NCBI GenBank assembly: GCA_017792345.1
Contig: CP051228.1
Coordinates: 1,054,001 to 1,118,000 of the forward strand
Reading direction: 5' to 3'
DNA from: Mesoflavibacter sp.
GTDB lineage: Bacteria > Pseudomonadota > Alphaproteobacteria > UBA8366 > Aestuariispiraceae
DNA: 64,000 nucleotides
Shown: positions 1 through 64,000 of the stretch, in pieces
How the letters are laid out: each line of letters begins with the position of its first letter
Position numbering within the stretch: the stretch's first letter is position 1
The notes under the pieces: generated by a model
What the model was told of the DNA's origin: nothing
Databases searched by the model: none
Seen by the model: only the letters and a program-made list of their open reading frames with translations
Made by a program: the position numbers and the translations under genes

Positions 1-1
1 C

Positions 2-1540
2 CCGGTAACCGGACAGCACCGCGCCGAATATCTGCTGAACCGCCTGGGCCTGACCGGCAGGGAAGATCCCAAGACCCTGTCGGGCGGCGAGGCGCGGCGG
101 GCCGCCCTGGCGCGGGTACTGGCGCCGGAGCCGGATATTCTGTTGCTGGACGAGCCGACGAACCATCTGGACCTGACCGCCATCGAATGGCTGGAAGACG
201 AGATCCAGAGCCTGAAATCGGCCATGGTCCTGATCAGCCACGACCGCCGCTTCCTGACGCGGCTGACCAATGCCACGGTCTGGATCGATCGCGGCACGGC
301 GCGGCGGATGGACGAGGGTTTCGGCGGCTTCGAGGCATGGCGCGACCGGGTGCTGGAAGAGGAAGAGCGCGACCAGCACAAGCTGGACCGCAAGATCGCA
401 ATGGAAGAGGACTGGCTGCGCTATGGCGTCACCGCCCGCCGTAAACGCAACCAGAAACGCCTGGGCAATCTGATCGCCCTGCGTCAGCAGCGCAAAGACC
501 ACCGCCGCGCCCAGGGCAATGTCACCATGAGCGCCGGTGACGCCAGCGCGTCGGGCAAGCGCGTGATGGAGGCGGAGGCCCTCAACAAATCCTTCGGCGA
601 CCGCCGGATCGTGCGCGATCTGTCCTTACGCGTCCTGCGCGGCGATCGGGTCGGGATCATCGGCCCCAACGGCGCGGGCAAGACGACGCTGCTGAAACTT
701 CTGACCGGCGAGCTGGAACCGGATTCCGGCACCGCCATCCAGGGCAGCAATCTTCAGATCGCATCCCTGGACCAGCGGCGCGCGTCGCTGGACCCGACGA
801 CCAGCCTGCAGGACGCCCTAACCGGCGGCGGGAACGACAAGGTCATCGTCAACGGCCAACCGCGCCATGTCATCGGCTACATGAAGGATTTCCTGTTCAC
901 GCCGGAACAGGCGCGCCAGCCGATCGGCCGTTTGTCCGGCGGGGAGCGCGGTCGGCTGATGCTGGCCCGGGCCCTGACCCTGCCGTCCAATCTGCTGATC
1001 CTGGACGAACCGACCAACGATCTGGATCTGGAAACGCTGGATCTGCTGCAGGAATTGATCGCCGATTATCCGGGCACGGTCATCCTGGTCAGCCATGACC
1101 GCGACTTCCTGGACCGTGTCGCGACCACCGTCCTGGTCGCGGAAGGCGACGGGGTCTGGCAGGACTATGCCGGCGGATATTCCGATATGGTGTCCCAGCG
1201 CGGCGGCGCGCCGACCCGCAAGCTGGCCGATCCCACCCAGAAGGCGAAGAAGGCGGACACTGCGAAGCCCGTGCCACCGAAGGCACCACCGGCCGATGCC
1301 AAACGGAAACTGTCGCTGAAAGAGCGCGAGGCGCTGAAAACCCTGCCGGACCAGATGGAAAAGCTGCGCGTCCAGAAAGAAAAGCTGGAAGCCGCGATGG
1401 CCGACCCGGCCTTCTTCACCAAGGACCGCGCGGCCGCCGACCGCACGGCCAAGGCGCTGGATTCGACCCTGTCCGCCCTGGCCCTGGCCGAGGAACGCTG
1501 GCTGGAACTGGAAATCCTGCGCGAGGAGCTGGAGGGCTGA
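2..1540 (+). CDS. uup: ABC-F family ATPase, Uup type (5' end missing)
   Basis: Soluble duplicated ABC ATPase of the ABC-F class, which act on ribosomes or nucleic acids rather than in transport. The reading frame is open to the left edge, so the N-terminal Walker A is outside the window. Visible are the first signature (LSGGEARRAALAR, about nt 80-118) with Walker B LLLDEPTNHLDL, and then a complete second ATPase with Walker A GPNGAGKTT, signature LSGGERGR, Walker B LILDEPTNDLDLE and switch VSHDRDFLDR. A Lys/Ala/Pro-rich linker leads to a C-terminal coiled coil (last ~80 residues, Leu/Lys/Glu heptads), the hallmark of Uup and the reason for preferring Uup over other ABC-F members. It converges on the pyruvate carboxylase gene with no gap: TGA is followed directly by the opposite-strand stop. 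Confidence 0.9.
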   Translation, partial: PVTGQHRAEYLLNRLGLTGREDPKTLSGGEARRAALARVLAPEPDILLLDEPTNHLDLTAIEWLEDEIQSLKSAMVLISHDRRFLTRLTNATVWIDRGTARRMDEGFGGFEAWRDRVLEEEERDQHKLDRKIAMEEDWLRYGVTARRKRNQKRLGNLIALRQQRKDHRRAQGNVTMSAGDASASGKRVMEAEALNKSFGDRRIVRDLSLRVLRGDRVGIIGPNGAGKTTLLKLLTGELEPDSGTAIQGSNLQIASLDQRRASLDPTTSLQDALTGGGNDKVIVNGQPRHVIGYMKDFLFTPEQARQPIGRLSGGERGRLMLARALTLPSNLLILDEPTNDLDLETLDLLQELIADYPGTVILVSHDRDFLDRVATTVLVAEGDGVWQDYAGGYSDMVSQRGGAPTRKLADPTQKAKKADTAKPVPPKAPPADAKRKLSLKEREALKTLPDQMEKLRVQKEKLEAAMADPAFFTKDRAAADRTAKALDSTLSALALAEERWLELEILREELEG

Positions 1541-4500
1541 TCAGCCCTCCACCACCGCCAGCAGATCCTTCGCGTCGACCTGGGTGCCCGCTTTCACCGC
1601 GATCCGCGTGACCTTGCCCGCGCGCGGCGTGGTGATCGACGTTTCCATCTTCATCGCCTCCAGGGTCATCAGGACGTCGCCTGCCTGAACCGTCTGCCCC
1701 TCGCTGACGACCATGGTCGACACGACGCCCGGCATCGGCGCGGGCACATGGCTTGAATTGCCGATATCCGCCTTCTCATTGGCCGGGGCGCTGGGCGCGA
1801 CCGCCTTGTCGGCGACCCGGATGACGCGCGGCTGACCGTTCAATTCGAAGAAGACCTCGCGCTCGCCCTTCTGATCGGCCTCCCCCACGGTCATCAGTCG
1901 GATGACCAGGGTCTTGCCCGGATCGATGTCGACCGAAACCTCGTCGCCCGGCTTCATGCCATAGAAGAAGACCGGCGTCGGCAGCACGTCCACCCGGCCG
2001 AACTCCCGACGGTGCTTGGCGTAATCCGCGAAGACCTTCGGATACATGATATGCGAGGCCAGTTCGAAATCGCCGACATGTCGCTGTGCCGACTTCTGGG
2101 CCTTGGACCGTTCTTCCGCCAGATCGATCGGCGCCAGGTGTTTCCCGGGCCGGTCGGTGATCGGCGCATCGCCCTTCAACGCCTTCGCGACCAGGGCTTC
2201 CGGCCAACCGCCCGGCGGCTGCCCCAGATCGCCGCGCAGCATGGCGACGACCGAATCCGGGAAGGCGATATCCGTCGACGGGTCCAGCACGTCGTCCGGA
2301 GAGACGCCGCTGGAAACCATGTACAGCGCCATGTCGCCGACGACCTTGGACGATGGGGTCACCTTGACGATGTCGCCGAACAGCTTGTTGACCTCGGCAT
2401 ACATGCGCGCGACTTCGTGCCAGCGTTCCGCTAGGCCCAGGGCACGGGCCTGTTCCTTCAGATTGGTGAACTGACCGCCCGGCATTTCATGCAGATAGAC
2501 TTCCGACGCACCGGCGCGCAGGTCCGGTTCGAAGGCGGTGTATTGCACCCGCACCGCTTCCCAATAGTCGGAGAAGCTGCGGATCGTCGCCAGATCCAGA
2601 CCGGAATCCCGATCCGTATCGGCCAGTGCCGTCGCGATCGATCCCAGATTAGGCTGCGATGTCAGGCCGGAAAAGCTGTCCATCGCCGCATCCACCGCAT
2701 CGGCGCCCGCCTCGCAAGCCGCCAGCACGGTCGCCGCCGCGATGCCCGAGGTATCGTGGGTGTGATAGTGGATCGGCAGCCCCGTCTCTTCCTTCAAGGC
2801 CTTTACAAGAACCCTGATTTGAGCCGGGCGGCACAGGCCAGCCATATCCTTGATGCCCAGGATATGTGCGCCATGGGCCTTCAACTCCCGCCCCAGCTTG
2901 ACGTAATAGTCCAGGTCGTATTTCGGGCGGCTCTTGTCGAACAGATCGCCGGTATAGCAGATCGCCGCCTCGCACAGGCGGTCGGTCTTCAAGACCGCAT
3001 CCATTGCAACTTTCATGTTTTCAGCCCAGTTCAGGCTATCGAAAACACGGAAGACGTCCATCCCGGCATCCGCCGCCTTCTCCACGAAATACTGGACGGC
3101 ATTGTCGGGATAGTTGGTGTAGCCCACTGCATTGGAGGCGCGCAGCAGCATCTGCAGCAGGATGTTCGGCACCTTCTCGCGGATATCAATCAGGCGGTCC
3201 CACGGGTCCTCTTTCAGGAAGCGCATGGACACATCGAAGGTCGCGCCGCCCCAGCATTCCAGCGAGAACAGATCCGGCAGACGCTGGGCATAGGCCTCTG
3301 CGACTTTGACCATGTCATAGGACCGCATCCGCGTCGCCAGCAGGGATTGGTGGCCGTCGCGCATCGTCGTATCGGTGATCAGCACGCGCTGCTGATCCAG
3401 CATCCAGTCGCGGAAGCCTTCGGGTCCGCGTTCGTCCAGGATCTGTTTCGTGCCCTTGGGCGGTTCGCGATAGAGCGTGATCGGAACGGCCGGGCTGTGG
3501 GCATGGGCCGGCGGTTTCGGACGGCCGGCGGCTTCCGGATTCTCGTTCACCGTCACATCGGCGATGAAGCGCAGCAGCTTGGTCGCCCGGTCGCGGCGTT
3601 TCGGGAAATGGAACAGCGCCGGGGTCGTGTCGATGAACCGGGTCGTGATCGTCCCCGCCGCGAAATCGGGATGGTTGATTACGTTTTCCAGGAAGGCCAG
3701 GTTCGTCGCCACGCCGCGAATGCGGAATTCCTTCAGCGCCCGGTCCATTCGGCGCACCGCCGCCTCGCGGGTCGAGGCGCGTGCCGTCACCTTTTCCAGC
3801 AGGCTGTCGTAATAGCGCGTGATGACCGCCCCGGAATAGGCCGTCCCGCCGTCCAGGCGAATGCCGAAACCGGTCGCACCGCGATAGGCGGTGATGCGGC
3901 CGTAATCGGGCGTGAAATTGTTTTCGGGATCTTCCGTCGTCACCCGGCATTGCAGGGCGTGACCGTTCAGTCGGATATCCTCCTGGGCCGGGACGCCGGT
4001 CTCGTCCTCGACGCCGATCCGGCCGCCCAGCGCGATCAGGATCTGCGCCTTCACGATATCGATACCGGTCACCTCCTCGGTCACCGTATGCTCGACCTGA
4101 ACGCGGGGATTGACCTCGATGAAGTAGAATTCACCGGTATCGGCATCCATCAGGAATTCGACCGTGCCGGCGCCGTAGTATCCGGCTTCCCGGCACAGAT
4201 TCAGCGCTGATTGGCAGATGCGGTTGCGCTTCTCGTCGTTCAGATAGGGCGCGGGCGCACGCTCAACGACCTTCTGATTGCGGCGTTGGACCGAACAGTC
4301 GCGCTCGAACAGATGGACCAGATTGCCGTGCTTGTCGCCCAGAATCTGGACTTCGACATGGCGGGCGCGCTGGACCAGCTTTTCCAGATAGACCTCGCCA
4401 TTGCCGAAGGCGGCCTCGGCCTCGCGACGGCCGGCGCTGACCTGTTCCTTCAGCTTGGACGCATCCTCGATCACGCGCATGCCGCGGCCGCCGCCACCCC

Positions 4501-4987
4501 AGCTGGCCTTCAGCATGACCGGATAGCCGATCTGTTCTGCCAGCTTGGCGCATTCGCCCAGATCTTCCGGCAACGGCCCGGTCGCGGGCATGACCGGCAC
4601 ATTGGCCTTCACCGCCATTTCGCGGGCCGAGACCTTATTGCCCAGGGACCGCATGACCGAGGGCGACGGCCCGACGAAGGTGATGCCGTTCGCGGCGCAG
4701 GCCTCCGCCAGATCCGGGTTCTCGGACATGAAGCCATAGCCCGGATGCAGCAGGGTCGCACCGGCCTTCTTGGCGGTGCGGATCACCTCGTCGATCGACA
4801 GATAGGCTTTGACGGGGCCGAGGCCCTCGCCGATGCGATAACTTTCATCCGCCTTGAAGCGGTGCAGGGAAAGCTTGTCCTCCTCCGCATAGATCGCGAC
4901 CGTTCCCAAACCCAACTCGGTGGCGGCACGCATGACGCGGATGGCGATTTCGCTGCGATTGGCGACAAGTACCTTGTGCTCGGACAT
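1541..4987 (-). CDS. pyc: Pyruvate carboxylase
   Basis: Biotin-dependent cytoplasmic enzyme that carboxylates pyruvate to oxaloacetate with ATP and bicarbonate, refilling the TCA cycle. At about 1148 aa it has the normal single-chain length. Domain order is biotin carboxylase (N-terminal ~450 aa, beginning KVLVANRSEIAIRVMRAA, with the ATP-grasp glycine-rich SWGGGGRGM and EVNPRVQVEH), carboxyltransferase (~550-850, beginning ITDTTMRDGHQSLLATR), and a C-terminal biotinyl domain with the lysine motif EAMKMET. An in-frame ATG lies 51 bases further upstream. The start at 4987 is preferred because GGGGGA sits five bases before it and the protein then begins directly with the conserved MSEHKVLVANR. 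It is a single-gene unit convergent with the ABC-F gene. Confidence 0.97.
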   Translation of the reverse strand: MSEHKVLVANRSEIAIRVMRAATELGLGTVAIYAEEDKLSLHRFKADESYRIGEGLGPVKAYLSIDEVIRTAKKAGATLLHPGYGFMSENPDLAEACAANGITFVGPSPSVMRSLGNKVSAREMAVKANVPVMPATGPLPEDLGECAKLAEQIGYPVMLKASWGGGGRGMRVIEDASKLKEQVSAGRREAEAAFGNGEVYLEKLVQRARHVEVQILGDKHGNLVHLFERDCSVQRRNQKVVERAPAPYLNDEKRNRICQSALNLCREAGYYGAGTVEFLMDADTGEFYFIEVNPRVQVEHTVTEEVTGIDIVKAQILIALGGRIGVEDETGVPAQEDIRLNGHALQCRVTTEDPENNFTPDYGRITAYRGATGFGIRLDGGTAYSGAVITRYYDSLLEKVTARASTREAAVRRMDRALKEFRIRGVATNLAFLENVINHPDFAAGTITTRFIDTTPALFHFPKRRDRATKLLRFIADVTVNENPEAAGRPKPPAHAHSPAVPITLYREPPKGTKQILDERGPEGFRDWMLDQQRVLITDTTMRDGHQSLLATRMRSYDMVKVAEAYAQRLPDLFSLECWGGATFDVSMRFLKEDPWDRLIDIREKVPNILLQMLLRASNAVGYTNYPDNAVQYFVEKAADAGMDVFRVFDSLNWAENMKVAMDAVLKTDRLCEAAICYTGDLFDKSRPKYDLDYYVKLGRELKAHGAHILGIKDMAGLCRPAQIRVLVKALKEETGLPIHYHTHDTSGIAAATVLAACEAGADAVDAAMDSFSGLTSQPNLGSIATALADTDRDSGLDLATIRSFSDYWEAVRVQYTAFEPDLRAGASEVYLHEMPGGQFTNLKEQARALGLAERWHEVARMYAEVNKLFGDIVKVTPSSKVVGDMALYMVSSGVSPDDVLDPSTDIAFPDSVVAMLRGDLGQPPGGWPEALVAKALKGDAPITDRPGKHLAPIDLAEERSKAQKSAQRHVGDFELASHIMYPKVFADYAKHRREFGRVDVLPTPVFFYGMKPGDEVSVDIDPGKTLVIRLMTVGEADQKGEREVFFELNGQPRVIRVADKAVAPSAPANEKADIGNSSHVPAPMPGVVSTMVVSEGQTVQAGDVLMTLEAMKMETSITTPRAGKVTRIAVKAGTQVDAKDLLAVVEG

Positions 4988-5151
4988 GGACATCCCCCGA
5001 AGAAACGACATGGCAAAGGGACGCAGCGCCCGGAGCAAGCCTGCGACTGCGTCGGTCCTATCCCGATTACTCCCCCATCACTGTATCGCCCACGTCCCGG
5101 TTTATATCAACCGCGACAAGAAGGGCAGACGAATGGGGGAGGTTTCCGGTG

Positions 5152-5703
5152 TCAGACGCCGATGCCGGCAATCTTCTGGAAGCTGAAAACGCTCATGATG
5201 TAGCCGATGCGGGGATCGTCGGCCGTCGAATCGTTCGCCAGCAACGGCAAGCGGAGGATGCGGGTTTGGCGGCGGTGGCCATGAATGTTCGTGAACAGAA
5301 GTTCGACCCATTGCGACCGACCGCTTTCGACGATGTCGGTGAAATCACGGCGCATCGACTGCGCCAGCATCGCCGGCATCAAGTCGTCGGAAGAAAGTCC
5401 GGTGATGTTCCGTTCGTGTATCTGGTCCGCCTTGGTGCCTGTCAGCCGGAACCGGAAGCGCAAGGGGTGGCGCAAGACTTCGATCAGCATCAGCCGCGGC
5501 AGAATGTCAGACGGAAAGTCGAATGCGTCGATGTCACGGCGAAAGGGGGCGGCAGCAGTACCGCGCTTGGAATTCCAGATCCCGATCACTCGCTTGAAGA
5601 ACGAATCCTGCATCACAGTGTCGAGATCAAGCGCCGTCCGCTCGCAATGAGAAACGTCCGCCAGGGTGAATCTATCCTGTCCGGCAATCGCTAGAGCGGA
5701 CAT
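5152..5703 (-). CDS. PAS_5 family protein, paralogue 1
   Basis: Soluble protein of about 183 aa of the alphaproteobacterial PAS_5 type (PF07310-like), a stand-alone PAS fold with no output domain. Family features seen are a leading helix, the D-x-x-x-F/L-P strand (DIDAFDFPSDILPRLMLI), the core RFRFRLTGTKADQIH-x-R-N-x-TG, and a closing RILRLPLLAND segment. The start at 5703 is chosen because GGGAGC lies seven bases upstream and alignment with the two neighbouring paralogues fits this N-terminus. An ATG 51 bases further upstream is less likely. It is the last gene of a tandem trio on this strand. Function unknown; binding of a small ligand or a signalling partner is a family-level guess. Confidence 0.85.
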   Translation of the reverse strand: MSALAIAGQDRFTLADVSHCERTALDLDTVMQDSFFKRVIGIWNSKRGTAAAPFRRDIDAFDFPSDILPRLMLIEVLRHPLRFRFRLTGTKADQIHERNITGLSSDDLMPAMLAQSMRRDFTDIVESGRSQWVELLFTNIHGHRRQTRILRLPLLANDSTADDPRIGYIMSVFSFQKIAGIGV

Positions 5704-5757
5704 AGAAATGCTCCCATTCGTCAAACCGTTAAGAGATCCGATCACATGCGCCATGCG

Positions 5758-6321
5758 TTAATTGTTCCTGAACGCCTCGCGGCTTACGGGATCAATCGGT
5801 TGGAAGGCGATCAGGATACGGTCGACACGCAGCGGATCGCTGCCCGGGCCGATGCCGGACAGCGGGAGCCGGAGGATTCTATGTTCGCGCCGATAGTCCT
5901 CAACGCTTTGGAACTGCACGAACACCAGCTGCGGCACCTTTCGGTCCACCAATTGTTCCAGGTCGGGTTGCAGATCGTCGCGCCTATAGTTTCGCGCGAT
6001 CTGATCGACATACTGACCAGTCAGATTCGCATCATGGACTTGGTCCATATTGGTGCCGGTCAGCCGATAGCGGAACCGGGACGGATCATGTTCAACGCTC
6101 ATCATGCCCAGATAGGGCAAGGTCGAACGTCGAAAATCGAACGCGTCGATATCGGCGCGCGACGGCATCGTGCGGCCGTGCCTGGCAGTTTCCCAAACCT
6201 GCAGAACTTCGGAAAGAATCGGGCTTTCCTCCACCAACGTGATCGGCAGATGGGTTCGGTGGCAATAGGTGGCCGCGCGCAGCGAGAAAGCCGACGCAGC
6301 GGCGTTGGAGTAGGTCGTCAT
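5758..6321 (-). CDS. PAS_5 family protein, paralogue 2
   Basis: Second member of the tandem PAS_5 trio, about 187 aa. The same blocks as paralogue 1 are present: DIDAFDFRRSTLPYLGMM, then RFRYRLTGTNMDQVHDANLTG, then HRILRLPLSGIG. The open frame extends upstream to a TTG at 6372, but ATG at 6321 gives an N-terminus of the same length as the paralogues. It is separated from paralogue 1 by only about 54 bases, so the two are probably cotranscribed. No catalytic residues, membrane segments or fused output domain are visible. Confidence 0.83.
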   Translation of the reverse strand: MTTYSNAAASAFSLRAATYCHRTHLPITLVEESPILSEVLQVWETARHGRTMPSRADIDAFDFRRSTLPYLGMMSVEHDPSRFRYRLTGTNMDQVHDANLTGQYVDQIARNYRRDDLQPDLEQLVDRKVPQLVFVQFQSVEDYRREHRILRLPLSGIGPGSDPLRVDRILIAFQPIDPVSREAFRNN

Positions 6322-6414
6322 GGCGTCTCTGTGTGAAGATTGGTGCCTTTGACACAAGGCTGTAACATTCAAAGGTGAATGAGTCGGAAACAGCCGCGGG
6401 GATTTCGCAATAAA

Positions 6415-6945
6415 TTAATGAAAATCGAATGCGAGTAGCACATGCGCCACACGGTCGGCCAATCCTTGGTCGCCGGATAGAGGAAGGCGCAGGATCCGCA
6501 GGTTGCGGCTATATCCTTCGGCATTCAGGAATGACAACTCGACCAGATGCGGTGCCCCGGTTTCCACCAGATCGTCCAGATCGTGCAGCAGAATGCGTCG
6601 CAACTCCTCCGGCCGGTTCTCGTCGACATAGGTTCCCGTCAGATTACGGTTCTGAATTCGGTCGATCGCGGTGCCGGTCAACCGGTAACGATACCGGCGT
6701 GGCTCTTCCTGGACGTCCATGAGAATAATGTTCGGCAGTGCGTCAGCCTGTATTTCGGTCGGGTCCAGATCGGATTTTGCAGGAAACCCGCCCTCCGGCA
6801 GTTTTGCGCGCCATAAAGACAGAACCCCACCCAGAATCGGAAAATTTTGCGCATCCTCGATCGGAAGGCGCTTCCGCTGGCAATTGGAGAGGTTCCACGG
6901 ACGCTCGTCGCTTGTTAACGCGCTCGCTTGATCTGTCGGCGGCAC
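6415..6945 (-). CDS. PAS_5 family protein, paralogue 3
   Basis: Third and most upstream member of the tandem trio, 176 aa. It starts with GTG preceded by AAGGAG. Core motifs are RYRYRLTGTAIDRIQNRNLTG and RNLRILRLPLSGDQG, matching the other copies. It is followed by about 93 bases before paralogue 2. The three copies are clearly homologous but well diverged, so the duplication is not recent. Role unknown. Confidence 0.85.
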   Translation of the reverse strand: MPPTDQASALTSDERPWNLSNCQRKRLPIEDAQNFPILGGVLSLWRAKLPEGGFPAKSDLDPTEIQADALPNIILMDVQEEPRRYRYRLTGTAIDRIQNRNLTGTYVDENRPEELRRILLHDLDDLVETGAPHLVELSFLNAEGYSRNLRILRLPLSGDQGLADRVAHVLLAFDFH

Positions 6946-7034
6946 GGACCACTCCTTACCAATTGCCGACCTCCCATCCCCGACACCATAACGGTAAATC
7001 GGTCTAAAGTCACAAACCGCATGTAGGGCCTCTG

Positions 7035-7382
7035 TCAGGCGCCGTGACTCTGGCGGGAATCCGCGGGTGCCTGATCACGATCGGTCATGCCGTAATCGCG
7101 CAGAACCTGAGCGACACGCAGCCGGTAACCGGCAAAGACCTGCGCCCGCCCCTTCGCCTGGGCGATGCGGTGCGGATCGGTGTTGCGCCAGGCCTCGACC
7201 GCCGCCTCGTCGCGCCAGAAGGACAGCGACAGGTATTTCCCCTGCGTCGTCAGACTCTCGAACCGCTCGACCGAGATGAAGCCGTCCATGGTTTCCAGCA
7301 AGGGCTTCAGGTCGGCTGCGATATCCAGATACTCCCCAGTCTTACCTTTGAGAGGTTCGACTTCGAAGATGATGACGATCAT
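7035..7382 (-). CDS. Antibiotic biosynthesis monooxygenase (ABM) domain protein
   Basis: Small ferredoxin-like-fold protein of 115 aa. The ABM pattern is present: an N-terminal beta strand (MIVIIFEVEPLKG), a middle FISVERFESLT strand, then LSLSFWRDEAAVEAWRNTDPH. Members act as cofactor-light monooxygenases, haem-degrading enzymes or accessory proteins. It is the last gene of a six-gene leftward operon and starts three bases after the carnitine-type dehydrogenase stop, with a good AAAGGGGA ribosome site. The C-terminal ~15 residues are polar and probably disordered. Its role in the pathway is not clear; oxidation or detoxification of a pathway by-product is a guess. Confidence 0.8.
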   Translation of the reverse strand: MIVIIFEVEPLKGKTGEYLDIAADLKPLLETMDGFISVERFESLTTQGKYLSLSFWRDEAAVEAWRNTDPHRIAQAKGRAQVFAGYRLRVAQVLRDYGMTDRDQAPADSRQSHGA

Positions 7383-7385
7383 TTC

Positions 7386-8345
7386 CTATCCCCTTTCCGT
7401 CGGTGCCGTTTCCCGCAGGATCGCCACCAGCTTTTCATCCCGCTCCGCCGCAAGCGCGCGGAAATCGCGGCCGGCTTCCTCGTCGCGGCATCCTTGCGCG
7501 ATGATCCGCGCGGTTTCCGGCGTCAGTTCGGGATTGCCCATGCTGGCCCACCAGGTCGCGAAGCTGGGGCCGAAGCGTTCGATGAACATCTCCATGCCTT
7601 TGCCGTTTGTCGCCAGGTTGAACAGCATATGCGGCCCCATCACCGCCCAGCGCAGACCGGGGCCGTGCACCACGGCCTTGTCGACATCCTCAACGGTCGC
7701 CACGCCGTCGACGACCAGATGGATCGCCTCGCGCCACAAGGCGGCCTGAAGCCGGTTCGCGACATGGGCCGGCACTTCCTTCAGCACCCGGATCGTCTTT
7801 TTGCCGCAGCGGTTCTCGAAAAAATCCTCGGCCCAGTCGACGGCCGCCGGATCGGTCCGTTCATTGCCCAACAGTTCGACCAAGGGGATCAGATGCGGCG
7901 GGTTGAACGGATGCGCCAGCAGGAACCGTTCCGGCCGCTTCAACCCGTCCTGCATGTCGCGCACCAGCAGGCCGGACGAACTGGTCGCCAGGATCGTTTC
8001 CGGGGCCAGCACCGGCTCGATCTCGGCATAGACCTCGTGCTTGATCGGCAGGCGTTCGGGCACGCTTTCCTGGATGAAGCCGACATCCCGGGCCGCATCC
8101 GCCGCCCGGCTGTGGAAGCTCATGGCCTCGGGATCCGCCCCGTCGACGACCGCGCCCAGCGCCGTCAGCGCCGACCAGGCATTAGCGACATAGTCGCGGA
8201 CCATCGCCTCGCCGCCGGGATCGGGGTCATAGACCTGAACTGTCATGCCGCGGGCCAGAAACAGCGCGGTCCAACTGGCGCCGATGGTCCCCGCCCCGAT
8301 CACGCCGACCCGGTCGATTGAAGAAGGATTGGGATAAGCCGTCAT
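7386..8345 (-). CDS. lcdH: 3-hydroxyacyl-CoA dehydrogenase family, probable L-carnitine dehydrogenase
   Basis: NAD-dependent dehydrogenase of 319 aa. The N-terminal Rossmann motif is GVIGAGTIGASW (GxGxxG), followed by the family active-site region ATSSSGLLVRDM, the catalytic HPFNPPHLIPLVE and the C-terminal helical substrate domain (VANRLQAALWREAIHLV). The single C-terminal domain and the wording around HPFNPP are those of L-carnitine dehydrogenase, which oxidises carnitine to 3-dehydrocarnitine. The beta-keto acid cleavage enzyme two genes upstream would take that product. In Pseudomonas the equivalent genes sit together with a betainyl-CoA thioesterase, which is not seen in this operon. The exact hydroxy-acid substrate is inferred from context. 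Confidence 0.78.
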   Translation of the reverse strand: MTAYPNPSSIDRVGVIGAGTIGASWTALFLARGMTVQVYDPDPGGEAMVRDYVANAWSALTALGAVVDGADPEAMSFHSRAADAARDVGFIQESVPERLPIKHEVYAEIEPVLAPETILATSSSGLLVRDMQDGLKRPERFLLAHPFNPPHLIPLVELLGNERTDPAAVDWAEDFFENRCGKKTIRVLKEVPAHVANRLQAALWREAIHLVVDGVATVEDVDKAVVHGPGLRWAVMGPHMLFNLATNGKGMEMFIERFGPSFATWWASMGNPELTPETARIIAQGCRDEEAGRDFRALAAERDEKLVAILRETAPTERG

Positions 8346-8356
8346 GTCTTAGCCTT

Positions 8357-9112
8357 TCAAAACAAGGTCGGGCGCAAGGGCGTCGCCACGGTCAACCCGC
8401 CGTCCACCGTATAGCATTGGCCGGTCACGAAGGCGGCCTCGTCCCCGCACAGCCAGGCAATCAGATTGGCGACATCCTCGGGCCGGCCCAAACGTCCCGC
8501 CGGCGTCCGTGCCACCGCGTCGCGGCGGGCGGCGGCGGGATCTTGCGCCAGATCGAACCCCGCATCCGCCATTTCGGTCATGATCCAGCCCGGACAGACC
8601 GCGTTGCAGCGGATGCCCTGCGCCCCGTGATCCACCGCAATGGACCGCGTCAGGCCATGGACGAAGCCTTTCGAGGCATTGTAGATCGCCATTTCCGGAT
8701 CGGCGTGATCGGCGCTGATCGATCCCAGATTGACGATCGCCCCGCCCGAACCGGACATGATCGGCAGAACCGCGCGGCACAGCCTGAATACCGCCGCGAC
8801 ATTGACGCCCATCAGAAAATCCCAATCGGCGTCGGTCGTGTCGGCGACCGTCTTTTCGATCTGAACCCCGGCATTGTTGACCAGGATGTCGATCCCACCC
8901 ATTTCGGCGACCGCCCGCCGCGCCAGGGTGTCGATATCCTGCTGGCGGGTCAGATCGGCGGTGACGAAGACCGCCGGCGCCAAATCGTCCGGCGCGCCGC
9001 GCCCGCAGGTCACCACCTGCGCACCGTCGGCCAGAAACCGGTCGACAATGGCCCGGCCGATGCCGCGTCCGCCGCCGGTGATCAGCGCGCGTTTTCCGGA
9101 AAGCCCGGCCAT
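8357..9112 (-). CDS. Short-chain dehydrogenase/reductase (SDR) 1
   Basis: Classical SDR of 251 aa. It has the cofactor motif TGGGRGIGRA near the N-terminus, NNAG, catalytic Ser in LGSISA, the YNASK Tyr-Lys pair, and the C-terminal family end (GQCYTVDGGL). It probably interconverts an alcohol and a ketone with NAD(P). It lies between the beta-keto acid cleavage enzyme gene (three-base gap) and the carnitine-type dehydrogenase gene. No good ribosome site is visible, which suggests translational coupling. It shares the fold and operon with SDR 2 but is clearly different in sequence. Substrate not known. Confidence 0.88.
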   Translation of the reverse strand: MAGLSGKRALITGGGRGIGRAIVDRFLADGAQVVTCGRGAPDDLAPAVFVTADLTRQQDIDTLARRAVAEMGGIDILVNNAGVQIEKTVADTTDADWDFLMGVNVAAVFRLCRAVLPIMSGSGGAIVNLGSISADHADPEMAIYNASKGFVHGLTRSIAVDHGAQGIRCNAVCPGWIMTEMADAGFDLAQDPAAARRDAVARTPAGRLGRPEDVANLIAWLCGDEAAFVTGQCYTVDGGLTVATPLRPTLF

Positions 9113-9115
9113 GGT

Positions 9116-10045
9116 CTAGAAATTCACCCGGTCGCCGCCCTTCAGCTTCAACCGTTTGCGCGCCTCTTCCGGCGTCGCGACGGTCAGCGACAGATCCTCG
9201 ACAATGCGGCGGATCTTGGCGACCTGATCCGCATTGCTCTTCGCCAGTTCACCCTTTGAGATATAGAGACTGTCCTCCAGACCGACGCGGACATTCCCAC
9301 CCAGGATCGCGGCCTGGGTCACAAAGGACATTTGATGCCGCCCGGCCGCCAGGACCGACCATTCATAGTCGTCGCCGAACAGCTTGTTGGCGATGCGGCG
9401 CATATGCATCAGGTTTTCCTCATCCGCGCCGATCCCGCCCATGATCCCGAAGATCGTCTGGATCAGGAAGGGCGGTTCGACCAGCTTGCGGTCGACGAAA
9501 TGGGCCAGATTGTAGAGATGGCCGACATCGTAACATTCGAATTCGAACTTCACGCCATGCCCCTGGCCCAGTTCGATCATGGTGCGTTCGATATCGCCGA
9601 ACGTGTTCTTGAAGATGAATTCCTTGGTGCCCTCGATATAGGGCTGTTCCCAATCGTATTTCCAATCCTTGATCTTGTCGGCGATGGGGAACAGACCGAA
9701 GTTGAAGGACCCCATATTCAGCGACGTCATTTCCGGGCTGGCGGCAACGGCGGCGGCCAATCGCTCTTCCAGCGTCATGCCCAGCCCGCCGCCGGTGGTG
9801 ATGTTCACGACCGCATCCGTCTGCTGTTTGATACGCGGCAGGAATTCCATGAACACTTTCGGATCGGGTGTCGGCCGGCCGTTCTCGGGATCGCGGGCAT
9901 GCAGATGCAGGATCGACGCCCCCGCCTTGGCCGCCGCGACCGCGTCATCGGCGATTTCCTGCGGCGTGATCGGCAGATATTCCGACATGGTCGGGGTGTG
10001 GATGCCGCCGGTCACGGCGCAGGTGATGATGACGCTTTTGGCCAT
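9116..10045 (-). CDS. Beta-keto acid cleavage enzyme (BKACE / DUF849), 3-dehydrocarnitine cleavage type
   Basis: Zinc-dependent TIM-barrel enzyme of 309 aa that condenses a beta-keto acid with acetyl-CoA and splits it to acetoacetate and a new acyl-CoA. Seen: N-terminal IITCAVTGG, zinc ligands in HLHARDP, NITTGGG, the long middle section, and GGNVRVGLEDSLY with C-terminal QVAKIRRI. The start ATG at 10045 has GGGAGGG just upstream; the frame stays open for another ~120 codons, but that part overlaps SDR 2 antisense-in-frame noise and lacks family similarity. In carnitine degradation this family makes betainyl-CoA from 3-dehydrocarnitine. With the neighbouring dehydrogenase this is the best-supported role, though other BKACE substrates exist. 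Confidence 0.88.
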   Translation of the reverse strand: MAKSVIITCAVTGGIHTPTMSEYLPITPQEIADDAVAAAKAGASILHLHARDPENGRPTPDPKVFMEFLPRIKQQTDAVVNITTGGGLGMTLEERLAAAVAASPEMTSLNMGSFNFGLFPIADKIKDWKYDWEQPYIEGTKEFIFKNTFGDIERTMIELGQGHGVKFEFECYDVGHLYNLAHFVDRKLVEPPFLIQTIFGIMGGIGADEENLMHMRRIANKLFGDDYEWSVLAAGRHQMSFVTQAAILGGNVRVGLEDSLYISKGELAKSNADQVAKIRRIVEDLSLTVATPEEARKRLKLKGGDRVNF

Positions 10046-10092
10046 TGGGCCCTCCCTGTTCTTTTCGTTTCGCGTGTTCAGTCGATCGGTGT

Positions 10093-10851
10093 CTACAGGC
10101 GCATCTGTTGAACCTGGGCGGACAATCCGCCGTCCAGAACCCATAGCTGCCCGGAAGCATACCCCGCCTCGTCCGACGCGAGCCAGAGCGCAAGATTGGC
10201 AACATCCTCCGGCTGGCCCCAGCGCCGCACCGGATGGACGCGGCGGACCTCGTCCTGCAGCTTGTCGATATCCCCGGCATGGCCGAAGAAGCTCTGCAGC
10301 ATCGGCGTTTCGATATAGCCGGGACAGATCGCATTGCAGCGGATGCCTTCCGGCCCGTAATCGCAGGCCATGGCGCGGGTCAGGGCGTGGACGCCGCCCT
10401 TCGACGCGCAATAGGCGGCCAGGTTGGGATCGGCGATAAAGCCGTCATAAGACCCGAAAGTGACGATCGACCCGCCGCCTGCCGCGCGCATCAGCGGCAC
10501 CGCGTGCTTACAAGCCAGGAACGTGCCTTTCAGGTTCACGTTCATGACCCGGTCCCATTCCTCTTCGCTCGTTTCCTCGATGGTCTTTTCAATCTCGATC
10601 CCGGCGCAGGTGACCAGCACGTCCAGCCCGCCCAGGATCTCTTCCGCCCGTGCCATCGCGGCGCGAACGGCCGCGTCGCGCGTCACATCAACCTGGTAAT
10701 AGGTCACCCCGTCCGGCACCTGAGCGTCCTGCGGCAGGTCGGCGGCGATCACCGAAGCGCCCTCTGCCGCGAAACGCGCGGCGATGGCGCGCCCGATCCC
10801 CCCGGCGCCGCCGGTTACGACGGCCCGTTTCCCTTCGATCCGTTTCGTCAT
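10093..10851 (-). CDS. Short-chain dehydrogenase/reductase (SDR) 2
   Basis: Classical SDR of 252 aa. It has TGGAGGIGRAIA, D-L cofactor selection after strand 2, CAGIEIEKTI, the catalytic Ser in TFGSYDG, YCASK (Tyr-Lys) and the C-terminal GQLWVLDGGL. The ATG directly abuts the TAG of the upstream Rieske gene, indicating tight translational coupling. A 47-base gap separates it from the next gene. Two different SDRs in one small operon suggest two oxidation steps, or that one acts on a side chain or stereoisomer. Substrate unknown. Confidence 0.88.
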   Translation of the reverse strand: MTKRIEGKRAVVTGGAGGIGRAIAARFAAEGASVIAADLPQDAQVPDGVTYYQVDVTRDAAVRAAMARAEEILGGLDVLVTCAGIEIEKTIEETSEEEWDRVMNVNLKGTFLACKHAVPLMRAAGGGSIVTFGSYDGFIADPNLAAYCASKGGVHALTRAMACDYGPEGIRCNAICPGYIETPMLQSFFGHAGDIDKLQDEVRRVHPVRRWGQPEDVANLALWLASDEAGYASGQLWVLDGGLSAQVQQMRL

Positions 10852-11994
10852 CTAGCGGCCCGCCACCAGACCGTCGATCGCGTCCAGGACAAGGCCGTGG
10901 AAATGGTGCACGCCATGTTCCGACAGGCCGCTGCCGTCCGGATCGACCATGAACCGGCCCCGGTCGAAGGCCGGGGTCGACATGCCGCGCTGAACGCTTT
11001 CGACGATATCGATGTCCTCGCGCTGCAGCACCTGGTCGATATAACGGATGGCCTCCATCTGGCTTTCCGTCGGTTCGGAATTCAGGAAGTAGAAATCGTA
11101 GCTTTCGAAGGTCGTCTCATGGTCGATGGGGACGACGTTCAGGACCATCAGATTGCCCTCGCCCGGATAGCGCAGCAGACAGATATTCGGCCACAGCCAC
11201 CAGACCGCATGATCCTGCACAGATGCCCCGTCGACGCCATAGGCCGTGTTATCCAGCCGCGTCCCGGCGCTGGCCATGTGGCTGGAATACCGGTCATGGG
11301 TCTGGACCTTGTAGGTGTCCATGTTGACCAGGGACACGAAATCCCGATGCGCGGTCGGGCAGTGATAGCATTCCAGGAAATTGTCGACGACCGACTTCCA
11401 GTTCGCCTTGATCGTATATTCGATGCGATGCGCATGGGTCAGCCGGTCCAGATCGGGCGCCCATTCCCGGACCTCCGTCGCCAGATCGCCGGTTTGTGCG
11501 GCCAGCGGCGCCGCATCCGGGTCCAGGTTGACGAAGACGAGGTTCAGGAACTCCTCGATCCGCACACCGGTCAGGCAGAAATCGTCTTCGGTGAAGTTCT
11601 CGATCTTGTCCGACCGCCGCGCGGCGCGCAGCGACCCGTCCAGTCGATAGACCCAGGCGTGATAGGGGCAGGTGATCTGTTTGATGTTCCCGTGGCCAGA
11701 CAACAACTCGTGAGCCCGGTGCAGACAGACATTATAGAAGGCACGCAACACCCCCGCCTTATCGCGCAACGCGACCAACGGCTTGCCCTGGATGTCGAAG
11801 GCCAGATAGTCGCCCGGATTGGCCAGGGCTTCCGCGTGACAGACGAATTGCCAGGATTTGGAGAAGATCGATTTGCGCTCCGCCTCCAGATAACCGGGCT
11901 CGACATAGGCCCGCGCCGGCAGGGACCAGGACCGCGACGCCGCAGGATCGTACCCGTCGCGCAGGGACTTCAAATCTTGCACCGAAACCGTCAT
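10852..11994 (-). CDS. Rieske non-haem iron oxygenase, quaternary-amine type (GbcA/CntA-like)
   Basis: Alpha subunit of a ring-hydroxylating-type oxygenase, 380 aa. The Rieske [2Fe-2S] ligands are C90-x-H92 (VCLHRAHE) and C109-x-x-H112 (CPYHAW). The mononuclear iron region is DNFLECYHCPTAH with H211, H216 and probably D327. The residue three before H211, normally Asp in these enzymes, is Glu208, as in carnitine monooxygenase CntA and related quaternary-amine enzymes. This points to oxidative attack on a trimethylammonium compound (N-demethylation or C-N cleavage). It is the first gene of the leftward catabolic operon with a strong GGGAGGG site. No ferredoxin reductase partner lies in the operon, so electrons must come from a reductase encoded elsewhere. 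Confidence 0.85.
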   Translation of the reverse strand: MTVSVQDLKSLRDGYDPAASRSWSLPARAYVEPGYLEAERKSIFSKSWQFVCHAEALANPGDYLAFDIQGKPLVALRDKAGVLRAFYNVCLHRAHELLSGHGNIKQITCPYHAWVYRLDGSLRAARRSDKIENFTEDDFCLTGVRIEEFLNLVFVNLDPDAAPLAAQTGDLATEVREWAPDLDRLTHAHRIEYTIKANWKSVVDNFLECYHCPTAHRDFVSLVNMDTYKVQTHDRYSSHMASAGTRLDNTAYGVDGASVQDHAVWWLWPNICLLRYPGEGNLMVLNVVPIDHETTFESYDFYFLNSEPTESQMEAIRYIDQVLQREDIDIVESVQRGMSTPAFDRGRFMVDPDGSGLSEHGVHHFHGLVLDAIDGLVAGR

Positions 11995-12301
11995 CGCGCC
12001 CTCCCGCCATTCTTGAATCTCACCGGCCTGGATTTTGATCCGTCAAGTTCGGCCGCGTCCAGTCCCCGGCCGATTAAATTTTTCGATGGCGCAAATTCAG
12101 GACTTCATGGCGCACCCGGTGCGCCCTTGTTTCTGCGATGCTGCGACAGTAGGTCTGGCCGCTCGTGAGGTCGGGAACAATGCTTTTGAAATTCAGGCAT
12201 GACTTCCCCGACCTTAGACCTCACACTGTGGCCGAACGGGCGCACTAAGGCGTCCTGGCCAGAAAACGTTTGTACAGGGATCGAGAGGGAGACAATCGAA
12301 C
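11995..12301 (+). promoter_or_regulatory. Divergent control region between catabolic and transport operons
   Basis: About 307 bases without a gene, separating the Rieske-led operon (leftward) from the transporter operon (rightward), so both promoters must lie here. Two symmetric elements stand out. The first is GGCGCAC-CCG-GTGCGCC at 12109-12125, a perfect 7-bp inverted repeat of operator size. The second is GTGAGGTC at 12165-12172 paired with GACCTCAC at 12217-12224, with a nested alternative pairing GGTCGGG (12169-12175) with CCCGACC (12207-12213). The binding-protein gene has a clear GAGAGGGAGA ribosome site at its end. No regulator gene is adjacent, so the controlling protein is unknown. 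Confidence 0.5.
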
Positions 12302-13273
12302 ATGTCTTATCTTAAGCAATTGACCCGCGCCGCCGTCCTGGGCGGTGCCGCAATGCTGACCGCCACGTCGGCCCAGGCCGCCGAATTGGGCGCGACCGGC
12401 GAGCCGATCAAGCTGGCGATCAACGAATGGACCGGTCAACACGTGACCACACATATCGCCGGCCAGGTTCTGGAGAAGATGGGCTATTCGGTCGAATACG
12501 TGACCGCCGGCAACTACCCGCAGCATTCGGCGCTGGCCGATGGCACCATCCATGCCACGCTGGAAGTCTGGCTGAACAATGCGGGCGACATCTATCCGAA
12601 GATGAAGGAGACCGGGAACTTGGTCGATATCGGCCCGCTGAACCTGGAAACCCGCGAGGGCTGGGTCTATCCGGTGCATATGAAGGATGTCTGCCCGGGC
12701 CTGCCGGACTGGGAAGCGCTGAAGGATTGCGCCGAGGCCATGGCGACGCCGGAAACCTTCCCGGACGGCCGTATTCTGAGCTATCCCGCCGACTGGGGGA
12801 ACCGCTCCGCCCAGATGATCCAGGGCCTGGACCTGCCCTATGCCGCCGTTCCGGCCGGATCGGAAGGCGCGCTGGTCGCCGAGCTGAAGGCCGCTGCCAC
12901 GGCGCAGAAGCCGCTGGTCATGATGTTCTGGGCGCCGCATTGGGTGCTGGCCGAAGTCGATGTCGAATGGGTCGAACTGCCGGCCTATGACCCGGCTTGC
13001 GAGACCGACGCGTCCTGGGGTCCGAACCCGAATGAAGTCCTGGATTGCGGCGTGTCCCCGCCGGATACGATGAAGGTCGCCTGGTCGGGCTTCGCGGACA
13101 AATGGCCGGCTGCCTATGCCTTCCTTGAGCAGATGACCATGTCGGCGGCGGAACAGCAGAAGATGATGCTGGCGATCGACCAGAAGGGCGAGAAGCTGGA
13201 AGACGTCGTCTCCGCCTGGGTCGCGGCCAATGAAGCGACCTGGAAGCCGTGGATGGATTCGGCGATGAACTGA
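12302..13273 (+). CDS. proX: Glycine betaine/carnitine-type ABC transporter substrate-binding protein
   Basis: Periplasmic binding protein of 323 aa of the OpuAC/ProX family. Residues 1-26 form a Sec signal peptide (positively charged start, hydrophobic GGAAMLTATSAQA, cleavage after AQA). The mature part begins with IKLAINEWTG and carries several Trp and Tyr residues (VWLNN, PADWGNRSAQM, MFWAPHW, WSGFADKWPA) of the kind that build the aromatic cage for a trimethylammonium group. Four Cys residues in the mature part could form disulphides. It is the first gene of the rightward operon with the ATPase and permease, and divergent from the Rieske/carnitine-type catabolic operon, which supports uptake of that pathway's substrate. 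ProX is used as a family name only. Confidence 0.88.
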   Translation: MSYLKQLTRAAVLGGAAMLTATSAQAAELGATGEPIKLAINEWTGQHVTTHIAGQVLEKMGYSVEYVTAGNYPQHSALADGTIHATLEVWLNNAGDIYPKMKETGNLVDIGPLNLETREGWVYPVHMKDVCPGLPDWEALKDCAEAMATPETFPDGRILSYPADWGNRSAQMIQGLDLPYAAVPAGSEGALVAELKAAATAQKPLVMMFWAPHWVLAEVDVEWVELPAYDPACETDASWGPNPNEVLDCGVSPPDTMKVAWSGFADKWPAAYAFLEQMTMSAAEQQKMMLAIDQKGEKLEDVVSAWVAANEATWKPWMDSAMN

Positions 13274-13307
13274 TCGGCAAACGCCGTATCAGTTGACCGT
13301 AAGGAAT

Positions 13308-13337
13308 GGCCGGCGGTGCAATTCTGCCCTGCCGGCC
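13308..13337 (+). promoter_or_regulatory. Intercistronic stem-loop between binding protein and ATPase genes
   Basis: GGCCGGC at 13308-13314 pairs perfectly with GCCGGCC at 13331-13337 around a 16-base loop. It is not followed by a T-run, so it is more likely a processing or stability hairpin that lets the binding-protein message accumulate above the ATPase/permease message than a full terminator. This arrangement is common in binding-protein transporter operons. Confidence 0.45.
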
Positions 13338-13370
13338 CGTTCCGTCCGAATAGAATGAAGGGGGAAATAC

Positions 13371-14468
13371 GTGTCGGATTCTACCGGTGGGGCGCCGGAT
13401 TCCCGGCCCGTCAAACTGTCCTGTCGTAACATCTGGAAAGTCTACGGAAACGATCCCGCGCAGTTCTTCGACAAGGGCGACGGCAAGGTCGGGGACCCCG
13501 ATGCCCATACGGCGCGCATTCGCGACGAGGGCCATATCGTCGCCGCAGGGGATGTCAGCTTCGACGTCCATGCCGGCGAGATCTTCATCATCATGGGGCT
13601 CAGCGGCTCCGGCAAATCGACCATGGTGCGCTGCCTGTCGCGCCTGGTCGAACCGACGGCGGGCGAAGTCCTGCTGGACGGCGAGAACCTGCTGACCGCG
13701 TCGGAAAAAGAGCTGATCGAAATCCGCCGCCACAAGATGGGCATGGTGTTTCAGAATTTCGGCCTGCTGCCGCATCAGACCGTGCTGCAGAACGTGGCCT
13801 TCCCGTTGAAGGTTCAAGGCGTCGGATTGGCCGAACGCGAGGCCAAGGCGCGCGAGATGATCTCGCTGGTCGGCCTGGACGGGCGCGAGAATGCGTTTCC
13901 GCGCCAGCTCTCCGGCGGTCAGCAACAGCGGGTCGGCATTGCCCGCTCGCTCTGCGTCGATCCGGAAATGTGGTTCCTGGACGAACCGTTCAGCGCGCTG
14001 GACCCGCTGATCCGCCGCCAGATGCAGGACGAGTTCGTGCGGCTGCAGACCATGCTGCACAAGACCATCGTCTTCATCACCCACGACTTCCTGGAAGCCC
14101 TCAAACTGGGCGACCGGATCTGCATCATGAAGGACGGCCGCGTCGTGCAGATCGGCACGCCGTCGGAACTGGTGCTGAACCCGGCCGACGATTATGTCGC
14201 CGAATTTACCGAGGACGTGCCCCTGGTCCGCGTCATCCGCGTTCGCGATGTCATGGAACCGATTACCGGCGACGCGCCCGGCGACGGATCGTCGGTATCC
14301 CCGGACATGTGTCTGGAGGAGATCCTGCCCGCCTTCGCCGGGACCGACCGGCCATTGGTGGTCCGGGACGGCGACGGAAAGGCTGTTGGCCGCGTGACCC
14401 CCGCCGGCGTGGTCAAATCGCTCGCCGCCGGCGAAAAGCGCCAGGGCGCCGCCCAAGGCGCGGCGTGA
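13371..14468 (+). CDS. proV: Glycine betaine-type ABC transporter ATP-binding protein
   Basis: Cytoplasmic ATPase subunit of 365 aa. It has the extended N-terminus typical of ProV/OpuAA (KLSCRNIWKVYG), Walker A MGLSGSGKST, Q-loop FQNFGLLPH, signature LSGGQQQRVGIAR, Walker B MWFLDEPFSALDP and H-loop FITHD. The last ~100 residues form a reduced CBS-like regulatory part (VRDVMEPITG ... RPLVVRDGDGKAVGRVTP), shorter than the two full CBS domains of ProV. It starts with GTG preceded by GAAGGGGGAAA. It follows the binding-protein gene; the permease gene follows after a gap of about 255 bases filled with a repeat. Confidence 0.9.
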   Translation: MSDSTGGAPDSRPVKLSCRNIWKVYGNDPAQFFDKGDGKVGDPDAHTARIRDEGHIVAAGDVSFDVHAGEIFIIMGLSGSGKSTMVRCLSRLVEPTAGEVLLDGENLLTASEKELIEIRRHKMGMVFQNFGLLPHQTVLQNVAFPLKVQGVGLAEREAKAREMISLVGLDGRENAFPRQLSGGQQQRVGIARSLCVDPEMWFLDEPFSALDPLIRRQMQDEFVRLQTMLHKTIVFITHDFLEALKLGDRICIMKDGRVVQIGTPSELVLNPADDYVAEFTEDVPLVRVIRVRDVMEPITGDAPGDGSSVSPDMCLEEILPAFAGTDRPLVVRDGDGKAVGRVTPAGVVKSLAAGEKRQGAAQGAA

Positions 14469-14500
14469 GGACATGATGATGTCACCCTCCCCGCTTCATC

Positions 14501-14703
14501 GTGTTCCTGCGGAAGCAGGAACCTTCGTTGATCTTGCACCCGCGGGCGCCCCAGGAAGGCTCCTGCTTTCGCAGGAGCACGGAGAAGGTGATCCCAAACG
14601 AGACCAGGTGCCAAGCCACCGCCGTGTTCCTGCGGAAGCAGGAACCTTCGCCGATCCTGCACCGGCCACCGCCCCAAGAAGGCTCCTGCTTTCGCAGGAG
14701 CGC
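14501..14703. repeat. Two copies of an 80-bp double-hairpin (REP/BIME-like) repeat
   Basis: Unit A is 14501-14580 and unit B is 14624-14703, with a period of 123 bases. Each unit has a first hairpin GTTCCTGC-GGAA-GCAGGAAC and a second hairpin GCTCCTGC-TTTC-GCAGGAGC, both with perfect 8-bp stems, separated by about 40 less conserved bases. Arms of the two hairpins are related (CCTGC / GCAGG). This is the structure of dispersed bacterial palindromic repeats. It fills most of the gap between the ATPase and permease genes of one operon, so it is transcribed and may influence relative expression. Confidence 0.85.
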
Positions 14704-14723
14704 GGCGTGAGGGAGGCGCAGGT

Positions 14724-16805
14724 ATGAACGGACTGCCCTCCAAGCTCGACCGCACGGCCGTGATGTGGATCGGCCTCGCGGTCTTCGCCGCCTTCTGCTT
14801 CGCCCTGCGTGGCGAGTTGCGGTGGTTGAGCGATTATCCCGGCACCCTCGTCATCCCTTTGGCCGCTTGGCTGAACGTCGTGATGACCTGGTTCGTAAGT
14901 ACCTTCCAATTCATCTTCAGAGGCATTTCGGCCGTCATGGACGTGCCGATGGCGGCGATTCAGGCTGCCCTGCATTGGCTGCCCTGGCCCGCGACCATGG
15001 CGGTGTTCACGGCCCTGGCCTTCCGCGCCGGGGGCTGGAAGCTGGCGTTGTTCACCTTCCTGTCGATGACCTACATGCTGGTTACCGGCTATTGGTTCGA
15101 AAGCATGAACACGCTGGCCCTGGTCGGCGTGTCGGTGCCGCTGTCCATCGCCATCGGCTTCGGCCTGGGCGTCCTGTCCTTCCGCAGCGACACCGCCCGC
15201 AAGATCGTCGATCCGATGCTGGACCTGATGCAGACGGTACCGGCCTTCGCCTATCTGATCCCGATCCTGCTGCTGTTCGGTTTCGGCCCGGTGGTCGGGC
15301 TGATCGCGAGCGCGATTTACGCCGCCCCGCCGATGGTCCGGAACACCATTCTGGGCCTGGAACGCGTGCCGCCCGAAATCCGCGAATCCGGGCAGATGAG
15401 CGGCTGCACCAACCGGCAGACCTTCTGGCTGGTACAATTGCCGACGGCGATGCCGCAGATCATGGTCGGCGTGAACCAGTCGATCATGGCGGCGCTCAGC
15501 ATGGTCATCATCGCGGCCATTATCGGCGGTTTCGGCGATATCGGCTGGGAGGTCCTGTCGACCATGCGCAAGGCGCAGTTCGGGCAGAGCCTGCTGGCCG
15601 GTATCGTGATCGCCATCCTGGCCATGATCATGGACCGGGTCAGCCGTGGCCTGACCGATCTGGAGCGAAACCTCGCCTATTCGCAATTGCCGCCGAAGCA
15701 GCGTCACGGTCACTGGATCGTCGCCGGGATCGTCGCCGTCGCCGCGATCCTGCTGGCGCAGGTTTTCCCGGAACTGAAGGTCTTCCCCGACGAATGGATC
15801 TTCCACCACGCCGTTTCGCTGTGGCTGAATGCCGGGATCGACGAGATCGTGCGGAACTATTCCGCGGTGCTGGACGGCATCAAGAACAGTGCGAATTTCT
15901 TCGTCCTGCTGCCCCTGCGCATCGGGCTGATCAAGGCGGTCTATCCCAAATTCTGGGGCTTCGCCATGACGCCGGAAATCGCGGCCCTGTACTGGGGCGC
16001 GGCCATCCTGTTGCTCGGCTATTGCGTGTGGAAGGGCAAGAAGTCCCTGGCGATCGTGATCGGCATCGCGACGCCGATCCTGTTCTGGGGACTGAACGGC
16101 ACGCCCTGGCCAGTCTTCATCGCGCTGGTCGGCCTGACCGCCTATCTGGCCGGCGGCTGGAAGGTCTGCGCCTTCGCCGTTGCATCGCTGGTCTTCATGC
16201 TGGTCAACGACCTGTGGGAAGAGACGATGCGGTCGGTCTATCTGTGCGGTGCCGCGGTCTTCCTGTGCTTTGTGATCGGCGGATCGCTGGGTGTCTGGGC
16301 GGCACATAGCGACCGGGTGTCGGCCATTTTGCGGCCGGTCAACGACACGCTGCAGACCATGCCGCAATTCGTCATCCTGATCCCGGTGCTGATGTTCTTC
16401 GCGGTGGGCGAGTTCTCGGCCCTGCTGGCGGTGATCCTCTATGCCGTCGTGCCGCCGATCCGCTATGTCGAACACGGGCTGCGCAACGTCCCGGCCCATG
16501 TGGTCGAGGCGGCGAAGCAGATCGGATGCACGCCGCGTCAGATCCTGTTCGAGGTCAAGCTGCCGCTGGCCCTGCCGGTCATTATGCTGGGTCTGAACCA
16601 GACCATCATGTACGGCCTGGCCATGCTGGTCATTGCCGCTCTGGTCGGGACCAAAGGGTTGGGGCAGGCGGTCTATCTGGCGCTCGGCAAGGCGGATACC
16701 GGCATGGGCCTGGTCGCCGGCCTGTCCATCGCCTTGGTCGCCATGACCGCCGACCGGACCATCCAGGCCTGGAGCAACCGCAAGCGCAAGGCATTGGGAT
16801 TATAA
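14724..16805 (+). CDS. proW: Glycine betaine-type ABC transporter permease, two fused permease domains
   Basis: Integral membrane protein of 693 aa, about twice the length of ordinary ProW. Two binding-protein-dependent permease domains are arranged in tandem. The first EAA-type loop is around residues 220-245 (IRESGQMSGCTNRQTFWLVQLP) and the second around 590-615 (HVVEAAKQIGCTPRQILFEVKLP). Each domain has its own cluster of hydrophobic helices and a conserved LMQTVPAFAYLIPILLLFG or LQTMPQFVILIPVLMFF stretch. The fused chain can presumably form the whole membrane channel as one polypeptide instead of a homodimer. The gene directly follows the REP-like repeat and has GGGAGGCGCAGGT as ribosome site. 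Confidence 0.9.
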   Translation: MNGLPSKLDRTAVMWIGLAVFAAFCFALRGELRWLSDYPGTLVIPLAAWLNVVMTWFVSTFQFIFRGISAVMDVPMAAIQAALHWLPWPATMAVFTALAFRAGGWKLALFTFLSMTYMLVTGYWFESMNTLALVGVSVPLSIAIGFGLGVLSFRSDTARKIVDPMLDLMQTVPAFAYLIPILLLFGFGPVVGLIASAIYAAPPMVRNTILGLERVPPEIRESGQMSGCTNRQTFWLVQLPTAMPQIMVGVNQSIMAALSMVIIAAIIGGFGDIGWEVLSTMRKAQFGQSLLAGIVIAILAMIMDRVSRGLTDLERNLAYSQLPPKQRHGHWIVAGIVAVAAILLAQVFPELKVFPDEWIFHHAVSLWLNAGIDEIVRNYSAVLDGIKNSANFFVLLPLRIGLIKAVYPKFWGFAMTPEIAALYWGAAILLLGYCVWKGKKSLAIVIGIATPILFWGLNGTPWPVFIALVGLTAYLAGGWKVCAFAVASLVFMLVNDLWEETMRSVYLCGAAVFLCFVIGGSLGVWAAHSDRVSAILRPVNDTLQTMPQFVILIPVLMFFAVGEFSALLAVILYAVVPPIRYVEHGLRNVPAHVVEAAKQIGCTPRQILFEVKLPLALPVIMLGLNQTIMYGLAMLVIAALVGTKGLGQAVYLALGKADTGMGLVAGLSIALVAMTADRTIQAWSNRKRKALGL

Positions 16806-16807
16806 TC

Positions 16808-16893
16808 CGTCATCCCCGCGACGGCGGGGATCCAGGGCCATACGCGCGGCTCGTGCCGGGCGGCCCTGGATTTCGCCCTACGCCGGAATGACG
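16808..16893. repeat. Single imperfect palindromic repeat (REP-like)
   Basis: About 86 bases whose ends mirror each other: the left arm begins CGTCATCCCCGC ... GGATCCAGGG and the right arm reads CCCTGGATTTCG ... CCGGAATGACG. Such elements are widespread in alphaproteobacterial intergenic regions. It starts three bases after the permease stop and could act as a terminator or transcript-end stabiliser before the hydrolase gene. It is a different family from the repeat in the ATPase-permease gap. Confidence 0.7.
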
Positions 16894-16916
16894 CAAGATA
16901 GGCTGGGAGCATAGCG

Positions 16917-17666
16917 ATGAAGGGCATTCCCGTTGCGGCGCGATGGTTCCGGTCGGAACGTCTCGACGACGGCGTCAGGCTGATCTGGGAACACCATCTG
17001 AGCCCGGACGTTCATTGCAATATCTGGTTCATCGAAGGCCGCGACCGCAATCTGATGTTCGATTCCGGGATGGGCGTGCGGTCCCTGAAACAGGAATTGG
17101 CCTTCCTGACGGAAAAGCCGGTGGTCTGCGTCGCCGGGCACAGCCATTTCGACCATATGGGCGGCCATTGGGAATTCGAGGAGCGGGTCGGACACGCGGC
17201 CGAGGCCGACATCATGGCCGCCCCGACTTGCGACAACACGCTGGCCGCCGACTATATCGAACCGCACCATTTTTCCGCCCTGCCCCATGACGGTTTCACC
17301 TGCGACAGCTACCGCCTGAAGCCCGCCCCGCTGACCCGGCTGGTTGACGAGGGCGATGTGATCGATCTGGGCGACCGTGTCTTCCGGGTCCTGCATGTCC
17401 CGGGTCACTCGCCCGGCTCGATCGCGCTGTTGGAAGAGGCGACCGGATTGCTGCTGTCCAGCGACTGCCTTTATGACGGCAACCTTCTGGACGAGCTGTG
17501 GCATTCCAACATTCCGGACTACCTGGAAAGCATGGCGCGACTGAAGGAATTGAATGTCCGCACGGTTCGCCCCGGCCATTACGACAGTTTTGGAAAAGAT
17601 CGACTGAAAGACCTGGCCGACGAGTATATCGCCGGCCGCCGCAAGCCGGGCTGCCCGAACGACTGA
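16917..17666 (+). CDS. Metallo-beta-lactamase-fold hydrolase
   Basis: Soluble two-metal hydrolase of 249 aa. Metal-binding motifs are visible in order: AGHSHFDHMGGH (HxHxDH...H), HVPGHSPGSIAL (third His), SSDCLYDG (bridging Asp) and VRPGHYDSFG (last His). This arrangement is close to glyoxalase II-like and thioesterase-like members. It lies downstream of the transporter genes on the same strand, after a palindromic repeat, with GGGAGCATAGCG as ribosome site. Because the linked catabolic operon lacks the expected acyl-CoA thioesterase, this enzyme is a possible candidate for that step. That is inference only, and other hydrolytic roles are equally open. Confidence 0.85.
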   Translation: MKGIPVAARWFRSERLDDGVRLIWEHHLSPDVHCNIWFIEGRDRNLMFDSGMGVRSLKQELAFLTEKPVVCVAGHSHFDHMGGHWEFEERVGHAAEADIMAAPTCDNTLAADYIEPHHFSALPHDGFTCDSYRLKPAPLTRLVDEGDVIDLGDRVFRVLHVPGHSPGSIALLEEATGLLLSSDCLYDGNLLDELWHSNIPDYLESMARLKELNVRTVRPGHYDSFGKDRLKDLADEYIAGRRKPGCPND

Positions 17667-17684
17667 CCGGTACTTTCCGATGGC

Positions 17685-18710
17685 CTACAACGTCCAGGCG
17701 GGGGCCGCGCCCACAGGTTCCTGCTGGGTGATGCAATGGATGCTGCCGCCGCCGGTGGCCAGCGCCAGGATCGGGACCTGGACGATCTCGCGGCCGGGGA
17801 AGGCTGCCTGAACCACGGCGCGTGCTTCCGCGTCGCCGGGCAGGCCGAAGCCGGGCATCACCACGCCGCCATTGCAGATATAGAAATTGATGTAGCAGTT
17901 ACAGAAGTCGAAATTCTCCGTCGTCGCGGTGTCGCGGCGCGGCGCGGCCCTCAGCTCCGTTATCTCCAGCCGCCGACCTCTGGCGTCGGTCGCGTCGCTC
18001 AGGATGTCGATATTCCGCCGGGCGACCGCCGCCTCGTCTGCATTCGCTTCAGGGTCGATTTCCACCAGCACCTTCCCCGGCGCGGTGAAACAGGCGATGC
18101 CGTCGATATGGCCGTCGGTGCCGGTTTCATACGGGTTGCCAGGCAGCCAGATCGTTTTCTCGATCCCCAAAGTCCGGGCAAAGATCGCCTCCGCCTTTTC
18201 GCGCCGGATGCCGGGATTTCGGTTCGGATTCAGAATGACCGTATCCGTCGTCAGCAAGGTCCCCTCGCCGTCGACATGCAGGGCGCCGCCTTCCGTCGCC
18301 AGGGCCGAATGCAGGACGGGCAGGTTCAAATCGCGCAGGACCGACGCGGCCAGGGCGGCATCCTTTTCGAAATGCTCGGTCTTGCCGCCCCAGGCATTGA
18401 AGCGCCAGGACACACCGGCCCGCCCTTCCGGAGAGATCACGAAACTGGGGCCGGTGTCGCGAAACCAGCTGTCGTCGACCGGATAGGCGACGACCTCCAC
18501 CTCGCCGCCGCAGAGCGCGCGCGCCCCTTCGGCCGCCGACGGATCGGCGATCATGCGCACCGGCTCAAACCGCGCAATGGCGCGGGCCACCGCCGCATAG
18601 TCCTTCTGAACGGATGCCAGATCCGGCGCCCACATCTCCTGCCGGTGCGGCCACACCATCCAGGTTCGAATATGCGGTTCCCACTCCGCGGGCATGCGAA
18701 AGGCCGTCAT
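17685..18710 (-). CDS. aguA: Agmatine deiminase
   Basis: Guanidine-modifying enzyme of 341 aa that converts agmatine to N-carbamoylputrescine and ammonia in arginine-derived putrescine synthesis. Seen: N-terminal MPAEWEPHIRTWMVWPHR, the DDSWFRDTGP substrate motif, the Asp/His region ETGTDGHIDGIACF, and the C-terminal catalytic Cys in GGGSIHCITQQEP. Length and motif order match the peptidyl-arginine-deiminase-like agmatine deiminase family. Ribosome site AAAGGGGGAAACG is strong. No N-carbamoylputrescine amidase lies beside it. It is convergent with the MBL-fold hydrolase gene. Confidence 0.93.
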   Translation of the reverse strand: MTAFRMPAEWEPHIRTWMVWPHRQEMWAPDLASVQKDYAAVARAIARFEPVRMIADPSAAEGARALCGGEVEVVAYPVDDSWFRDTGPSFVISPEGRAGVSWRFNAWGGKTEHFEKDAALAASVLRDLNLPVLHSALATEGGALHVDGEGTLLTTDTVILNPNRNPGIRREKAEAIFARTLGIEKTIWLPGNPYETGTDGHIDGIACFTAPGKVLVEIDPEANADEAAVARRNIDILSDATDARGRRLEITELRAAPRRDTATTENFDFCNCYINFYICNGGVVMPGFGLPGDAEARAVVQAAFPGREIVQVPILALATGGGSIHCITQQEPVGAAPAWTL

Positions 18711-18784
18711 CGTTTCCCCCTTTATCTCTTATGGGAAACGTTACCGCCGATCGGAAAGCGAAAGCTATACCCCGTTTGGATTAG

Positions 18785-19816
18785 CTATCGCACCAATCCG
18801 ATGGTCTCGCGCACTTCCGCCAGAATCGGGGCGGACAGCGCCCGGGCCCGTTCCCCGCCCTTGGCCAGGATCCGGTCGATCTCGGCGACGTCTTCCAGCA
18901 GGCGGTTCATCTCCGTCGTGATCGGCTCCAGATGGGCGACCGCGGCGTCGGCGAGCTGCTGCTTGAAGGCACCGAACTGGCCGCCGCCGATCTCGCGCAG
19001 GGCGGTCTCGACCGTCTGATTGGTCAGGGCGGCATAGATGGTCACCAGGTTCTGGGCTTCCGGCCGGTCCTTGAATCCGTCCTTGTCGGCCGGCAGGTTT
19101 TCCGGATCGGTCTTGGCCTTGCGGATCTTCTTCGCGATCGTGTCGGCATCGTCCGTCAGGTTGATGCGCGCCATGTCCGACGGGTCCGACTTCGACATTT
19201 TCTTCGTGCCGTCGCGCAGGGACATGACCCGGGTCGCTTCGCCCAGGATCAAGGGTTCCAGGACCGGGAAGAAGTCCTCGACACTCCAGTCGTTGTTGAA
19301 CTTGATCGCGATGTCGCGGGCCAGTTCCAGATGCTGCTTCTGATCCTCGCCGACCGGCACATGGGTGCCGCGATAGGCCAGGATGTCCGCCGCCATCAGG
19401 TTCGGATAGACGAACAGGCCGGTCGACGCGTTTTCCTTGTTCTTGCCTGCCTTCTCCTTGAACTGGGTCATGCGGTTCAGCCAGCCCATGCGCGCGACGC
19501 AGTTGAAGTACCAGGCCAGCTCCGCGTGGTCCGGATTCTGCGACTGGTTGAACAGGATGTGCTTGTCCGCGTCGATACCGCAGGCGATCAGCGCCGCCGC
19601 CACCTGGCGGGTCGCGTCGCGCAAGGTTGCCGGTTCCTGCCACACGGTCAGGGCGTGCATGTCGACGACACAATAGATGCAGTCGAACTTATCCTGCAGC
19701 GGGACCCAGTTGCGGATCGCGCCCAGATAGTTGCCCAGCGTCAAATTGCCGGTCGGCTGAATGCCGGAAAAGACGCGTTGCGGATGCTTGGTGGCCGAAG
19801 ATGCGGCGGCGGTCAT
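18785..19816 (-). CDS. trpS: Tryptophanyl-tRNA synthetase
   Basis: Class I aminoacyl-tRNA synthetase of 343 aa that charges tRNA-Trp. The HIGH-type motif is [12 protein letters not shown] near residue 22 and the KMSKS loop is [13 protein letters not shown] near residue 205; both are in the usual order and the length is normal. It lies downstream of murJ on the same strand, as in many alphaproteobacteria, but here a rightward gene is inserted between them. An upstream GGGGAG serves as ribosome site. Confidence 0.97.
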
Positions 19817-19960
19817 GGGATGTGGACTCCCCGAACGGTGTTGAAACGATAAGGCGCGCGGTTATCGCGGGTTCCCGGGCGGGGGTCAAGAAACCAGTTC
19901 CGAGCTTGAGTTGCAGCGACCGGACCGTATGCTTCCCCTGGAAGAAATGGGGAGGGAAAT

Positions 19961-20785
19961 GTGTCCGAATCTGAGGAAACGCCGTTCATACTGTTCGCCA
20001 TACGGGGCGACTATTTCAATCGTCTTACGAAAGATCCCGAAACCTTCTGCAAAGGCGACTGGCGGGTTCCGGAGAATGACCCGGATTTTGCGCCGTCGCT
20101 AAGACGATCCAGAGGTCTGACGGATGTTGAAAATGTCTCGTCCGGCGAGACCGACCGGGCCCTCATTGCGGCCGACAGCGGATGGACCTTCGTTTCGCTC
20201 GCCCACAAAGAGATCGTCTGGGACGCCCATGCCTTTGCCGCGCGCCTCGCGGGACAACTCGAAACCGACGTTTTTCTGATCAGCAGTCCGATGGATTGGG
20301 CCGGGCAGTGCTGGATCGGACTGTTCGACCGGGATTACAGAACCGTCCGATTTCTGCAGCACGCGCCCGAGGGCGCCGAAACGTGGGAAACGGAGGCGGG
20401 AAAACCGCTGGAAATCGAATCGGAGCTCCCGGAACTCTGGTCCCAGTCCTCCGCGCTGGAAATGCTCAGATCGCAGGGTGCTCCGGACTGGATCTGCGAT
20501 CGGGATCGGACACGCAGTTTCGAACGCTCGGCCCTGTACGAACTGGACCATGATACAGACTGGATAAGATCGGACAGTCTGATGCGGAAACTCATGAGCC
20601 CCGACTGGTTCGCGCCGGTTGAACGCGGCCGTGCCCAGGATTGGGTCGAACAGGGGAATATCGAAGACGTCGAGGTTCCCGACGCGCCCCGGAAAACCAA
20701 TTCAAGTGCCAGTTTCAGGAACGGTATCGTCGTCGCAGCAATCATCTTCGGCATTCTCGTTCTGCTCGGGCCGTTTTTGTTCTGA
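19961..20785 (+). CDS. Unknown protein with C-terminal membrane anchor
   Basis: Protein of 274 aa that I do not recognise. It starts with GTG after a strong GGGGAGGGAAAT site. It is acidic and rich in Trp and Asp/Glu. Residues ~1-240 look globular and soluble, and residues ~252-273 are a single hydrophobic helix ending the chain (GIVVAAIIFGILVLLGPFLF), which suggests a tail anchor with the bulk in the cytoplasm. It lies alone on the plus strand between two minus-strand housekeeping genes, trpS and murJ, and so breaks that pair. Base composition is like its neighbours. Confidence 0.75.
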   Translation: MSESEETPFILFAIRGDYFNRLTKDPETFCKGDWRVPENDPDFAPSLRRSRGLTDVENVSSGETDRALIAADSGWTFVSLAHKEIVWDAHAFAARLAGQLETDVFLISSPMDWAGQCWIGLFDRDYRTVRFLQHAPEGAETWETEAGKPLEIESELPELWSQSSALEMLRSQGAPDWICDRDRTRSFERSALYELDHDTDWIRSDSLMRKLMSPDWFAPVERGRAQDWVEQGNIEDVEVPDAPRKTNSSASFRNGIVVAAIIFGILVLLGPFLF

Positions 20786-20806
20786 CTTCGGATAAGCCGG
20801 CAGTTG

Positions 20807-22366
20807 TCAGGAAGACCTGCGCCTCCGCAGGAGCCCCCGAACCTCTCGCAGATCAGCGCCGCCAAGAGCATGGGCGAGGACGAAATACCCCACCCCGCCC
20901 AGTGCGACGACAGCGGCGAGAATTCCGACCCGTATCCACAGCGCGAGCGGCATGAAGTCCGGGAAAACTGCAAGCATCCCGAACAGCGCCAGCGCCATCA
21001 GCGCGGAGGCGAGGATCAGGCGCGGCACACGCCGACGGAACCGGCCATCCAGCGGCAGGTGCCCCCGGCCACCCAGAATCCATCCCATCGCTGCCGCGTT
21101 CGCCCAGGCCGCCAGCGACGCCGCCAGCGCGATCCCGGCCGCGCCGAGAACCCGCATCAACGCAAAGGCCAGCGCCAAATTGAGCGCCATGGATAGGGCG
21201 GCGATGTAAAGCGGGGTCCGCGTGTCGCCGCGTGCGAAGAAGGCCGGAGACAGGACTTTCACCAGCACGACCGGCGGCAGACCGACGGCCATTGCCGCCA
21301 CGACCTCCGCCGTCGCAAAGGCGTCCCCGGCCTCGAACGCCCCGCGCCGGAACAGAACATCGACAATGGGCAAAGGCATGGCAATCAGCGCGGCGGCGGC
21401 CGGCAGGGTGAACAGCATGCCGATCTCCAGCGACCGGTTCAGGCTGTCCCGCGCTCCGGCATCGTCGCCGGCACTCAATTGACGGGACAGCAGCGGCAGC
21501 AGCGCGACGGAGATGGCGACGCCGATGACGCCCAGCGGCAACTGCGCCACGCGGTCGGCATAATAGAGATGCGCAATCGCCCCCGCCGGCAACAGCGAGG
21601 CAAGGATGGTCGAGACGACCATGTTGATCTGACTGACCCCGGCGCTGAGCACGCCCGGCCCCATGCGCCGCAGCAACAGGCGGATATCGGCGCCGATCCG
21701 GGGGCGCGGCAGGTGGAACAGGATCCCGGCCCGTTTGCAGTCCCAGGCGACCAGACCGAATTGGGCGATCCCGGCAATGAAGACACCCCAGGCCAGGAAC
21801 GCCGCCGGGATCATCGGGAAGTATCCGCTCAGGGACAGCAGCATCGCCGCGATCAGCACGACGTTCAGCAGCATCGGCGCCGCCGCGGCTGCGCCAAACC
21901 GTCCGGCCGTGTTCAGCATGCCGGAGAGCAGCGCCGACAGCGCCATGAAGGTCAGATAGGGAAAGGTGACGGTGCTGAGCGCGACCGCTAGGGCGAAGGT
22001 TGCCTCATCATCCGCGAAACCCGGCGCCAGGACCAGGATGACGAAGGGCATGAAAGCCATGGCGAGGACGGTCAGCGCCAGCATGACCAGGATCAGCAGC
22101 ACCGCCGCCTCCCCGCCGAACCGAACAGCACTGTCGCGGCCTTCGCGTTCCATCCGCTTGGCATAAATCGGGACCAAGGCGGCATTCAGCGCGCCTTCCG
22201 CGAACAGCCGCCGAAACAGGTTGGGCAGACGGAAAGCGACGACGAAGGCCTCTGCCGCCGGGCCGGCGCCCAGCACGGCCGCCATCATCGCGTCCCGGAC
22301 AAAGCCCAACACCCGGCTGGCCATCGTCCAGCCGCCCACCGTCGCGATCGACCTCAACAGCGCCAT
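20807..22366 (-). CDS. murJ: Lipid II flippase MurJ (MviN)
   Basis: Integral membrane protein of 519 aa of the MOP exporter superfamily that flips the peptidoglycan precursor lipid II across the inner membrane. It begins with the family signature GGWTMASRVLGFVRDAMMAA, then FVVAFRLPNLFRRLFAEGA. About 14 hydrophobic segments span the chain. The motif INMVVSTILASLLP...YADRVAQLPLGVIGVAI in the centre is characteristic. Ribosome site GGGAGTAGG. In this lineage it usually lies between glnD and trpS; both are here but separated from it by one extra gene each. Confidence 0.95.
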   Translation of the reverse strand: MALLRSIATVGGWTMASRVLGFVRDAMMAAVLGAGPAAEAFVVAFRLPNLFRRLFAEGALNAALVPIYAKRMEREGRDSAVRFGGEAAVLLILVMLALTVLAMAFMPFVILVLAPGFADDEATFALAVALSTVTFPYLTFMALSALLSGMLNTAGRFGAAAAAPMLLNVVLIAAMLLSLSGYFPMIPAAFLAWGVFIAGIAQFGLVAWDCKRAGILFHLPRPRIGADIRLLLRRMGPGVLSAGVSQINMVVSTILASLLPAGAIAHLYYADRVAQLPLGVIGVAISVALLPLLSRQLSAGDDAGARDSLNRSLEIGMLFTLPAAAALIAMPLPIVDVLFRRGAFEAGDAFATAEVVAAMAVGLPPVVLVKVLSPAFFARGDTRTPLYIAALSMALNLALAFALMRVLGAAGIALAASLAAWANAAAMGWILGGRGHLPLDGRFRRRVPRLILASALMALALFGMLAVFPDFMPLALWIRVGILAAVVALGGVGYFVLAHALGGADLREVRGLLRRRRSS

Positions 22367-22471
22367 CGCGCCTACTCCCGAAATGAAGATGCGGCAGGGT
22401 TAGCCGGATTCGAGTTGCCTGGCGAGGTTACGGTGGGATTGTGACGAACATCGCCCGATATTTTGGCGTGT

Positions 22472-23707
22472 TCAGGGTCCGGAGCGGATATCCTTGACGG
22501 CGGCCGCGACCTTGCGGAACGCTTCCGCCACCTGATTGGCCGCCCCGCCCGCGTCCAGTGGTTCGCCCTCGTCCGCCGGCGCAGGGCCCGGTCGATCTCC
22601 GGCAACCGCACGCAGAACCTCCGGGACGTGATGGAGATGCGTGCCGTTGGAGGCCTCCATCAGACGGGCGGTCAGTTCGACATTCGCCAGCCGGCGGGCC
22701 TGTGTCAGTTCGGCCGCGAAGGCCCGCAGCAGGACATACCCTACCGCGACAACAATTATGGTGATCAGCGACGCGCGGATGGCGACCACGTAGAACAATT
22801 CCTGAGAACTGAGCATCCGGCTTTCGAATTCCAGCAGACGGACGCGCAGATAGTCACTCACTTCCCGAAAGTCCGCGCTTTCCGCCGCGACCGCGGCTTG
22901 CTGGAGCTGAATCGCAGCGACCAGTTCATCACGGATCTTCGACACGGCATGTTGCGAATTCTGGAGGTCGAACCCGAAAACCCAGGTCGGCTGCGCTTCG
23001 TCCCATTGCTCGATGATGTTCCGCGCCAAGAGTATGGCTTGATCGCGCCCGACATGGGGATGCTCATAATCTGTCCCGCTGCGCGCCAGAACCGCCACAC
23101 TCAAACCGCTATCGTATCGGGTCAGCAAACCGGCGGTCACTTTCTCCGCCTTGGCGTAGTCGACAATCGATGACAACGGCACCGCGATGCCCCCATCATC
23201 CGATCGCGTCAAACCGACCCTTGGCTGCTGGACCACGATCACAAGTTCCGTGGGGTCTTTCGTCGTGCTGTCCCGATCAGAATACTGGTTTGCCCTGATT
23301 TCCATCAGAAACTCATACCCACCCGATTCCAGTTTTGGGTTGGTACGGATAGACTGCACGACATCGACAATTTTCAGCAGGCCTTCGCGGGAATCTTGCG
23401 GCAGCACTTCCAAGGCCGTCTGGATCTCCGATGCGGCAGCGGAGTAGATGCTTGAAAGCTTCTCCGCCACATCCGCGCGACGTTCTGCCATTTCGGATTG
23501 GATGGTCAGACGATGGAGCGTTTCGCGATTGCTTTCGTCATTTTCGACCGGGGAGGCCGCGACAAGCGCATCGAGCGGACTGAGGTTTTCGATCGCGAAA
23601 GAGACCCCGCCGACCCAACCGATCAGCATGACGGCAAGGATCGCAATCCGGCCCCAGGACTCGATCCTAAGCCGTGTCGACAACCCGCCTTTGATTTTAT
23701 CGATCAT
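22472..23707 (-). CDS. Unknown inner-membrane protein with two membrane segments
   Basis: Protein of 411 aa that I cannot place in a family. A short basic cytoplasmic start is followed by a membrane helix at about residues 20-40 (IAILAVMLIGWVGGVSFAI), a large ~260-residue extracytoplasmic part rich in predicted helices, a second membrane helix at about 307-328 (IRASLITIIVVAVGYVLLRAF), and a cytoplasmic tail that becomes Gly/Pro/Asp-rich. The layout resembles the sensor part of a receptor, but no HAMP, kinase or methyl-accepting domain follows. It sits between glnD and murJ on the same strand with a good GGGGGATC site. Confidence 0.75.
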   Translation of the reverse strand: MIDKIKGGLSTRLRIESWGRIAILAVMLIGWVGGVSFAIENLSPLDALVAASPVENDESNRETLHRLTIQSEMAERRADVAEKLSSIYSAAASEIQTALEVLPQDSREGLLKIVDVVQSIRTNPKLESGGYEFLMEIRANQYSDRDSTTKDPTELVIVVQQPRVGLTRSDDGGIAVPLSSIVDYAKAEKVTAGLLTRYDSGLSVAVLARSGTDYEHPHVGRDQAILLARNIIEQWDEAQPTWVFGFDLQNSQHAVSKIRDELVAAIQLQQAAVAAESADFREVSDYLRVRLLEFESRMLSSQELFYVVAIRASLITIIVVAVGYVLLRAFAAELTQARRLANVELTARLMEASNGTHLHHVPEVLRAVAGDRPGPAPADEGEPLDAGGAANQVAEAFRKVAAAVKDIRSGP

Positions 23708-23799
23708 GATCCCCCATCCCGGCCTGCAACCGTACGAAGATCACAAAATGCTTTCAACTTGATTTTACAACCGGGGCTTTCCGCTCCGGGGGCGCGGGA

Positions 23800-26649
23800 T
23801 TATTCCGCCGCCTGCGCCTTCTGGCGGGCGGCGCGTTTGGCCTGGGTCTTGGCCAGCGCCTTCTTCGCCAGTTTGGTCGGCGGCGGTTCGGTCTTTTCCT
23901 CGCCGTCCAGCAGGGCGTAACGCAGCGCCTGGCGGATCTGGTCCAGCTTGCCCTTGTGTTCGACCTTCATGCCGAACGTATCCTTCACATAGAAGACGTC
24001 GACGACTTGTTCGCCATAGGTCGAAACCTTGGCCAGGACGATCTGCAGACGCTGTTCCACCAGGGCGGCGGTCAGCTTGTAGAGCAGGCCGGGCCGGTCG
24101 CGGCCGTTGACCTCGATCACCGTGTGGCTGTTCGACGCCTGATTGTCGATCAGGACGCGCGGCGCGACGGTGAAGACCCGGGTGCGCGACGGCAGGGCGG
24201 ATTTCGCGCGTTTGATCAATTCTTCCATCGGCTTGATCTCGCCGGCCAGCGACTGACGGATCAGGACCGACAGGCGCGCCAGACGGTCCGGCCGCGCGAA
24301 GGCCCCGCCTTCCGCGTCCTGCAGCAGGAACGTATCCAGCGCCATGCCATCCTTCATGGTCGAAATCTTGGCATCGACGACCGTGGCCCCTGCCAGAGCG
24401 ATGGCGCCCGACAGACGCGCGACGAGGCCCGGATGATCGGTGCAGTAGACCGTCAGTTCCGTCACCGCCTTGTCCATGTCGATGCGGGTTTCGAGGGTCA
24501 GTTCGTCGGTGCGCCCATTGGCCGATCGAACCAGACGCGCGTGCCGCGCCAGCGTGTCGTCGTCCAATGCCAGGTAGTAGCCTTTGCCGCCGCGGGCCAG
24601 ATGGGTCGCGATATCCGCTTCCTGCCAACCTTCCTTTTCCAGCCGCTCGGCCAAGCGCGCCTTCGCGGCCTCCGCCCGGCGGATACGCCCTTCCGACGCC
24701 GACGCGCCGGACATCACTTCTTCTGCCCGCCAGTACAGTTCCCGCAGCAGCGTCGCCTTCCAATTGTTCCAGACATTGGGCCCGACCGCGCGGATATCCA
24801 CCACGGTCAGACACAGCAGCAGGCGCAGACGCTCCGGCGATTGCACCAGATCGACGAAATCCTGAACGGTCTTCGGATCTTCCAGATCGCGCTTGGTCGC
24901 CGTCATCGACATGGCGAGGTGATGCAGCACCAGCCAGGCGACGGTTTCGGTGTCTTCCGCATTCATACCCAGGCGCGGGCACAATTCGCGCGCAACCTCC
25001 GCCCCCAGTTCGGAATGGTCCCCGCCCCGTCCCTTGGCGATGTCGTGCAGCAGCGTCGCGACGTATAGAACCTCACGCGACTGCACCTGGCGGATCACCT
25101 TGCTGGCGACCGGATGATCTTCGTTCAACAGGCCGCGTTCGATGCGGTTCAGGATGCCGATGGCGCGGATCGTGTGCTCGTCCGTCGTATAGACATGATA
25201 CATGTCATATTGCATCTGCGCGACGACACGGCCGAAATCGGGCACGAACTTTCCGAACAACCCGCATTCGTTCATCTGCCGCAGGGTCTTATCCGGATCT
25301 TCGTCGGCACACAGAATGTCGACGAACAGCCGGTTCGCCGCCGGATCGTCGCGGAAAGCCGCGTTGATCTTGCCCAGCGCCCGCGTCACGGCGGTCAGCG
25401 CGTCAGGATGCAGTTCCAGCCCATGGCGGTTAGCAACGCTGAAAATGCGCAGCATCTCGATCGGGTTTTCGCGGAAATACTTTTTTTCGGTAATGGACAA
25501 ACGCTGACCGTCGATTGGGAACCCTTCCATCTCCCGCCGGAACAACGCTGCCGGTAGACGCAGCAGGCCCCTTCGCTTCTGGGCCGCCTCGAAGGTCGCA
25601 AGGAATATCCGGGTCAGATCCCCGACATCTTTTGCAACAAGAAAGTAATGACGCATGAACCGTTCGACGCCGCTGCCGCCCGCCCGGTCGGTATAGGCCA
25701 TCCGGTGTGCCAGTTCGGGCTGCACATCGAAGGTCAGGCGTTCTTCCGGACGGTTCGCCAGATAGTGAAGGTGGCAGCGCACCGACCACAGAAAATTCTG
25801 CGCCCGCCCGAAACGATCGATCTCGGACTTGGTCAAACCGCCTTCGGTCGTCATTTGGGAGATATCGTCGACGCCATAGAGGAACTTCGCGGTCCAGTAC
25901 AGGGTGTGGAGGTCGCGCAGCCCGCCCTTGCCGTCCTTGATGTTCGGTTCCAGCACATAACGGCTGTCGCCCATGCGCTCATGCCGGTCGTCGCGCTCGG
26001 CCAGTTTCGCATCCAGGAAATCCGTCTCCCGCCCGGCAACGACGGTTTTGCGGAAACTGGCCCGCAGTTCGGAGAACAGCGCCTTGTCGCCCCAGATATA
26101 TCGGGTCTCCAGCAGGGCCGTGCAGATCGTCCAGTCGGATTTCGCCTGACGCAGGCATTCATCGACCGACCGCGTCGAATGGCCGACCTTCAGGCCGACA
26201 TCCCACAGCGTATAAAGGATTGTCTCCACCACCTGGTCGATCCGGGCGGCGGGCTTGCGCTGGTGCAGGAACAGCAAATCGATATCGGATTGCGGCGCCA
26301 ACTCGCCCCGGCCGTAGCCGCCGACCGCGACGACGGCGATCCGTTCGGATTCCGTCGGGTTCGGCGCAGGATAAAGATGCGCCGATATCGCGTCGTAGAG
26401 AACCCGGATCGTTTGATCGATCAGAAAGCAATTCGCGCGGACGCATTCCGCCCCGTCCTGGTCATCGAAGAACCGGTTGCGGATTTCCTCGCGGCCCTTG
26501 GTCAGCGCCGCCTTCAGAATCGGCAGCCATGCCGCGCGCACTTCCGCTTCGCCCTGAATGCCCTGAACGGCAGCGGCCAGTTCTTCCTGAAGCGTCAGCC
26601 GGTCGACGATGCGGCGCTGTTGCTTCACTTTTACGGTGGTATCGATCAT
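23800..26649 (-). CDS. glnD: Bifunctional uridylyltransferase/uridylyl-removing enzyme GlnD
   Basis: Cytoplasmic nitrogen sensor of 949 aa that adds UMP to PII proteins when glutamine is low and removes it when glutamine is high. Domains in order: nucleotidyltransferase (~residues 100-260, VGGYGRGELAPQSDIDLLF), the GlnD-specific helical domain, an HD domain (~500-620, ATLLHDIAKGRGGDHSELG) for UMP removal, and two C-terminal ACT domains (~725-800 and ~835-910, the second with VIEVNGRDRPGLLYKLT). The length is usual for the family. The C-terminus ends in a Lys/Ala-rich tail. Confidence 0.96.
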   Translation of the reverse strand: MIDTTVKVKQQRRIVDRLTLQEELAAAVQGIQGEAEVRAAWLPILKAALTKGREEIRNRFFDDQDGAECVRANCFLIDQTIRVLYDAISAHLYPAPNPTESERIAVVAVGGYGRGELAPQSDIDLLFLHQRKPAARIDQVVETILYTLWDVGLKVGHSTRSVDECLRQAKSDWTICTALLETRYIWGDKALFSELRASFRKTVVAGRETDFLDAKLAERDDRHERMGDSRYVLEPNIKDGKGGLRDLHTLYWTAKFLYGVDDISQMTTEGGLTKSEIDRFGRAQNFLWSVRCHLHYLANRPEERLTFDVQPELAHRMAYTDRAGGSGVERFMRHYFLVAKDVGDLTRIFLATFEAAQKRRGLLRLPAALFRREMEGFPIDGQRLSITEKKYFRENPIEMLRIFSVANRHGLELHPDALTAVTRALGKINAAFRDDPAANRLFVDILCADEDPDKTLRQMNECGLFGKFVPDFGRVVAQMQYDMYHVYTTDEHTIRAIGILNRIERGLLNEDHPVASKVIRQVQSREVLYVATLLHDIAKGRGGDHSELGAEVARELCPRLGMNAEDTETVAWLVLHHLAMSMTATKRDLEDPKTVQDFVDLVQSPERLRLLLCLTVVDIRAVGPNVWNNWKATLLRELYWRAEEVMSGASASEGRIRRAEAAKARLAERLEKEGWQEADIATHLARGGKGYYLALDDDTLARHARLVRSANGRTDELTLETRIDMDKAVTELTVYCTDHPGLVARLSGAIALAGATVVDAKISTMKDGMALDTFLLQDAEGGAFARPDRLARLSVLIRQSLAGEIKPMEELIKRAKSALPSRTRVFTVAPRVLIDNQASNSHTVIEVNGRDRPGLLYKLTAALVEQRLQIVLAKVSTYGEQVVDVFYVKDTFGMKVEHKGKLDQIRQALRYALLDGEEKTEPPPTKLAKKALAKTQAKRAARQKAQAAE

Positions 26650-26791
26650 GCCCCTAACCTAGTGGGGCAGGCGTTAAAATGGAAGCGCCTGAGACGCCGT
26701 TTGACGAGTGGCACGGCGCGGTCCGAAAGGGTTCCCATGTCGCGCCCCATTCTTTAGCCTGACCGTGACGGAACGAGGGGGAGGGTCCGGG

Positions 26792-27688
26792 GTGAACGAT
26801 GCGGTCAGATGGCAGGATATCGCCAAGGGCGTAACACGGGTGGAGGCGAAAACCGTCCTGTTCGTCACCGGCGCGGTAAAATCCGGGACGACCTGGACGC
26901 AGCTATGGCTGGACCGGCATCCGCAGATCGCCTGCCGCGGCGAGGGCTATTTCTTCAACAAGTTCGCGGGCGCGCTTCAGACCCTGTGCCGGGAAGCGTC
27001 CGACATGATCGAACAGCAGAACCAGCACAAGGGTGAAAAACTGCCGGAGTTTCCGCGCATGGACCTGCCGGTCGTGCAGTATCTGCTGCGTCAGTCCGTG
27101 CTGAGTTGCCTGTCCTTGTATGGCGGCGGTGACGACATCACCGTTGTCGGCGAGAAGACGCCTTCGACAATCCTGACCTTGGATACGGTCTTCGATTTGT
27201 TTCCGGACGCGCGAGTGTTGAACGTGGTGCGGGATGGCCGCGATGTCTGCATTTCGGCCTGGCACGACAATCTTCGCAAGGCGCCGGACGCGTTCAAGCA
27301 GCTGTATCCCACATTCGGGACATTTCTGCCCGACATCGCGCAGATCTGGGCCAATCATCAGGTCCCGGCCCTGAACGCGGCGGAGAAATGGCCGGGCCAG
27401 CTTCGGCAGATTCACTACGAAGATTTGCTAACCACTCCGCATGATACGGTCGCCGCCACCTTCGATTGGCTGGGCGTCGACAGCGGTCCGGACCTTGTCA
27501 CGGCCTGTTTGGGGGCGACCGACTTCCGGAAACTGACCGATGGCAGAAAACCCGGAGAGGAAGACACGGATTCTTTCTTCCGCAAGGGCACGGCGGGCCA
27601 ATGGCGTGACGTCATGACCGAGGAGCAGCAACGGGTCTTCTGGGAAATCGCAGGGGCCGCGATGACGGCTCAAGGCTATTCCCGGTAG
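26792..27688 (+). CDS. Sulfotransferase family protein
   Basis: Predicted PAPS-dependent sulfotransferase of about 298 aa. Near the N-terminus VTGAVKSGTTWTQLWLDRHP matches the 5'-phosphosulfate-binding loop, and VVRDGRDVCISAWHDN further on matches the 3'-phosphate-binding loop. A start at GTG 26792 is preferred because GAGGGGGAGGG lies just upstream and the extra 28 codons of the longer frame look unlike protein. It is a single gene diverging from glnD. The substrate cannot be told from sequence. Confidence 0.82.
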   Translation: MNDAVRWQDIAKGVTRVEAKTVLFVTGAVKSGTTWTQLWLDRHPQIACRGEGYFFNKFAGALQTLCREASDMIEQQNQHKGEKLPEFPRMDLPVVQYLLRQSVLSCLSLYGGGDDITVVGEKTPSTILTLDTVFDLFPDARVLNVVRDGRDVCISAWHDNLRKAPDAFKQLYPTFGTFLPDIAQIWANHQVPALNAAEKWPGQLRQIHYEDLLTTPHDTVAATFDWLGVDSGPDLVTACLGATDFRKLTDGRKPGEEDTDSFFRKGTAGQWRDVMTEEQQRVFWEIAGAAMTAQGYSR

Positions 27689-27707
27689 TCGCATCCGGGT
27701 TGAAGCG

Positions 27708-28550
27708 TCAGGATTTCAGCTTGTAACCCGTTGCCAGAAGCCGCGCCGCGATCGCCAGCAGAATGGCAAAAACCGCGAGCCCGATTCCAGCACCGATCAA
27801 GGGATCCGTCTCCGACCGGCCTGTCGCGGCCCAGCGGAACCCATCGACCAGATAGTAGATCGGGTTGGCTTGGAATACGGCGCGCCAGGCACCTTCCGGC
27901 ACCGCCGAAATCGGGAAGAACGTGCCGCTGAGAAAGATGATCGGCAGCGTTAAGAAGGTTTCCTTGCCCGCGAAGGAATCCCATTTCGGCGAAAAGATCG
28001 CGTTGACCAAACCGGCCATGGAGAAAATTCCCGCGGCAAGACACAGGAACAGGAAGGCGGCCACCGGATTGTCCGGTAGATCGAAGCCGAAGGGCATCAT
28101 CACCACCCCGATCATCGCGCCGACCGCGACCGCCGCCGTCACCGCAGTGACAAGATAGGACACCAGAATTTCCAGCGGGCTCAACGGCGAGCCCAGTATG
28201 TCCTGCAAGCCGCCGGATTCCAGCTTGTCGAACATGATGGAATAACCCGTGGTCTCGAAGGCGCGCTGCATCGCCGCCGAGGCGACCAGCCCCGCGGCCA
28301 GGAACTGGATGAAGTCCAGCCCATCCACGGTAAGCGCGTCGCCCGCCGCCAGGGTGAAGACCGATGCGAACAGAACGGCCTGGATCGCCGGTCCGACGAT
28401 AACCATCCCGAACCAACGGATTTCGCGCAGCGCCTCGCGCCGGATCAGGCTGATCAGGCCAATGACATTGGCCAGTCGGAACAAGCGCGGGCGCGGCGGT
28501 CCGGCATCGGCAAAAGCCGTGGTCCTGGCGCGTCCTGTCGCGGCGTCCAT
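27708..28550 (-). CDS. ABC-2 type transporter permease 2
   Basis: Inner-membrane permease of about 280 aa with six predicted membrane helices and the ABC-2 family layout: LIRREALREIRWFG at the start, the conserved turn SPLSPLEILVSYL, then FLSGTFFPISAVPEGAW and NPIYYLVDGFRW near the end. The start at 28550 has GGAG nine bases upstream. It begins 17 bases after the stop of permease 1 and ends with the same TGYKLK tail, so the two are ancient duplicates that probably pair as a heterodimer. No ATPase subunit gene is adjacent. Confidence 0.88.
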   Translation of the reverse strand: MDAATGRARTTAFADAGPPRPRLFRLANVIGLISLIRREALREIRWFGMVIVGPAIQAVLFASVFTLAAGDALTVDGLDFIQFLAAGLVASAAMQRAFETTGYSIMFDKLESGGLQDILGSPLSPLEILVSYLVTAVTAAVAVGAMIGVVMMPFGFDLPDNPVAAFLFLCLAAGIFSMAGLVNAIFSPKWDSFAGKETFLTLPIIFLSGTFFPISAVPEGAWRAVFQANPIYYLVDGFRWAATGRSETDPLIGAGIGLAVFAILLAIAARLLATGYKLKS

Positions 28551-28567
28551 GTTCAGCGTCTCCGCGT

Positions 28568-29431
28568 TCAGTTCTTCAGCTTGTAGCCAGTATCGACCAT
28601 CCGCCAGGCGACGATGGCCAGCGCCAGATTGATCCCGAACATGATCGTCATCCCCATCCAGGCCGGCGCATCGGACACGCCGATGAAACCGCTGCGGAAT
28701 CCGTCGATCATATAGAAGAACGGGTTGAAGAAGGCGATCGTGTAGAAGGGTTCCGGGAGGCGCTCGATCGAATAGAATGTCCCGCTCAGGAAGGCGAAGG
28801 GCGTGATGATGAAATTCGTGATCGCGGCCATATGGTCGAACTTGTCGGCCCAGATTCCCCCGATGATCCCGATCAAACTGAGCATCAACGACGCGCTGAC
28901 GCCGTGATAGAGGATCAGGCCCGGATTCGTGATCTCGAACGGCACGAACAGCCACATGCACAGCCCGGTCGACAGGCCGACGATGACCCCGCGCGTCGTT
29001 CCGGCCAGCGCATAGGCCGACACGAATTCCACCGAATTGATCGGCGGCATCAGCACATCGACGATGTTGCCCTGAACCTTCGAGATCACCAGCGAGGAGG
29101 AAGTGTTTGCAAACGCGTTCTGCACCATCGCCATGACGATCAGCCCGGGCGCCAGAAAGATCGGGAAGGGCACGCCGTGGACGGTCTCGACGGCCCGGCC
29201 CAAGGCCAGGGTAAAGATCGCCAGGAACAGAAGCGTGGTTACGACGGGCGCCGCGACCGTCTGGGTCGCGACATTCAGGAACCGCCGGACTTCCTTGGAA
29301 TAAAGGCTGCGCCAACCGACCCAGTTCACGGATCCAAAAGCGCGCGGGCCACGGACGCCACGGCGCACGGATTCAGCGGCGGCGGCGGGTTTCGGCGGAA
29401 TACTGCCGCCATCGGAATGCGTTGTCGTCAT
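28568..29431 (-). CDS. ABC-2 type transporter permease 1
   Basis: Inner-membrane permease of about 287 aa with six predicted helices: LYSKEVRRFLNVATQTV, a long central hydrophobic region, FLSGTFYSIERLPEPF, NPFFYMIDGFRSG and a terminal TGYKLKN. These are the marks of ABC-2 exporters of the drug, polysaccharide or daunorubicin type. The start at 29431 is chosen over an upstream frame extension because it begins the conserved part and has AGGG nine bases before. It forms an operon with permease 2. The substrate is unknown. Confidence 0.88.
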   Translation of the reverse strand: MTTTHSDGGSIPPKPAAAAESVRRGVRGPRAFGSVNWVGWRSLYSKEVRRFLNVATQTVAAPVVTTLLFLAIFTLALGRAVETVHGVPFPIFLAPGLIVMAMVQNAFANTSSSLVISKVQGNIVDVLMPPINSVEFVSAYALAGTTRGVIVGLSTGLCMWLFVPFEITNPGLILYHGVSASLMLSLIGIIGGIWADKFDHMAAITNFIITPFAFLSGTFYSIERLPEPFYTIAFFNPFFYMIDGFRSGFIGVSDAPAWMGMTIMFGINLALAIVAWRMVDTGYKLKN

Positions 29432-29575
29432 GGCGGCGTACCCTATTCCGAAACGGGACCAAGGCAAGCCCTACAGGGGGGCGCCAAGGAAAAAGCGTGT
29501 CGCCCGGCCGGAAAGAATCCGGTCGGATCGCGGGGCGGATATAGGGCCGCCCCTTGGCGACGGCCAGTAAAAAGA

Positions 29576-31261
29576 TCAGGCGGTGCCGGATTTGGCCGCT
29601 TCACCCGCGGCACGCGCCATGGAAGCCGACATTTCATTGGCGACGCTGGTCTGCTGGCCCAGAGCGGAGGCGGTGGATGAGACGCGCTCCTGGACCAGCT
29701 CGATCTTGTGCCGGATATCGGACAGACCTTTGATCACTTCCGCCGAGACACCGCGCAGGTTGGAAATCTCGGTATCGATCTCGGCTGTCGCCTTGCGGGC
29801 CTGATCGGCCAGGACCTTGACCTCGCTCGCAACGACGGCGAAGCCCTTGCCGGCTTCGCCCGCCCGGGCGGCCTCGATCGTGGCGTTGAGGGCCAGCATG
29901 TTGATTTGATTGGTAATCTCACCGATCGCCACGGTAATCCCGCCCATGGAGTTTGCCGCGCTGTCCAAGCGTTCGGTGGCGTGGCCGGTGTGAGAGACCT
30001 CGTCCACCGCGCCGGTCGTCAGGTCGTTGCATTGGTCCATGCTGGCGGCGATTTCGCGGACGGAGGCGTTCATCTGTTCCGCCCCGGCGGCGGTCTGCTC
30101 CAGCAGATTGCCGATATGCTCCGCCCGGCGGCGGGCCTGAACCTCTCGGGTCACGTCGGTCGCGAATTTGACGACCTTGACCGGTCGGCCGCTCATATCC
30201 CGGATCGGGTTATAGGTCGCCTGAATCCAGATTTCCCGACCGCCCTTACCGATGCGCCGAAACTCGCCCGATTGAAACTGCCCCTGGTTCAACGCGGCCC
30301 AGAACGCCTTGTATTCGGCGGTATCGGCCTCGCCTTTCGGCATGAACTGCGCATGGTGCCGCCCTTTGATTTCAGAGAGCTGATATCCCACCGCATTAAG
30401 AAAGTTCTCGTTCGCGTCCAAAACCTTGCCGTCCAGGTCGAAGGAAATGACCGCCTGCGACTTCTGAATGGCCTGCAACTGGCCATCGGCATCCGCCGCA
30501 CGCATTTTCTCGGCGGTGATGTCGGTCGCAAATTTCACCACCTTATAGGGGCGGCCATCGGCATCGCGGATCGGGTTGTAGGATGCCTGAATCCAGACTT
30601 CCCGCCCGCCACGCGCCAGGCGCCGGAACTCTCCGGCGCGGAATTCCCCGCGGCGCATCGCCTGCCAGAATTCCTCATAATCCCGACTATTCTTGGTCTC
30701 CGGGTCGACGAAGGTCGAATGGTGCCGGCCGACGATTTCCGATTCCGAATAGCCCATCGCCTTCAGGAAATTGTCGTTTGCCTTGCGGATCGTGCCATCC
30801 AGATCGAACTCGATCACCGCCTGGGACAGGTTGATCGCGTCGATCTGGCCCGACAGGTCCGCCGATCGCTGTTTCGCGGCCGTGATGTCGGTTGCGAATT
30901 TGACGACCTTCTGGACCTTGCCGCTGCGGTCCGCGATCGGGGCGTAGGTCGCCTGGATCCAGACTTCGCGGCCGCCCTTTGCAAGGCGCTTGAACTCGGC
31001 GGTCTTGAACTCACCCTTTCGCAGTGCGTCCCAGAATTGACGATAGGCCTCGCCCTCTCGATAGGCCGGATCGACGAAAATCGAATGGTGCCGCCCTTTG
31101 ACCTCGTCCAGACCATATCCCATCAGCGACAGAAAGTTCTGATTGGCGGATCGAATGGTGCCGTCTGCCTGAAATTCGATAACCGCCTGCGACCGGTTCA
31201 GCGCGCCAAGCGTCTCTTCACTGTCCCGGTTCGCACCGCCAAAAATCTGCGTTAACGCCAT
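29576..31261 (-). CDS. Soluble methyl-accepting chemotaxis protein with three PAS domains
   Basis: Cytoplasmic chemoreceptor of about 561 aa with no membrane helix. Three tandem PAS/PAC modules occupy residues ~15-135, ~140-255 and ~260-380. All three are built on the same text: GRHHS-x-FV, a GEF-x-x-x-EF-x-R patch, GGREVWIQA-x-Y-x-PI, then [10 protein letters not shown]. The close similarity points to internal duplication, and the pattern is that of haem- or flavin-binding PAS receptors. A shortened methyl-accepting signalling domain follows, with the hairpin tip [29 protein letters not shown]. The start ATG at 31261 has GAGG nine bases upstream. It probably signals to CheA/CheW in response to oxygen or redox state. 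Confidence 0.9.
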
Positions 31262-31568
31262 TAGTCTGCGCCTCAATTCGATTGCCTGATGGGAAAACAC
31301 CTGGACCAGCCGGTGTACGACCGGATATTCGACCCCCACATTCATAACGAAACCGCCGGTGAAATGCCGGCGGCGCATCGAAACTCAAAGAGATCAAACA
31401 CGGACGCTCTAGATACTTATTAACATTTCCTTAATCGTAGACAAGTGTAATATTAGAAACCTATCGCCATGATGAATATTTCAGGCGGGCGATACAATTT
31501 TTGCGAACGGCCGACGCAGCATGAGCCTGAATTTCCGGCACATGCGGCATATCTTTGCCGGGTTCCGG

Positions 31569-32351
31569 CTATAGGTTCAGAAATTCGATGATGTGCCGGG
31601 CGACCGCGTCGGGCTGTTCGACGCAGGGCAGGTGCCCCGCGCCCGGAATGGCCATGTAGCTGCCATTCGGCAGCAGGTCGGCGAGGCTGGCCACCAATTC
31701 CGTCGGCGTCGCCTTGTCCTCCGTCCCGCAGAGACACAGCGCCGGCACCTCGATCTTCGCCGTGTCTTCGGTCAGATCGGCATCCCGGATGGCCGCGCAG
31801 ATTCCATTGTATCCCTGGGGCGGGATCGTCGTCAGCATGGCGTGCATGCCGGCATGAAGATCCGGATCGCGGGTCCTGAAATCCGGGCCGAACCATCGGT
31901 CGAGCACGGACTCGACGATCGCCGTCATACCGCCTGCCGCCACGGTTTCGATCCGCGCGTTCCAGATTTCCTCGGTCGCAATGATATGGCCCGTATCGCA
32001 CAGAACCAGTTTGGAGAACCGGTCAGGGGCCTTCGCCGCGGCGCTTTGCGCGACCATGCCGCCGACGGACAGGCCGACCAACGCCACCTGGTCGAGACCC
32101 AGCCGGTCGAGAATGCCCAAAAGGTCGTCGCGCAGATCGGTCATCGCATAGGGGGCCGGCGGCGCGCTGGTCAGCCCATGGCCGCGCATGTCATAGCGCA
32201 GGATCCGCACCGACGGCGGCAGACGTTCCACGACGCTGTCCCATATCCGGAAATCCGTTCCCAGGGAATTCGCGAAGGCCACGACCGGCGCGCCGGCCGG
32301 TCCGTTCAGCGCAATGTGATGGGTCAGTCCGACAATGGTTTCGAAGCGCAT
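31569..32351 (-). CDS. pcaD: Alpha/beta hydrolase, probable 3-oxoadipate enol-lactonase
   Basis: Soluble alpha/beta hydrolase of 260 aa. The nucleophile elbow is GLSVGG (Ser near residue 105), the oxyanion region is FANSLGTDFRIWD, and the catalytic Asp (CGTEDKATP) and His (IPGAGHLPCVEQP) are in place. The start pattern FANSLGTDFRIWD and the DMRGHGLTSAP block match PcaD, which opens beta-ketoadipate enol-lactone in protocatechuate/catechol degradation. No other pca gene is near, so it could serve a different lactone. It is divergent from the thioesterase/RidA pair across a shared control region. Confidence 0.82.
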   Translation of the reverse strand: MRFETIVGLTHHIALNGPAGAPVVAFANSLGTDFRIWDSVVERLPPSVRILRYDMRGHGLTSAPPAPYAMTDLRDDLLGILDRLGLDQVALVGLSVGGMVAQSAAAKAPDRFSKLVLCDTGHIIATEEIWNARIETVAAGGMTAIVESVLDRWFGPDFRTRDPDLHAGMHAMLTTIPPQGYNGICAAIRDADLTEDTAKIEVPALCLCGTEDKATPTELVASLADLLPNGSYMAIPGAGHLPCVEQPDAVARHIIEFLNL

Positions 32352-32375
32352 GTGATCCTCCGCTCAAGCCAAAAC

Positions 32376-32391
32376 ATTTTAAGCTTGAAAT
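32376..32391. promoter_or_regulatory. Operator-like near-palindrome between pcaD and the thioesterase gene
   Basis: ATTTTAAG CTTGAAAT is a 16-base inverted repeat with a single mismatch, AT-rich in a GC-rich setting. It lies about 25 bases before the pcaD start and about 80 before the divergent thioesterase gene. Size and base composition resemble MarR-type operators. No regulator gene is next to it. It is a candidate shared control site for the two transcription units. Confidence 0.4.
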
Positions 32392-32471
32392 AATTTTAGG
32401 AAAGGCCGACACTCCGCCCACCTAACCGGATTGGTTTCCGGAACCCTATCAGACGGGCCCAGGAAAAATCG

Positions 32472-32906
32472 ATGGCTGCCTTCGCGACGACGCGCAAGAT
32501 TTTATTCCAGCACTGCGACCCGGCGGGAATCGTCTTCTATCCGCGCTATTTCGAAATGCTGAACGCCGTGGTGGAGGAATGGTTCGACCTGGAGCTGAAC
32601 GTCCCCTTCGCGGAGCTTCACGGCCCGCGCCATAGCGGGATTCCGACCGTGTCGATCGACGTGCAGTTCAAGAAGCCGAGCCGCCTGGGCGAGGAAATCA
32701 CCATCGAATACGGGATCGAGAAATTTGGCGGCGCCAGTCTGACTGCGCGATTCGCCTTTCTGGGTCCGGACGGCGACCTCCGGCTGGAAGGACGTCAGGT
32801 CCTGGTCCACACCGACCTGGAAGCCCTGAAACCGACCCCCTTTCCCGACGATCTGAGAGCCCGAATGACGCATTTCCTTTTGGAAGAGGACGTAAGCGAT
32901 GCATGA
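32472..32906 (+). CDS. Acyl-CoA thioesterase of the 4-hydroxybenzoyl-CoA type
   Basis: Hotdog-fold thioesterase of 144 aa. The N-terminal active-site segment FQHCDPAGIVFYPRYFEM contains the Asp nucleophile/base of the 4HBT family, followed by the long helix VVEEWFDLEL and a central sheet (VDVQFKKPSRLGEEI). It releases CoA from an aryl- or short acyl-CoA. It overlaps the RidA gene by eight bases, so the two are translated together, and it has a good AGGAAAAATCG site. Thioesterase plus RidA is a pairing seen in aminobenzoate-CoA style aromatic pathways. The carnitine cluster's missing betainyl-CoA thioesterase is another possible job. Confidence 0.86.
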   Translation: MAAFATTRKILFQHCDPAGIVFYPRYFEMLNAVVEEWFDLELNVPFAELHGPRHSGIPTVSIDVQFKKPSRLGEEITIEYGIEKFGGASLTARFAFLGPDGDLRLEGRQVLVHTDLEALKPTPFPDDLRARMTHFLLEEDVSDA

Positions 32907-33300
32907 AATTCTCCATCCCTCCAATTGGAAGAAGGCGTCTGGCTACGCCAATGGCATCGCGGTCCCGGCGGACGGCAAGACGCTCTATCTGGGCGGTCAG
33001 ATCGGCTGGACCGGCGATCAGCAGTTCGAAAGCGACGATTTCGTCGATCAGGTTCGTCAGGCCCTGGCCAATATCGTCGCGATTCTGGCGGAGGCCGGAG
33101 CCGGGCCGGAACATCTGGTGCGCCTGACCTGGTATGTGACCGATAAAAAAGAGTATCTGGCGCGCCTGCGCGAGGTCGGCGAGGCCTACCGCGACGTGCT
33201 GGGCCGGAACTTTCCGGCGATGACGATGGTTCAGGTCGTCGCGCTGGTTGAGGACCGGGCCAAGGTCGAGATCGAGGCGACGGCCGTCCTGCCGTCCTGA
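32899..33300 (+). CDS. RidA family enamine/imine deaminase
   Basis: Small trimeric-type RidA protein of 133 aa. These hydrolyse reactive enamine/imine intermediates to keto acids and ammonia. Seen: LYLGGQIGWTGD near the N-terminus, the helix QVRQALANIVAILAEAGAG, HLVRLTWYVTD, and the closing TMVQVVALVEDRAKVEIEATAV. The usual Arg that binds the carboxylate (in family motif R-x-x-x-x-x-L near 105) is not obvious here, so this looks like a divergent subfamily that may act on a CoA-bound intermediate. Its start lies inside the thioesterase gene with GAGGACGTAAGCG upstream. Confidence 0.88.
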   Translation: MHEILHPSNWKKASGYANGIAVPADGKTLYLGGQIGWTGDQQFESDDFVDQVRQALANIVAILAEAGAGPEHLVRLTWYVTDKKEYLARLREVGEAYRDVLGRNFPAMTMVQVVALVEDRAKVEIEATAVLPS

Positions 33301-33416
33301 GACTTCAGCACCGTTTACGCTGCACCGCACTCTGCACGCTTGACCGCCGTCCCGTTTACGGCCACACATCCAGGACGCCCGATTTGCGGCGGCACAATCC
33401 CGGATATCGCGCGCAC

Positions 33417-34121
33417 ATGCTCTGGACACTCTCGCTCGGGCTGATGATCGGAATGCAGCATGCGCTGGAGGCGGATCATGTGGCTGCGGTATCCTGCATC
33501 GCGGCGCGCGAGAAATCCGTCCGGCGGATCGTCCGCCACGGCGCGGTCTGGGGGGTGGGCCACACCGTCACCCTGATGCTGGTCGCCGGCGGCGCGTTGC
33601 TTCTGGGCGCCTCATTGCCGGACCGGTTCTCGCTCTATCTTGAGGCGCTGGTCGGCATCATGCTGTTCGCCTTGGGCAGCCATGTGCTCTATCGCCTGAT
33701 CCGCGAAAGGGTGCATTTCCACCGCCACCGCCATGCCGACGGTACGGTTCACCTTCACGCACATTCGCATGGCGGCGCGCCGGCGCGGCCCCATGCGCCC
33801 GGTCACGATCACGACCATCCCGCCGGCCTGCCCTGGCGCACCTTGCTGATCGGCATGACCCATGGCTTGGCCGGATCGGCTGCCTTGCTGGTGCTGACCG
33901 CCGCCGGATTACAGTCGCCCTGGACGGGCGCGCTTTATGTCCTGATGTTCGGGGTCGGGTCGATTCTGGGCATGGCGGTTCTGTCAGCCCTGATGGCGGT
34001 GCCGCTGGCCTGGACCGCCAAGGCGATGACCTGGACCCATCGCGGCCTGCAGGGCCTGGCCGGAGGTGCAACTGCGATGCTTGGCCTCTGGATCGCTGCC
34101 GATTGCGTCACCCGGCTCTGA
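33417..34121 (+). CDS. UreH/NicO-like metal transporter with His-rich loop
   Basis: Inner-membrane protein of about 234 aa with six predicted helices. Helix 1 carries GMQHALEADHVAAV, the H-x4-DH metal signature of the NiCoT/UreH superfamily. The central cytoplasmic loop is extraordinarily His-rich: 12 histidines within about 36 residues (HFHRHRHADG ... HLHAHSHGG ... GHDHDHP), which fits binding of zinc, nickel or cobalt. The start at 33417 omits a short polar extension. The zinc-type regulator Zur lies 107 bases downstream on the same strand, so zinc is the favoured metal, but nickel cannot be excluded. The direction of transport is not evident. Confidence 0.83.
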   Translation: MLWTLSLGLMIGMQHALEADHVAAVSCIAAREKSVRRIVRHGAVWGVGHTVTLMLVAGGALLLGASLPDRFSLYLEALVGIMLFALGSHVLYRLIRERVHFHRHRHADGTVHLHAHSHGGAPARPHAPGHDHDHPAGLPWRTLLIGMTHGLAGSAALLVLTAAGLQSPWTGALYVLMFGVGSILGMAVLSALMAVPLAWTAKAMTWTHRGLQGLAGGATAMLGLWIAADCVTRL

Positions 34122-34228
34122 CCGGACTCCGACGCGACGGTCGCCGCACCCCCGGCATATCTGATAAGCTTGACCGGATCGCCGCAGGCAGAGACCCTGA
34201 GGCGGGCGGGCAAAGGGAAAGAGCATCA

Positions 34229-34633
34229 ATGACGGAAGGCCGTCGCACATTGACCAAGAACGAGGCGCTGGTCTTCGGCGCGCTGCGCAAATCGGACCAA
34301 CCGATGAGCGCCTATGCGCTGTTGGACAATTTGCGGGATGACGGGCTTCGTGCCCCGGTTCAGGTCTATCGCGCGCTCGATCGGCTGGTCGAATTCGGCA
34401 TGGCCCACCGTCTGGAAAGCCTGAACGCCTTCGTCGCCTGCAATCACCCGGATTGCGACGATGCCGGCCAGACCGCCTTCGCGATTTGCGACAGTTGCGG
34501 CAAGGTCACGGAATTCACCGATCCCGCCCTGGAAACCCGGCTGGCCGACTGGGCGAACCGGGCATCATTCGTTCCAAACCGAACGACGGTGGAACTGCGA
34601 GGTCATTGCGCGGATTGTTCCGGCCGCCCCTGA
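34229..34633 (+). CDS. zur: Fur family transcriptional regulator, probably Zur
   Basis: DNA-binding metalloregulator of about 134 aa. An N-terminal winged helix (LTKNEALVFGALRKSDQPMSAYALLDNLR ... VQVYRALDRLVEFGMAHRLES) is followed by a metal part with CNHPDC, ICDSCGKV and a C-terminal HCADC. The two Cys pairs form the structural zinc site of the family. The word order ICDSCGKV-x-EF is that of Zur rather than Fur. It represses zinc uptake when zinc is plentiful. It lies downstream of a His-rich transporter, which supports the zinc assignment. The ATG at 34229 follows GGGAAAGAG. Confidence 0.86.
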   Translation: MTEGRRTLTKNEALVFGALRKSDQPMSAYALLDNLRDDGLRAPVQVYRALDRLVEFGMAHRLESLNAFVACNHPDCDDAGQTAFAICDSCGKVTEFTDPALETRLADWANRASFVPNRTTVELRGHCADCSGRP

Positions 34634-34671
34634 TCGCCGCCCCTGATCGCCGTCCGAGAAAGGCGGGTGTG

Positions 34672-35166
34672 GTGCAGAACGACAAATCAACGCCCCCCGA
34701 ACTGGACGACGACGACCGGGAGGCGCATGCACAATCCCCTGAAATACGGGCCTTTGCGGCGCTATGGCTATCCAAGACTCTCGGCGGCCGCCTGCCTGCC
34801 CGCGCCGACCTGACCATTGAAGAATTGCAGCCCTGGCTTGGCCGGTTGCTGATCATGGACGTCTTGGATGAAGGCGCCGATTTCCGCTACCGGCTGGTCG
34901 GCACTCTCATCGCCGATGCCAATGATCGGGATCTGACCGGCAAGTGCGTTTCCGAATGCCAGTATGACGGCCATCGCGACCATGTCCTGGCGTCCTTCCG
35001 CGCCCCGATCGAAACCCGCGGTCCGGTCTTCCGGAACGGCCACATGGTTTGGAATCCCGCAAAGGGCTGGCGCCGCTACGAAAGCGTGCATTGTCCGCTG
35101 GCAACCAATGGCTCAGACGTCGATATGACGATTGGATTGCATGTTTATTTTCAGGATGACGCATAA
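34672..35166 (+). CDS. PAS_5 family protein, paralogue 4
   Basis: Soluble protein of about 164 aa with the PAS_5 layout: ADLTIEELQPWLGRLLIMDV, FRYRLVGTLIADANDRDLTG and a closing hydrophobic strand. Its end (GWRRYESVHCPLATNGSDVD) differs from the tandem trio near 5-7 kb, so it is a more distant paralogue. It starts with GTG (34672, or the adjacent GTG at 34669) 36 to 39 bases after zur and may be cotranscribed. A 13-base tandem duplication (CCCCTGATCGCCG twice) lies at the zur stop, just before this gene. Role unknown. Confidence 0.78.
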   Translation: MQNDKSTPPELDDDDREAHAQSPEIRAFAALWLSKTLGGRLPARADLTIEELQPWLGRLLIMDVLDEGADFRYRLVGTLIADANDRDLTGKCVSECQYDGHRDHVLASFRAPIETRGPVFRNGHMVWNPAKGWRRYESVHCPLATNGSDVDMTIGLHVYFQDDA

Positions 35167-35312
35167 CTGCGCAGCCAAATACCGCATCCAGGCCCTTGAA
35201 CACACGCCGCCGCCTCATTTCCATGAAGTTTCATATGTCTGTCTTGGAACCGTAAGACAACTGGTGTTGCTGGACGCCTGTTCACGCATAAGCGGTTGAT
35301 GAGGGTTCCAGA

Positions 35313-37496
35313 ATGCTGAAGCGTTTCCGCGAGCGCATCGGAGGCCTTCGGGCTGTCCGGTGGCTGGCCAAGCTTGTTCCAATTCATAAATTACGCCTGT
35401 CAAATATTCGGATTGGCCGGCGTGTCTTCCTTGCCGTTCTTCTGCCCATCCTTGGCATGATCGGCTTCGCCGGGCTTGTGGTCTGGGAAAGCCAGAAAGA
35501 GGCAGAGAATTCCGCCGGTGTCCGGCATCTGGCGGATATGTCCCTGGCCGTCAGCGCAACCGTCCATCAACTTCAGATCGAGCGTGCTCAATCCGTCGGC
35601 GTCATCGTGACCGGAGGCGCAGCCTTCGCGGATGTCCTTCCGGCCCAGATCGAGACGACGGATACCGCCGCCTCCGCAATGGCCGACCTGCTGTCCCGAA
35701 CCGATCTGTCCCGCTATGGCGAGGTCTTCGCCCGGAAAGCCGCGGCGGGGCTCGACGCGTTGGCTGGGCTGGATCCGTTGCGAGCATCCGTGCGGCAGAA
35801 TTCCATAACGGCTGCCGAGGCATCCCGGGAATTCGGGGCGTTGAACGCGACCCTGCTGGCGATCATTGAAGAGGCCGCCCTGGCCTCGACCGATGTCGAA
35901 ATCACCGCGGCCATCGTCTCCTACACCGCGATCCTGCAGGGTAAGGAACGGGGAGCGGAGGAGCGCGCAATCGGGATCGTCGGCTTCGCGACGGAGGATT
36001 TCACGCCGGACATGCTGTCGCGGGTTCAGCTTCTGATCGGCAGTTGGGACGCCTATGCAGCGCTGTTCTGGACCTTCGCGACCGATGACGAACGCATATT
36101 CTTCGTGCGCACGATGAACAGTGTGGCCGTGACCCAGGTCAACCGGATGCGCCAGGTCGTCATCGATCTACCGATTACCGGAAAGCTGCGGGGCATCAAA
36201 CCGACAACCTGGTATGACGCCACCACCGCCCGTCTCGACCGGCTGAAACTGATCGAGGATCACCTTTCCGAGAACCTGGACCGCCGGGCCAGCACCCTGG
36301 TCGGTGCCGCCGAAACAAACTTCCTGGTCACGCTGATCGCGACCTGTGTGTTGCTGACCCTGACGGCCGCTGTCGTCTGGTATGTCGCACGCAGTATCAC
36401 GCGGCCCGTCGCCCGGGTGACCGCCACCATGAACGCGTTGGCGGATGGCGATGTGCATCTCACCATTCCGGATGCGGACCGGCGCGACGAGATTGGGGCG
36501 ATGGCACGCGCCGTGGAAATTTTCCGGGCAAACAAGGTCGAGGCCGACCAACTTGCCGCCGAACAGGCCGAGGCGCGCGAGCGGCGGCAGAAGCGGACAG
36601 AGGCGATGGAGGCGCTCGCTCGGGATTTCGACAGCAAGATCGCGGGCATTCTGCGGCAGGTGGCGGGCGCGACGGATTCGCTGAAACTGACGGCCGAGGC
36701 AATGGCCAGCGCCGCCGATCAGACCACCCAACAGTCAAATGCGGTGTCCGCCGCATCGGAGGAAGCCGCTGAAAATGTGCATACCGTCACCGCCGCCGCG
36801 GAAGAGTTGAGCGCGTCGATCGCGGAAATCAGCGGTCAGGTTCAGCAATCGACCGACATCGCCCGGCGCGCCGTCGCATCTGCCGACGGCACGCGGGACC
36901 GTATTCATTCCCTGGCCCAAGCCTCCCAGAAGATCGGCGACGTGGTCGATCTGATCACCGACATCGCGGCTCAGACCAACCTGCTCGCGCTGAATGCCAC
37001 GATCGAGGCGGCGCGGGCCGGGGATGCGGGCAAAGGCTTCGCGGTCGTCGCCAATGAAGTCAAAAGCCTGGCCAGCCAAACCGCCAACGCAACCGGGGAA
37101 ATCGGCTCCCAGATCTCCGAAATCCAGGGGGCAACCAAAGGCGCCGTCTCTGCGATCGAGGAGATCGTCTCGGTAATCGAGCAGATCGCGGAGAACGCCG
37201 CGATGATCGCCGCCGCCGTCGAGCAGCAGAATGCCGCCACCAGCCAGATCACCGGCAATGTGGAACTCGCCGCTCACGGCACCCAAACCGTCTCGACCAG
37301 CATCCAGGGTGTCAGCATGGCCGCCGCCCGGACCGGTGACGCCGCCGGACAGGTCCTATCCTCGTCCAAGACGGTTTCGGACCAGTCCGATCTGTTGCGC
37401 GACGAGGTGGAGGGATTCTTGCGGGAAATCGCCCGGGTCCAGGCGGTCTCTACTCAAAGCACGAACAGTTCGGTCGCGGCGCCGTCCTTCTCATAG
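35313..37496 (+). CDS. Methyl-accepting chemotaxis protein with NIT sensor domain
   Basis: Transmembrane chemoreceptor of 727 aa. A membrane helix lies at about residues 38-59, followed by a periplasmic helical NIT-type domain (nitrate/nitrite sensing family; [17 protein letters not shown] is its typical first helix) to ~330. A second membrane helix lies at about 336-358, then HAMP, a coiled linker, and a methyl-accepting signalling domain with tip [20 protein letters not shown] and [14 protein letters not shown]. Whether it senses nitrate is inferred from the family. Its last 43 bases overlap the end of the convergent hydrolase gene. Confidence 0.92.
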
Positions 37497-38416
37497 CCGC
37501 GCAGCATCAGGGTCCCGGCGCCGGCATCCATTTCCGCCGCCATCCGCGTGTCGGCGTTCAGGATCGGCGCGGCAAGCCAAGCCAGCGGCGCCCCCGCCGC
37601 GTCCCGAATTCGGGCGCGGCGGGTCGCGTTTTCCTTGCCGCGCGGATGCCCGGTCAGGTCGCCGCTCAACCAGTCATTCGCCACCGCCTCCGGCGCGGCG
37701 TGAATTCGCGTTTCCACGCCCAGATGCTCGATAACGCAGCCCTCCCCTGGCCTCGTTCCGGCCAGGCTGAACAGCGCGGGCAGCGCGATCGGGGTTTCGC
37801 GGATCATCCGGACAGCCGCAGTGTAATCCGTGCAGGTTTCAAAAGCGCGCCGCGCTAGATGGGCGGGCGGCAGCGCTCTGCTGCGCCCGACCTGGACACG
37901 ATCCCACAGCCAGCCCGCCGCGACCGGCCAGCCACGCTTCAGGCGCAGGGGCGCCTGATTGATCGCCAGGGAGAACCGACCCGGTGCCATCCCGGTGATC
38001 AGTCCCGCAAAACCCGGCCATGAGATGTTGTAGAAATCGCCTGCCGCGCCGGTCTGGTGGGCCACGACCAGCTCCCGTCCCAGCCCGTCGAAGGGCCAGT
38101 CCAGGGTCCGGCGCATCGACATGCCGCCGGACTCGGCCTCAGCGACGGCAGTGGTGCAGCCCCATTCGTAACAGAAATTCATGAACCAGATGCCGCGCGG
38201 CATACCCGCCGCCAGCTCGGCGATTTCCGCGCGGTAGGGATTGTCCGTCCGCGCCGCCCACCGCGAACTGCGCCCATCGAACAGGGTCACGACCGGCGCC
38301 GACATCTTGCGCTTGCCGGCCACCAACAACCGCTCCGCCCCGGCCCGGTGGGACCGGCACAGAAGCGCGGCGCCTCCTTCCCGGATATCGACCAAGGGGA
38401 TCACTGGCATTGTCAT
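37454..38416 (-). CDS. Ntn-type linear amide hydrolase (C45 / acid ceramidase-like)
   Basis: Protein of 320 aa with the self-processing Ntn hydrolase pattern of the C45/acid-ceramidase/NAAA group. A candidate nucleophile Cys87 is in [14 protein letters not shown], followed after a short gap by [10 protein letters not shown], the family G-x-RTLDW substrate strand. Autoproteolysis would occur before Cys87, leaving it as the new N-terminus. Members cleave N-acyl amides, penicillin-type side chains or ceramide-like lipids. It has no obvious signal peptide. A TTGAAC-ATT-GTTCAA palindrome lies just upstream. The 3' end overlaps the chemoreceptor gene by 43 bases. Confidence 0.75.
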
Positions 38417-38436
38417 CTTCTGTCTCTCTTAAGATT

Positions 38437-38451
38437 TGAACATTGTTCAAT
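38437..38451. promoter_or_regulatory. Operator-like palindrome before the amide hydrolase gene
   Basis: TTGAAC-ATT-GTTCAA is a perfect inverted repeat of two 6-base arms, 21 bases before the hydrolase start. On the minus strand a TTGAAT hexamer and a TAATTG hexamer lie just upstream at about promoter spacing, so a protein bound here would block transcription. The size suits a TetR- or MarR-type repressor, but no such gene is adjacent. Confidence 0.4.
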
Positions 38452-38526
38452 TACTGACAGACATAAGAATATTCAAGACCGAATCTAACGATTTCGATCC
38501 CGCCACGCGACTATCTTTAATCGGAA

Positions 38527-38582
38527 TGGTGCCCCCGGGGAGACTCGAACTCCCACTTCCGTAAGGAAAACAGATTTTGAGT
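38527..38582 (-). repeat. Left attachment site: tRNA-Leu 3' fragment
   Basis: 56 bases identical to 55109-55164. They cover the 3' end of tRNA-Leu(CAA) from the CCA through the T arm, variable arm and into the anticodon loop. Beyond base 38582 the match stops at once and no 5' half of a tRNA exists, so this is a non-functional remnant created by island integration. Confidence 0.95.
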
Positions 38583-38699
38583 TAGAAATTCTACTACTTT
38601 GCACCGCTGGGCATTACGCTGTTTTACGGTAAATATATGAAATAATTGACATAATTTGTTCGTGAGCTACTTTGGAGTACTGCTCAAATCTATCTGGCA

Positions 38700-38721
38700 T
38701 GCCATACGGGTGCCACACGGG
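38700..38721 (+). repeat. Tandem 11-bp repeat inside left island end (putative integrase arm sites)
   Basis: TGCCATACGGG is followed directly by TGCCACACGGG, two 11-base units with one mismatch. The same word recurs in the same orientation just inside the right island end. Position between the attachment core and the integrase start suits arm-type binding sites for the integrase N-terminal domain, and possibly autoregulation of its promoter. Confidence 0.55.
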
Positions 38722-38734
38722 ATCGGACCTCAGA

Positions 38735-39946
38735 ATGGCGAAAGTCAAACTTTCAAAGAGCCTAATCGATAGCTTGAAACCGGACGGGTCAAGGCGGGCC
38801 GACTACTTCGATGAGTCAATGCGCGGGTTCTTCCTGCGGGTTGAACCGAGTGGAACAAAAACGTTCTATCAGTTCTATAGAAACAAGGGCGGAAGAGGTC
38901 GCAACTTCAAGCTAGGCAGATACGGGGCCATTACCCTGTCACAGGCTCGCGATCTCGCCAGTGCTTGCATGTACGAAGTGTACAAAGGCAATGACCCTTC
39001 GGCTGATCGATCTGGGCATCGGCGTGACCCTACCGTTTCCGACCTAGCTAAGTTGTTTCGGGAACATCACATTACTTCAAAGTTGGCTGTGTCGACCCAG
39101 CGTGAGTACGGTCGCCTTCTCGACAAGCGTATCCTGCCAAAGCTCGGGTCATGGAAGGTAGTCGAAATTTCCCGGGCCGACGTTTTGAAGTGGCACCTCG
39201 AAATGAAAGAAACTCCGAGGGAGGCCAACCACGCGTTGGCGGTTCTCTCGAAAATGTTGAGCTTCTCGGTGAATACTTATGGCTTTCGAGAGAGCAACCC
39301 CTGCCTAGGTGTACAGAGATTTAAGGGATCGAAACGTGAACGGTTCCTTCAACCGGAAGAGTTCGCCCGACTGGGAAGCGCTATTCAAAAGGCAGCTTCA
39401 GATGGCGGCCGGAACATTTTCGCTGTACGTGCCATACAGCTCCTGGCCTTATCAGGTTGCCGTCGGTCTGAGGTGCTTTCTCTCAAGTGGACGTTTGTGG
39501 ACAAGGAACGTTCATGCCTTCACTTGCCAACCAGCAAAACCGGAAAGAAGACGGTTCCCCTTGGGGCACCCGCCTTGGCCTGTCTCCAATCAATTCCCAA
39601 GCTTAAAGGCTCAGTTTGGGTGTTCCCAAATTTTGATGGGGAAGGCCATCTAAGGGCGCTCGACTGGACATGGTATCAAATCAGGAAGGAGGCCGGACTC
39701 ACAGATTTGAGGCTGCACGATCTTAGGCATACGTTTGCGAGCGTTGGGGCATCGCAGGGCGTCGGGCTATCCATCCTCGGAAAAGCGCTAGGACAGTCGC
39801 AGTTGGCCACCACGCAGCGGTATGCACATTTGTACGATGATCCTGTGAACAACGCTGTCGGCTCCATCAGCGAATTCATTGAGGGAGCGATGTCCGGTCA
39901 TACCGCGAAGATCATTCCACTAGGGAAAGACAAGAAGGCCTCGTGA
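38735..39946 (+). CDS. int: Island integrase, tyrosine recombinase of the DUF4102/P4 type
   Basis: Site-specific recombinase of about 403 aa. The N-terminal DUF4102-type arm-binding domain has RRADYFDESMRGFFLRVEPSG and FYRNKGGRGRNFKLGRYG, then a core-binding helical domain, then a catalytic domain with Arg in LSGCRRSEVLSLKW, HDLRHTFAS (His-x-x-Arg) and the nucleophile Tyr in TTQRYAHL. It catalyses integration and excision at the 56-bp tRNA repeat. The frame is open 21 codons further upstream, but MAKVKLSKSLIDSL is the usual family start. It reads into the island from the left attachment site. Confidence 0.93.
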   Translation: MAKVKLSKSLIDSLKPDGSRRADYFDESMRGFFLRVEPSGTKTFYQFYRNKGGRGRNFKLGRYGAITLSQARDLASACMYEVYKGNDPSADRSGHRRDPTVSDLAKLFREHHITSKLAVSTQREYGRLLDKRILPKLGSWKVVEISRADVLKWHLEMKETPREANHALAVLSKMLSFSVNTYGFRESNPCLGVQRFKGSKRERFLQPEEFARLGSAIQKAASDGGRNIFAVRAIQLLALSGCRRSEVLSLKWTFVDKERSCLHLPTSKTGKKTVPLGAPALACLQSIPKLKGSVWVFPNFDGEGHLRALDWTWYQIRKEAGLTDLRLHDLRHTFASVGASQGVGLSILGKALGQSQLATTQRYAHLYDDPVNNAVGSISEFIEGAMSGHTAKIIPLGKDKKAS

Positions 39947-39955
39947 ACAACATCG

Positions 39956-39984
39956 TTGACGGGCGCATCCGTTATGTCTATACA
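39956..39984 (+). promoter_or_regulatory. Sigma70-like promoter before the AlpA-like gene
   Basis: TTGACG (39956-39961) and TATACA (39979-39984) are separated by exactly 17 bases. They lie 115 bases before the AlpA-like start and just after the integrase stop. It is one of the better promoter matches in the island and would drive alpA and probably the reverse transcriptase gene. Confidence 0.5.
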
Positions 39985-40099
39985 TATTTCTACGTAGTTC
40001 GCCGATACCAAGGAGGGTGTGCGAGCGTTGGCTTAAACATGAGCCAGCAGCTTAGCCCACCGAGGAAGGGGTGACGCTGGCTCCAAAGTGGAGAGTGTC

Positions 40100-40297
40100 A
40101 TGTCCGGTATCGCGCTAGAACTCCTTTCTGAACAAGAAGTCGCCAATTTGCTGCAGGTTAGTCCGCGCACGGTCCAGTCGTGGCGTCTCAATGGCTTTGG
40201 CCCTCCGTTCATCAAGGTCGGTCGTTTGGTCCGCTACCAGAAAAGCGAAGTGTTTCAGTTTCTTGCTGACAACAAACATGCGTCTACGTCCGCGTAA
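40100..40297 (+). CDS. AlpA-like helix-turn-helix protein, putative excisionase
   Basis: Small DNA-binding protein of 65 aa with a MerR-like helix-turn-helix (HTH_17): LLSEQEVANLLQVSPRTVQ, SWRLNGFGPPFIKVG, VRYQKSEVFQFL. Proteins of this type beside P4-type integrases act as excisionases or as activators of the integrase gene. The ATG at 40100 is preferred to a GTG four codons upstream because GGAGAG lies just before it. It is followed after 43 bases by the reverse transcriptase gene, with a 16-bp palindrome in the gap. Confidence 0.85.
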   Translation: MSGIALELLSEQEVANLLQVSPRTVQSWRLNGFGPPFIKVGRLVRYQKSEVFQFLADNKHASTSA

Positions 40298-40306
40298 GAG
40301 ACAATC

Positions 40307-40322
40307 ATGAAATTGATTTCAC
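40307..40322. repeat. Island palindrome copy 1, upstream of reverse transcriptase
   Basis: ATGAAATTGATTTCAC, arms TGAAAT / ATTTCA around two bases. It lies in the 43-base gap between the AlpA-like stop and the reverse transcriptase start (19 bases before the ATG). The same element occurs five times in the second recombinase gene and once in the UPF0489 gene. The position suggests an operator, but another role is possible. Confidence 0.75.
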
Positions 40323-40340
40323 GCGGGGTGTGAGGCTGGA

Positions 40341-41567
40341 ATGATGTCGAGTCTGACGAAATCCGAGAAAGATCAGATCAAGAAAGCTCGAAAGCGGACC
40401 AAGCAATTGTTGGATCGTGTCCGAGACGCTCGGCACAACAAGGCGAGGCACCAGGTTCGTCAGTGTTTCAAGTCCTTCGAGTTTCGGCTTGCTGCAGTAG
40501 ACCAAGCTCAACGGAAAAAGCGTCTCGGTACTTCGAAGAACCCGGTTAGTGTCGCTGAACTTCTTGATCCTTGGTACGGGACGACCGAAAAAGTCGGACT
40601 GAATGCCACCCCCAAATCCAAGGAGGGCGAGTTTCGTCCTACCGCCGAGTTCGGGCTCGAAAACACGGCCCTGCAAATTATGGTCCGAGATGTGTTGAAT
40701 GCTCGGGGGGCGTTTTCCGAATACCAAACCCAATTCAAAGGAGGTGTACCAGAAGCCATCAAGAGGGTTAGGGCAGCCCTGGAGTCCGGCAAGGTTTATG
40801 CTCTGACCTGTGACTTGCAGAACTGCTTCGGCAGTTTTCAGGAAGAGGGTCTTAAAGCCTCGCTACCGTTACCCAAAGAAGTGACCGAGAAAGTCGTTAT
40901 GTCTAAGGGCATGTCTTTCAGTCCTATGGGGATCCTTAATCAGATCATGAGCACGGATGAGATGCACGAACTGTGCAAAGGGGACGTGGACGACCACATC
41001 TCCGAATTTCTTATCCAGGCCCGGTCAGGCATTCCGCAAGGGTCCGTATGCTCGCCTGTCGTCGCGGAGACGATTCTCGCCCAAGTCTTCGGGCAAGTCG
41101 TTACGTCGTGTGAAGTCGTCAGTTATGCGGACAACACGATAATCCTCGGGACGGATGAAAACGCAGTGTGCGAGACTTTTAAAGCCTTGCGGAGTGCCTT
41201 TGAGGCACACCTGGCCGGGCCGCTTTCGCTCATGGTTGAAGGTCACTTTCAACCCGGCGATCCCATCCAGTTCTTGGGGGTCATGATCACGTTGAAGGGC
41301 GGTGTCGTGTCGGTAGATGTCTTGCCGAGCAAGGTACTTGAGATCAGGGAAAAGCTAAAAACGCTTCGCAAGAAAATTCGAGACCCGAAGAAGACAATCC
41401 GCCATCGGCAATATCTTTTAAGCAAATACATTCAGACTTCGAAAGGCTGGTGCAGCACGTATGCAGGGACCGAAAGCGTGAAGTTGTACGAAACCGAGTT
41501 CCGGAAAAAGCTGGAGCAATGTGTTCAATCCTGCGTGGAACCGGAACTGTTTTGCATTAATTGGTGA
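40341..41567 (+). CDS. Reverse transcriptase with YADN active-site box
   Basis: RNA-directed DNA polymerase-like protein of 408 aa. A basic, helical N-terminus (~1-60, many Lys/Arg) is followed by fingers (RPTAEFGLENTALQIMVRDVL), motif A with Asp158 (LTCDLQNCFGSF), the SGIPQGSVCSP motif (229-239), then VVSYADNTIIL at 259-269 where the usual YxDD is YADN, so the second catalytic Asp is Asn265. FLGVMI (311-316) matches the primer-grip motif, and a ~90-residue basic thumb-like tail follows. There is no maturase X, HNH or protease domain, so it is not a standard group II intron protein. Its neighbours are AlpA-like, RarA-like and recombinase genes. It belongs to none of the retron or DGR layouts I can recognise. 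Confidence 0.85.
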   Translation: MMSSLTKSEKDQIKKARKRTKQLLDRVRDARHNKARHQVRQCFKSFEFRLAAVDQAQRKKRLGTSKNPVSVAELLDPWYGTTEKVGLNATPKSKEGEFRPTAEFGLENTALQIMVRDVLNARGAFSEYQTQFKGGVPEAIKRVRAALESGKVYALTCDLQNCFGSFQEEGLKASLPLPKEVTEKVVMSKGMSFSPMGILNQIMSTDEMHELCKGDVDDHISEFLIQARSGIPQGSVCSPVVAETILAQVFGQVVTSCEVVSYADNTIILGTDENAVCETFKALRSAFEAHLAGPLSLMVEGHFQPGDPIQFLGVMITLKGGVVSVDVLPSKVLEIREKLKTLRKKIRDPKKTIRHRQYLLSKYIQTSKGWCSTYAGTESVKLYETEFRKKLEQCVQSCVEPELFCINW

Positions 41568-41823
41568 TGGACACTAGCGACAGGCTAGAGACACAAAAAA
41601 ACCATATTAACCCCCTCCCCATAATAGTGATTTCAAGAACCCAAGATATTGGATTCGTTTCAGATACTTACTCGGACTACATCACCAGGATAACGTAGAG
41701 ACACTTCGAACACCTCGCTCCAGTTAGTGTCTCCGCCTCTGATGACGTCGACTGATCCCCTCATTTACTGGTGTCAGGGGCAGCATAGCCTACCGGTGTG
41801 ATAACGAACCGGAGGCAATCCTA
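41568..41823 (+). other. Intergenic region after the reverse transcriptase, with GAGACAC repeats
   Basis: 256 bases with no convincing gene. GAGACAC occurs at 41588-41594 and 41698-41704, and its reverse complement at 41727-41733. GAGACACT (41698-41705) and AGTGTCTC (41726-41733) form a perfect 8-bp stem with a 20-base loop. A smaller stem CTAGC/GCTAG lies at 41574-41588. Because reverse transcriptases outside introns often use a neighbouring structured RNA, this is the best place to look for one. A GGAGGCA ribosome site at the end serves the next gene. Confidence 0.4.
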
Positions 41824-42954
41824 ATGAGATCAAAACCCGATACAGACAAGACCAACACCGCCCCCGACTTGGGGGCGTTTTCATTTGAACCTAAAGGCAG
41901 ACTGCCCTGCGACAGATGGTTGGCCAGCCGTGTATTGCCCAAGGCCATCCGTCGAGGTGATCTGGTCACCACAGAGCGAGCAGCGACAACACTGTCGATG
42001 CTGGACCGCAAGGGACTGTGGAGGCTCCTGCATCGGATTGCCTTCCACAACATCGGGATCGCCGACCCCGGACTTGTCTGGGCTGTATCAGCCTTTTGTC
42101 TGGACCCGATGTTCCGAGCGGCAAAAGGCGGCGACCTTCGCGTGGCCTATTGGCTATGCGGCCTGCTTGCGCAAAGCGTGAAGGACCGGACAGCGGTTCA
42201 ACTCGCCTACGCGGCCAAGCATCCCCCAAACGTGGAGAACGCCCGAAAGCGGATACTGAACCTAACCAGGAATGAACAGCTGGATATCATCCAGGACCGA
42301 TCCCAAGACTTGCTCGTGCGAGCTAACTCGGTGCTGTCCATCCTGGACAACGCAGGCCAGAAGTGCCGCACATCGAGAAGCGGTCTTGCTCAAGCATTTC
42401 ATTCCTTGGGGGTCGATGACCCGATTGTCTGGGTAGCCCTGACCTCCTCTCGTAAGTGCGGGGACAAGGCCATGGGGCTGTTACCGCTGCTGACCGCTCA
42501 GCTACTAAGGGAACCGCACGCGGGACCTATCTCCAGCACTCCGCCGATCCAAGAAGATGTGGAAGGCGTCCCGCTATACGCTTTGGATCACCGCATCGCG
42601 TCAGGTCGAACCATGTTGCGGGCCTGGGGAGAGATCGCCCCCACCCTTCGAACAGAAATGACCAAGACGGTCGCGAAAAGCAGAGGCTACACGGCCTCAA
42701 AACTCCTGCTGGAAGATATCGAGGGCGACCGATGCGCAACGGTCCTCGACTGGCCCACAGGTCGGGTGGTCACCGCATTATCGACCCAGGCGCTCTTGCA
42801 CCGACTGAAAACTTCTCCTGCGGAATGGAACGGGTTGAAGCGGGCCGCTAAGCGGGACCTCCCAATCCTGAATGAGTTACGACGAGAGGGGCTGAAAAAA
42901 CACATCGACCAGTTTCGGGCGACCGAGAACCGATATCGGGGGATCGACCAATGA
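41824..42954 (+). CDS. Protein resembling the RarA C-terminal helical region
   Basis: Protein of 376 aa. Residues ~35-125 read like the helical part that follows the ATPase in RarA/MgsA-type proteins: LPKAIRRGDLVTTERAATTL, then GLWRLLHRIAFHNIGIADP and LVWAVSAFCLD. No Walker A or B is present, so it has no ATPase of its own. The remaining ~250 residues are helical and basic and I do not recognise them. It lies between the reverse transcriptase and the second recombinase and overlaps the latter by four bases (ATGA), so the two are translationally coupled. A role in handling DNA at forks or recombination ends is a guess from the resemblance. Confidence 0.75.
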   Translation: MRSKPDTDKTNTAPDLGAFSFEPKGRLPCDRWLASRVLPKAIRRGDLVTTERAATTLSMLDRKGLWRLLHRIAFHNIGIADPGLVWAVSAFCLDPMFRAAKGGDLRVAYWLCGLLAQSVKDRTAVQLAYAAKHPPNVENARKRILNLTRNEQLDIIQDRSQDLLVRANSVLSILDNAGQKCRTSRSGLAQAFHSLGVDDPIVWVALTSSRKCGDKAMGLLPLLTAQLLREPHAGPISSTPPIQEDVEGVPLYALDHRIASGRTMLRAWGEIAPTLRTEMTKTVAKSRGYTASKLLLEDIEGDRCATVLDWPTGRVVTALSTQALLHRLKTSPAEWNGLKRAAKRDLPILNELRREGLKKHIDQFRATENRYRGIDQ

Positions 42955-44222
42955 GCCATCGTGTTACCTCCGATAATCCCCACTTATCGGACCCAAAACC
43001 GCGCGACAAAAACGCGCGTGAAACTGATTTCACCAAGGCACTTGGAGAGGCCCAATCATCAAATGAAATTGATTTCATCGGTGAGACCGGCCAATCGACC
43101 CAAATCGACCTGAGAGCCAGCGGTACAAACGAACCTGTATCACCTGATGAAACCAATTTCATCAACGAGAAAGTTTCCGCGTCGAGTTCTGGGAACTTAT
43201 ATGTCTGCACAAAAGCTGCCGTTGAAATTGATTTCACGGAAAATGGCATAGAATGCGGATCGCTCAATGGTGAAATCGATTTCACGACAACAGGCCAGGA
43301 CCAAATGAAACCCGGTCGTGTGCCACAGATTCCCGATGAAGCAGTTGCCCACTATCTGAGAAATGCGGTTTCAGAAAACACGATCCGGGCTTACCGGGCG
43401 GACCTGGAGCACTTCGAGGCATGGGGCGGCACCATCCCAGCCGCTCCCGGGACCGTCGCCGAGTACCTGGCAGCTCAGGCAGGCAAGTTGGCGGTCTCGA
43501 CCCTCCGCCGTCGTGTGGCTGCTCTAAGCGCCGTCCATGAGTCCAAGGGCCTTCCTAATCCTACCCACACGAAACTCGTTAAGGCCGCTCTACGGGGCAT
43601 CCAGCGGGCACACGGAACCCCTCAGGATCGGGCTTCCCCATTGCTGGTCGAAGACCTGACCCGAATTGTCGGATTGATGGGGGAGGACCCGAAATCGACA
43701 CGGGACAAAGCCCTCCTGCTGATAGGTTTCGCGGGTGGCCTTCGCCGGTCGGAATTGGTCGCCCTGAACCAGGAAGATATCGAGACCGCCCGACAGGGGA
43801 TCATAGTCACAATCCGCCGCTCCAAGACGGACCAGATGGGCGACGGCCGCCAGATCGGCATTCCCCACGCGAGAGGTCGTCACTGTCCTGTCCGATCCCT
43901 GGAAGCATGGCTAGAGCACTTGCCTGAGAGCCCCGACCCAATCTTCCGCCCCGTGACGAAGTCAGGACGGGTAGGGGATAGGAGATTGTCTACAGAGGCC
44001 GTTTCAAGACTCGTGAAGGGTGCGGTAGCATCCATCGGCCTGGATCCAGCCACCTTCTCCGGTCATAGCCTAAGAGCCGGACTCGCCACCAGCGCCGCCA
44101 TGCATGGTGTCAGCACTCTCGCCATCCGTCGCCAGACGGGCCATACGTCAGACAGTATGCTGGCCCGGTATGTTCGAAGCGGAGAGCTGTTCGTGAACAA
44201 TGCGGTCGGTTCATTGCTCTAA
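42951..44222 (+). CDS. Second tyrosine recombinase with palindrome-bearing N-terminal extension
   Basis: Tyrosine recombinase of 423 aa. The catalytic set is complete: Arg265 (GGLRRSELVAL), Lys292 (SKTD), His372 and Arg375 (GHSLRAG), His398 (TGH) and Tyr407 (ARYVR). The core-binding domain starts near residue 126. The first ~118 residues have no known domain and contain five E-[IT]-[DN]-F words, each encoded by a 16-bp palindrome. An internal ATG at 43305 (residue 119), with AGGACCAA before it, would give a 305-aa protein of standard XerC/D size, so the extension might be untranslated in part. The protein is unrelated in sequence to the island integrase and may act on sites other than the tRNA. 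Confidence 0.88.
   Translation: MSHRVTSDNPHLSDPKPRDKNARETDFTKALGEAQSSNEIDFIGETGQSTQIDLRASGTNEPVSPDETNFINEKVSASSSGNLYVCTKAAVEIDFTENGIECGSLNGEIDFTTTGQDQMKPGRVPQIPDEAVAHYLRNAVSENTIRAYRADLEHFEAWGGTIPAAPGTVAEYLAAQAGKLAVSTLRRRVAALSAVHESKGLPNPTHTKLVKAALRGIQRAHGTPQDRASPLLVEDLTRIVGLMGEDPKSTRDKALLLIGFAGGLRRSELVALNQEDIETARQGIIVTIRRSKTDQMGDGRQIGIPHARGRHCPVRSLEAWLEHLPESPDPIFRPVTKSGRVGDRRLSTEAVSRLVKGAVASIGLDPATFSGHSLRAGLATSAAMHGVSTLAIRRQTGHTSDSMLARYVRSGELFVNNAVGSLL
43018..43285. repeat. Array of five 16-bp palindromes in the recombinase 5' region
   Basis: Copies lie at 43018-43033 (GTGAAACTGATTTCAC), 43063-43078 (ATGAAATTGATTTCAT), 43147-43162 (ATGAAACCAATTTCAT), 43222-43237 (TTGAAATTGATTTCAC) and 43270-43285 (GTGAAATCGATTTCAC, a perfect palindrome). 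Start-to-start spacings are 45, 84, 75 and 48, all multiples of three. The base before TGAAA and the base after TTTCA pair in four of five copies, and the codon before each GAA ends in T although the amino acid differs. This shows selection on DNA symmetry and not only on the peptide. Confidence 0.9.
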
Positions 44223-44968
44223 ATGTCCAGCTCGAACATCTCACTTTCAAACCCATCCTTCTCAGAAGATATCAAGAGAACGTCTCCATAAATTCCAAAC
44301 TCCTGGGATAAGAGCCCCAAAATCTGTTCGTTGTCTTCGCCGATTTTCATCGGCTCGCCTTCATCGCAAACACAAACTGCATGCAGTATCTCGCTAATAT
44401 CCGTTCGCTTTAGCGAGAATAATGTTCGCAGATCGCCGTATGTCCAGGTCGGACCAGACCTATTGACATCATGAGCCAAAGCATCCCGATGCCATGCACA
44501 AGAGGACAAGTACGGATGCATCTCAGGCACCTGTTGATTGAAAGGTGCCTCACAGTAGATCATCTCAAACACCGCAAAACGATTTGCGAAAGGCGTTTGA
44601 CGTTTCAATTGATCACTAAAGTGAGAATCGCCATTGCTCTTTTGGGTGTAGTCCCAAGCGTCTGGCTTCACGCGCCGGGGAAGCTTGGCTTCGAAGAGCA
44701 TCACTTTGGTCTGATCGCCACTCCTAATAACAATTGTAGCATCACAACCCATCTTTTGTTCTGCCCGGTTCGGGAGCACATATGAAACCGCAGTCAGGCC
44801 TGTTCTTGTGTGAGAGTTAATGTTTCTCCTAAGTGCGCCTGTAAAGTTGGACGTGTAGTCATTCTCGCCCGTGATGAATCCGCCCACCAGATCGCTCCGA
44901 GCTTCTTTGTCCGCAAGAACCGCAAATCTGATGAGCTCAACGATCTGATCAATTGGCATTGGAAACAT
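44219..44968 (-). CDS. Predicted PD-(D/E)XK nuclease-like protein
   Basis: Soluble protein of about 249 aa. The only recognisable motif is GCDATIVIRSG...VMLFEAKLPRR near residues 75-100, the Asp...Glu-x-Lys signature of restriction-type nucleases, with a hydrophobic strand before each part. An upstream GENDYTSNF and a Cys-rich middle (YLSSCAWHRD) are not known to me. The start at 44968 is chosen because GGAGG is five bases before it; another ATG lies four codons upstream. It is convergent with the second recombinase, sharing four bases at the stop codons. Its place in an island with restriction genes suggests a defence or anti-mobile-element role. Confidence 0.65.
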   Translation of the reverse strand: MFPMPIDQIVELIRFAVLADKEARSDLVGGFITGENDYTSNFTGALRRNINSHTRTGLTAVSYVLPNRAEQKMGCDATIVIRSGDQTKVMLFEAKLPRRVKPDAWDYTQKSNGDSHFSDQLKRQTPFANRFAVFEMIYCEAPFNQQVPEMHPYLSSCAWHRDALAHDVNRSGPTWTYGDLRTLFSLKRTDISEILHAVCVCDEGEPMKIGEDNEQILGLLSQEFGIYGDVLLISSEKDGFESEMFELDI

Positions 44969-45341
44969 CGAGACCTCCATCCTCGTAAAACTTTAAAGAA
45001 TTCGACCATGTAGTGTGGGGCATAGATACCAGTTCTGAAACAGAATTTCCGCCAACTTCTTCATTTCCCTTTCGATTTGACACCTATCAGATTATCGTCA
45101 CGACAGAGCCACAACGCACGGCTTCGGGGCGTCATAACCCCACACGAAGCGGTCTGGCGAGACCGGAAAACCGTCCTCCGATCTATGGTCGGGGAGCCTG
45201 TGACGTATGTCCAGGACCCCGGTCTAAAGGTCACAGGGACCGTCTTCGTGCGGTTTATGAACTCCCCGATCACCAGATCGATTTGCCAACTTCCAGCGGG
45301 CGCGCTGGAGGCTCTGGCTTCGTCTAGGGTGGGGTAGCGAG
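44969..45341 (+). other. Low-coding region with one possible small gene
   Basis: About 370 bases between two genes. The first ~100 bases should carry the leftward nuclease promoter. A rightward frame at 45077-45337 could encode 86 residues; its second half (MVGEPVTYVQDPGLKVTGTV...) looks protein-like and it ends four bases before the next start. No good ribosome site is visible and overlapping frames exist on both strands, so I leave it as a possible gene only. Confidence 0.3.
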
Positions 45342-46325
45342 ATGATAAGCAAATGGGCGATGATCGCAGTTTGGGTGGCCTTTCTTGGCGTGGCTGCTGG
45401 GGGCCATTGGTGGTATCGGTGGTCAGGCAACCTAGAGGTAACCGGTGAGGTTGCTGAATCGGTCGCGCGTGTATCGGTTACTCGCTGCAATGATCGTCGC
45501 ATATTCAGCGATTGGCATAGCCAGTGTGAGTACATCTTTTCCTTCGATGAGACGCCACTGTACTACGAAGACGGTGTCAAAACGCGACTGACCCTGATTT
45601 ATGATGGGCGTAACCTGAGGCTTGTGGCCATGGTGCCTGATTGGTTTCACAACCGGTTCTACACCAATCGCATGCCGACACTCGCTGTATTGAGTCCCAC
45701 AACCTATGTCGCCGAACGAGCGTTTTTCTCCGGCCACAATCGATCCCCAGTTTTGACTGTTGGAGATCGGTCGTTCTCATCGTTTCGATGGACTGGAGAC
45801 GATGAGCATTGGATCGCCTCCGAAACCGATACCGCGAACTTCCTTGATGTACTTCTAGATGGCGCGGAGGTCGATGTTCAGTATTTCAATATGGCAGCGG
45901 GTGAGGAAACCGCCACGATCTCACTTTCGGGGTTTTCAACAGCACTAGAGTACATCGACTTCGGAAGTGCGGCGGCTGAGGTGAACGAAACTCCCCCGAT
46001 GACACCCTCGGCTGCTATTGCGGCTATCGCCCACCTTCTAACGACTAACAGCTTCGGGGTTTCGGCGGACAATCTCGTGGCACACCCAAACCCCCAGGGC
46101 CGGGGATACTTCGTCTCTGTGCCCGAGACCCGCTTTTCCGGCGCAGAACGAAAGTTCATATGGTTCGTGGTCAACGGTACAGCAATGAAATTGAATGGTG
46201 CGACCAATAATCTAACCCCAGATTTGCCCTGGCCCCGTGAGGTCGGTTCTGATGCGTTGGATGGCTCTGGACTATGGGCGTCTGAGGTGTTGAGAGTCGG
46301 GTTAGCGTTGGCGTTTAGCGAGTGA
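45342..46325 (+). CDS. Unknown membrane-anchored or exported protein
   Basis: Protein of 327 aa that I do not recognise. A hydrophobic N-terminal helix (residues ~5-24, MIAVWVAFLGVAAGG) acts as an uncleaved anchor or signal. The rest is predicted to lie outside the cytoplasm and is beta-rich, with two Cys (RCNDRRIF...SQCEY) that could form a disulphide. It overlaps the next gene by four bases (GTGA), so the two form a translation-coupled pair. GGGGTAGCGAG precedes the ATG. The codon mix is unlike that of the core genome. Confidence 0.75.
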   Translation: MISKWAMIAVWVAFLGVAAGGHWWYRWSGNLEVTGEVAESVARVSVTRCNDRRIFSDWHSQCEYIFSFDETPLYYEDGVKTRLTLIYDGRNLRLVAMVPDWFHNRFYTNRMPTLAVLSPTTYVAERAFFSGHNRSPVLTVGDRSFSSFRWTGDDEHWIASETDTANFLDVLLDGAEVDVQYFNMAAGEETATISLSGFSTALEYIDFGSAAAEVNETPPMTPSAAIAAIAHLLTTNSFGVSADNLVAHPNPQGRGYFVSVPETRFSGAERKFIWFVVNGTAMKLNGATNNLTPDLPWPREVGSDALDGSGLWASEVLRVGLALAFSE

Positions 46326-47125
46326 TATCATCACCTGAGAAAGTTCAATACTGCACGGGTGTCCAAAGGATGGAGTTCGTTGAAGAGCAAAAAGCCGGGA
46401 AGCACACAGTCTTCATCTGTGACGATCACAATTTTGTCCTGGAAGCGTGGATGGACCACGTTCCAGCGCCCAATGGCCCCATGAGCCCTTCGCCGCCAAC
46501 ACTAATTACACTCGACGCACATACCGATACGCGACCTCCGTTCAATAGGAAAGCATGCTCGCATCTATCGCCCAGCATACCTGGGCCGGAAGAACTACGG
46601 AGCTATTCCAGCCCCCGTATTGCGAAGCTCAAGGAGCGTGAAACTGATTTCATCCGGGATCTAGCCCACGATGAGCACATTGTCGCGGCCTATGAGGCCG
46701 AAGTGATCTCGGAATGTTTCATTCTCTTTTCCGGGAATGCAGATGGCGATGAGGAACTTCATTGGTCGCATACGCTTAAACTCACCACTCCTATTGATGA
46801 TAGTCAGGGGCACCACGAAAAGACCGGGTGCGATAGCGTTCTAGAAAGCAGCCAACTCGTTCGGTGGACAAATGCGATTGAGAGTTTGACCGGGCAATAC
46901 CTTGAGGAGATGAGCTACATCCTCGATATCGATCTCGATTTTTTTAGGACTCAAGAGTCTGTTCACCCCAAGGATCCCGCAGAGTTTCTCCGGCTCGTTC
47001 GGAATGCGTCTTTGATAACCGTCGCACGTGAGCCGCAATGCGTGCGCGACGGGTGTTTGGAGGGTGAAGAATTGACTGCAGAGTATGTGTGGAAACACCT
47101 AGAGAGCCTGATCGCAACAGCGTAG
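46322..47125 (+). CDS. UPF0489 family protein (arginase-like fold)
   Basis: Soluble protein of 267 aa. It shows the UPF0489 pattern of paired acidic metal sites: ICDDHNFVLEAW, LITLDAHTDTRPP (Asp-x-His-x-Asp) and YILDIDLDFF. The arrangement resembles the arginase/deacetylase superfamily, suggesting a metal-dependent hydrolase. The start is a GTG overlapping the upstream stop; an ATG at 46370 is the alternative. One copy of the island palindrome lies within it at 46638-46653 and encodes ETDFI, in the same reading phase as the copies in the recombinase gene. Substrate unknown; pairing with an exported protein is unusual. Confidence 0.72.
   Translation: MISSPEKVQYCTGVQRMEFVEEQKAGKHTVFICDDHNFVLEAWMDHVPAPNGPMSPSPPTLITLDAHTDTRPPFNRKACSHLSPSIPGPEELRSYSSPRIAKLKERETDFIRDLAHDEHIVAAYEAEVISECFILFSGNADGDEELHWSHTLKLTTPIDDSQGHHEKTGCDSVLESSQLVRWTNAIESLTGQYLEEMSYILDIDLDFFRTQESVHPKDPAEFLRLVRNASLITVAREPQCVRDGCLEGEELTAEYVWKHLESLIATA
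46638..46653. repeat. Island palindrome copy 7, inside the UPF0489 gene
   Basis: GTGAAACTGATTTCAT, almost identical to the first copy in the recombinase array. It lies in frame so that the words Glu-Thr-Asp-Phe are encoded, as in the array. It is more than 3 kb from the array but still within the island. Confidence 0.7.
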
Positions 47126-47190
47126 CCCCTTTGAATTTTGCCGTTGTACCAACTGGGAGAAGCGGTTGAGATAAAGCCCAGGCACGATTT

Positions 47191-48780
47191 ATGGCATACG
47201 AACTGTTGGGGGAGGCTGTGACCGAGGAGCAAAAAAGGCGGCTTGAGCAAAAGCTCTGGGACATTGCGAACACGCTGCGTGGACGGATGGATGCGGACGA
47301 GTTCCGCGACTACATCCTGGGCTTCATTTTCTACAAGTACCTATCCGAGAGGCTTCACCTCTATGTCGACCGCGAGCTTCTGAAGTCCGAAGGCAGAACC
47401 TTCACAAGCCTCGACGAGGATGATCCCAAGGACATGGAAATCCTCAAGGCGGTTGAGGAAGCTTGCGTTGAGAAGCTTGGATATTTCCTGCGACCGAACG
47501 AGCTTTTCACGGCGGTTGCGAAGCGGGGGAACGAGGCTGGCAGCTTCATCCTCGACGATCTGACCGAGACACTGAATAACATCCAGAAATCCACCATGGG
47601 CAACGAGTCCGAGGAGGATTTCATCAATCTGTTCGAGGACCTCGATCTCACGTCCACGAAGTTGGGGCGGACGAATGAGGCACGGAACACGATTATCGCG
47701 AAGGTCCTCGTCCATTTGGACGCTATCGACTTTCAGCTCGATAGCGCGGATGCGGATGTCCTGGGCGACGCCTACGAATACCTGATCGGAAAGTTCGCCT
47801 CGGGTGCGGGTAAGAAGGCCGGGGAGTTCTATACGCCTCAGCAGGTCTCAACCGTGCTGGCGAAGATCGTCACGACCGGTAAGGCGCGTCTGCGCTCTGT
47901 CTATGACCCGACCTGCGGTTCAGGCTCCCTGTTGCTGCGCGTCGCGCGGGAGGTCGGGCAGGAGAATGTGAACGACTTCTACGGCCAGGAACTGAACCGG
48001 ACCACCTACAACCTTGCGCGTATGAACATGCTGCTGCACGGGGTGCACTACCGCAATTTCGATATCCAGCAAGAAGACACGCTGGAACACCCTCAGCACG
48101 AAGGGATGACCTTCGAGGCAATCGTCGCCAACCCGCCCTTCAGCGCGAAATGGTCCGCCAACAAGATTTTCGAGAGTGACGACCGCTTCTCGGAATATGG
48201 CCGTCTCGCCCCGTCCTCAAAGGCAGACTTCGCCTTCGTCCAGCACATGCTCCACCATTTGGATGAAGACGGAACGATGGCCGTCGTATTGCCTCATGGT
48301 GTTTTGTTCCGAGGTGGCGCAGAAAGGATTATCCGCGAGTTCCTCGTCCGAAGAAATTTCTTGGATGCCGTTATCGGCTTGCCAGCGAACATATTCTACG
48401 GCACCGGCATCCCCACCTGCATCTTGGTGCTAAAGCGCTGTAAGGAAACGGAAAACATACTCTTCGTGGACGCATCGGCTTGCTTCCAGCGGGGCACCAA
48501 TCAGAACTGGCTCAGTACAGACGATGTTGACCGGATCGTAAGCGCATACCGAACTCGCGCAGAGGAAGAGCAATTTAGCCATCGCGCGAACCTCGACGAG
48601 GTTCTAGAGCACGATTTCAATCTCAACATCCCGCGCTACGTCGATACGTATGTGCCAGAGCCGCCGGTCGATCTTGATGAAGTAACCCGTCGCATCGAGC
48701 GCTTGAATATGGAAATGCAAGACGTTGACGAAGAACTTCGCGCCTACTGTGCCGAGCTAGGGCTGGAGGCGCCCGTATGA
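47191..48780 (+). CDS. hsdM: Type I restriction-modification methyltransferase subunit HsdM
   Basis: N6-adenine methyltransferase subunit of 529 aa. An N-terminal helical domain (DIANTLRGRMDADEFRDYI) is followed by the SAM-binding motif DPTCGSGSLLLR (239-250) and catalytic NPPF (314-317), then a C-terminal region that contacts HsdS. The length is typical. HsdM and HsdS form the methylase, and with HsdR the restriction complex. It is the first gene of the hsdMSR operon and its stop overlaps the hsdS start by four bases. A GTG nine codons downstream has a GGGGGAGG in front and is an alternative start. Confidence 0.95.
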   Translation: MAYELLGEAVTEEQKRRLEQKLWDIANTLRGRMDADEFRDYILGFIFYKYLSERLHLYVDRELLKSEGRTFTSLDEDDPKDMEILKAVEEACVEKLGYFLRPNELFTAVAKRGNEAGSFILDDLTETLNNIQKSTMGNESEEDFINLFEDLDLTSTKLGRTNEARNTIIAKVLVHLDAIDFQLDSADADVLGDAYEYLIGKFASGAGKKAGEFYTPQQVSTVLAKIVTTGKARLRSVYDPTCGSGSLLLRVAREVGQENVNDFYGQELNRTTYNLARMNMLLHGVHYRNFDIQQEDTLEHPQHEGMTFEAIVANPPFSAKWSANKIFESDDRFSEYGRLAPSSKADFAFVQHMLHHLDEDGTMAVVLPHGVLFRGGAERIIREFLVRRNFLDAVIGLPANIFYGTGIPTCILVLKRCKETENILFVDASACFQRGTNQNWLSTDDVDRIVSAYRTRAEEEQFSHRANLDEVLEHDFNLNIPRYVDTYVPEPPVDLDEVTRRIERLNMEMQDVDEELRAYCAELGLEAPV

Positions 48781-49958
48781 TCGAGATGGCCCCATCACCG
48801 GAACTTCGTTTTCCAGAATTTGAGGGCGACTGGAAGCCGGCCAAGGCGGGCGACGCATTCAGGAATAGCAAAAAAAAAGGAGAGGCCGGACTACCAATTT
48901 GGTCTGTGACCTTGGATCGCGGTTTAGTTCCTCGCGATAGCCTGGAACGGTACCTGGCTGCGGATGCGGCGGATGAGTCCAATCTTCGCGCGGAGCCTGG
49001 TGACCTTGTCTACAACATGATGCGGATGTGGCAAGGTGCGGTAGGTGTAGCAACCGAAGAATGCATGCTAAGTCCTGCGTATGTCGTATTAAGGCCGCGT
49101 AGTGGCATCTACTCCAAGTTCTTTGACTTCTGGTTTAAGAATCCGCGAATGCTGCATCAGCTCTGGGCCTACTCCCACGGACTGACCAATGATCGACTAC
49201 GATTATACTATGCCGATTTTGCGAGCATTCCTATTCGACTTCCCAGTTACGCTGAGCAAAAAAAAATTGCTGACATTCTGGATGCCGTTTCGAAGAGAAT
49301 CTCAATCTTGGGTGAAAAGAAACTGGCACTAGAGGAGTACAAGCGAGGTTTAATTCAGCGAATTTTCGACCAAGAGGTTCGCTTCCAAACCGAAAATGGA
49401 GGACACTTCCCAGCTTGGAAACATCGCAGACTTTGCGAAGTGTTTGAGGAACGGAAAGAGCGCGGCCATCCCGAAATGGAGTTGTTATCTGTTACCGTTC
49501 GGGAGGGCGTTAAGTTAGCTAGCGAGGTAGAACGGGCCCAGGAAGCAAGTGTAGATAGGACCAATTACAAGGTCGTTTCGGTTGGAGATTTGGCATACAA
49601 TTCAATGCGAATGTGGCAAGGAGCCAGTGGTGTTTCCGAATATGATGGGATAGTAAGCCCTGCATATACGGTAGCTATACCGAAGCCCAAGCAAGTGCCG
49701 GAATTTTGGAAATACTATGTGAAGCATCCTGATTTAGTGGGGAAATTTAGGAGATACTCTCAGGGACTTACTTCAGACACTTGGAGTTTAAAGTTTAAGC
49801 AGTTCTCCGAAATATCGGCCCCAATTCCATCCGAATCTGAGCAGCGAAAAATTGCCACATGTCTAGAAGCAGTTGATGCCAAAATAGTTGCAGTCAGCGA
49901 TACCCTTGGCGCTCTAAGGGACTTCAAAAAGGGCCTCTTACAAATGCTCTACGTGTAG
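48777..49958 (+). CDS. hsdS: Type I restriction-modification specificity subunit HsdS
   Basis: DNA-recognition subunit of 393 aa with two target recognition domains (~20-190 and ~215-390), each followed by a conserved helical spacer (EQKKIADILDAVSKRISIL and EQRKIATCLEAVDAKIVAV). The two domains are alike (YNMMRMWQGAVGV / YNSMRMWQGASGV; YSHGLTNDRL / YSQGLTSDTW), so the two half-sites they read are likely similar. Two in-frame runs of nine A (48870-48878 and 49258-49266) lie in the first domain's start and at the first spacer; slippage at either would truncate the protein. The gene overlaps hsdM and is followed ten bases later by hsdR. Its GC content is low for this genome. Confidence 0.95.
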   Translation: MIEMAPSPELRFPEFEGDWKPAKAGDAFRNSKKKGEAGLPIWSVTLDRGLVPRDSLERYLAADAADESNLRAEPGDLVYNMMRMWQGAVGVATEECMLSPAYVVLRPRSGIYSKFFDFWFKNPRMLHQLWAYSHGLTNDRLRLYYADFASIPIRLPSYAEQKKIADILDAVSKRISILGEKKLALEEYKRGLIQRIFDQEVRFQTENGGHFPAWKHRRLCEVFEERKERGHPEMELLSVTVREGVKLASEVERAQEASVDRTNYKVVSVGDLAYNSMRMWQGASGVSEYDGIVSPAYTVAIPKPKQVPEFWKYYVKHPDLVGKFRRYSQGLTSDTWSLKFKQFSEISAPIPSESEQRKIATCLEAVDAKIVAVSDTLGALRDFKKGLLQMLYV

Positions 49959-49968
49959 GTGGTTCCCG

Positions 49969-52860
49969 ATGTCTGTGCAGTCCGAAGCCCAACTCGAAGC
50001 GAGCCTGATCAGGCGACTTGCCGATCTTGGATGGGCGCAGGTCTCTATCCCTGACAACGATGGCCTCGGAGCCAACCTCAAGACGCAGCTTGAGGCGCAC
50101 AACGGGATACACTTCTCGGACGGTGAGTTCCGTAGCATCTTGAACCATCTCGGTAAGGGAGGAACTTTCGAGAAGGCGAAGACGCTGCGCGACCGGATGA
50201 CGCTTCAGCGGGATGATGGCAGCACGGCCTATGTCCAGTTCTTCAATAGCCACGAGTGGTGTCGGAACCGTTATCAGGTCACTAGCCAGGTCACGCAGGT
50301 CGGAACGTATGGCACCCGTTATGACGTGACGCTTCTGGTGAACGGCCTGCCGCTCGTTCATATCGAACTGAAGCGGCGGGGCATGGAGCTTCGCGAGGCG
50401 TTCAATCAGATCAATCGCTATCAACGCCACAGCTTCTGGGCGGGTAACGCGTTGTTCCAGTACGTGCAGATTTTTGTAATCTCGAACGGCGTAAATACGA
50501 AGTACTACGCCAACAACCGGCACCAGGATTTTAAGCAGACCTTCTTCTGGGCGGATGAAGAGAACAATCCGATCACCCGGCTTGAGGCCTTTGCCGACGC
50601 CTTCCTGGAGAAGTGCTTCGTCTCCAAGATGATCGCGAAGTATGTCGTCCTGCACGAGAGCGACAAGGTGCCGATGGTGCTGCGGCCCTATCAGTTCTAC
50701 GCCGTCGAGCGGATCCTCGACCGGGTCATGAAGGGGCGGAAGAACGGCTACATCTGGCACACCACCGGCTCAGGCAAGACCCTGACGAGCTTTAAGGCGT
50801 CCCAAGTGATCGTCGAGAACCCGAAGGTCGCCAAGGTCGTGTTCGTGGTTGATCGGGCCGACCTAGACTACCAGACGACCAAGGAGTTCAACCATTTTGC
50901 GCCCGGTTCCGTCGATGGGACGGACAATACGAAGGCGCTGGTCGCGCAGCTAAATGATCCAGACAACAAGCTCGTCGTGACGACGATCCAGAAGCTGAAT
51001 ACCGCGATCACGCGCGAACGCCACGGCGTGGCGATGGAGGGGCTGAAGGATCAGCGGATCGTCTTCGTCTTCGACGAGTGCCATCGAAGCCAATTCGGAG
51101 ACACGCATAAAAACATCGTCGCCTTCTTCACGAAGGCGCAATTGTTCGGCTTCACCGGAACACCAATCCTGGCCGAGAATGCGATTGGAAAGCGTACGAC
51201 CGCGGACCTCTTCGAAGATTGCCTCCATCGCTATGTCATTACGGACGCTATCCGGGACGAGAATGTGCTGCGGTTCTCGGTGGAATATTGGGGGAAGCTG
51301 CGCAAGAAGGATGGTTCACTGCTCTCCGAGGAAGAGGTTTCGGGCCTCAACGTCAAAGAGTTCTTTGAGAGTGAGGAACGGATTGAGGGGGTGGTCGATT
51401 GGGTCATCGAAAACCACGACCGCAAGACCCACAATCGTGAGTTCTCGGCGATTATGTGCGTCGGATCCGTCGACGCCCTCACAAAGACCTATGAAGCGTT
51501 TCGGCGCAAGAAGGCTAATGGCGAGCATACGCTGAAGGTCGCGACCATCTTCACCTTCGCAGCGAATGAGGATGACGCCGACGCGGATGGCCTGATTGGG
51601 GAACCGGACGTAACCGGCGGCCCTGTCAACGCCGCCACGCAGCACAGCCGGGATAAGCTCGCCTCCTATGTTGCGGACTACAACGCGATGTTCGGCACGA
51701 ACCATAGCGTCAAGGACGGCAAGGCCTTCTACGTCTACTACAAAGAGATCGCCAAGCGGATGAAGTGGCGGGATCGGAAGGGCTTCATCCCGGCGCAGGG
51801 CATCGACGTTCTTCTGGTCGTGAACATGTTCCTGACCGGGTTCGACGCGAAGACCTGCAACACACTCTATGTCGATAAGAACCTGCGTTACCACGGCCTC
51901 ATTCAGGCCTTCTCGCGCACGAACCGGATCCTCGGGCAGAAGAAGTCCCAGGGGAACATCGTGTGCTTCCGGAATTTGAAGACCCGGGTCGACGCGGCGA
52001 TTGCCTTGTTCTCGAACAAGGAGGCCGATGAAACGATCCTGATTGCGCCCTATCAGGACTATGTGGATCGCTTCAATGAGGCGGTCATGGAATTGCTGAA
52101 GATCGCCCCAACTCCGGCGGCCGTGGATCGGCTCGTTTCGGAAGAGGATATCCTCGCGTTCATCCGCGCTTTCCGGGAACTGATCCGCATCAAGAATGTT
52201 CTGACGACCTTTACCGAGTTCACCGACGACGACCTATCACTGGACGCTCAACGGTTCGAGGACTTCAAGAGCAAGTATCTGGACATCCATGACCGCATGA
52301 AGTCGGACCAGGATGACGATCACAAGGCGTCGATTGTCGATGAGGTCGACTTCGAACTCGAACTGATCCGGCGGGACAACATCAATGTCGCCTACATCCT
52401 TGCCCTCTTGGCGTCCGTTGCCGCCGAGCGGGATGACGCGGAAGAGGGCGCAGATGGGGATACGGCGAAGAAGACGAAGGCTGCGCTCGATCTCCTTAGC
52501 TCCGAGCCCAGGCTACGCAGCAAGCGCGAGCTGATCGAAGAGTTCATAGCCAGTTATCTCCCCGCGATGCGCAGTGAAGAGGAGACGCGAACCTCCTTCC
52601 TCGATTTCTGGACAGAGAAACGCGACGCCGCTTTCGAGCAGATATGTGTCGACGAAAAGTTGGACAGGGCCGGGTTTATGGGTCTGCTGGAGTCGTACCA
52701 GTTCTCCGGAAAGCCCCCTTTGACCGACCAGATTGTTGCGATCATGCAGGAGCCTCCTGGGATCCTCCAGAGAAAGCGCTCGGCCGAGCGGATCATGTCT
52801 AAGCTCAGAGACTTCGTTGAGACCTTCGACGAGGGAATGGGCGACATCGAGGCCGAGTAG
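49969..52860 (+). CDS. hsdR: Type I restriction-modification endonuclease subunit HsdR
   Basis: Translocase/nuclease subunit of 963 aa. The N-terminal nuclease has Asp119 in TRYDVTLLV and Glu133-x-Lys135 in HIELKRRG. The superfamily 2 motor follows with Walker A TTGSGKT (265-271) and DECH (369-372, VFDECHRSQFG), then the second RecA-like domain with the LLVVNMFLTGFDA and QAFSRTNR motifs, and a helical C-terminus that binds the methylase. It cuts unmodified DNA far from the recognition site after ATP-driven translocation. All catalytic residues are intact, so the system appears functional if HsdS is in frame. Confidence 0.96.
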   Translation: MSVQSEAQLEASLIRRLADLGWAQVSIPDNDGLGANLKTQLEAHNGIHFSDGEFRSILNHLGKGGTFEKAKTLRDRMTLQRDDGSTAYVQFFNSHEWCRNRYQVTSQVTQVGTYGTRYDVTLLVNGLPLVHIELKRRGMELREAFNQINRYQRHSFWAGNALFQYVQIFVISNGVNTKYYANNRHQDFKQTFFWADEENNPITRLEAFADAFLEKCFVSKMIAKYVVLHESDKVPMVLRPYQFYAVERILDRVMKGRKNGYIWHTTGSGKTLTSFKASQVIVENPKVAKVVFVVDRADLDYQTTKEFNHFAPGSVDGTDNTKALVAQLNDPDNKLVVTTIQKLNTAITRERHGVAMEGLKDQRIVFVFDECHRSQFGDTHKNIVAFFTKAQLFGFTGTPILAENAIGKRTTADLFEDCLHRYVITDAIRDENVLRFSVEYWGKLRKKDGSLLSEEEVSGLNVKEFFESEERIEGVVDWVIENHDRKTHNREFSAIMCVGSVDALTKTYEAFRRKKANGEHTLKVATIFTFAANEDDADADGLIGEPDVTGGPVNAATQHSRDKLASYVADYNAMFGTNHSVKDGKAFYVYYKEIAKRMKWRDRKGFIPAQGIDVLLVVNMFLTGFDAKTCNTLYVDKNLRYHGLIQAFSRTNRILGQKKSQGNIVCFRNLKTRVDAAIALFSNKEADETILIAPYQDYVDRFNEAVMELLKIAPTPAAVDRLVSEEDILAFIRAFRELIRIKNVLTTFTEFTDDDLSLDAQRFEDFKSKYLDIHDRMKSDQDDDHKASIVDEVDFELELIRRDNINVAYILALLASVAAERDDAEEGADGDTAKKTKAALDLLSSEPRLRSKRELIEEFIASYLPAMRSEEETRTSFLDFWTEKRDAAFEQICVDEKLDRAGFMGLLESYQFSGKPPLTDQIVAIMQEPPGILQRKRSAERIMSKLRDFVETFDEGMGDIEAE

Positions 52861-52938
52861 TCTGGTTGCATTTCAAGTTTGTCTCGCCGCAGAATGCGGA
52901 TGGCATTGAACGCGTTCTGCGGTTGGGGCGGGAAAAGT

Positions 52939-53994
52939 ATGGAAGAAAAGATCGAGCGGTTCTTCTGCAATGATTGCAAGCGGAAGACCAAACATTTTAT
53001 TCGTGGGGAATACAATAAGACGGATGAGGACGAGCGTGCCCCGATATATCTAATGCACCGTCTATTGATCGTAGAATGCTGTGGATGCGAGCATTTAGCT
53101 CTGGTTCAACGCACGCATTTTTCAGAGGACGTAGACTACGACGAAGACCCCGAGACTGGCGAACTCGTTCAAGTCCCAAACTGGGACGAAGCGATATACC
53201 CACCAGTCACTTACCGAAATCCGCCGTCTTGGTTCGATGACCTACCCGACGACACACTCCGCGAAATCTCAGCGGAAATATACAAGTCCCTTCAAACCGG
53301 CTCCCACTATCTCGCCACCTTCGGCTCGCGAACGCTCATTGACCGATTGATTGTTCTTACGGTCGGCGACAAAGGGAACTTCCCGAAGGGGCTTCAAGCG
53401 CTTCAGGACGAAGGTAAAGTCTCTCAGCACGAAAGAGATATTTTGAACCCTGTTGTAGACGCCGGTAACGCGGCGGCGCATAGGGGTTGGGCTCCTACCA
53501 AAGATCAGATCGAAGTGATTCTCGACACGGTGGAGGGCCTTATCCATCGCCTGCTGGTGCTTCCGCAGTTGGCCGAAGAACTTGAGGAAGCTGTGCCAGG
53601 CAGGGGCGCGCCCGCCAAGCCGAAGGTTGGTAAGGGCGTCGTGACCGTCAAAGACAAGGTTGAAGCCGCACCCAAAGACCTTAGAGCCATCTTCGACGAG
53701 CTGTCAGATACTCTGAAGTCGTTTGGCGACGACGTAACCGTACATCCGCAGAAGCATTACATCGCTTTCCGCCGAAACCGAAACTTCGCCTCCGTGCAAA
53801 TCTACAACAAGAAGCGCGTTGTTCGAGTCTATCTGAATCTCGATCCCGACAATATTGCGGTCAAGGGACTGGATACGCGCGATGTCCGGCAGATCGGCCA
53901 CTTTGGCACGGGTGACCTTGAGATAACATTGAAGTCCAAGAAGGATCTGTCACAAGCTCGCGATCTTATGGAGCAAAGCTACAACGCCTCTTGA
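52939..53994 (+). CDS. DUF4145 / DUF5655-type protein linked to type I restriction
   Basis: Soluble protein of about 351 aa. The N-terminal part has a CxxC...CxxC pair (CNDCKRK ... ECCGCEH), likely zinc-binding. The middle is the DUF4145 helical domain (ISAEIYKSLQTGSHYLATFGSR, NAAAHRGWAPT), common beside type I restriction genes. The C-terminal ~100 residues match DUF5655 (VVRVYLNLDPDNI, then VRQIGHFGTGDLEITLKSKKDL). The ATG at 52939 is chosen for GGGAAAAGT just upstream and conserved context. It lies downstream of hsdR on the same strand. Function unknown; modulation of restriction is plausible. Confidence 0.8.
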   Translation: MEEKIERFFCNDCKRKTKHFIRGEYNKTDEDERAPIYLMHRLLIVECCGCEHLALVQRTHFSEDVDYDEDPETGELVQVPNWDEAIYPPVTYRNPPSWFDDLPDDTLREISAEIYKSLQTGSHYLATFGSRTLIDRLIVLTVGDKGNFPKGLQALQDEGKVSQHERDILNPVVDAGNAAAHRGWAPTKDQIEVILDTVEGLIHRLLVLPQLAEELEEAVPGRGAPAKPKVGKGVVTVKDKVEAAPKDLRAIFDELSDTLKSFGDDVTVHPQKHYIAFRRNRNFASVQIYNKKRVVRVYLNLDPDNIAVKGLDTRDVRQIGHFGTGDLEITLKSKKDLSQARDLMEQSYNAS

Positions 53995-54060
53995 AACCGA
54001 TGCTCGTTTTGTCTCCCGAAACTGAGTACGGCAAACGGCTACTAGAAAGCAGACTCAGAG

Positions 54061-54789
54061 ATGTTCACCGCAGAAGACGCAGATGCATTTGGTAAGAAGC
54101 TAGCGAACGCCACTCAGCGGGTCGTTGACGATTACGCCTCCGGCGATGTGGTTCACGAAGAGCCGTTCTCGGATCAGCTATGCGGTCGACTGAAGGAGAC
54201 TGTCCATGACTTCGAGACGGAAAATGTAGTTTGGCAGACCGATGTCGCCATTGGAGGAAAAGGTCCAGCGCATCTGCGGATGCGATCGCTCACGAAAACA
54301 AAGGAAGAGCCAGTTTTAGGCGCTGACCTCGTTATGGTGTTGGATATCCAATTGGATGACTTTCAAGTCCAGAAGGGAATCCTTGCTCAGGCAAAGCGCC
54401 TTGAGTTGGGCAAAAACATGGACGCCAACAATCTTACCCGTCTCCGAAACCAGTGTGGGGCAATGCTCTCCATCACGCCAGCAAGCATGGTTCTCTTGTA
54501 TCACAGAGGTGGAGTTACCCCTGTATCAGCTGCGGCGGTGCTGGCGTATCAAGGCAAGGACCTTCATTCCATAAACACGTACGGTATGGGAATTTTTTAC
54601 ACAGACTTCGCTATGTGCTGGATCGGTGACACCGACATACGAGCTACCGACCAGAATTCGCTAGAAGCGCTACGACAGATGGCCCAAGCGCGGGCTGCAA
54701 TCAGGTTCAGTGGGACCGGTCGTACGTACGACGACATCCCCGATGGTGCCCCGCCGAGACGAGGCCCAAGGAGAAAGCTCGATATCTAA
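54061..54789 (+). CDS. Predicted Mrr-like nuclease (QxK variant)
   Basis: Protein of 242 aa. The key region is EEPVLGADLVMVLDIQ ... KGILAQAKRLE, the PD-(D/E)XK pattern with Gln-x-Lys replacing Glu-x-Lys, as in Mrr-type enzymes that cut modified DNA. The N-terminal ~60 residues are helical. The C-terminus ends in a basic tail (PPRRGPRRKLDI). It is the last clear gene of the island, after the restriction operon. An additional activity against methylated foreign DNA would complement type I restriction, but this is inferred from the motif only. Confidence 0.62.
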   Translation: MFTAEDADAFGKKLANATQRVVDDYASGDVVHEEPFSDQLCGRLKETVHDFETENVVWQTDVAIGGKGPAHLRMRSLTKTKEEPVLGADLVMVLDIQLDDFQVQKGILAQAKRLELGKNMDANNLTRLRNQCGAMLSITPASMVLLYHRGGVTPVSAAAVLAYQGKDLHSINTYGMGIFYTDFAMCWIGDTDIRATDQNSLEALRQMAQARAAIRFSGTGRTYDDIPDGAPPRRGPRRKLDI

Positions 54790-55108
54790 GAGCTTGGGTA
54801 GCACTAGGTAGCAACACCTTGTAAGAGGAAAGCTATCTGTCCGCCGCAGGTTAGATTGAACAAATATTTTAGACGCTTAGTCCTGAGATGCGGCCATGAA
54901 CATCCGTAGTAGTGTCGGTTACCTTCGTCGGCTAGTTTGCTCAGACTATCAGGTCACGCCCCAAGAGTGGACTTTGCTCGAGGATACAGCAAACGCCCGG
55001 TTCGAGCTTAGGTTATGGCGTTGAGCTCTTCTGCCACACATGTGCCACACGAAACGATTGCCACTTGCCGAGATGCCATTGAGAAATCTACGAAGTATTT
55101 GAAAAGTT
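54790..55108 (+). other. Right-hand island end without a clear gene
   Basis: About 319 bases between the last island gene and the tRNA. A 42-codon frame at 54896-55024 (MNIRSSVGYLRRLVCSDYQV...) ends within it but has no ribosome site and is of doubtful reality. The last ~80 bases contain the TGCCAC-type repeat cluster described separately. Confidence 0.5.
55032..55080 (+). repeat. TGCCAC repeat cluster inside right island end (putative integrase arm sites)
   Basis: TGCCACACATG at 55032-55042 is followed at once by TGCCACACGAA at 55043-55053, then TGCCACTTGCC at 55059-55069 and TGCCATT at 55074-55080. The 11-base period and the word match the tandem pair at 38700-38721 near the left end. They sit 30-75 bases from the right attachment core. 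Confidence 0.55.
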
Positions 55109-55195
55109 TGGTGCCCCCGGGGAGACTCGAACTCCCACTTCCGTAAGGAAAACAGATTTTGAGTCTGCCGCGTCTACCAATTCCGCCACAGGGGC
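55109..55195 (-). tRNA. tRNA-Leu (anticodon CAA)
   Basis: An 87-base gene on the minus strand with encoded CCA. Acceptor GCCCCTG pairs with CGGGGGC, the D arm contains GAATTGGTAGACGC, the anticodon loop is CTCAAAA (anticodon CAA, decoding UUG), a long variable arm identifies the Leu class, and the T loop is GTTCGAGTC. Bases 55109-55164 (the 3' part) form the right attachment site of the island, so the intact tRNA has been rebuilt with island-borne 3' sequence and stays functional. Confidence 0.97.
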
Positions 55196-55341
55196 CTCAG
55201 CCGGGTGAATAGGCGAAAAAGGGGGGACCTTCAACCGGTTTTGCGCAGCATGGAAAACTGGGGCCGGAAAAGAAGGCTCGCCACGGCGGGGGCGGCTGGG
55301 CTACCCTTGGCGCGATTGTGGTGAGGGGACCGTTAGGAACG

Positions 55342-56595
55342 ATGTCGGAGACGGCAGATAGCGCTGTGCGCCTGGGCGGTCGGCGCGATGACGATCACGC
55401 CGCCAAGCTTCTGCGCGAGGCCGCGTCGGAAATTACGCAAGGCCTGTTGGTCGTCGACGGCGACCTGACGATCACCTTTGTCAACAACCCCTACCGCCGC
55501 TTTTTCGGGTTCGCCCCGGACGACCCGATCGTCCAGCCGGGCCAACCGCTGGAGGCCATGCTGTGGACCCTGGCGGCGCGCGGCGAGTATGGTCCGGGAC
55601 AGCCCGGTAAACATGTCGAAGCCCGACTGCGCCCGGTGCGCGACGGCAGCGAGTATTCGACGGAACGGCTGCTTAGCAACGGCCGCTATGTCGAAATCTC
55701 CGGTCACCCCCTGTCCAATGGCGGCTATGTCTTCACCTTCACGGACGTTACCGACCGGGTCGAAGAAAAGAAGCGGCTGGACCAGCTGGTTCGCGACCGG
55801 ACGGAGGAATTGCATCAGGTCAACCGCAAGCTGATCGACGGCATCGAATATGCCCGCCTGATCCAGACCGGCATTCTGCCGCAGAAATCCTTCTTCGACG
55901 CTCAGATCGGGCCCAACTTCCTGCTGTTCAAACCGGCCGATATCGTCGGCGGCGATTTCTACATCGGGGTTAAGACCGATTACGGCACCTATGTCGGTTT
56001 GGGCGACTGCACCGGCCATGGCGTGCCGGGCGCGATGATGACGATGATGGCCGCCTCCGTCTGTCGCCGCGCGATCAATGAGACGGGGGTCGGCGGCCCG
56101 GCCGCCGTGATGATGGCGATCGACCGTATCGTGCGGATCAACCTGCATCAGACCGAGGCCCAGGTCGGCCCCGACAACGGGCTGGAACTGACGCTCTGCC
56201 TGCTCGAATCCGATGTCGGCCGCGTTCGGGTTGCCGGCGCCGGGCTGGACATCTTCGTTCAGACCAAGGGCCGGATCGATCGGGTGCGCGGCACCAAGCA
56301 CGGTCTGGGTTACGGTCGGCAGACCAGCTCCGCCACCTCCATCCAGGAAACCGTCTTCACCGAGCGCGAGGCAGAGCGGATCTTCCTGACCTCGGACGGA
56401 ATTCTGGACCAGTCGGGCGGTGACAAGGGATACGGCTATGGCCGCCGCCGGTTGACGGACGCCTTGCAACAGGGCGCGGATCTGACGATCGAAGAGCAGG
56501 GCGCCCATCTGGCGGCGGATGTCGAGACCTATAGTAAGGGCTATGTGCAGCGCGACGATTTGGCCGTCTTGGGCTTTTGCCTGAAACAATCGTAA
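55342..56595 (+). CDS. siaA: SiaA-like PP2C/SpoIIE protein phosphatase with PAS domain
   Basis: Cytoplasmic phosphatase of about 417 aa. An N-terminal PAS domain (~25-145, ending YVFTFTDVTDRVEEKKRLD) is joined by a coiled coil to a SpoIIE-type PP2C domain with metal-binding Asp in VGGDFY and GDCTGHGVPGAMM, and LTSDGILDQSGG near the end. In SiaABCD systems SiaA dephosphorylates SiaC. Unlike Pseudomonas SiaA, which is membrane-bound with a periplasmic sensor, this one has no membrane helix and probably senses an internal signal by PAS. The start at 55342 has AGGAACG upstream. It is the first gene of a four-gene operon. Confidence 0.88.
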   Translation: MSETADSAVRLGGRRDDDHAAKLLREAASEITQGLLVVDGDLTITFVNNPYRRFFGFAPDDPIVQPGQPLEAMLWTLAARGEYGPGQPGKHVEARLRPVRDGSEYSTERLLSNGRYVEISGHPLSNGGYVFTFTDVTDRVEEKKRLDQLVRDRTEELHQVNRKLIDGIEYARLIQTGILPQKSFFDAQIGPNFLLFKPADIVGGDFYIGVKTDYGTYVGLGDCTGHGVPGAMMTMMAASVCRRAINETGVGGPAAVMMAIDRIVRINLHQTEAQVGPDNGLELTLCLLESDVGRVRVAGAGLDIFVQTKGRIDRVRGTKHGLGYGRQTSSATSIQETVFTEREAERIFLTSDGILDQSGGDKGYGYGRRRLTDALQQGADLTIEEQGAHLAADVETYSKGYVQRDDLAVLGFCLKQS

Positions 56596-56631
56596 AGTCG
56601 CGGCTATGAAACATCGGCCGAAGGATGCGGC

Positions 56632-57180
56632 ATGAATCAGAATGACATGACGGCCCTGCGCGAGATTTTCGAGCGCTGCCATATCGTTCTCAGCTTCAAC
56701 GGTCCGTTTTCGCAGAGCGTGATCGAGGAACTGGGCGAGGCGATCCGACGCCATCTGGAGGCCCAGACCCAGCCGCGTAAGCGCATCGCCGACGTCTTTT
56801 CGGTCTATATCGAGGTCACCCAGAACATCCGGCATTATGCCGAAAGCTGCGGTCTGGACGATGCCCATACCGCACGGCTGAATGCCGGCACGGTGCTGAT
56901 CGCGCGGGAAGACGACGAATATGCGGTCGTGTCGGGCAATCTGGTATTGAAGGAACATGCCGCCGCACTGTCCGAGCGGCTGGATTCGGTCATAGCCATG
57001 GACGAACCGGCGCTGAAGGCCGCCTATAAGGAGCGCCTACGCGCCCCGGTCGAAGACGGGGCCAAAGGCGCGGGGCTCGGTTTTCTGCAGATGGGCCGGA
57101 AGGCGTCCAGACCGCTGTCCTACAGTCTGTCGGATGCGGATGAGGATCACGCCTTCTTCACCTTGACAGTGGTGATCTAG
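56632..57180 (+). CDS. siaB: SiaB-family protein kinase
   Basis: Protein of 182 aa matching SiaB, a small kinase that phosphorylates SiaC and opposes SiaA. Family features are the N-terminal helix-strand (IVLSFNGPFSQSVIEELGEAI), the signature VFSVYIEVTQNIRHYA with the GHKL-like Asn, and the C-terminal GAGLGFLQMGRKAS glycine loop that binds ATP. It follows the phosphatase by 36 bases and is in the standard siaA-B-C-D order. Confidence 0.88.
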   Translation: MNQNDMTALREIFERCHIVLSFNGPFSQSVIEELGEAIRRHLEAQTQPRKRIADVFSVYIEVTQNIRHYAESCGLDDAHTARLNAGTVLIAREDDEYAVVSGNLVLKEHAAALSERLDSVIAMDEPALKAAYKERLRAPVEDGAKGAGLGFLQMGRKASRPLSYSLSDADEDHAFFTLTVVI

Positions 57181-57230
57181 CGCTTGAAAAAGAAGGCCTC
57201 GTCGGGGGGCGACACTGGTTGGGGACGAGC

Positions 57231-57611
57231 ATGGTCGAACGTATCACGATAGAAGGGACCCGGTCTTCGCCGGCGGTCGATTGCGACCCGAACAAGCGGG
57301 TCATTCATCTATCGGGCGAATCCTATCCGGAAAACACCTTCGATTTCTATCGTCCGATCATCGCCTGGCTGGACGAGATTTTGGATGAAGAGGCCGGTCT
57401 GCCGGTCACCTTGGAAATCGCGCTGTCCTATCTGAATACGGGCAGCATCAAATCCATGATGGATATGTTGGACCGGCTGGACGAGGCCCATGGCGACGGT
57501 GCCGAAGTGTCCGTGATCTGGCGCTGCGACCCGGATAATGAGCGCGTGGTGGAACTCGCCGAAGAATTGCTGGAAGACGTCTCCCTGCCTTACGATATCG
57601 TGACGGACTGA
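57231..57611 (+). CDS. siaC: SiaC-family regulatory phosphoprotein
   Basis: Small partner-switch protein of about 126 aa with the SiaC (DUF1987) pattern: HLSGESYPENTFDFYRPI, then LEIALSYLNTGSIKSMMDML. The Thr in LNTGS corresponds to the phosphorylation site of the family (Ser two residues on is an alternative). Unphosphorylated SiaC binds and activates the diguanylate cyclase SiaD. The ATG at 57231 with GGGGACGAGC is preferred to an upstream TTG. It sits between siaB and siaD. Confidence 0.9.
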   Translation: MVERITIEGTRSSPAVDCDPNKRVIHLSGESYPENTFDFYRPIIAWLDEILDEEAGLPVTLEIALSYLNTGSIKSMMDMLDRLDEAHGDGAEVSVIWRCDPDNERVVELAEELLEDVSLPYDIVTD

Positions 57612-57634
57612 CTCCTGGATCTAAGGGAAGACCG

Positions 57635-58333
57635 TTGGCGGACCAGAACAAGACGGACGCGCGCATCGACGCGCTGTTGGAGCGGTTGGACCAGGTCACG
57701 CCGGAGCTCCAGGCCGAGGTCGAATGGCTGGTTGGCCGTTACCGGCGGCTGGACCGGAATCTGGACAAAATATCGCGGATGAGCGACCGGATGCAGGCGC
57801 AGATCCTGGACCTGAACGATCAGTTGCGCGCCGCGTCGATCACCGACCCGCTGACCGGCATGGCCAACCGGCGTGGCGCCCATGACGCGCTGATCGCCGA
57901 AACGCGCGCCTATCTGGAAGCCGATCTGCCGTTTTGCGTCGCGCTGTTCGACATCGACCATTTCAAGGCGGTCAACGACACCCACGGCCATGATGTCGGG
58001 GATGAGGTTCTGGTGGATTTTGCCGCGCGCCTGTCGGGCGCCATGCGCGATCGGGACATGATCGCGCGGTGGGGCGGTGAGGAGTTTCTGGTCCTGATGC
58101 CGGAAACCGGAACGGACGATGCCAGTATTCTGCTGGAAGGTTTTCTGGAAATGCTGCGGGCCCGGCCGATCAAGACCGCGAACGGCCCGCTCAGAATCAC
58201 TGCCAGCGCCGGGCTGTGCCGCTACATCCCCTCGGACGAGGGATACGACCGGACGGTCTACCGGGCCGACCAGGCGCTCTATGCGGCCAAGACCGCCGGT
58301 CGCGACCGCTGGGTAATGGCAGAAGAGTCGTAG
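57635..58333 (+). CDS. siaD: GGDEF diguanylate cyclase (SiaD-like)
   Basis: Cyclic di-GMP synthase of 232 aa. An N-terminal helical/coiled segment (~1-70) is followed by a GGDEF domain with DPLTGMANRR, FDIDHFKAVNDTHGHDVGD and the active-site loop RWGGEEF. RDRD five residues before GGEEF is an intact RxxD inhibitory site, so product feedback is expected. The start is TTG after AAGGGAAGACCG. It is the output of the SiaABC switch; it would set c-di-GMP levels for surface attachment or aggregation. Confidence 0.92.
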   Translation: MADQNKTDARIDALLERLDQVTPELQAEVEWLVGRYRRLDRNLDKISRMSDRMQAQILDLNDQLRAASITDPLTGMANRRGAHDALIAETRAYLEADLPFCVALFDIDHFKAVNDTHGHDVGDEVLVDFAARLSGAMRDRDMIARWGGEEFLVLMPETGTDDASILLEGFLEMLRARPIKTANGPLRITASAGLCRYIPSDEGYDRTVYRADQALYAAKTAGRDRWVMAEES

Positions 58334-58354
58334 GCGCCATCCCGGTTAGACGGA

Positions 58355-59353
58355 TCAGGAGCGGAATTCGCTGGCGGTCGGCCGTTCCATCAGTTGCGCG
58401 ATGGCCGCATCGACGTCGAGCTTCTGGTCCAAAATGGCGTTGACCATTTGGGTGATCGGCATATCGACCCCCGCCCGGGCCGCCAATGCCGCAACAGCCT
58501 GGGCCGACCAATAGCCTTCCGTGACCGCGCGTCGGGCCGTCAGGACATCGCCGATCCGCCGTCCCTCGCCTACCGCGATGCCGAACGACGTGTTCCGCGA
58601 CGTCTCACTCATCGCGGTCAGGATCAGATCGCCCGCCCCCGCCAAGCCCATCAGGGTCTCGGCCCGGCCGCCTTCCGCAACGGACAACCGCACCATTTCG
58701 GCAAGACCCCGGCTGACCAGCGCCGCCCGCGCGTTTTCGCCCAATCCGCGGCCGGTAGCGATTCCGGCCGCCAGCGCGATGACATTCTTGATCGCGCCGC
58801 CCAACTCCGCTCCGACCGGATCGTCGGACAGATAGGCGCGCAGCGTGCCAGACCCGACCCCCGCCTGAATGCGCACGGCGGCATCCTGATCTTCGGCGGC
58901 CAGCGTGATCGCCGTCGGCAGGCCGCGCGCAACCTCCGCCGCGAAAGTGGGGCCGGAAAAGACACAGGCCCGCGCGGCCGGCAGCGCCTCCGCCAAAACC
59001 TCACTCATCCGTTTCAGGGTTCCGCGTTCGATCCCCTTGGCGCAGATCGCGACCGGCAGCCCGTCCGGCAGCACCGGCGCGGCGGCCTCCGCAACCGACC
59101 GCAACACCTGGGCCGGCACGGCCAACAGGGCGAAGTCGGCGCCGGTCAGCACCTCGGCCAGATCCGTCGACGCGGCGATCCCGCGCTCCAACGCAACGCC
59201 GGGCAACCGTCCGGGATTGGACCCGGCCGCAATCGCCTCCGCCGCCTGCGCATTCCGGACCCAGATCCGGACCGGCCGGCCGGCGCGGCGCGCGACACAG
59301 GCCAGCGCGGTTCCCCAGGCGCCGCCGCCCAGGACGGCTACGGTTCCGCTCAT
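58355..59353 (-). CDS. gpsA: Glycerol-3-phosphate dehydrogenase [NAD(P)+]
   Basis: Cytoplasmic enzyme of 332 aa that reduces dihydroxyacetone phosphate to sn-glycerol-3-phosphate for phospholipid synthesis. The cofactor motif is [12 protein letters not shown], and the family sites [27 protein letters not shown], catalytic Lys in [14 protein letters not shown] and [11 protein letters not shown] are present. It overlaps the tsaD stop by four bases (ATGA), a common arrangement in this lineage. Confidence 0.96.
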
Positions 59354-60432
59354 TCCGCCCCCCTATCCGATACCGCTGCGGACAACGTCGCTGTGGACAA
59401 TTCCGACAAGGGCCAGCGCGGGCGCGGCTTGAAATCCAGGCCATCCGTCAGACCCAGCCGCAGCCGTTCCAACCCGGCCCAGGCGATCATCGCCGCATTG
59501 TCGGTGCACAGACCAATCGGCGGCGCGGCAAAGGCTATGGCTTCGTCGGTGGACAAGGATTGCAATGCCCCGCGCAAGGTCGCATTGGCGGCGACACCGC
59601 CGGCGACCACCAGCGTGCCGCCCGCCCCGTTCTGGGCATGGAACAGTCGGATGGCGTTGCGCGTCCGGTCGACGATCACATCGGCGACCGCCTGCTGAAA
59701 CGCGGCGGCCAGATCGTCACGATCCGCCGGATCCAGCGCACCGTCCGGCCCTGCAGGCAATTTGTCGGCGGCCTGCCGCACGGCGGTCTTCAGGCCCGCA
59801 AAGGAAAAGTCGCAGCCTTCCCGACCCGCCATCGGCCGGGGCAGGGAGAACCGTCCGGGATCGACCGCCATGCGGGCGGCCGCTTCCACCGCCGGGCCGC
59901 CCGGATAGCCGAGCCCCAGCAGTTTCGCGGTCTTATCGAAGGCCTCGCCGACCGCGTCGTCGACGGTGCCGCCCAGGCGTTCGTAATGCCCGACCGACCG
60001 GACGGACAGCAACTGGCAATGCCCGCCGCTGACCAGCAGCAACAGATAGGGAAAGGCGACATCGTCCGTCAGGCGCGCGGTCAGGGCATGGCCCTCAAGA
60101 TGATTTACCGCGACGAAGGGCAGCCCGGCACCCAGCGCCATGGCCTTGCCCATTGTCGCGCCGATCATCACCCCGCCGATCAGGCCGGGTCCGGCCGTCG
60201 CGGCCACCGCGGCCACCCCGTCCAGGGACAGGTCCGCTTGGCGCAGCGCCTCCGACACGATCCCGTCCAGATGGACCAGATGTGCGCGCGCCGCGATTTC
60301 CGGGACGACGCCGCCATAGGGCCGGTGGTCGTCCAATTGCGACAGAACGACATTCGCCAGGACGCGCCGTTGATCGTCGACCACGGCCGCCGCCGTTTCG
60401 TCGCAGGAGGTTTCGATGCCCAGTACAATCAT
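59350..60432 (-). CDS. tsaD: tRNA N6-adenosine threonylcarbamoyltransferase
   Basis: Essential enzyme of 360 aa that, with TsaB/TsaE, makes t6A at position 37 of ANN-decoding tRNAs. It has the ASKHA fold with the N-terminal [16 protein letters not shown], metal-binding His in [22 protein letters not shown] and the C-terminal [13 protein letters not shown]. The length is normal. It is divergent from hemC, and gpsA follows with a four-base overlap. Confidence 0.97.
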
Positions 60433-60518
60433 GACGCCGCAGGATGTAGCCTATGCGGACCGGATGCGCTACAGGTTCCGAAAGTTCAAGGTTACGCTAC
60501 CGGCCGGAAGGACCCTTC

Positions 60519-61439
60519 ATGGCGCCGACAATCGAGAAAGTCACCCTGGGCACGCGCGGCTCTCCCCTGGCGATGCTGCAAACCGAAGAGGTGCGTGACA
60601 AGTTAATGGCCGCCAATCCAGGCCTTCTGGTCGATATTGTCGAGATCAAGGTCGTCGGGGATCAGATCCAGGACCGGCCCCTGGCCGAAGTCGGCGGCAA
60701 GGGCTTGTTCACCAAGGAACTGGACCGCGCGGTCCTGGACGGCCGCTGCGACGCCGCCGTGCATTCGATGAAGGATGTCGAAACCTGGCTGGCCGACGGT
60801 ATCACGCTGGCCTGCCTGCTGGAGCGCGAGGACGTGCGCGACGCTTTCCTGAGCCCGGTCGCAGGCAGCCTGACCGATCTGCCGGTCGGCGCGCGGGTCG
60901 GGACCGCGTCGCTCCGGCGCAAGGCGCAGATCCTGGCGCAGCGCCCGGATGTGGAGGTCGTGCTGTTCCGCGGCAATGTCCAGACACGGCTGCGCAAACT
61001 GGAAGAGCGGGTCGCCGACGCGACCTTGCTGGCCATGGCGGGGCTCAACCGCCTCGGCATGGCGGAAGCAGCGACCAAGGCACTGGCGCCGGAGGAGATG
61101 CTGCCCGCCTGCGCCCAGGGCGCGGTCGGCGTCACCCTTGCGACGAACCGGCCCGACCTGGCCGCCCTTTTCGCCCCCCTGAATCATGAGGAAACCGCGA
61201 TCCGCGTCCATGCGGAGCGGGCCTTCCTGGATGTACTGGACGGCACCTGCCACACCCCGATCGCCGGATTGGCGGAGATTCAGGGCGGCACGGTCCGGTT
61301 TCGCGGCCTGGTCGCCCGGGAAGACGGCGTGCGTGTCCTGACGGTCGAACGGTCCGGTCCGGTGGCGGATGCCGTTGCCCTGGCGCGCGACGCCGGCGCC
61401 CAGCTTCGCGCCGAAATGGGTGACACGTTCTTTGACTGA
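60519..61439 (+). CDS. hemC: Porphobilinogen deaminase (hydroxymethylbilane synthase)
   Basis: Enzyme of 306 aa that joins four porphobilinogens into hydroxymethylbilane in haem synthesis. Motifs are LGTRGSPLAMLQTEEV at the start, the substrate-binding DAAVHSMKDVETW, GTASLRRKAQIL, and the cofactor Cys in LDGTCHTPIAGLA that carries dipyrromethane. The start at 60519 has GGAAGGACCCTTC upstream; the frame is open 22 codons further but without family similarity. It overlaps hemD by about eight bases. Confidence 0.96.
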   Translation: MAPTIEKVTLGTRGSPLAMLQTEEVRDKLMAANPGLLVDIVEIKVVGDQIQDRPLAEVGGKGLFTKELDRAVLDGRCDAAVHSMKDVETWLADGITLACLLEREDVRDAFLSPVAGSLTDLPVGARVGTASLRRKAQILAQRPDVEVVLFRGNVQTRLRKLEERVADATLLAMAGLNRLGMAEAATKALAPEEMLPACAQGAVGVTLATNRPDLAALFAPLNHEETAIRVHAERAFLDVLDGTCHTPIAGLAEIQGGTVRFRGLVAREDGVRVLTVERSGPVADAVALARDAGAQLRAEMGDTFFD

Positions 61440-63759
61440 TACCGACGATCCCTCCCCCAGCCCGATCGTCCTGATCACCCGCCCGGCCGAGGACGCGGCG
61501 CCCCTGCTGGACGCGATCCGGGCCCTGGGCCTGGACGGGATGATCGAACCGATGCTGCGCATCGAGCCCGTTGCGGATGCCGAAATCGACATCGATGGGT
61601 GCCGGGCGCTGTTGTTCACCTCCGCCAATGGCGTACGCGCCTTTTCCCAGCTTTCCAGCCGGCGCGACCTGCCGGTCCTGGCCGTCGGCCCGGCCAGCGC
61701 GCAGGCGGCGTCAGAGGCCGGTTTCGAGGATGTCGAGGCGGCCGCTGGAGATGTCGACGCACTGGTCCAGTCGGTCAGGGCGCGTTTCTCCCCTGGTGAT
61801 GCGCCGTTCTTTCACGCGGCGGGAACCGTTACGGCCGGCGACCTGAAGGGACGCCTGGAAGCGCTCGGATACCAGGTGCGGCGGGTCCCGCTCTATCGCG
61901 CCGAACCGGCATCCGAGCTCAGCGACGCCTGTCTTTCGGCCTTCGACACCGGACGAATCGCCGCGACGACGTTTTTTTCTCCCCGTACGGCCACAGCCTT
62001 TGTTAGGCTATTGCAGGACTCGGGCCGTGCGCCCCGTGCGCGTACGGCCTGGGCGGTTTGCCTCAGCGACGCCGTGGCAGCGGAAGCGGGAGGCGTCGAA
62101 TGGACTGGGATCAAGGTCTCGGAAAGCCGGGAATCGAATGCGATGATTGCCGCGATCGCCGATTTGTTCGGGGCGGCAGCATCTAACAGGGCAGGTGCCA
62201 TGACGGAAGACAAGAAAACCCCGGAAGAAGAGGCCGAGGGCGACGCGGTGGCGGAGCCGGTCCAGGACCTGAACGCCGACGCCGTCATCGACGCCTTTGG
62301 CGGCATCCGGCCGATGGCGTCCAAACTGGACGTGGCGGTCAGCACCGTTCAGGGCTGGAAAACGCGCGGTCATATTCCGGATTCCCGCTGGCGCGACATC
62401 ATCGCCGCCGCGGGTGCTCATGACATCGACCTCAGCGTTGCCCTACCCAATGGCGGCGCGGCACCGGCCGAAGAGCCCGTCGCGGCGGAGGAAGTCACCC
62501 CTTGGGCCGAGACGACGGACGAACCTGCCCAGGATGTTCCGGACGATCAGGAGCCCGCGCCCTCCCCGGAAGTACCGGATGAGGCCACAGACCGTGCGGC
62601 GGAAGAAGGCGTAGCGGAATCGCCCGTCGCCGAAGAAACGACGACCGAGGCGGAGGCTGCCCCCCCGGCCCCCGCGACCCAGGGCGGTGGAAAGCTGGCC
62701 CTGCTGGTCGGCGTCGCGGCCCTGGCGGCGGTCGTCGCGCGCCCCGTCTGGGCGCCCTATGTCGATCCGTACCTTGCGAAATACGCCCCGCAACCGACTG
62801 CCGGGACGGTCACGCAGGCCGCAACGCCGCCCGACATGTCCGGTGAGCTCGCGGCGCTGGCCTCCGATATCGCCGCCTTGCGTCAACGCGTCGAAGGCGT
62901 GGAATCCCGGCCGGTAGCGACCGGCGGCGAATCCGACGGCGGTGCGGCGACCGCTTCTCTGGACGGCAAGCTGTCGACGTTGGAGGCGGATTTGGCAGCG
63001 CTGCGCGGCGCAGTCGACGATATCCGCGCCGGGCTGGAGCGCGACACCGATACCCGCGACCGGCTGCTGGAGCGGTTGGGCGTGATCGAAAGCCTGACCC
63101 AACAGGCAACGGCCGAGGCCGAGCGGGCCATGGCCGGATTGGCCGGCGTCGAGGCAACGATCCAGCGCCAAGGCGACGCCATCGCCACGCTGGAATCGCG
63201 CCCCGCCATCGAGGGAGCAGCCCAGGCCGGTCTGGCGCTGGCCGTCGGGGACGTCGAATCCGCCATGGCGGACGGACGCCCCTTCCCGGACGCGCTGGAC
63301 CGCCTGAAATCCTTGGCGGACGGCGACCCCGGTGTGACGGAGGCCGCGGCTGCATTGGACGGCGTTGCCGCGTCCGGCGTTCCGACCCGCGCCGAATTGC
63401 TGGCGGCATTCCGCCGTGACGCCCCGGCAATGCAGACCGAACTGGGCAAGACGGACGGTGACGTGCTGGACACGCTGATGGATGGCGCGCGGGCCCTGGT
63501 ATCGATCCGCCGTAAGGGCGACGCGCCGGACGACCCACCGGTCAGCCGTGCCGAAGCCGCCTTGCTGCGCGGCGACCTGACCGGCGCCGTCGCGGCCCTG
63601 ACCCCGGTTCGCGGCGCGTCGGGCGCGGTCGATACCTGGCTGCAATCCGCGGAAGCCAGGTTGTCGGCGGAAGCCGCCTTGCGCGACCTGCGCCGGGCTG
63701 TCGCGGCGGGTCTGAGCGGCGGTGCGGCCCCCGCGAGCACGAATGGGGACGGCACATGA
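61432..63759 (+). CDS. hemD: Uroporphyrinogen-III synthase fused in frame to a mitofilin-like inner-membrane protein
   Basis: One uninterrupted frame of about 775 aa. Residues ~1-250 are uroporphyrinogen-III synthase (VLITRPAEDAAPLLDAI, LLFTSANGVRAFS, TTFFSPRTATAFVRLL), which closes the tetrapyrrole ring. Residues ~275-330 form a small HTH-like domain (FGGIRPMASKLDVAVSTVQ, GWKTRGHIPDSRW). An acidic Pro/Ala/Glu linker, one membrane helix (~421-438, LALLVGVAALAAVVARPVW) and a coiled, Ala-rich C-terminus follow, like the alphaproteobacterial mitofilin relative usually encoded as a separate gene. An ATG at 62200 with AGGGCAGG upstream could also start that part independently. The HemD start is TTG 61432, with GTG 61420 as the alternative. 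Confidence 0.85.
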   Translation: MTDTDDPSPSPIVLITRPAEDAAPLLDAIRALGLDGMIEPMLRIEPVADAEIDIDGCRALLFTSANGVRAFSQLSSRRDLPVLAVGPASAQAASEAGFEDVEAAAGDVDALVQSVRARFSPGDAPFFHAAGTVTAGDLKGRLEALGYQVRRVPLYRAEPASELSDACLSAFDTGRIAATTFFSPRTATAFVRLLQDSGRAPRARTAWAVCLSDAVAAEAGGVEWTGIKVSESRESNAMIAAIADLFGAAASNRAGAMTEDKKTPEEEAEGDAVAEPVQDLNADAVIDAFGGIRPMASKLDVAVSTVQGWKTRGHIPDSRWRDIIAAAGAHDIDLSVALPNGGAAPAEEPVAAEEVTPWAETTDEPAQDVPDDQEPAPSPEVPDEATDRAAEEGVAESPVAEETTTEAEAAPPAPATQGGGKLALLVGVAALAAVVARPVWAPYVDPYLAKYAPQPTAGTVTQAATPPDMSGELAALASDIAALRQRVEGVESRPVATGGESDGGAATASLDGKLSTLEADLAALRGAVDDIRAGLERDTDTRDRLLERLGVIESLTQQATAEAERAMAGLAGVEATIQRQGDAIATLESRPAIEGAAQAGLALAVGDVESAMADGRPFPDALDRLKSLADGDPGVTEAAAALDGVAASGVPTRAELLAAFRRDAPAMQTELGKTDGDVLDTLMDGARALVSIRRKGDAPDDPPVSRAEAALLRGDLTGAVAALTPVRGASGAVDTWLQSAEARLSAEAALRDLRRAVAAGLSGGAAPASTNGDGT

Positions 63760-64000
63760 CCTGGCGGGTTCTCTGGTTCCTGATCAAGCTGGGCGTCATC
63801 GGCGCCCTGGCGGTGTTCTTCGCGTTGGAGCCCGGTCGCGTCACCTTCGACTGGCAGGGCTGGGTCGTCGACATGCCGGTCGGCGTCTTCGCCCTGATCA
63901 TCCTGGTCCTGGTGCTGCTGTTCATCTATGGCGAGCGCATTCGTCAGACCGTGTTCCGCTTCCCCGGACGCTGGCGCGCTCAGCGCAAGGCCATCCGGGA
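63756..64000 (+). CDS. hemY: HemY-like N-terminal domain protein (3' end missing)
   Basis: Begins with ATG overlapping the upstream stop by four bases (ATGA) and runs off the right edge after about 81 codons. Two membrane helices are visible (FLIKLGVIGALAVFFA and GVFALIILVLVLLFIY) on either side of the family motif VTFDWQGWVVDMPVG. This is the N-terminus of the HemY/tetratricopeptide inner-membrane protein that follows hemD in many proteobacteria; its exact role in haem synthesis is unsettled. It should not be confused with protoporphyrinogen oxidase, also called HemY in Gram-positives. Confidence 0.88.
   Translation, partial: MTWRVLWFLIKLGVIGALAVFFALEPGRVTFDWQGWVVDMPVGVFALIILVLVLLFIYGERIRQTVFRFPGRWRAQRKAIR

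What the first reader, a model, noticed from the sequence alone, without database searches (positions are those of the whole stretch)
40100..44222. Possible new element: AlpA-like protein, YADN reverse transcriptase, RarA-like protein and second recombinase
Four consecutive same-strand genes combine a reverse transcriptase with a tyrosine recombinase and a protein resembling the RarA helical region. The last two are translation-coupled (ATGA). The palindrome family marks both the reverse transcriptase leader and the recombinase 5' region, which links the genes as one system. I know of no described retron, DGR, Abi or DRT layout with this set. The P4-type integrase already explains integration of the island, so the second recombinase needs another purpose.
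Basis: partly seen in the sequence, partly recalled or inferred. Interest (0 to 1): 0.85.

Follow-up and report, generated by a model that had tools for sequence, protein, structure and literature searches.

The report
Cre-like recombinase module in RT-bearing island
A 16.6-kb mobile island sitting in a tRNA gene carries a Cre-like DNA recombinase whose own predicted target site is written inside its gene, paired with a protein resembling one end of the replication factor RarA without its motor; the reverse transcriptase next door looks like a passenger and not a fixed partner.

Summary
The four genes are real, same-strand and intact, and lie in a 16,582-bp island (56-bp direct repeats, tRNA-Leu target, empty site in a same-genus genome). 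The claimed trio is not a unit. In 385 alphaproteobacterial genomes the RarA-like protein occurs at seven other places, always next to the recombinase and never with a reverse transcriptase nearby. Four of those loci have a replication gene upstream instead (Rep-like, or primase/helicase). Three distant RT relatives sit in other integrase-bearing regions without the pair. The conserved unit is therefore RarA-like protein plus recombinase. The recombinase is Cre-like, with all catalytic residues. The site recurs at the start of relatives, survives a symmetrical change of both arms, and lies near distant relatives in other phyla. The RarA-like protein keeps about 100 residues of RarA's C-terminal helical region and has no ATPase. 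Most likely this is a multimer-resolution system with an accessory protein, like Cre/lox or TnpS-TnpT/rst. The RT is group II-like, probably a separate defence passenger. The TGAAATYGATTTCA palindromes are real but unique to this element.

The parts
38527..38582 (.). left 56-bp direct repeat (att) of the island
   Evidence: identical to 55109-55164; empty site in same-genus G003
55109..55164 (.). right 56-bp direct repeat = 3' part of tRNA-Leu(caa) 55109-55195 (-)
38672..39946 (+). island integrase, P4-type tyrosine recombinase (Arm-DNA-bind_3 + Phage_integrase)
   Evidence: Pfam
40088..40297 (+). AlpA/excisionase-like HTH protein (ATG alternative at 40100)
   Evidence: HTH_17 1e-11; excisionase PHROG 66 6e-10; 44% identical HTH in Rep-bearing relative L243
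40308..40321 (.). palindrome TGAAATTGATTTCA in the RT leader
40341..41567 (+). group II-like reverse transcriptase, YADN, no maturase domain; passenger in this context
   Evidence: RVT_1 8.7e-10; PDB group II maturase RT 1.6e-23 for the RT alignment; fold match to GsI-IIC and G2L4 RT; distant relatives without the pair
41824..42954 (+). RarA C-terminal-region-like protein without ATPase domain; putative accessory factor of the recombinase
   Evidence: profile vs RarA/MgsA C-terminal fragments 1.1e-7, residues 37-98; structure match of about 100 residues at 2.4-3 A; no Walker A in 8 members; found at 7 other places, always next to the recombinase
41859..41877 (+). terminator-like hairpin followed by TTTT, just inside the RarA-like ORF
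   Evidence: consensus scan only
42951..44222 (+). Cre-like tyrosine recombinase; R265 K292 H372 R375 H398 Y407 all present
   Evidence: profile versus PDB: Cre 5e-24, XerD 3e-14; 37% identical to SCre over 294 aa; residues invariant in 9 relatives
42969..42991 (.). putative lox-like recombination core TCCGATAA-N7-TTATCGGA inside the 5' coding region of the recombinase
   Evidence: half-site identical to SloxP
43019..43284 (.). five palindrome copies (43019, 43064, 43148, 43223, 43271) in a lineage-specific insertion of about 85 aa in the recombinase N-terminus
44219..44980 (-). convergent cargo gene, possibly a PD-(D/E)XK-type nuclease by eye only
   Evidence: no Pfam match; not similar in sequence to the PDDEXK_4 gene at the same position in L243
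45106..45317 (+). conserved structured element, weakly sRNA-Xcc1-like (sub-threshold)
   Evidence: Rfam 28.4 bits versus gathering 53; 75% identical block in L104, also in L242; fold z-score -3.65
47191..52860 (+). type I restriction-modification cargo: hsdM 47191-48780, hsdS 48777-49958, hsdR 49969-52860
   Evidence: Pfam

Best explanation
The functional unit is a two-gene site-specific recombination module, a RarA-C-like protein plus a Cre-like recombinase, with its own lox-like core site embedded in the start of the recombinase gene. In related tRNA-integrated islands it sits between replication-type genes and defence cargo. The recombinase most likely recombines two copies of its core, which arise when the excised circular island forms dimers or cointegrates, and so resolves multimers, as Cre/lox does for P1 and TnpS-TnpT/rst does for Tn4651-type transposons. 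The RarA-like protein, made in coupling with it, most likely acts as the accessory factor (TnpT-like role) that assembles or directs the synapse. The adjacent RT is a separate passenger, most likely a defence RT. Shown: island borders, catalytic residues, the conserved site and its linkage, the module without an RT. Inferred: recombination at the site, resolution as its purpose, the RarA-like role, the RT role.
For: The RarA-like gene was found at seven other places in 385 alphaproteobacterial genomes, each adjacent to the recombinase and mostly overlapping it or nearly so; no member has a Walker A. The recombinase is nearest to Cre among solved structures, with invariant R-K-H-R-H-Y. The core TCCGATAA-N7-TTATCGGA lies at the recombinase start in the window, L103, L104, L149 and, with one mismatch, L242 and L246. 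In L244 both arms changed together (CGGGATAA...TTATCCCG), and in L245 the site (one mismatch) lies at the end of the RarA-like gene just before the recombinase start, so DNA rather than peptide is kept. Loci fetched by the site alone are rich in this recombinase family: about 10 of 90 viral loci and about 20 of 77 genome loci have it within some 400 bp. The half-site equals SloxP, found on the plasmid that also carries a 37%-identical recombinase. Plasmid relatives at about 40% identity have the TnpS-TnpT layout of a recombinase with a divergent DNA-binding gene. Replication genes lie upstream in L103, L242, L243 and L245.
Against: No recombination was observed. Each element shows one good core only, which suits resolution but does not exclude integration or cargo exchange. 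L243 has no recognisable site. Accessory function of the RarA-like protein is inferred from position; the distances of the two proteins correlate only because of one close pair. RarA-C-like stand-alone proteins also exist in phages without an annotated recombinase nearby. The window island has no recognised replication gene, so whether it replicates as a circle is unknown.
Confidence: 0.6

Rival explanations
1. Cargo exchange: the recombinase acts at its lox-like site, or between it and related sites, to insert and exchange defence genes, so that the border behind the recombinase becomes a cargo hotspot, in the manner proposed for gamma-mobile-trio elements.
For: What lies directly behind the recombinase differs between islands (R-M in L245, Fic module then R-M in L242, nuclease in L243 and L104, convergent gene then R-M in the window). 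A conserved structured element is found near cargo in three islands.
Against: No second copy of the core flanks any cargo in the window. Similarity to GmtY is not significant (0.013, 14.8 bits against a cut-off of 340).
Confidence: 0.2
2. One reading: HTH, RT, RarA-like protein and recombinase form one reverse-transcription-dependent system.
For: Consecutive same-strand genes; a palindrome family unique to this element marks the RT leader and the recombinase 5' region.
Against: Module at seven other places without an RT nearby; RT relatives without the module; 256-bp gap and terminator-like hairpin between RT and module.
Confidence: 0.07
3. The recombinase is a second integrase that once moved a smaller element (HTH-Rep-RarA-like-recombinase, as in L103) into larger islands; the module is a nested mobile element.
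For: L103 is a compact run of four genes; L149 and L244 show the recombinase or the pair among host-like genes.
Against: No flanking duplication of the core in any locus; position relative to replication genes and cargo is kept in several tRNA islands. The empty site of L103 could not be found.
Confidence: 0.13

Closest known systems
Cre/lox-type systems, in particular SCre/SloxP (Shewanella sp. ANA-3 plasmid)
   Same: Cre-like recombinase, 37% identity to SCre over 294 aa; half-site TCCGATAA identical to SloxP
   Different: 7-nt instead of 6-nt spacer between the octamers; site inside the recombinase's own 5' coding region; coupled RarA-like gene; chromosomal island and not a plasmid
TnpS-TnpT/rst of Tn4651-type Tn3-family transposons
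   Same: Cre-like recombinase (about 40% identity to the plasmid relatives with this layout) plus a helper protein and an adjacent inverted-repeat core (PMC7157771)
   Different: helper there is divergent and described as without apparent homology to other proteins; here it is co-directional and RarA-C-like; no Tn3 transposase
RarA/MgsA
   Same: about 100 residues of the helical C-terminal region
   Different: AAA+ ATPase domain absent; about 240 further residues of unassigned helical fold
Gamma-mobile-trio elements (GmtX/Y/Z)
   Same: a tyrosine recombinase beside unfamiliar partners in islands with defence cargo (own knowledge; NCBIfam name)
   Different: GmtY similarity not significant; one partner and not two; not Gammaproteobacteria
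Group II intron-like RTs (G2L, CRISPR-associated RTs, UG/DRT)
   Same: RT domain and fold
   Different: YADN, no maturase domain, no intron RNA, no cas genes seen in the island; only weak match to any named DRT

Membership tests
Cre-type tyrosine recombinase | closest to Cre, with conserved R-K-H-R-H/W-Y | tested here: met
Cre/lox-type system | inverted-repeat core with short spacer at or near the gene | tested here: met
Cre/lox-type system | recombination between two sites | not testable with these tools
   needs an assay
TnpS-TnpT/rst | divergent tnpT with rst between the genes, on a Tn3-family transposon | tested here: not met
   co-directional RarA-like gene, no transposase recognised in the island
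Gamma-mobile-trio | GmtY above the curated cut-off | tested here: not met
   14.8 bits against 340
RarA/MgsA | AAA+ ATPase domain with Walker A | tested here: not met
   no Walker A in 8 members; almost all-helical model
RarA C-terminal region | significant similarity to the C-terminal fragment | tested here: met
   1.1e-7; about 100 residues superpose, Foldseek probability 1.00 though E-value 0.1
Retron | retron RT with NAxxH and VTG motifs and msr-msd leader | tested here: not met
   neither motif; 43 nt between HTH and RT; retron model 0.0044 at 16 bits against 235
DGR | template/variable repeat pair | tested here: not met
   no such repeat reported in 38200-56000
Group II intron | intron RNA and maturase domain | tested here: not met
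   no Rfam intron match, no maturase Pfam domain
Named DRT/Abi RT groups | strong match to one group model | tested here: inconclusive
   window RT best UG26 1.2e-7, Drt9 1.3e-6; generic RT models score higher; no RT tree built
Integrative genomic island | integrase, att direct repeats, empty site | tested here: met

The most novel reading that the evidence does not exclude
The RT has taken the slot of the replication gene in this island family and takes part in propagation of the element, its product being circularised or resolved by the Cre-like recombinase at the lox-like site: a mobile island whose life cycle includes reverse transcription.
Probability: 0.05. Interest if true: 0.88.

Novelty: new variant of a known kind. 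Interest (0 to 1): 0.5.

Why it matters
It defines an apparently unnamed two-gene recombination module in alphaproteobacterial islands with a precise predicted target site, and gives the ATPase-less RarA-C-like protein a testable role as recombination accessory factor. It offers a natural Cre-like recombinase with a lox-like site embedded in its own gene, and a marker for a family of defence-carrying islands. It also shows that the striking RT neighbour is not part of the conserved unit.

Tried and rejected
Plasmid search with the window RarA-like protein and the RT: none. Intergenic 41568-41823 as a structured ncRNA: fold z-score -0.78, rejected. Promoters: one weak match, as expected by chance. 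sRNA-Xcc1-like element as linked to the recombinase: it precedes a nuclease-like gene in L242, so it goes with cargo and not with the recombinase. Retron, DGR and group II intron: rejected (see membership test). The genes convergent with the recombinase in the window and L243 are not homologous by sequence. Co-divergence of the two proteins: not significant without the one close pair. Empty site of L103: not found. The SCre paper itself is not held, so the names SCre and SloxP and their recombination activity are own knowledge; the sequence was confirmed in the plasmid record. The RT model is of low confidence (pLDDT 58).

Full report
What is there. The window lies in a 4.9-Mb single-contig genome. 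A genome scored as 'same class' (G327) carries a contig that is named Alphaproteobacteria in the public collection, so the host is inferred to be an alphaproteobacterium. The cassette is part of an island bounded by 56-bp direct repeats, 38527-38582 and 55109-55164, the latter being the 3' part of a tRNA-Leu gene. In a same-genus genome the two flanks are contiguous across one copy of the repeat, so the island is 16,582 bp and was acquired by integration. A P4-type integrase (38672-39946) accounts for integration. Cargo includes a complete type I R-M system.

The four genes are as described. The RarA-like gene (41824-42954) has no Pfam family, but its profile hits RarA/MgsA C-terminal fragments among solved structures (1.1e-7) and what are probably the genuine RarA genes of many genomes (about 440 aa) over the same 100 columns. 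The predicted structure is almost all-helical and confident (pLDDT 87) and superposes on these fragments over about 100 residues. No member has a Walker A. It is thus an ATPase-less protein with one RarA-related region.

The conserved unit. A profile of the RarA-like protein in 385 alphaproteobacterial genomes returned seven true members besides the window's gene: L103, L104, L242, L243, L244, L245 and L246 (loci). Each is followed at once by the recombinase. None has an RT nearby by profile. Four have a replication gene upstream instead: a Rep-like protein in L103, L242 and L243 (Rep_trans 5.5e-6 in L243) and primase/helicase in L245. Type I R-M lies behind the recombinase in L242 and L245, as in the window. 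The window differs in having the RT in that slot. The RT's nearest relatives found (22-27% identity in the alignment) sit in other integrase-bearing regions, two of them with a tRNA gene close by, without the pair.

The recombinase and its site. The recombinase profile is closest to Cre (5e-24), then XerD (3e-14); the catalytic residues are invariant in nine relatives. The same palindrome is at the start of the recombinase in L103, L104 and L149, and with one mismatch in L242 and L246; in L245, also with one mismatch, it lies just ahead of the recombinase, at the end of the RarA-like gene. In L244 the outer bases of both arms have changed so that the palindrome is kept while the peptide changes from SDN..LSD to RDN..LSR. 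L243 lacks it. Scans of two collections with the site alone found the same recombinase family close by in about 10 of 90 viral and about 20 of 77 genome loci, in several phyla; many of the remaining hits are expected by chance. The TCCGATAA octamer is the half-site of SloxP, present in the Shewanella plasmid that encodes a recombinase 37% identical to the window's. Plasmid relatives at about 40% have the TnpS-TnpT layout. The site is therefore very likely the recombinase's target.

The TGAAATYGATTTCA palindromes are specific to this element: four exact places in the genome, all in the cassette, none in any other locus fetched. Five copies sit in an insertion of about 85 residues that relatives lack, directly behind the core. 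Recoding tests show that the DNA repeat, beyond the peptide, is kept. They may be operators or accessory sites; L103 has two copies of an unrelated palindromic repeat of its own, after its rep gene and inside its RarA-like gene.

Mechanism. By analogy with P1 Cre/lox and TnpS-TnpT/rst, one core per element plus a helper protein suits multimer or cointegrate resolution of the excised circle. Integration or cargo exchange is not excluded. The RT has RVT_1 and a group II-like fold, with YADN (N in place of the second catalytic Asp, also HCDN in relative L253), no maturase domain and no intron RNA; its role is most likely that of a defence passenger, which was not tested.

Verdict. Observation confirmed; interpretation partly supported. 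New variant of a known kind (Cre-like resolution module with a RarA-C-like partner), interest 0.5.

Noticed in passing
window 45106-45317: Conserved, strongly folding 212-bp element, weakly sRNA-Xcc1-like, about 75% identical in L104 and also present in L242, where it precedes a nuclease-like gene; recurrent near island cargo.
   Followed up: partly
L105-L134 (Rfam RF02221 loci): sRNA-Xcc1-like elements in 26 of 190 alphaproteobacterial genomes, 13 copies in one of them; looks like a dispersed structured element.
   Followed up: no
window 41859-41877: Strong G+C hairpin with TTTT 35 nt inside the RarA-like ORF; possible attenuator separating RT from the module.
   Followed up: no
L103:9530-9553 and 10449-10472: 24-nt palindromic repeat TGTCCCGGGACAGGTrTCGGGACA, one copy after rep and one inside the RarA-like gene; a different sequence in the same kind of pattern as the window's palindromes.
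   Followed up: no
L286, L287, L289 (phages KarBoss, RcZahn, RHph_Y1_11): Stand-alone RarA-C-like proteins in phages, in RcZahn and RHph_Y1_11 beside sugar epimerase and aminotransferase genes, none with a recombinase annotated nearby; a wider unnamed family.
   Followed up: partly
L142, L150, L156, L163, L173, L178, L187, L199, L203-L205 (mostly Nocardia): The same TCCGATAA-N7-TTATCGGA palindrome about 220-415 bp upstream of the conserved domain of a Cre/Xer-like recombinase in many Nocardia genomes.
   Followed up: no
L255:3042: Alicyclobacillus plasmid pAACI01 has a long palindrome around TCCGATAAGTGATTGTTATCGGA about 0.9 kb upstream of a recombinase 48% identical to the window's.
   Followed up: no
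L253:8671-10305: RT relative with HCDN in place of YxDD, in an integrase-bearing region near tRNA-Ala; second case of Asp to Asn in this RT group.
   Followed up: no

Follow-up and report, generated by a model that had tools for sequence, protein, structure and literature searches.

This locus raises the question of why five copies of a short palindrome should lie in the 5' coding part of a tyrosine recombinase gene. The initial annotation of the window (the whole 64,000-nucleotide stretch of DNA that was analysed) had offered three answers: a multi-copy recombination target inside the recombinase gene, an operator or partition array, or a tiny in-frame palindromic mobile unit. We consider it probable, at roughly 0.6, that the palindromes and a core together make up a composite recombination site, which lies within the gene for its own recombinase. 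The first of the three answers is therefore kept in spirit and corrected in its assignment, since the likely recombination target is another element, an inverted repeat of 23 bp (42969-42991) absent from that annotation, and the palindromes look like its accessory sites.

The host genome consists of one contig of 4,907,657 bp, and all palindromes are confined to a single 16.6-kb island at a tRNA-Leu gene. The attachment-like ends of the island are two identical 56-bp direct repeats, the left one at 38527..38582 and the right one at 55109..55164, the latter being the 3' part of the tRNA-Leu(CAA) gene (55109-55195, minus strand). GC content in 1-kb windows is 0.47-0.59 inside the island vs 0.60-0.71 in the flanking windows shown. 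The gene order is integrase, AlpA-like protein, reverse transcriptase (RT), orf376, tyrosine recombinase, orf253 on the opposite strand, orf327, UPF0489 and then an apparent type I restriction-modification set. The integrase (38672..39946, plus strand; Phage_integrase 4.4e-19, Arm-DNA-bind_3 8.7e-16), which from its arm domain we take to be P4-type, lies just inside the left end and is distinct from the array-bearing recombinase. It is followed by a 65-aa small helix-turn-helix protein (40100..40297, plus strand; HTH_17 8.7e-12), presumably AlpA-like and a candidate binder, and by a divergent RT of 408 aa (40341..41567, plus strand; RVT_1 8.7e-10). The partner gene orf376 (41824..42954, plus strand) overlaps the start of the recombinase gene, and its homologue adjoins the recombinase in loci L134 and L184-L188. 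The UPF0489 gene (46322..47125, plus strand; PF12640 2.2e-10) holds the distal palindrome. Within the restriction-modification set HsdM matches an L185 protein bearing HsdM_N and N6_Mtase, and the genes presumed to be HsdS and HsdR are named from gene order. An RNA family scan of 37000-57000 returned the tRNA and nothing else, and a plasmid search with orf376 and the RT gave no match. Single-sequence structure predictions had a mean pLDDT of 38 for orf376 and 35 for the recombinase.

The recombinase gene (42951..44222, plus strand) encodes 423 aa with a long N-terminal extension. The protein matches PF00589 (Phage_integrase; 2.8e-18, 66.7 bits at a curated cut-off of 27.1) and PF02899 (1.9e-5), and the residues R265, K292, H372, R375, H398 and Y407, invariant in an alignment of seven sequences, are presumably the catalytic ones of an R-K-H-x-x-R-H-Y active site. 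The ORF starts in an ATGA overlap with orf376, an arrangement also present in L134. Before the conserved domain there is a tail of about 125 residues, vs some tens in homologues (33 in L134), and an internal ATG (Met119, 43305..43307, plus strand), read from the sequence with AGGA before it, is a possible start of a short form. The 118 N-terminal codons fit island codon usage best in the recombinase frame (0.098, vs at most -0.02 in the other five frames). A plasmid search with the N-terminal extension alone gave no match at E 10. In the viral collection the single recombinase protein found no relative, and an alignment query found 185, of which the best 80 were kept.

The seven palindromes start at 40307, 43018, 43063, 43147, 43222, 43270 and 46638, all as first annotated. 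The first (40307..40322) is non-coding and lies 9 bp past the stop of the AlpA-like gene and 18 bp before the RT start. The array proper consists of the copies at 43018..43033, 43063..43078, 43147..43162 (with arms that extend to TGATGAAA/TTTCATCA over 43145-43164), 43222..43237 and 43270..43285, the last being perfect over 16 bp; a decayed copy in the same phase (CCAAATCGACCTGA, QIDL) was read by eye at 43100..43113. The seventh copy (46638..46653), inside the UPF0489 gene, is in the same phase and reads E-T-D-F. The array spacings of 45, 84, 75 and 48 bp are indeed all multiples of three and all six coding copies read E-[IT]-[DN]-F; this shared phase is weaker evidence than it may seem because only two of the three forward phases are stop-free. 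Two further observations of the initial annotation also hold: the codon before GAA ends in T in six of six copies while its amino acid changes (R, N, D, V, G, R), and the outermost base pair matches in four of the five array copies. Its motif string was less accurate, since the palindromes are present but the IUPAC string is not exact for every copy, some of which start with G. Centres and flanks vary and the arms are constant, and in all seven copies the centre is a pyrimidine-purine (YR) step.

The motif TGAAAN4TTTCA has seven matches in the 4,907,657-bp genome and all seven are inside the island; a chance origin and a motif of the core genome were rejected accordingly. An equal frequency across the core genome was the outcome named beforehand as fatal to the proposal, and the count did not refute it. 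With up to three mismatches the window contains 19 matches vs 4.7 expected, a number reached in none of 100 shuffles, while TGAAAYYRATTTCA with one mismatch allowed has additional places dispersed across the host chromosome. In 13 other genomes of the family TGAAAN4TTTCA occurs 0-20 times each, the matches listed being dispersed. Two copies 34-64 bp apart are found in the host genome alone among 385 genomes of the class. A scan for such pairs of motifs in a collection of 84,980 genomes returned 88 stretches of at most 8 kb, none of which encodes a relative of the recombinase, so that only a single genome is known to have the amplified TGAAAT array.

A repeat search of the 5' end of the gene identified the Xer/dif-like core, TCCGATAA-TCCCCAC-TTATCGGA, at 42969..42991. 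It starts 18 bp inside the recombinase gene, ends 27 bp before palindrome 1, counted to the inner 14 bp of the latter, and is read as TSDNPHLSDP. Its two inverted arms, of 8 bp each and perfect, end in ATAA/TTAT and enclose a 7-bp centre, and so have the layout of Xer/dif-type sites, in which two inverted arms surround a centre of 6-8 bp. The exact CGATAAN7TTATCG occurs once in the host genome. A chromosomal site considered as its partner (G000:2692303, with 6 of 7 spacer positions alike) was rejected; it falls on the boundary of a gene, and chance alone would give about 0.06 sites of this kind.

The core recurs in the family. Of 44 recombinase loci, 11 have GATAA-N5..8-TTATC in the 420 bp 5' of the conserved domain, vs 0.096 in shuffles; the sample includes the locus itself and L112, which has no upstream sequence. 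Raw counts without a shuffle baseline were 8 of 78 further viral-collection loci for the same pattern (two of the 80 were dropped for too little upstream sequence or a reversed best match) and 10 of 15 new loci of a class search for a looser one. Among the 26 loci with at least 44% identity, 15 have a core oriented like the gene. In 12 of these it is no more than 450 bp 5' of the conserved domain, with a 7-bp centre in 11 of the 12; the other 11 of the 26 loci have no core in gene orientation, and in L188 (56% identity) no core was found. A rule of 7-bp centres in near and 6-bp centres in distant relatives fails over all loci, since below 44% identity the centres are mixed (10 of 6 bp and 7 of 7 bp). 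GATAAN7TTATC occurs once in genome G166, at the recombinase, and 5, 7 and 2 times in G508, G535 and G553 (control 4, 0 and 2).

In all eight in-ORF loci compared the core is read in the same phase. The peptides are VTSDNPHLSDP here, LTSDNTHLSEP in L185, LTSDKNYLSVP in L186, LTSDKIHLSEP in L187, LMSDNSHLSDP in L184 and LTRDNTLLSRP in L134, six loci which were chosen for alignment because the core is inside the ORF, and SDKNPLSD and NDKASLSL in the open frames of L223 and L248 from the viral collection. In L108, L109 and L111, whose genes are those of L136, L137 and L135, the core is upstream of the open frame; in L173 it is imperfect, has a different phase and probably precedes the true start. 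Such recurrence suggests that the core belongs to this recombinase family.

In part of the near relatives the core is followed by a palindrome. Of the 15 cores at loci with at least 44% identity, four, own included, have a 14-bp TG...CA palindrome (at least 5 of 6 arm pairs) within 70 bp, vs 0.16 expected from a shuffle rate of 0.0105 per core; the other 11 have none. For this count short loci duplicating longer ones (10 ids) and cores with fewer than 6 of 8 paired arm positions were dropped. The excess is smaller, 5 vs 1.32 expected, over 114 oriented cores of all kinds, where weakly paired cores were likewise dropped and pair-of-motif genome-scan loci and some small loci were also left out. 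The four palindromes are TGAAACTGATTTCA here and TGCAATTAACTGCA, with one mismatch, in the nearest relative L185 (63%), both 27 bp after the core, TGCAATTAATTGCA in L193 at 32 bp and TGCAGACATCTGCA in L184 at 33 bp. The L192 contig has the same TGCAATTAATTGCA at 35 bp; this unit came from a composite pattern search and is outside the count of four in 15. The distances, 27-35 bp in all, are not helically constant. Of the composite-scan stretches (9 and 6), L290-L296 and L299-L304 were not counted: the DNA fetched for them encodes no relative of the recombinase, and several of them duplicate each other.

The palindrome here has the form TGAAAY-YR-ATTTCA, and those of L185, L193/L192 and L184 have other sequences. 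The three types (TGAAA, TGCAA and TGCAG arms) and the 14-bp TG...CA form were chosen after the first cases had been seen, and with this choice the 450 bp 5' of the conserved domain contain a site in 4 of the 19 loci with an identity of 45% or higher (the present one included), in 1 of the 69 between 40 and 45% and in none of the 51 with less than 40%, short loci that duplicate longer ones being dropped here as well; in all there are 18 three-type sites vs 1.40 in shuffles, 7 of the 18 being the window's own. The relatives' palindromes encode other peptides (AINC; IADICN) than the EIDF found here, and the recurring feature is therefore the DNA symmetry with its TG...CA ends and YR centre.

Especially informative are L193 and the contig of L192. 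There the core and palindrome lie together outside the recombinase gene, 3.3 and about 5.2 kb downstream, and no core was found within the gene itself, though the gene's palindrome is present; the L193 gene retains a peptide like TSD..LSEP. Relative to the conserved domain the copies are at -1706, -76 and +3279 in L193 and at -3033, -322 to -70 and +3298 here, where two palindromes have no core beside them. The partner gene orf376 was considered as the binder of the palindromes and rejected, since it was not found in L192 or L193. As 11 of 15 near cores have no palindrome and 11 of 26 near loci have no core in gene orientation, the family needs neither in this form.

If the composite-site reading is correct, the Xer-like recombinase encoded by the gene would bind 42969-42991 as its crossover core. 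A dimeric DNA-binding protein would occupy the palindromes after it as accessory sites and give the synapse a shape that restricts recombination to certain pairs of sites. If cer and psi are a guide, the protein would wrap the paired sites, and mainly direct repeats on one molecule would recombine. The simplest allowed pair would be two direct copies on one circle, so that multimers of the excised island would be resolved, which we infer to be the purpose of the system. Relatives having an accessory site would have one beside the core; here it would have been multiplied in frame into five good copies and one decayed one, lengthening the N-terminus of the enzyme by some 90 residues. The palindromes before the RT gene and in the UPF0489 gene would be further sites of the same protein. 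Counting against this reading are the near cores without a palindrome, the near loci without a core, the two palindromes here without a core, the varying distances and arms shorter than those of Xer sites, and neither an excised circle nor a product of recombination was observed.

More tentatively, and with less than even confidence, the family as a whole may carry a complete regulated site, core plus accessory operators, in its translated 5' end, which would make it an equivalent, in bacteria, of the archaeal suicidal integrases, with a topological filter built in. Core and operators would then sit in the gene's own 5' end, and site and enzyme would therefore travel and evolve as one unit; the number of accessory copies could grow by in-frame steps that lengthen the protein. 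The N-terminus of the enzyme may even be re-cut by recombination, a possibility to which the displaced core-plus-palindrome units of L193 and L297 could point.

Xer sites of enterobacteria, with their accessory regions, are already well described; they have a 6-8 bp centre and accessory regions of about 200 bp bound by ArgR or ArcA plus PepA (PMC11724359, PMC5357621), and arms of 11 bp that are imperfectly conserved (PMC11724359). The site described here resembles cer of ColE1 and psi of pSC101 in its short inverted-repeat core with a 6-8 bp centre and an adjoining region for a multimeric regulator, about 200 bp long in cer and psi; here the palindromes, putatively bound, extend from 27 to about 290 bp after the core. 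It differs from cer, described as non-coding, with 11-bp arms and used by the host XerCD with ArgR/ArcA and PepA, in being coding (its frame, as given above, is the best of six for island codon usage), in lying in the gene of the presumed recombinase, in its perfect 8-bp arms and in its array of one repeated palindrome. The palindrome TGAAA-N4-TTTCA also differs from the ARG box, whose consensus is TGAAT-N4-ATTCA.

In the archaeal suicidal integrases of SSV1, pTN3 and pT26-2 the attachment site is inside the integrase gene (PMC8371274), and the putative core described here is inside a recombinase gene, with a putative role as attachment site. The archaeal enzymes are described as integrating into the chromosome and splitting their own gene; the present gene, by contrast, is intact, the tRNA-Leu end of the island has an integrase of its own, the core has the symmetry of a Xer-like repeat, and the protein matched PF00589 and PF02899 only, not Phage_integr_3 (PF16795). 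A likeness also exists to TnpI of the Tn4430 type and its internal resolution site, where a tyrosine recombinase gene is likewise accompanied by a core and accessory repeats of its own; there, in contrast, the repeats are non-coding and bound by TnpI itself. A limited search of the open literature, at title and abstract level, returned no bacterial tyrosine recombinase with a core in its own coding N-terminus.

If the reading holds, one 340-bp stretch would serve as protein code, crossover site and multi-operator accessory region, a bacterial counterpart to the archaeal integrases carrying their own site, and selection on DNA inside a gene would be measurable against the encoded protein. Loci with 0, 1 or 5 accessory sites and at least three motif sequences would offer a natural series for the evolution of topological selectivity in site-specific recombination. 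The question is directly testable because the palindromes can be recoded with the protein unchanged.

The strongest competitor, which we regard as a good deal less probable, is that the palindromes are operators only, at which a repressor or activator made by the island or by a co-resident element would control the RT and recombinase genes; that they lie close to the core would then be incidental or would couple expression to excision. The LacI/CcpA-type operator consensus resembles TGAAA-N4-TTTCA with its central YR step, and such a step suits LacI-type dimers. One palindrome is situated 18 bp before the RT gene, a half-site with two mismatches (41622) lies between RT and orf376, and in L193 an ORF from a mechanical listing follows the end of one copy by 57 bp. 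Elsewhere, pairs of the motif adjoin LacI-type regulators in 6 of 15 loci inspected by eye (L029, L080, L055, L031, L047 and L026; drawn from the 88 plus 3 fetched). Against this, the five array copies are 68-335 bp inside a coding region, the array has no sigma-70-like match (two in the 8.8 kb scanned, fewer than in shuffles), and on two viral-collection contigs core and palindrome occur together away from the gene. Nor was a LacI gene found among the island proteins scanned, 8 with Pfam and 9 with PADLOC, a set without hsdS, hsdR and small ORFs. In the same scans of island proteins no ParA/ParB partition gene was identified, and of the operator/partition array first proposed it is the operator half that stays alive. 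Operator and accessory site are compatible readings, and one protein could do both, since ArgR acts both as a regulator and as an accessory protein in recombination.

The composite site is also much to be preferred to RNA hairpins with the stem GUGAAA/UUUCAC and the loop YYRA as targets of the RT or an RNA-binding protein, a reading that we think improbable. All copies are on the strand transcribed for the RT, recombinase and UPF0489 genes, and the 300-nt array gives a better fold than its shuffles do, with z of -2.75 as RNA and -4.0 as DNA, which follows from the repetition of the palindromes. The arms, however, are invariant, none of the seven copies having a compensatory change in its five inner pairs, the 14-bp length and central YR step suit a DNA dimer, and in L193 and L297 the sites recur outside the recombinase gene.

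Slightly less credible still is a protein-level repeat, in which the E-[IT]-[DN]-F peptide binds a partner and the DNA symmetry is a by-product. The common peptide phase of all six coding copies is what such a repeat would show, but the codons are improbable given the peptide. The 118-codon peptide was kept and its codons were drawn from island usage in 200,000 trials: 162,786 recodings had no motif, 34,395 had one, 2,720 two, 97 three and two had four, and five were never obtained. The flanking codons are also constrained, by the T before GAA in every coding copy, one copy is non-coding, and the relatives combine different palindromes with different peptides. The viral collection, searched for an EIDF pair with GAA as the fixed codon of the first glutamate, contained none. 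No homologue with the EIDF peptide, the kind named in the second refuting condition of the initial annotation, was found among the sequences searched. The codons and the relatives, whose palindromes differ in sequence and peptide, thus both support the view that DNA symmetry is under selection within a coding region.

The in-frame mobile unit spread by copying is the least probable of all: repeated in-frame copies in two genes of one island recall, in palindromic DNA read in frame inside genes, the Rickettsia palindromic elements, which are long mobile inserts, but here the units are 14-16 bp long and confined to one island, the UPF0489 copy aligns gap-free to two homologues at 30-36% identity and is thus not an insertion, no other exact copy exists in 4.9 Mb, and the arms are invariant while centres and flanks vary.

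The gene content of the relatives was also compared. Among ten loci the AlpA-like gene is present only here and in L184 and L188. L184, L185 and L188 share one gene family near the orf376-recombinase pair, whose match to Rep_trans (replication initiation) is 5.5e-6 in L188, below the curated cut-off, and 0.15 in L185, with none in L184. No member of this Rep_trans-like family was recognised in the island; in L184 and L188 it follows the AlpA-like gene, the place that is occupied here by the RT.

The tyrosine recombinase gene of the tRNA-Leu island (42951-44222, forward strand) is preceded by orf376, and seven of the ten loci compared, the island's own included, have an orf376 homologue 5' of the recombinase (window 41824-42954, L134 and L184-L188); of the other three, L191 has a partial one, and in L192 and L193 no homologue was seen. 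Two relatives give a weak match to the C-terminal domain of MgsA (E 0.022). The start of the orf376 coding sequence, in its first codons, contains a terminator-like hairpin with TTTTC after it (41859-41877), possibly an attenuator; the region as a whole has 13 terminator-like hairpins versus 9.2 in shuffles (sd 3.3), which is no clear excess. Downstream of the recombinase, a short stretch at 45077-45337 resembles, over 35 amino acids at 68%, part of a 464 amino acid ORF following the recombinase in L187; it may be a remnant, or else a DNA segment that is conserved. Three recombinase relatives (L115, L119 and L122) carry an in-frame TAA within the matched stretch.

Repeats like the Xer/dif-like core of the recombinase gene are also found on viral contigs. 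The exact sequence TCCGATAAN5ACTTATCGGA is present in 19 stretches of the viral collection (L271-L289), the majority AT-rich and 12 from contigs shorter than 9 kb. No relative of the island's recombinase is present in the stretches examined, which may perhaps represent phages exploiting such a Xer site in their host. Three other AT-rich viral contigs (L291, L292 and L293, of which L291 and L293 resemble each other) carry a GATAA-N7-TTATC repeat and then TGCAACTTGTTGCA 29 bp past its last C; this arrangement is non-coding there and the stretches examined contain no recombinase relative.

The island reverse transcriptase (40341-41567) is divergent and has YADN at the catalytic motif in place of YADD, the usual form. 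Reverse transcriptase models of a defence library match it weakly (best 2e-11), it has no match among 72,556 plasmid records, and in 289 genomes of the class a single distant match (25% identity) was found besides itself. A protein encoded further downstream (52879-53994), after the presumed type I restriction genes, has a match to PDC-S18, a candidate defence family (9.1e-38).

In the flanking chromosome, at 14505-14699, a TCCTGC-N4-GCAGGA inverted repeat occurs in four copies with spacings of 56, 67 and 56 bp.
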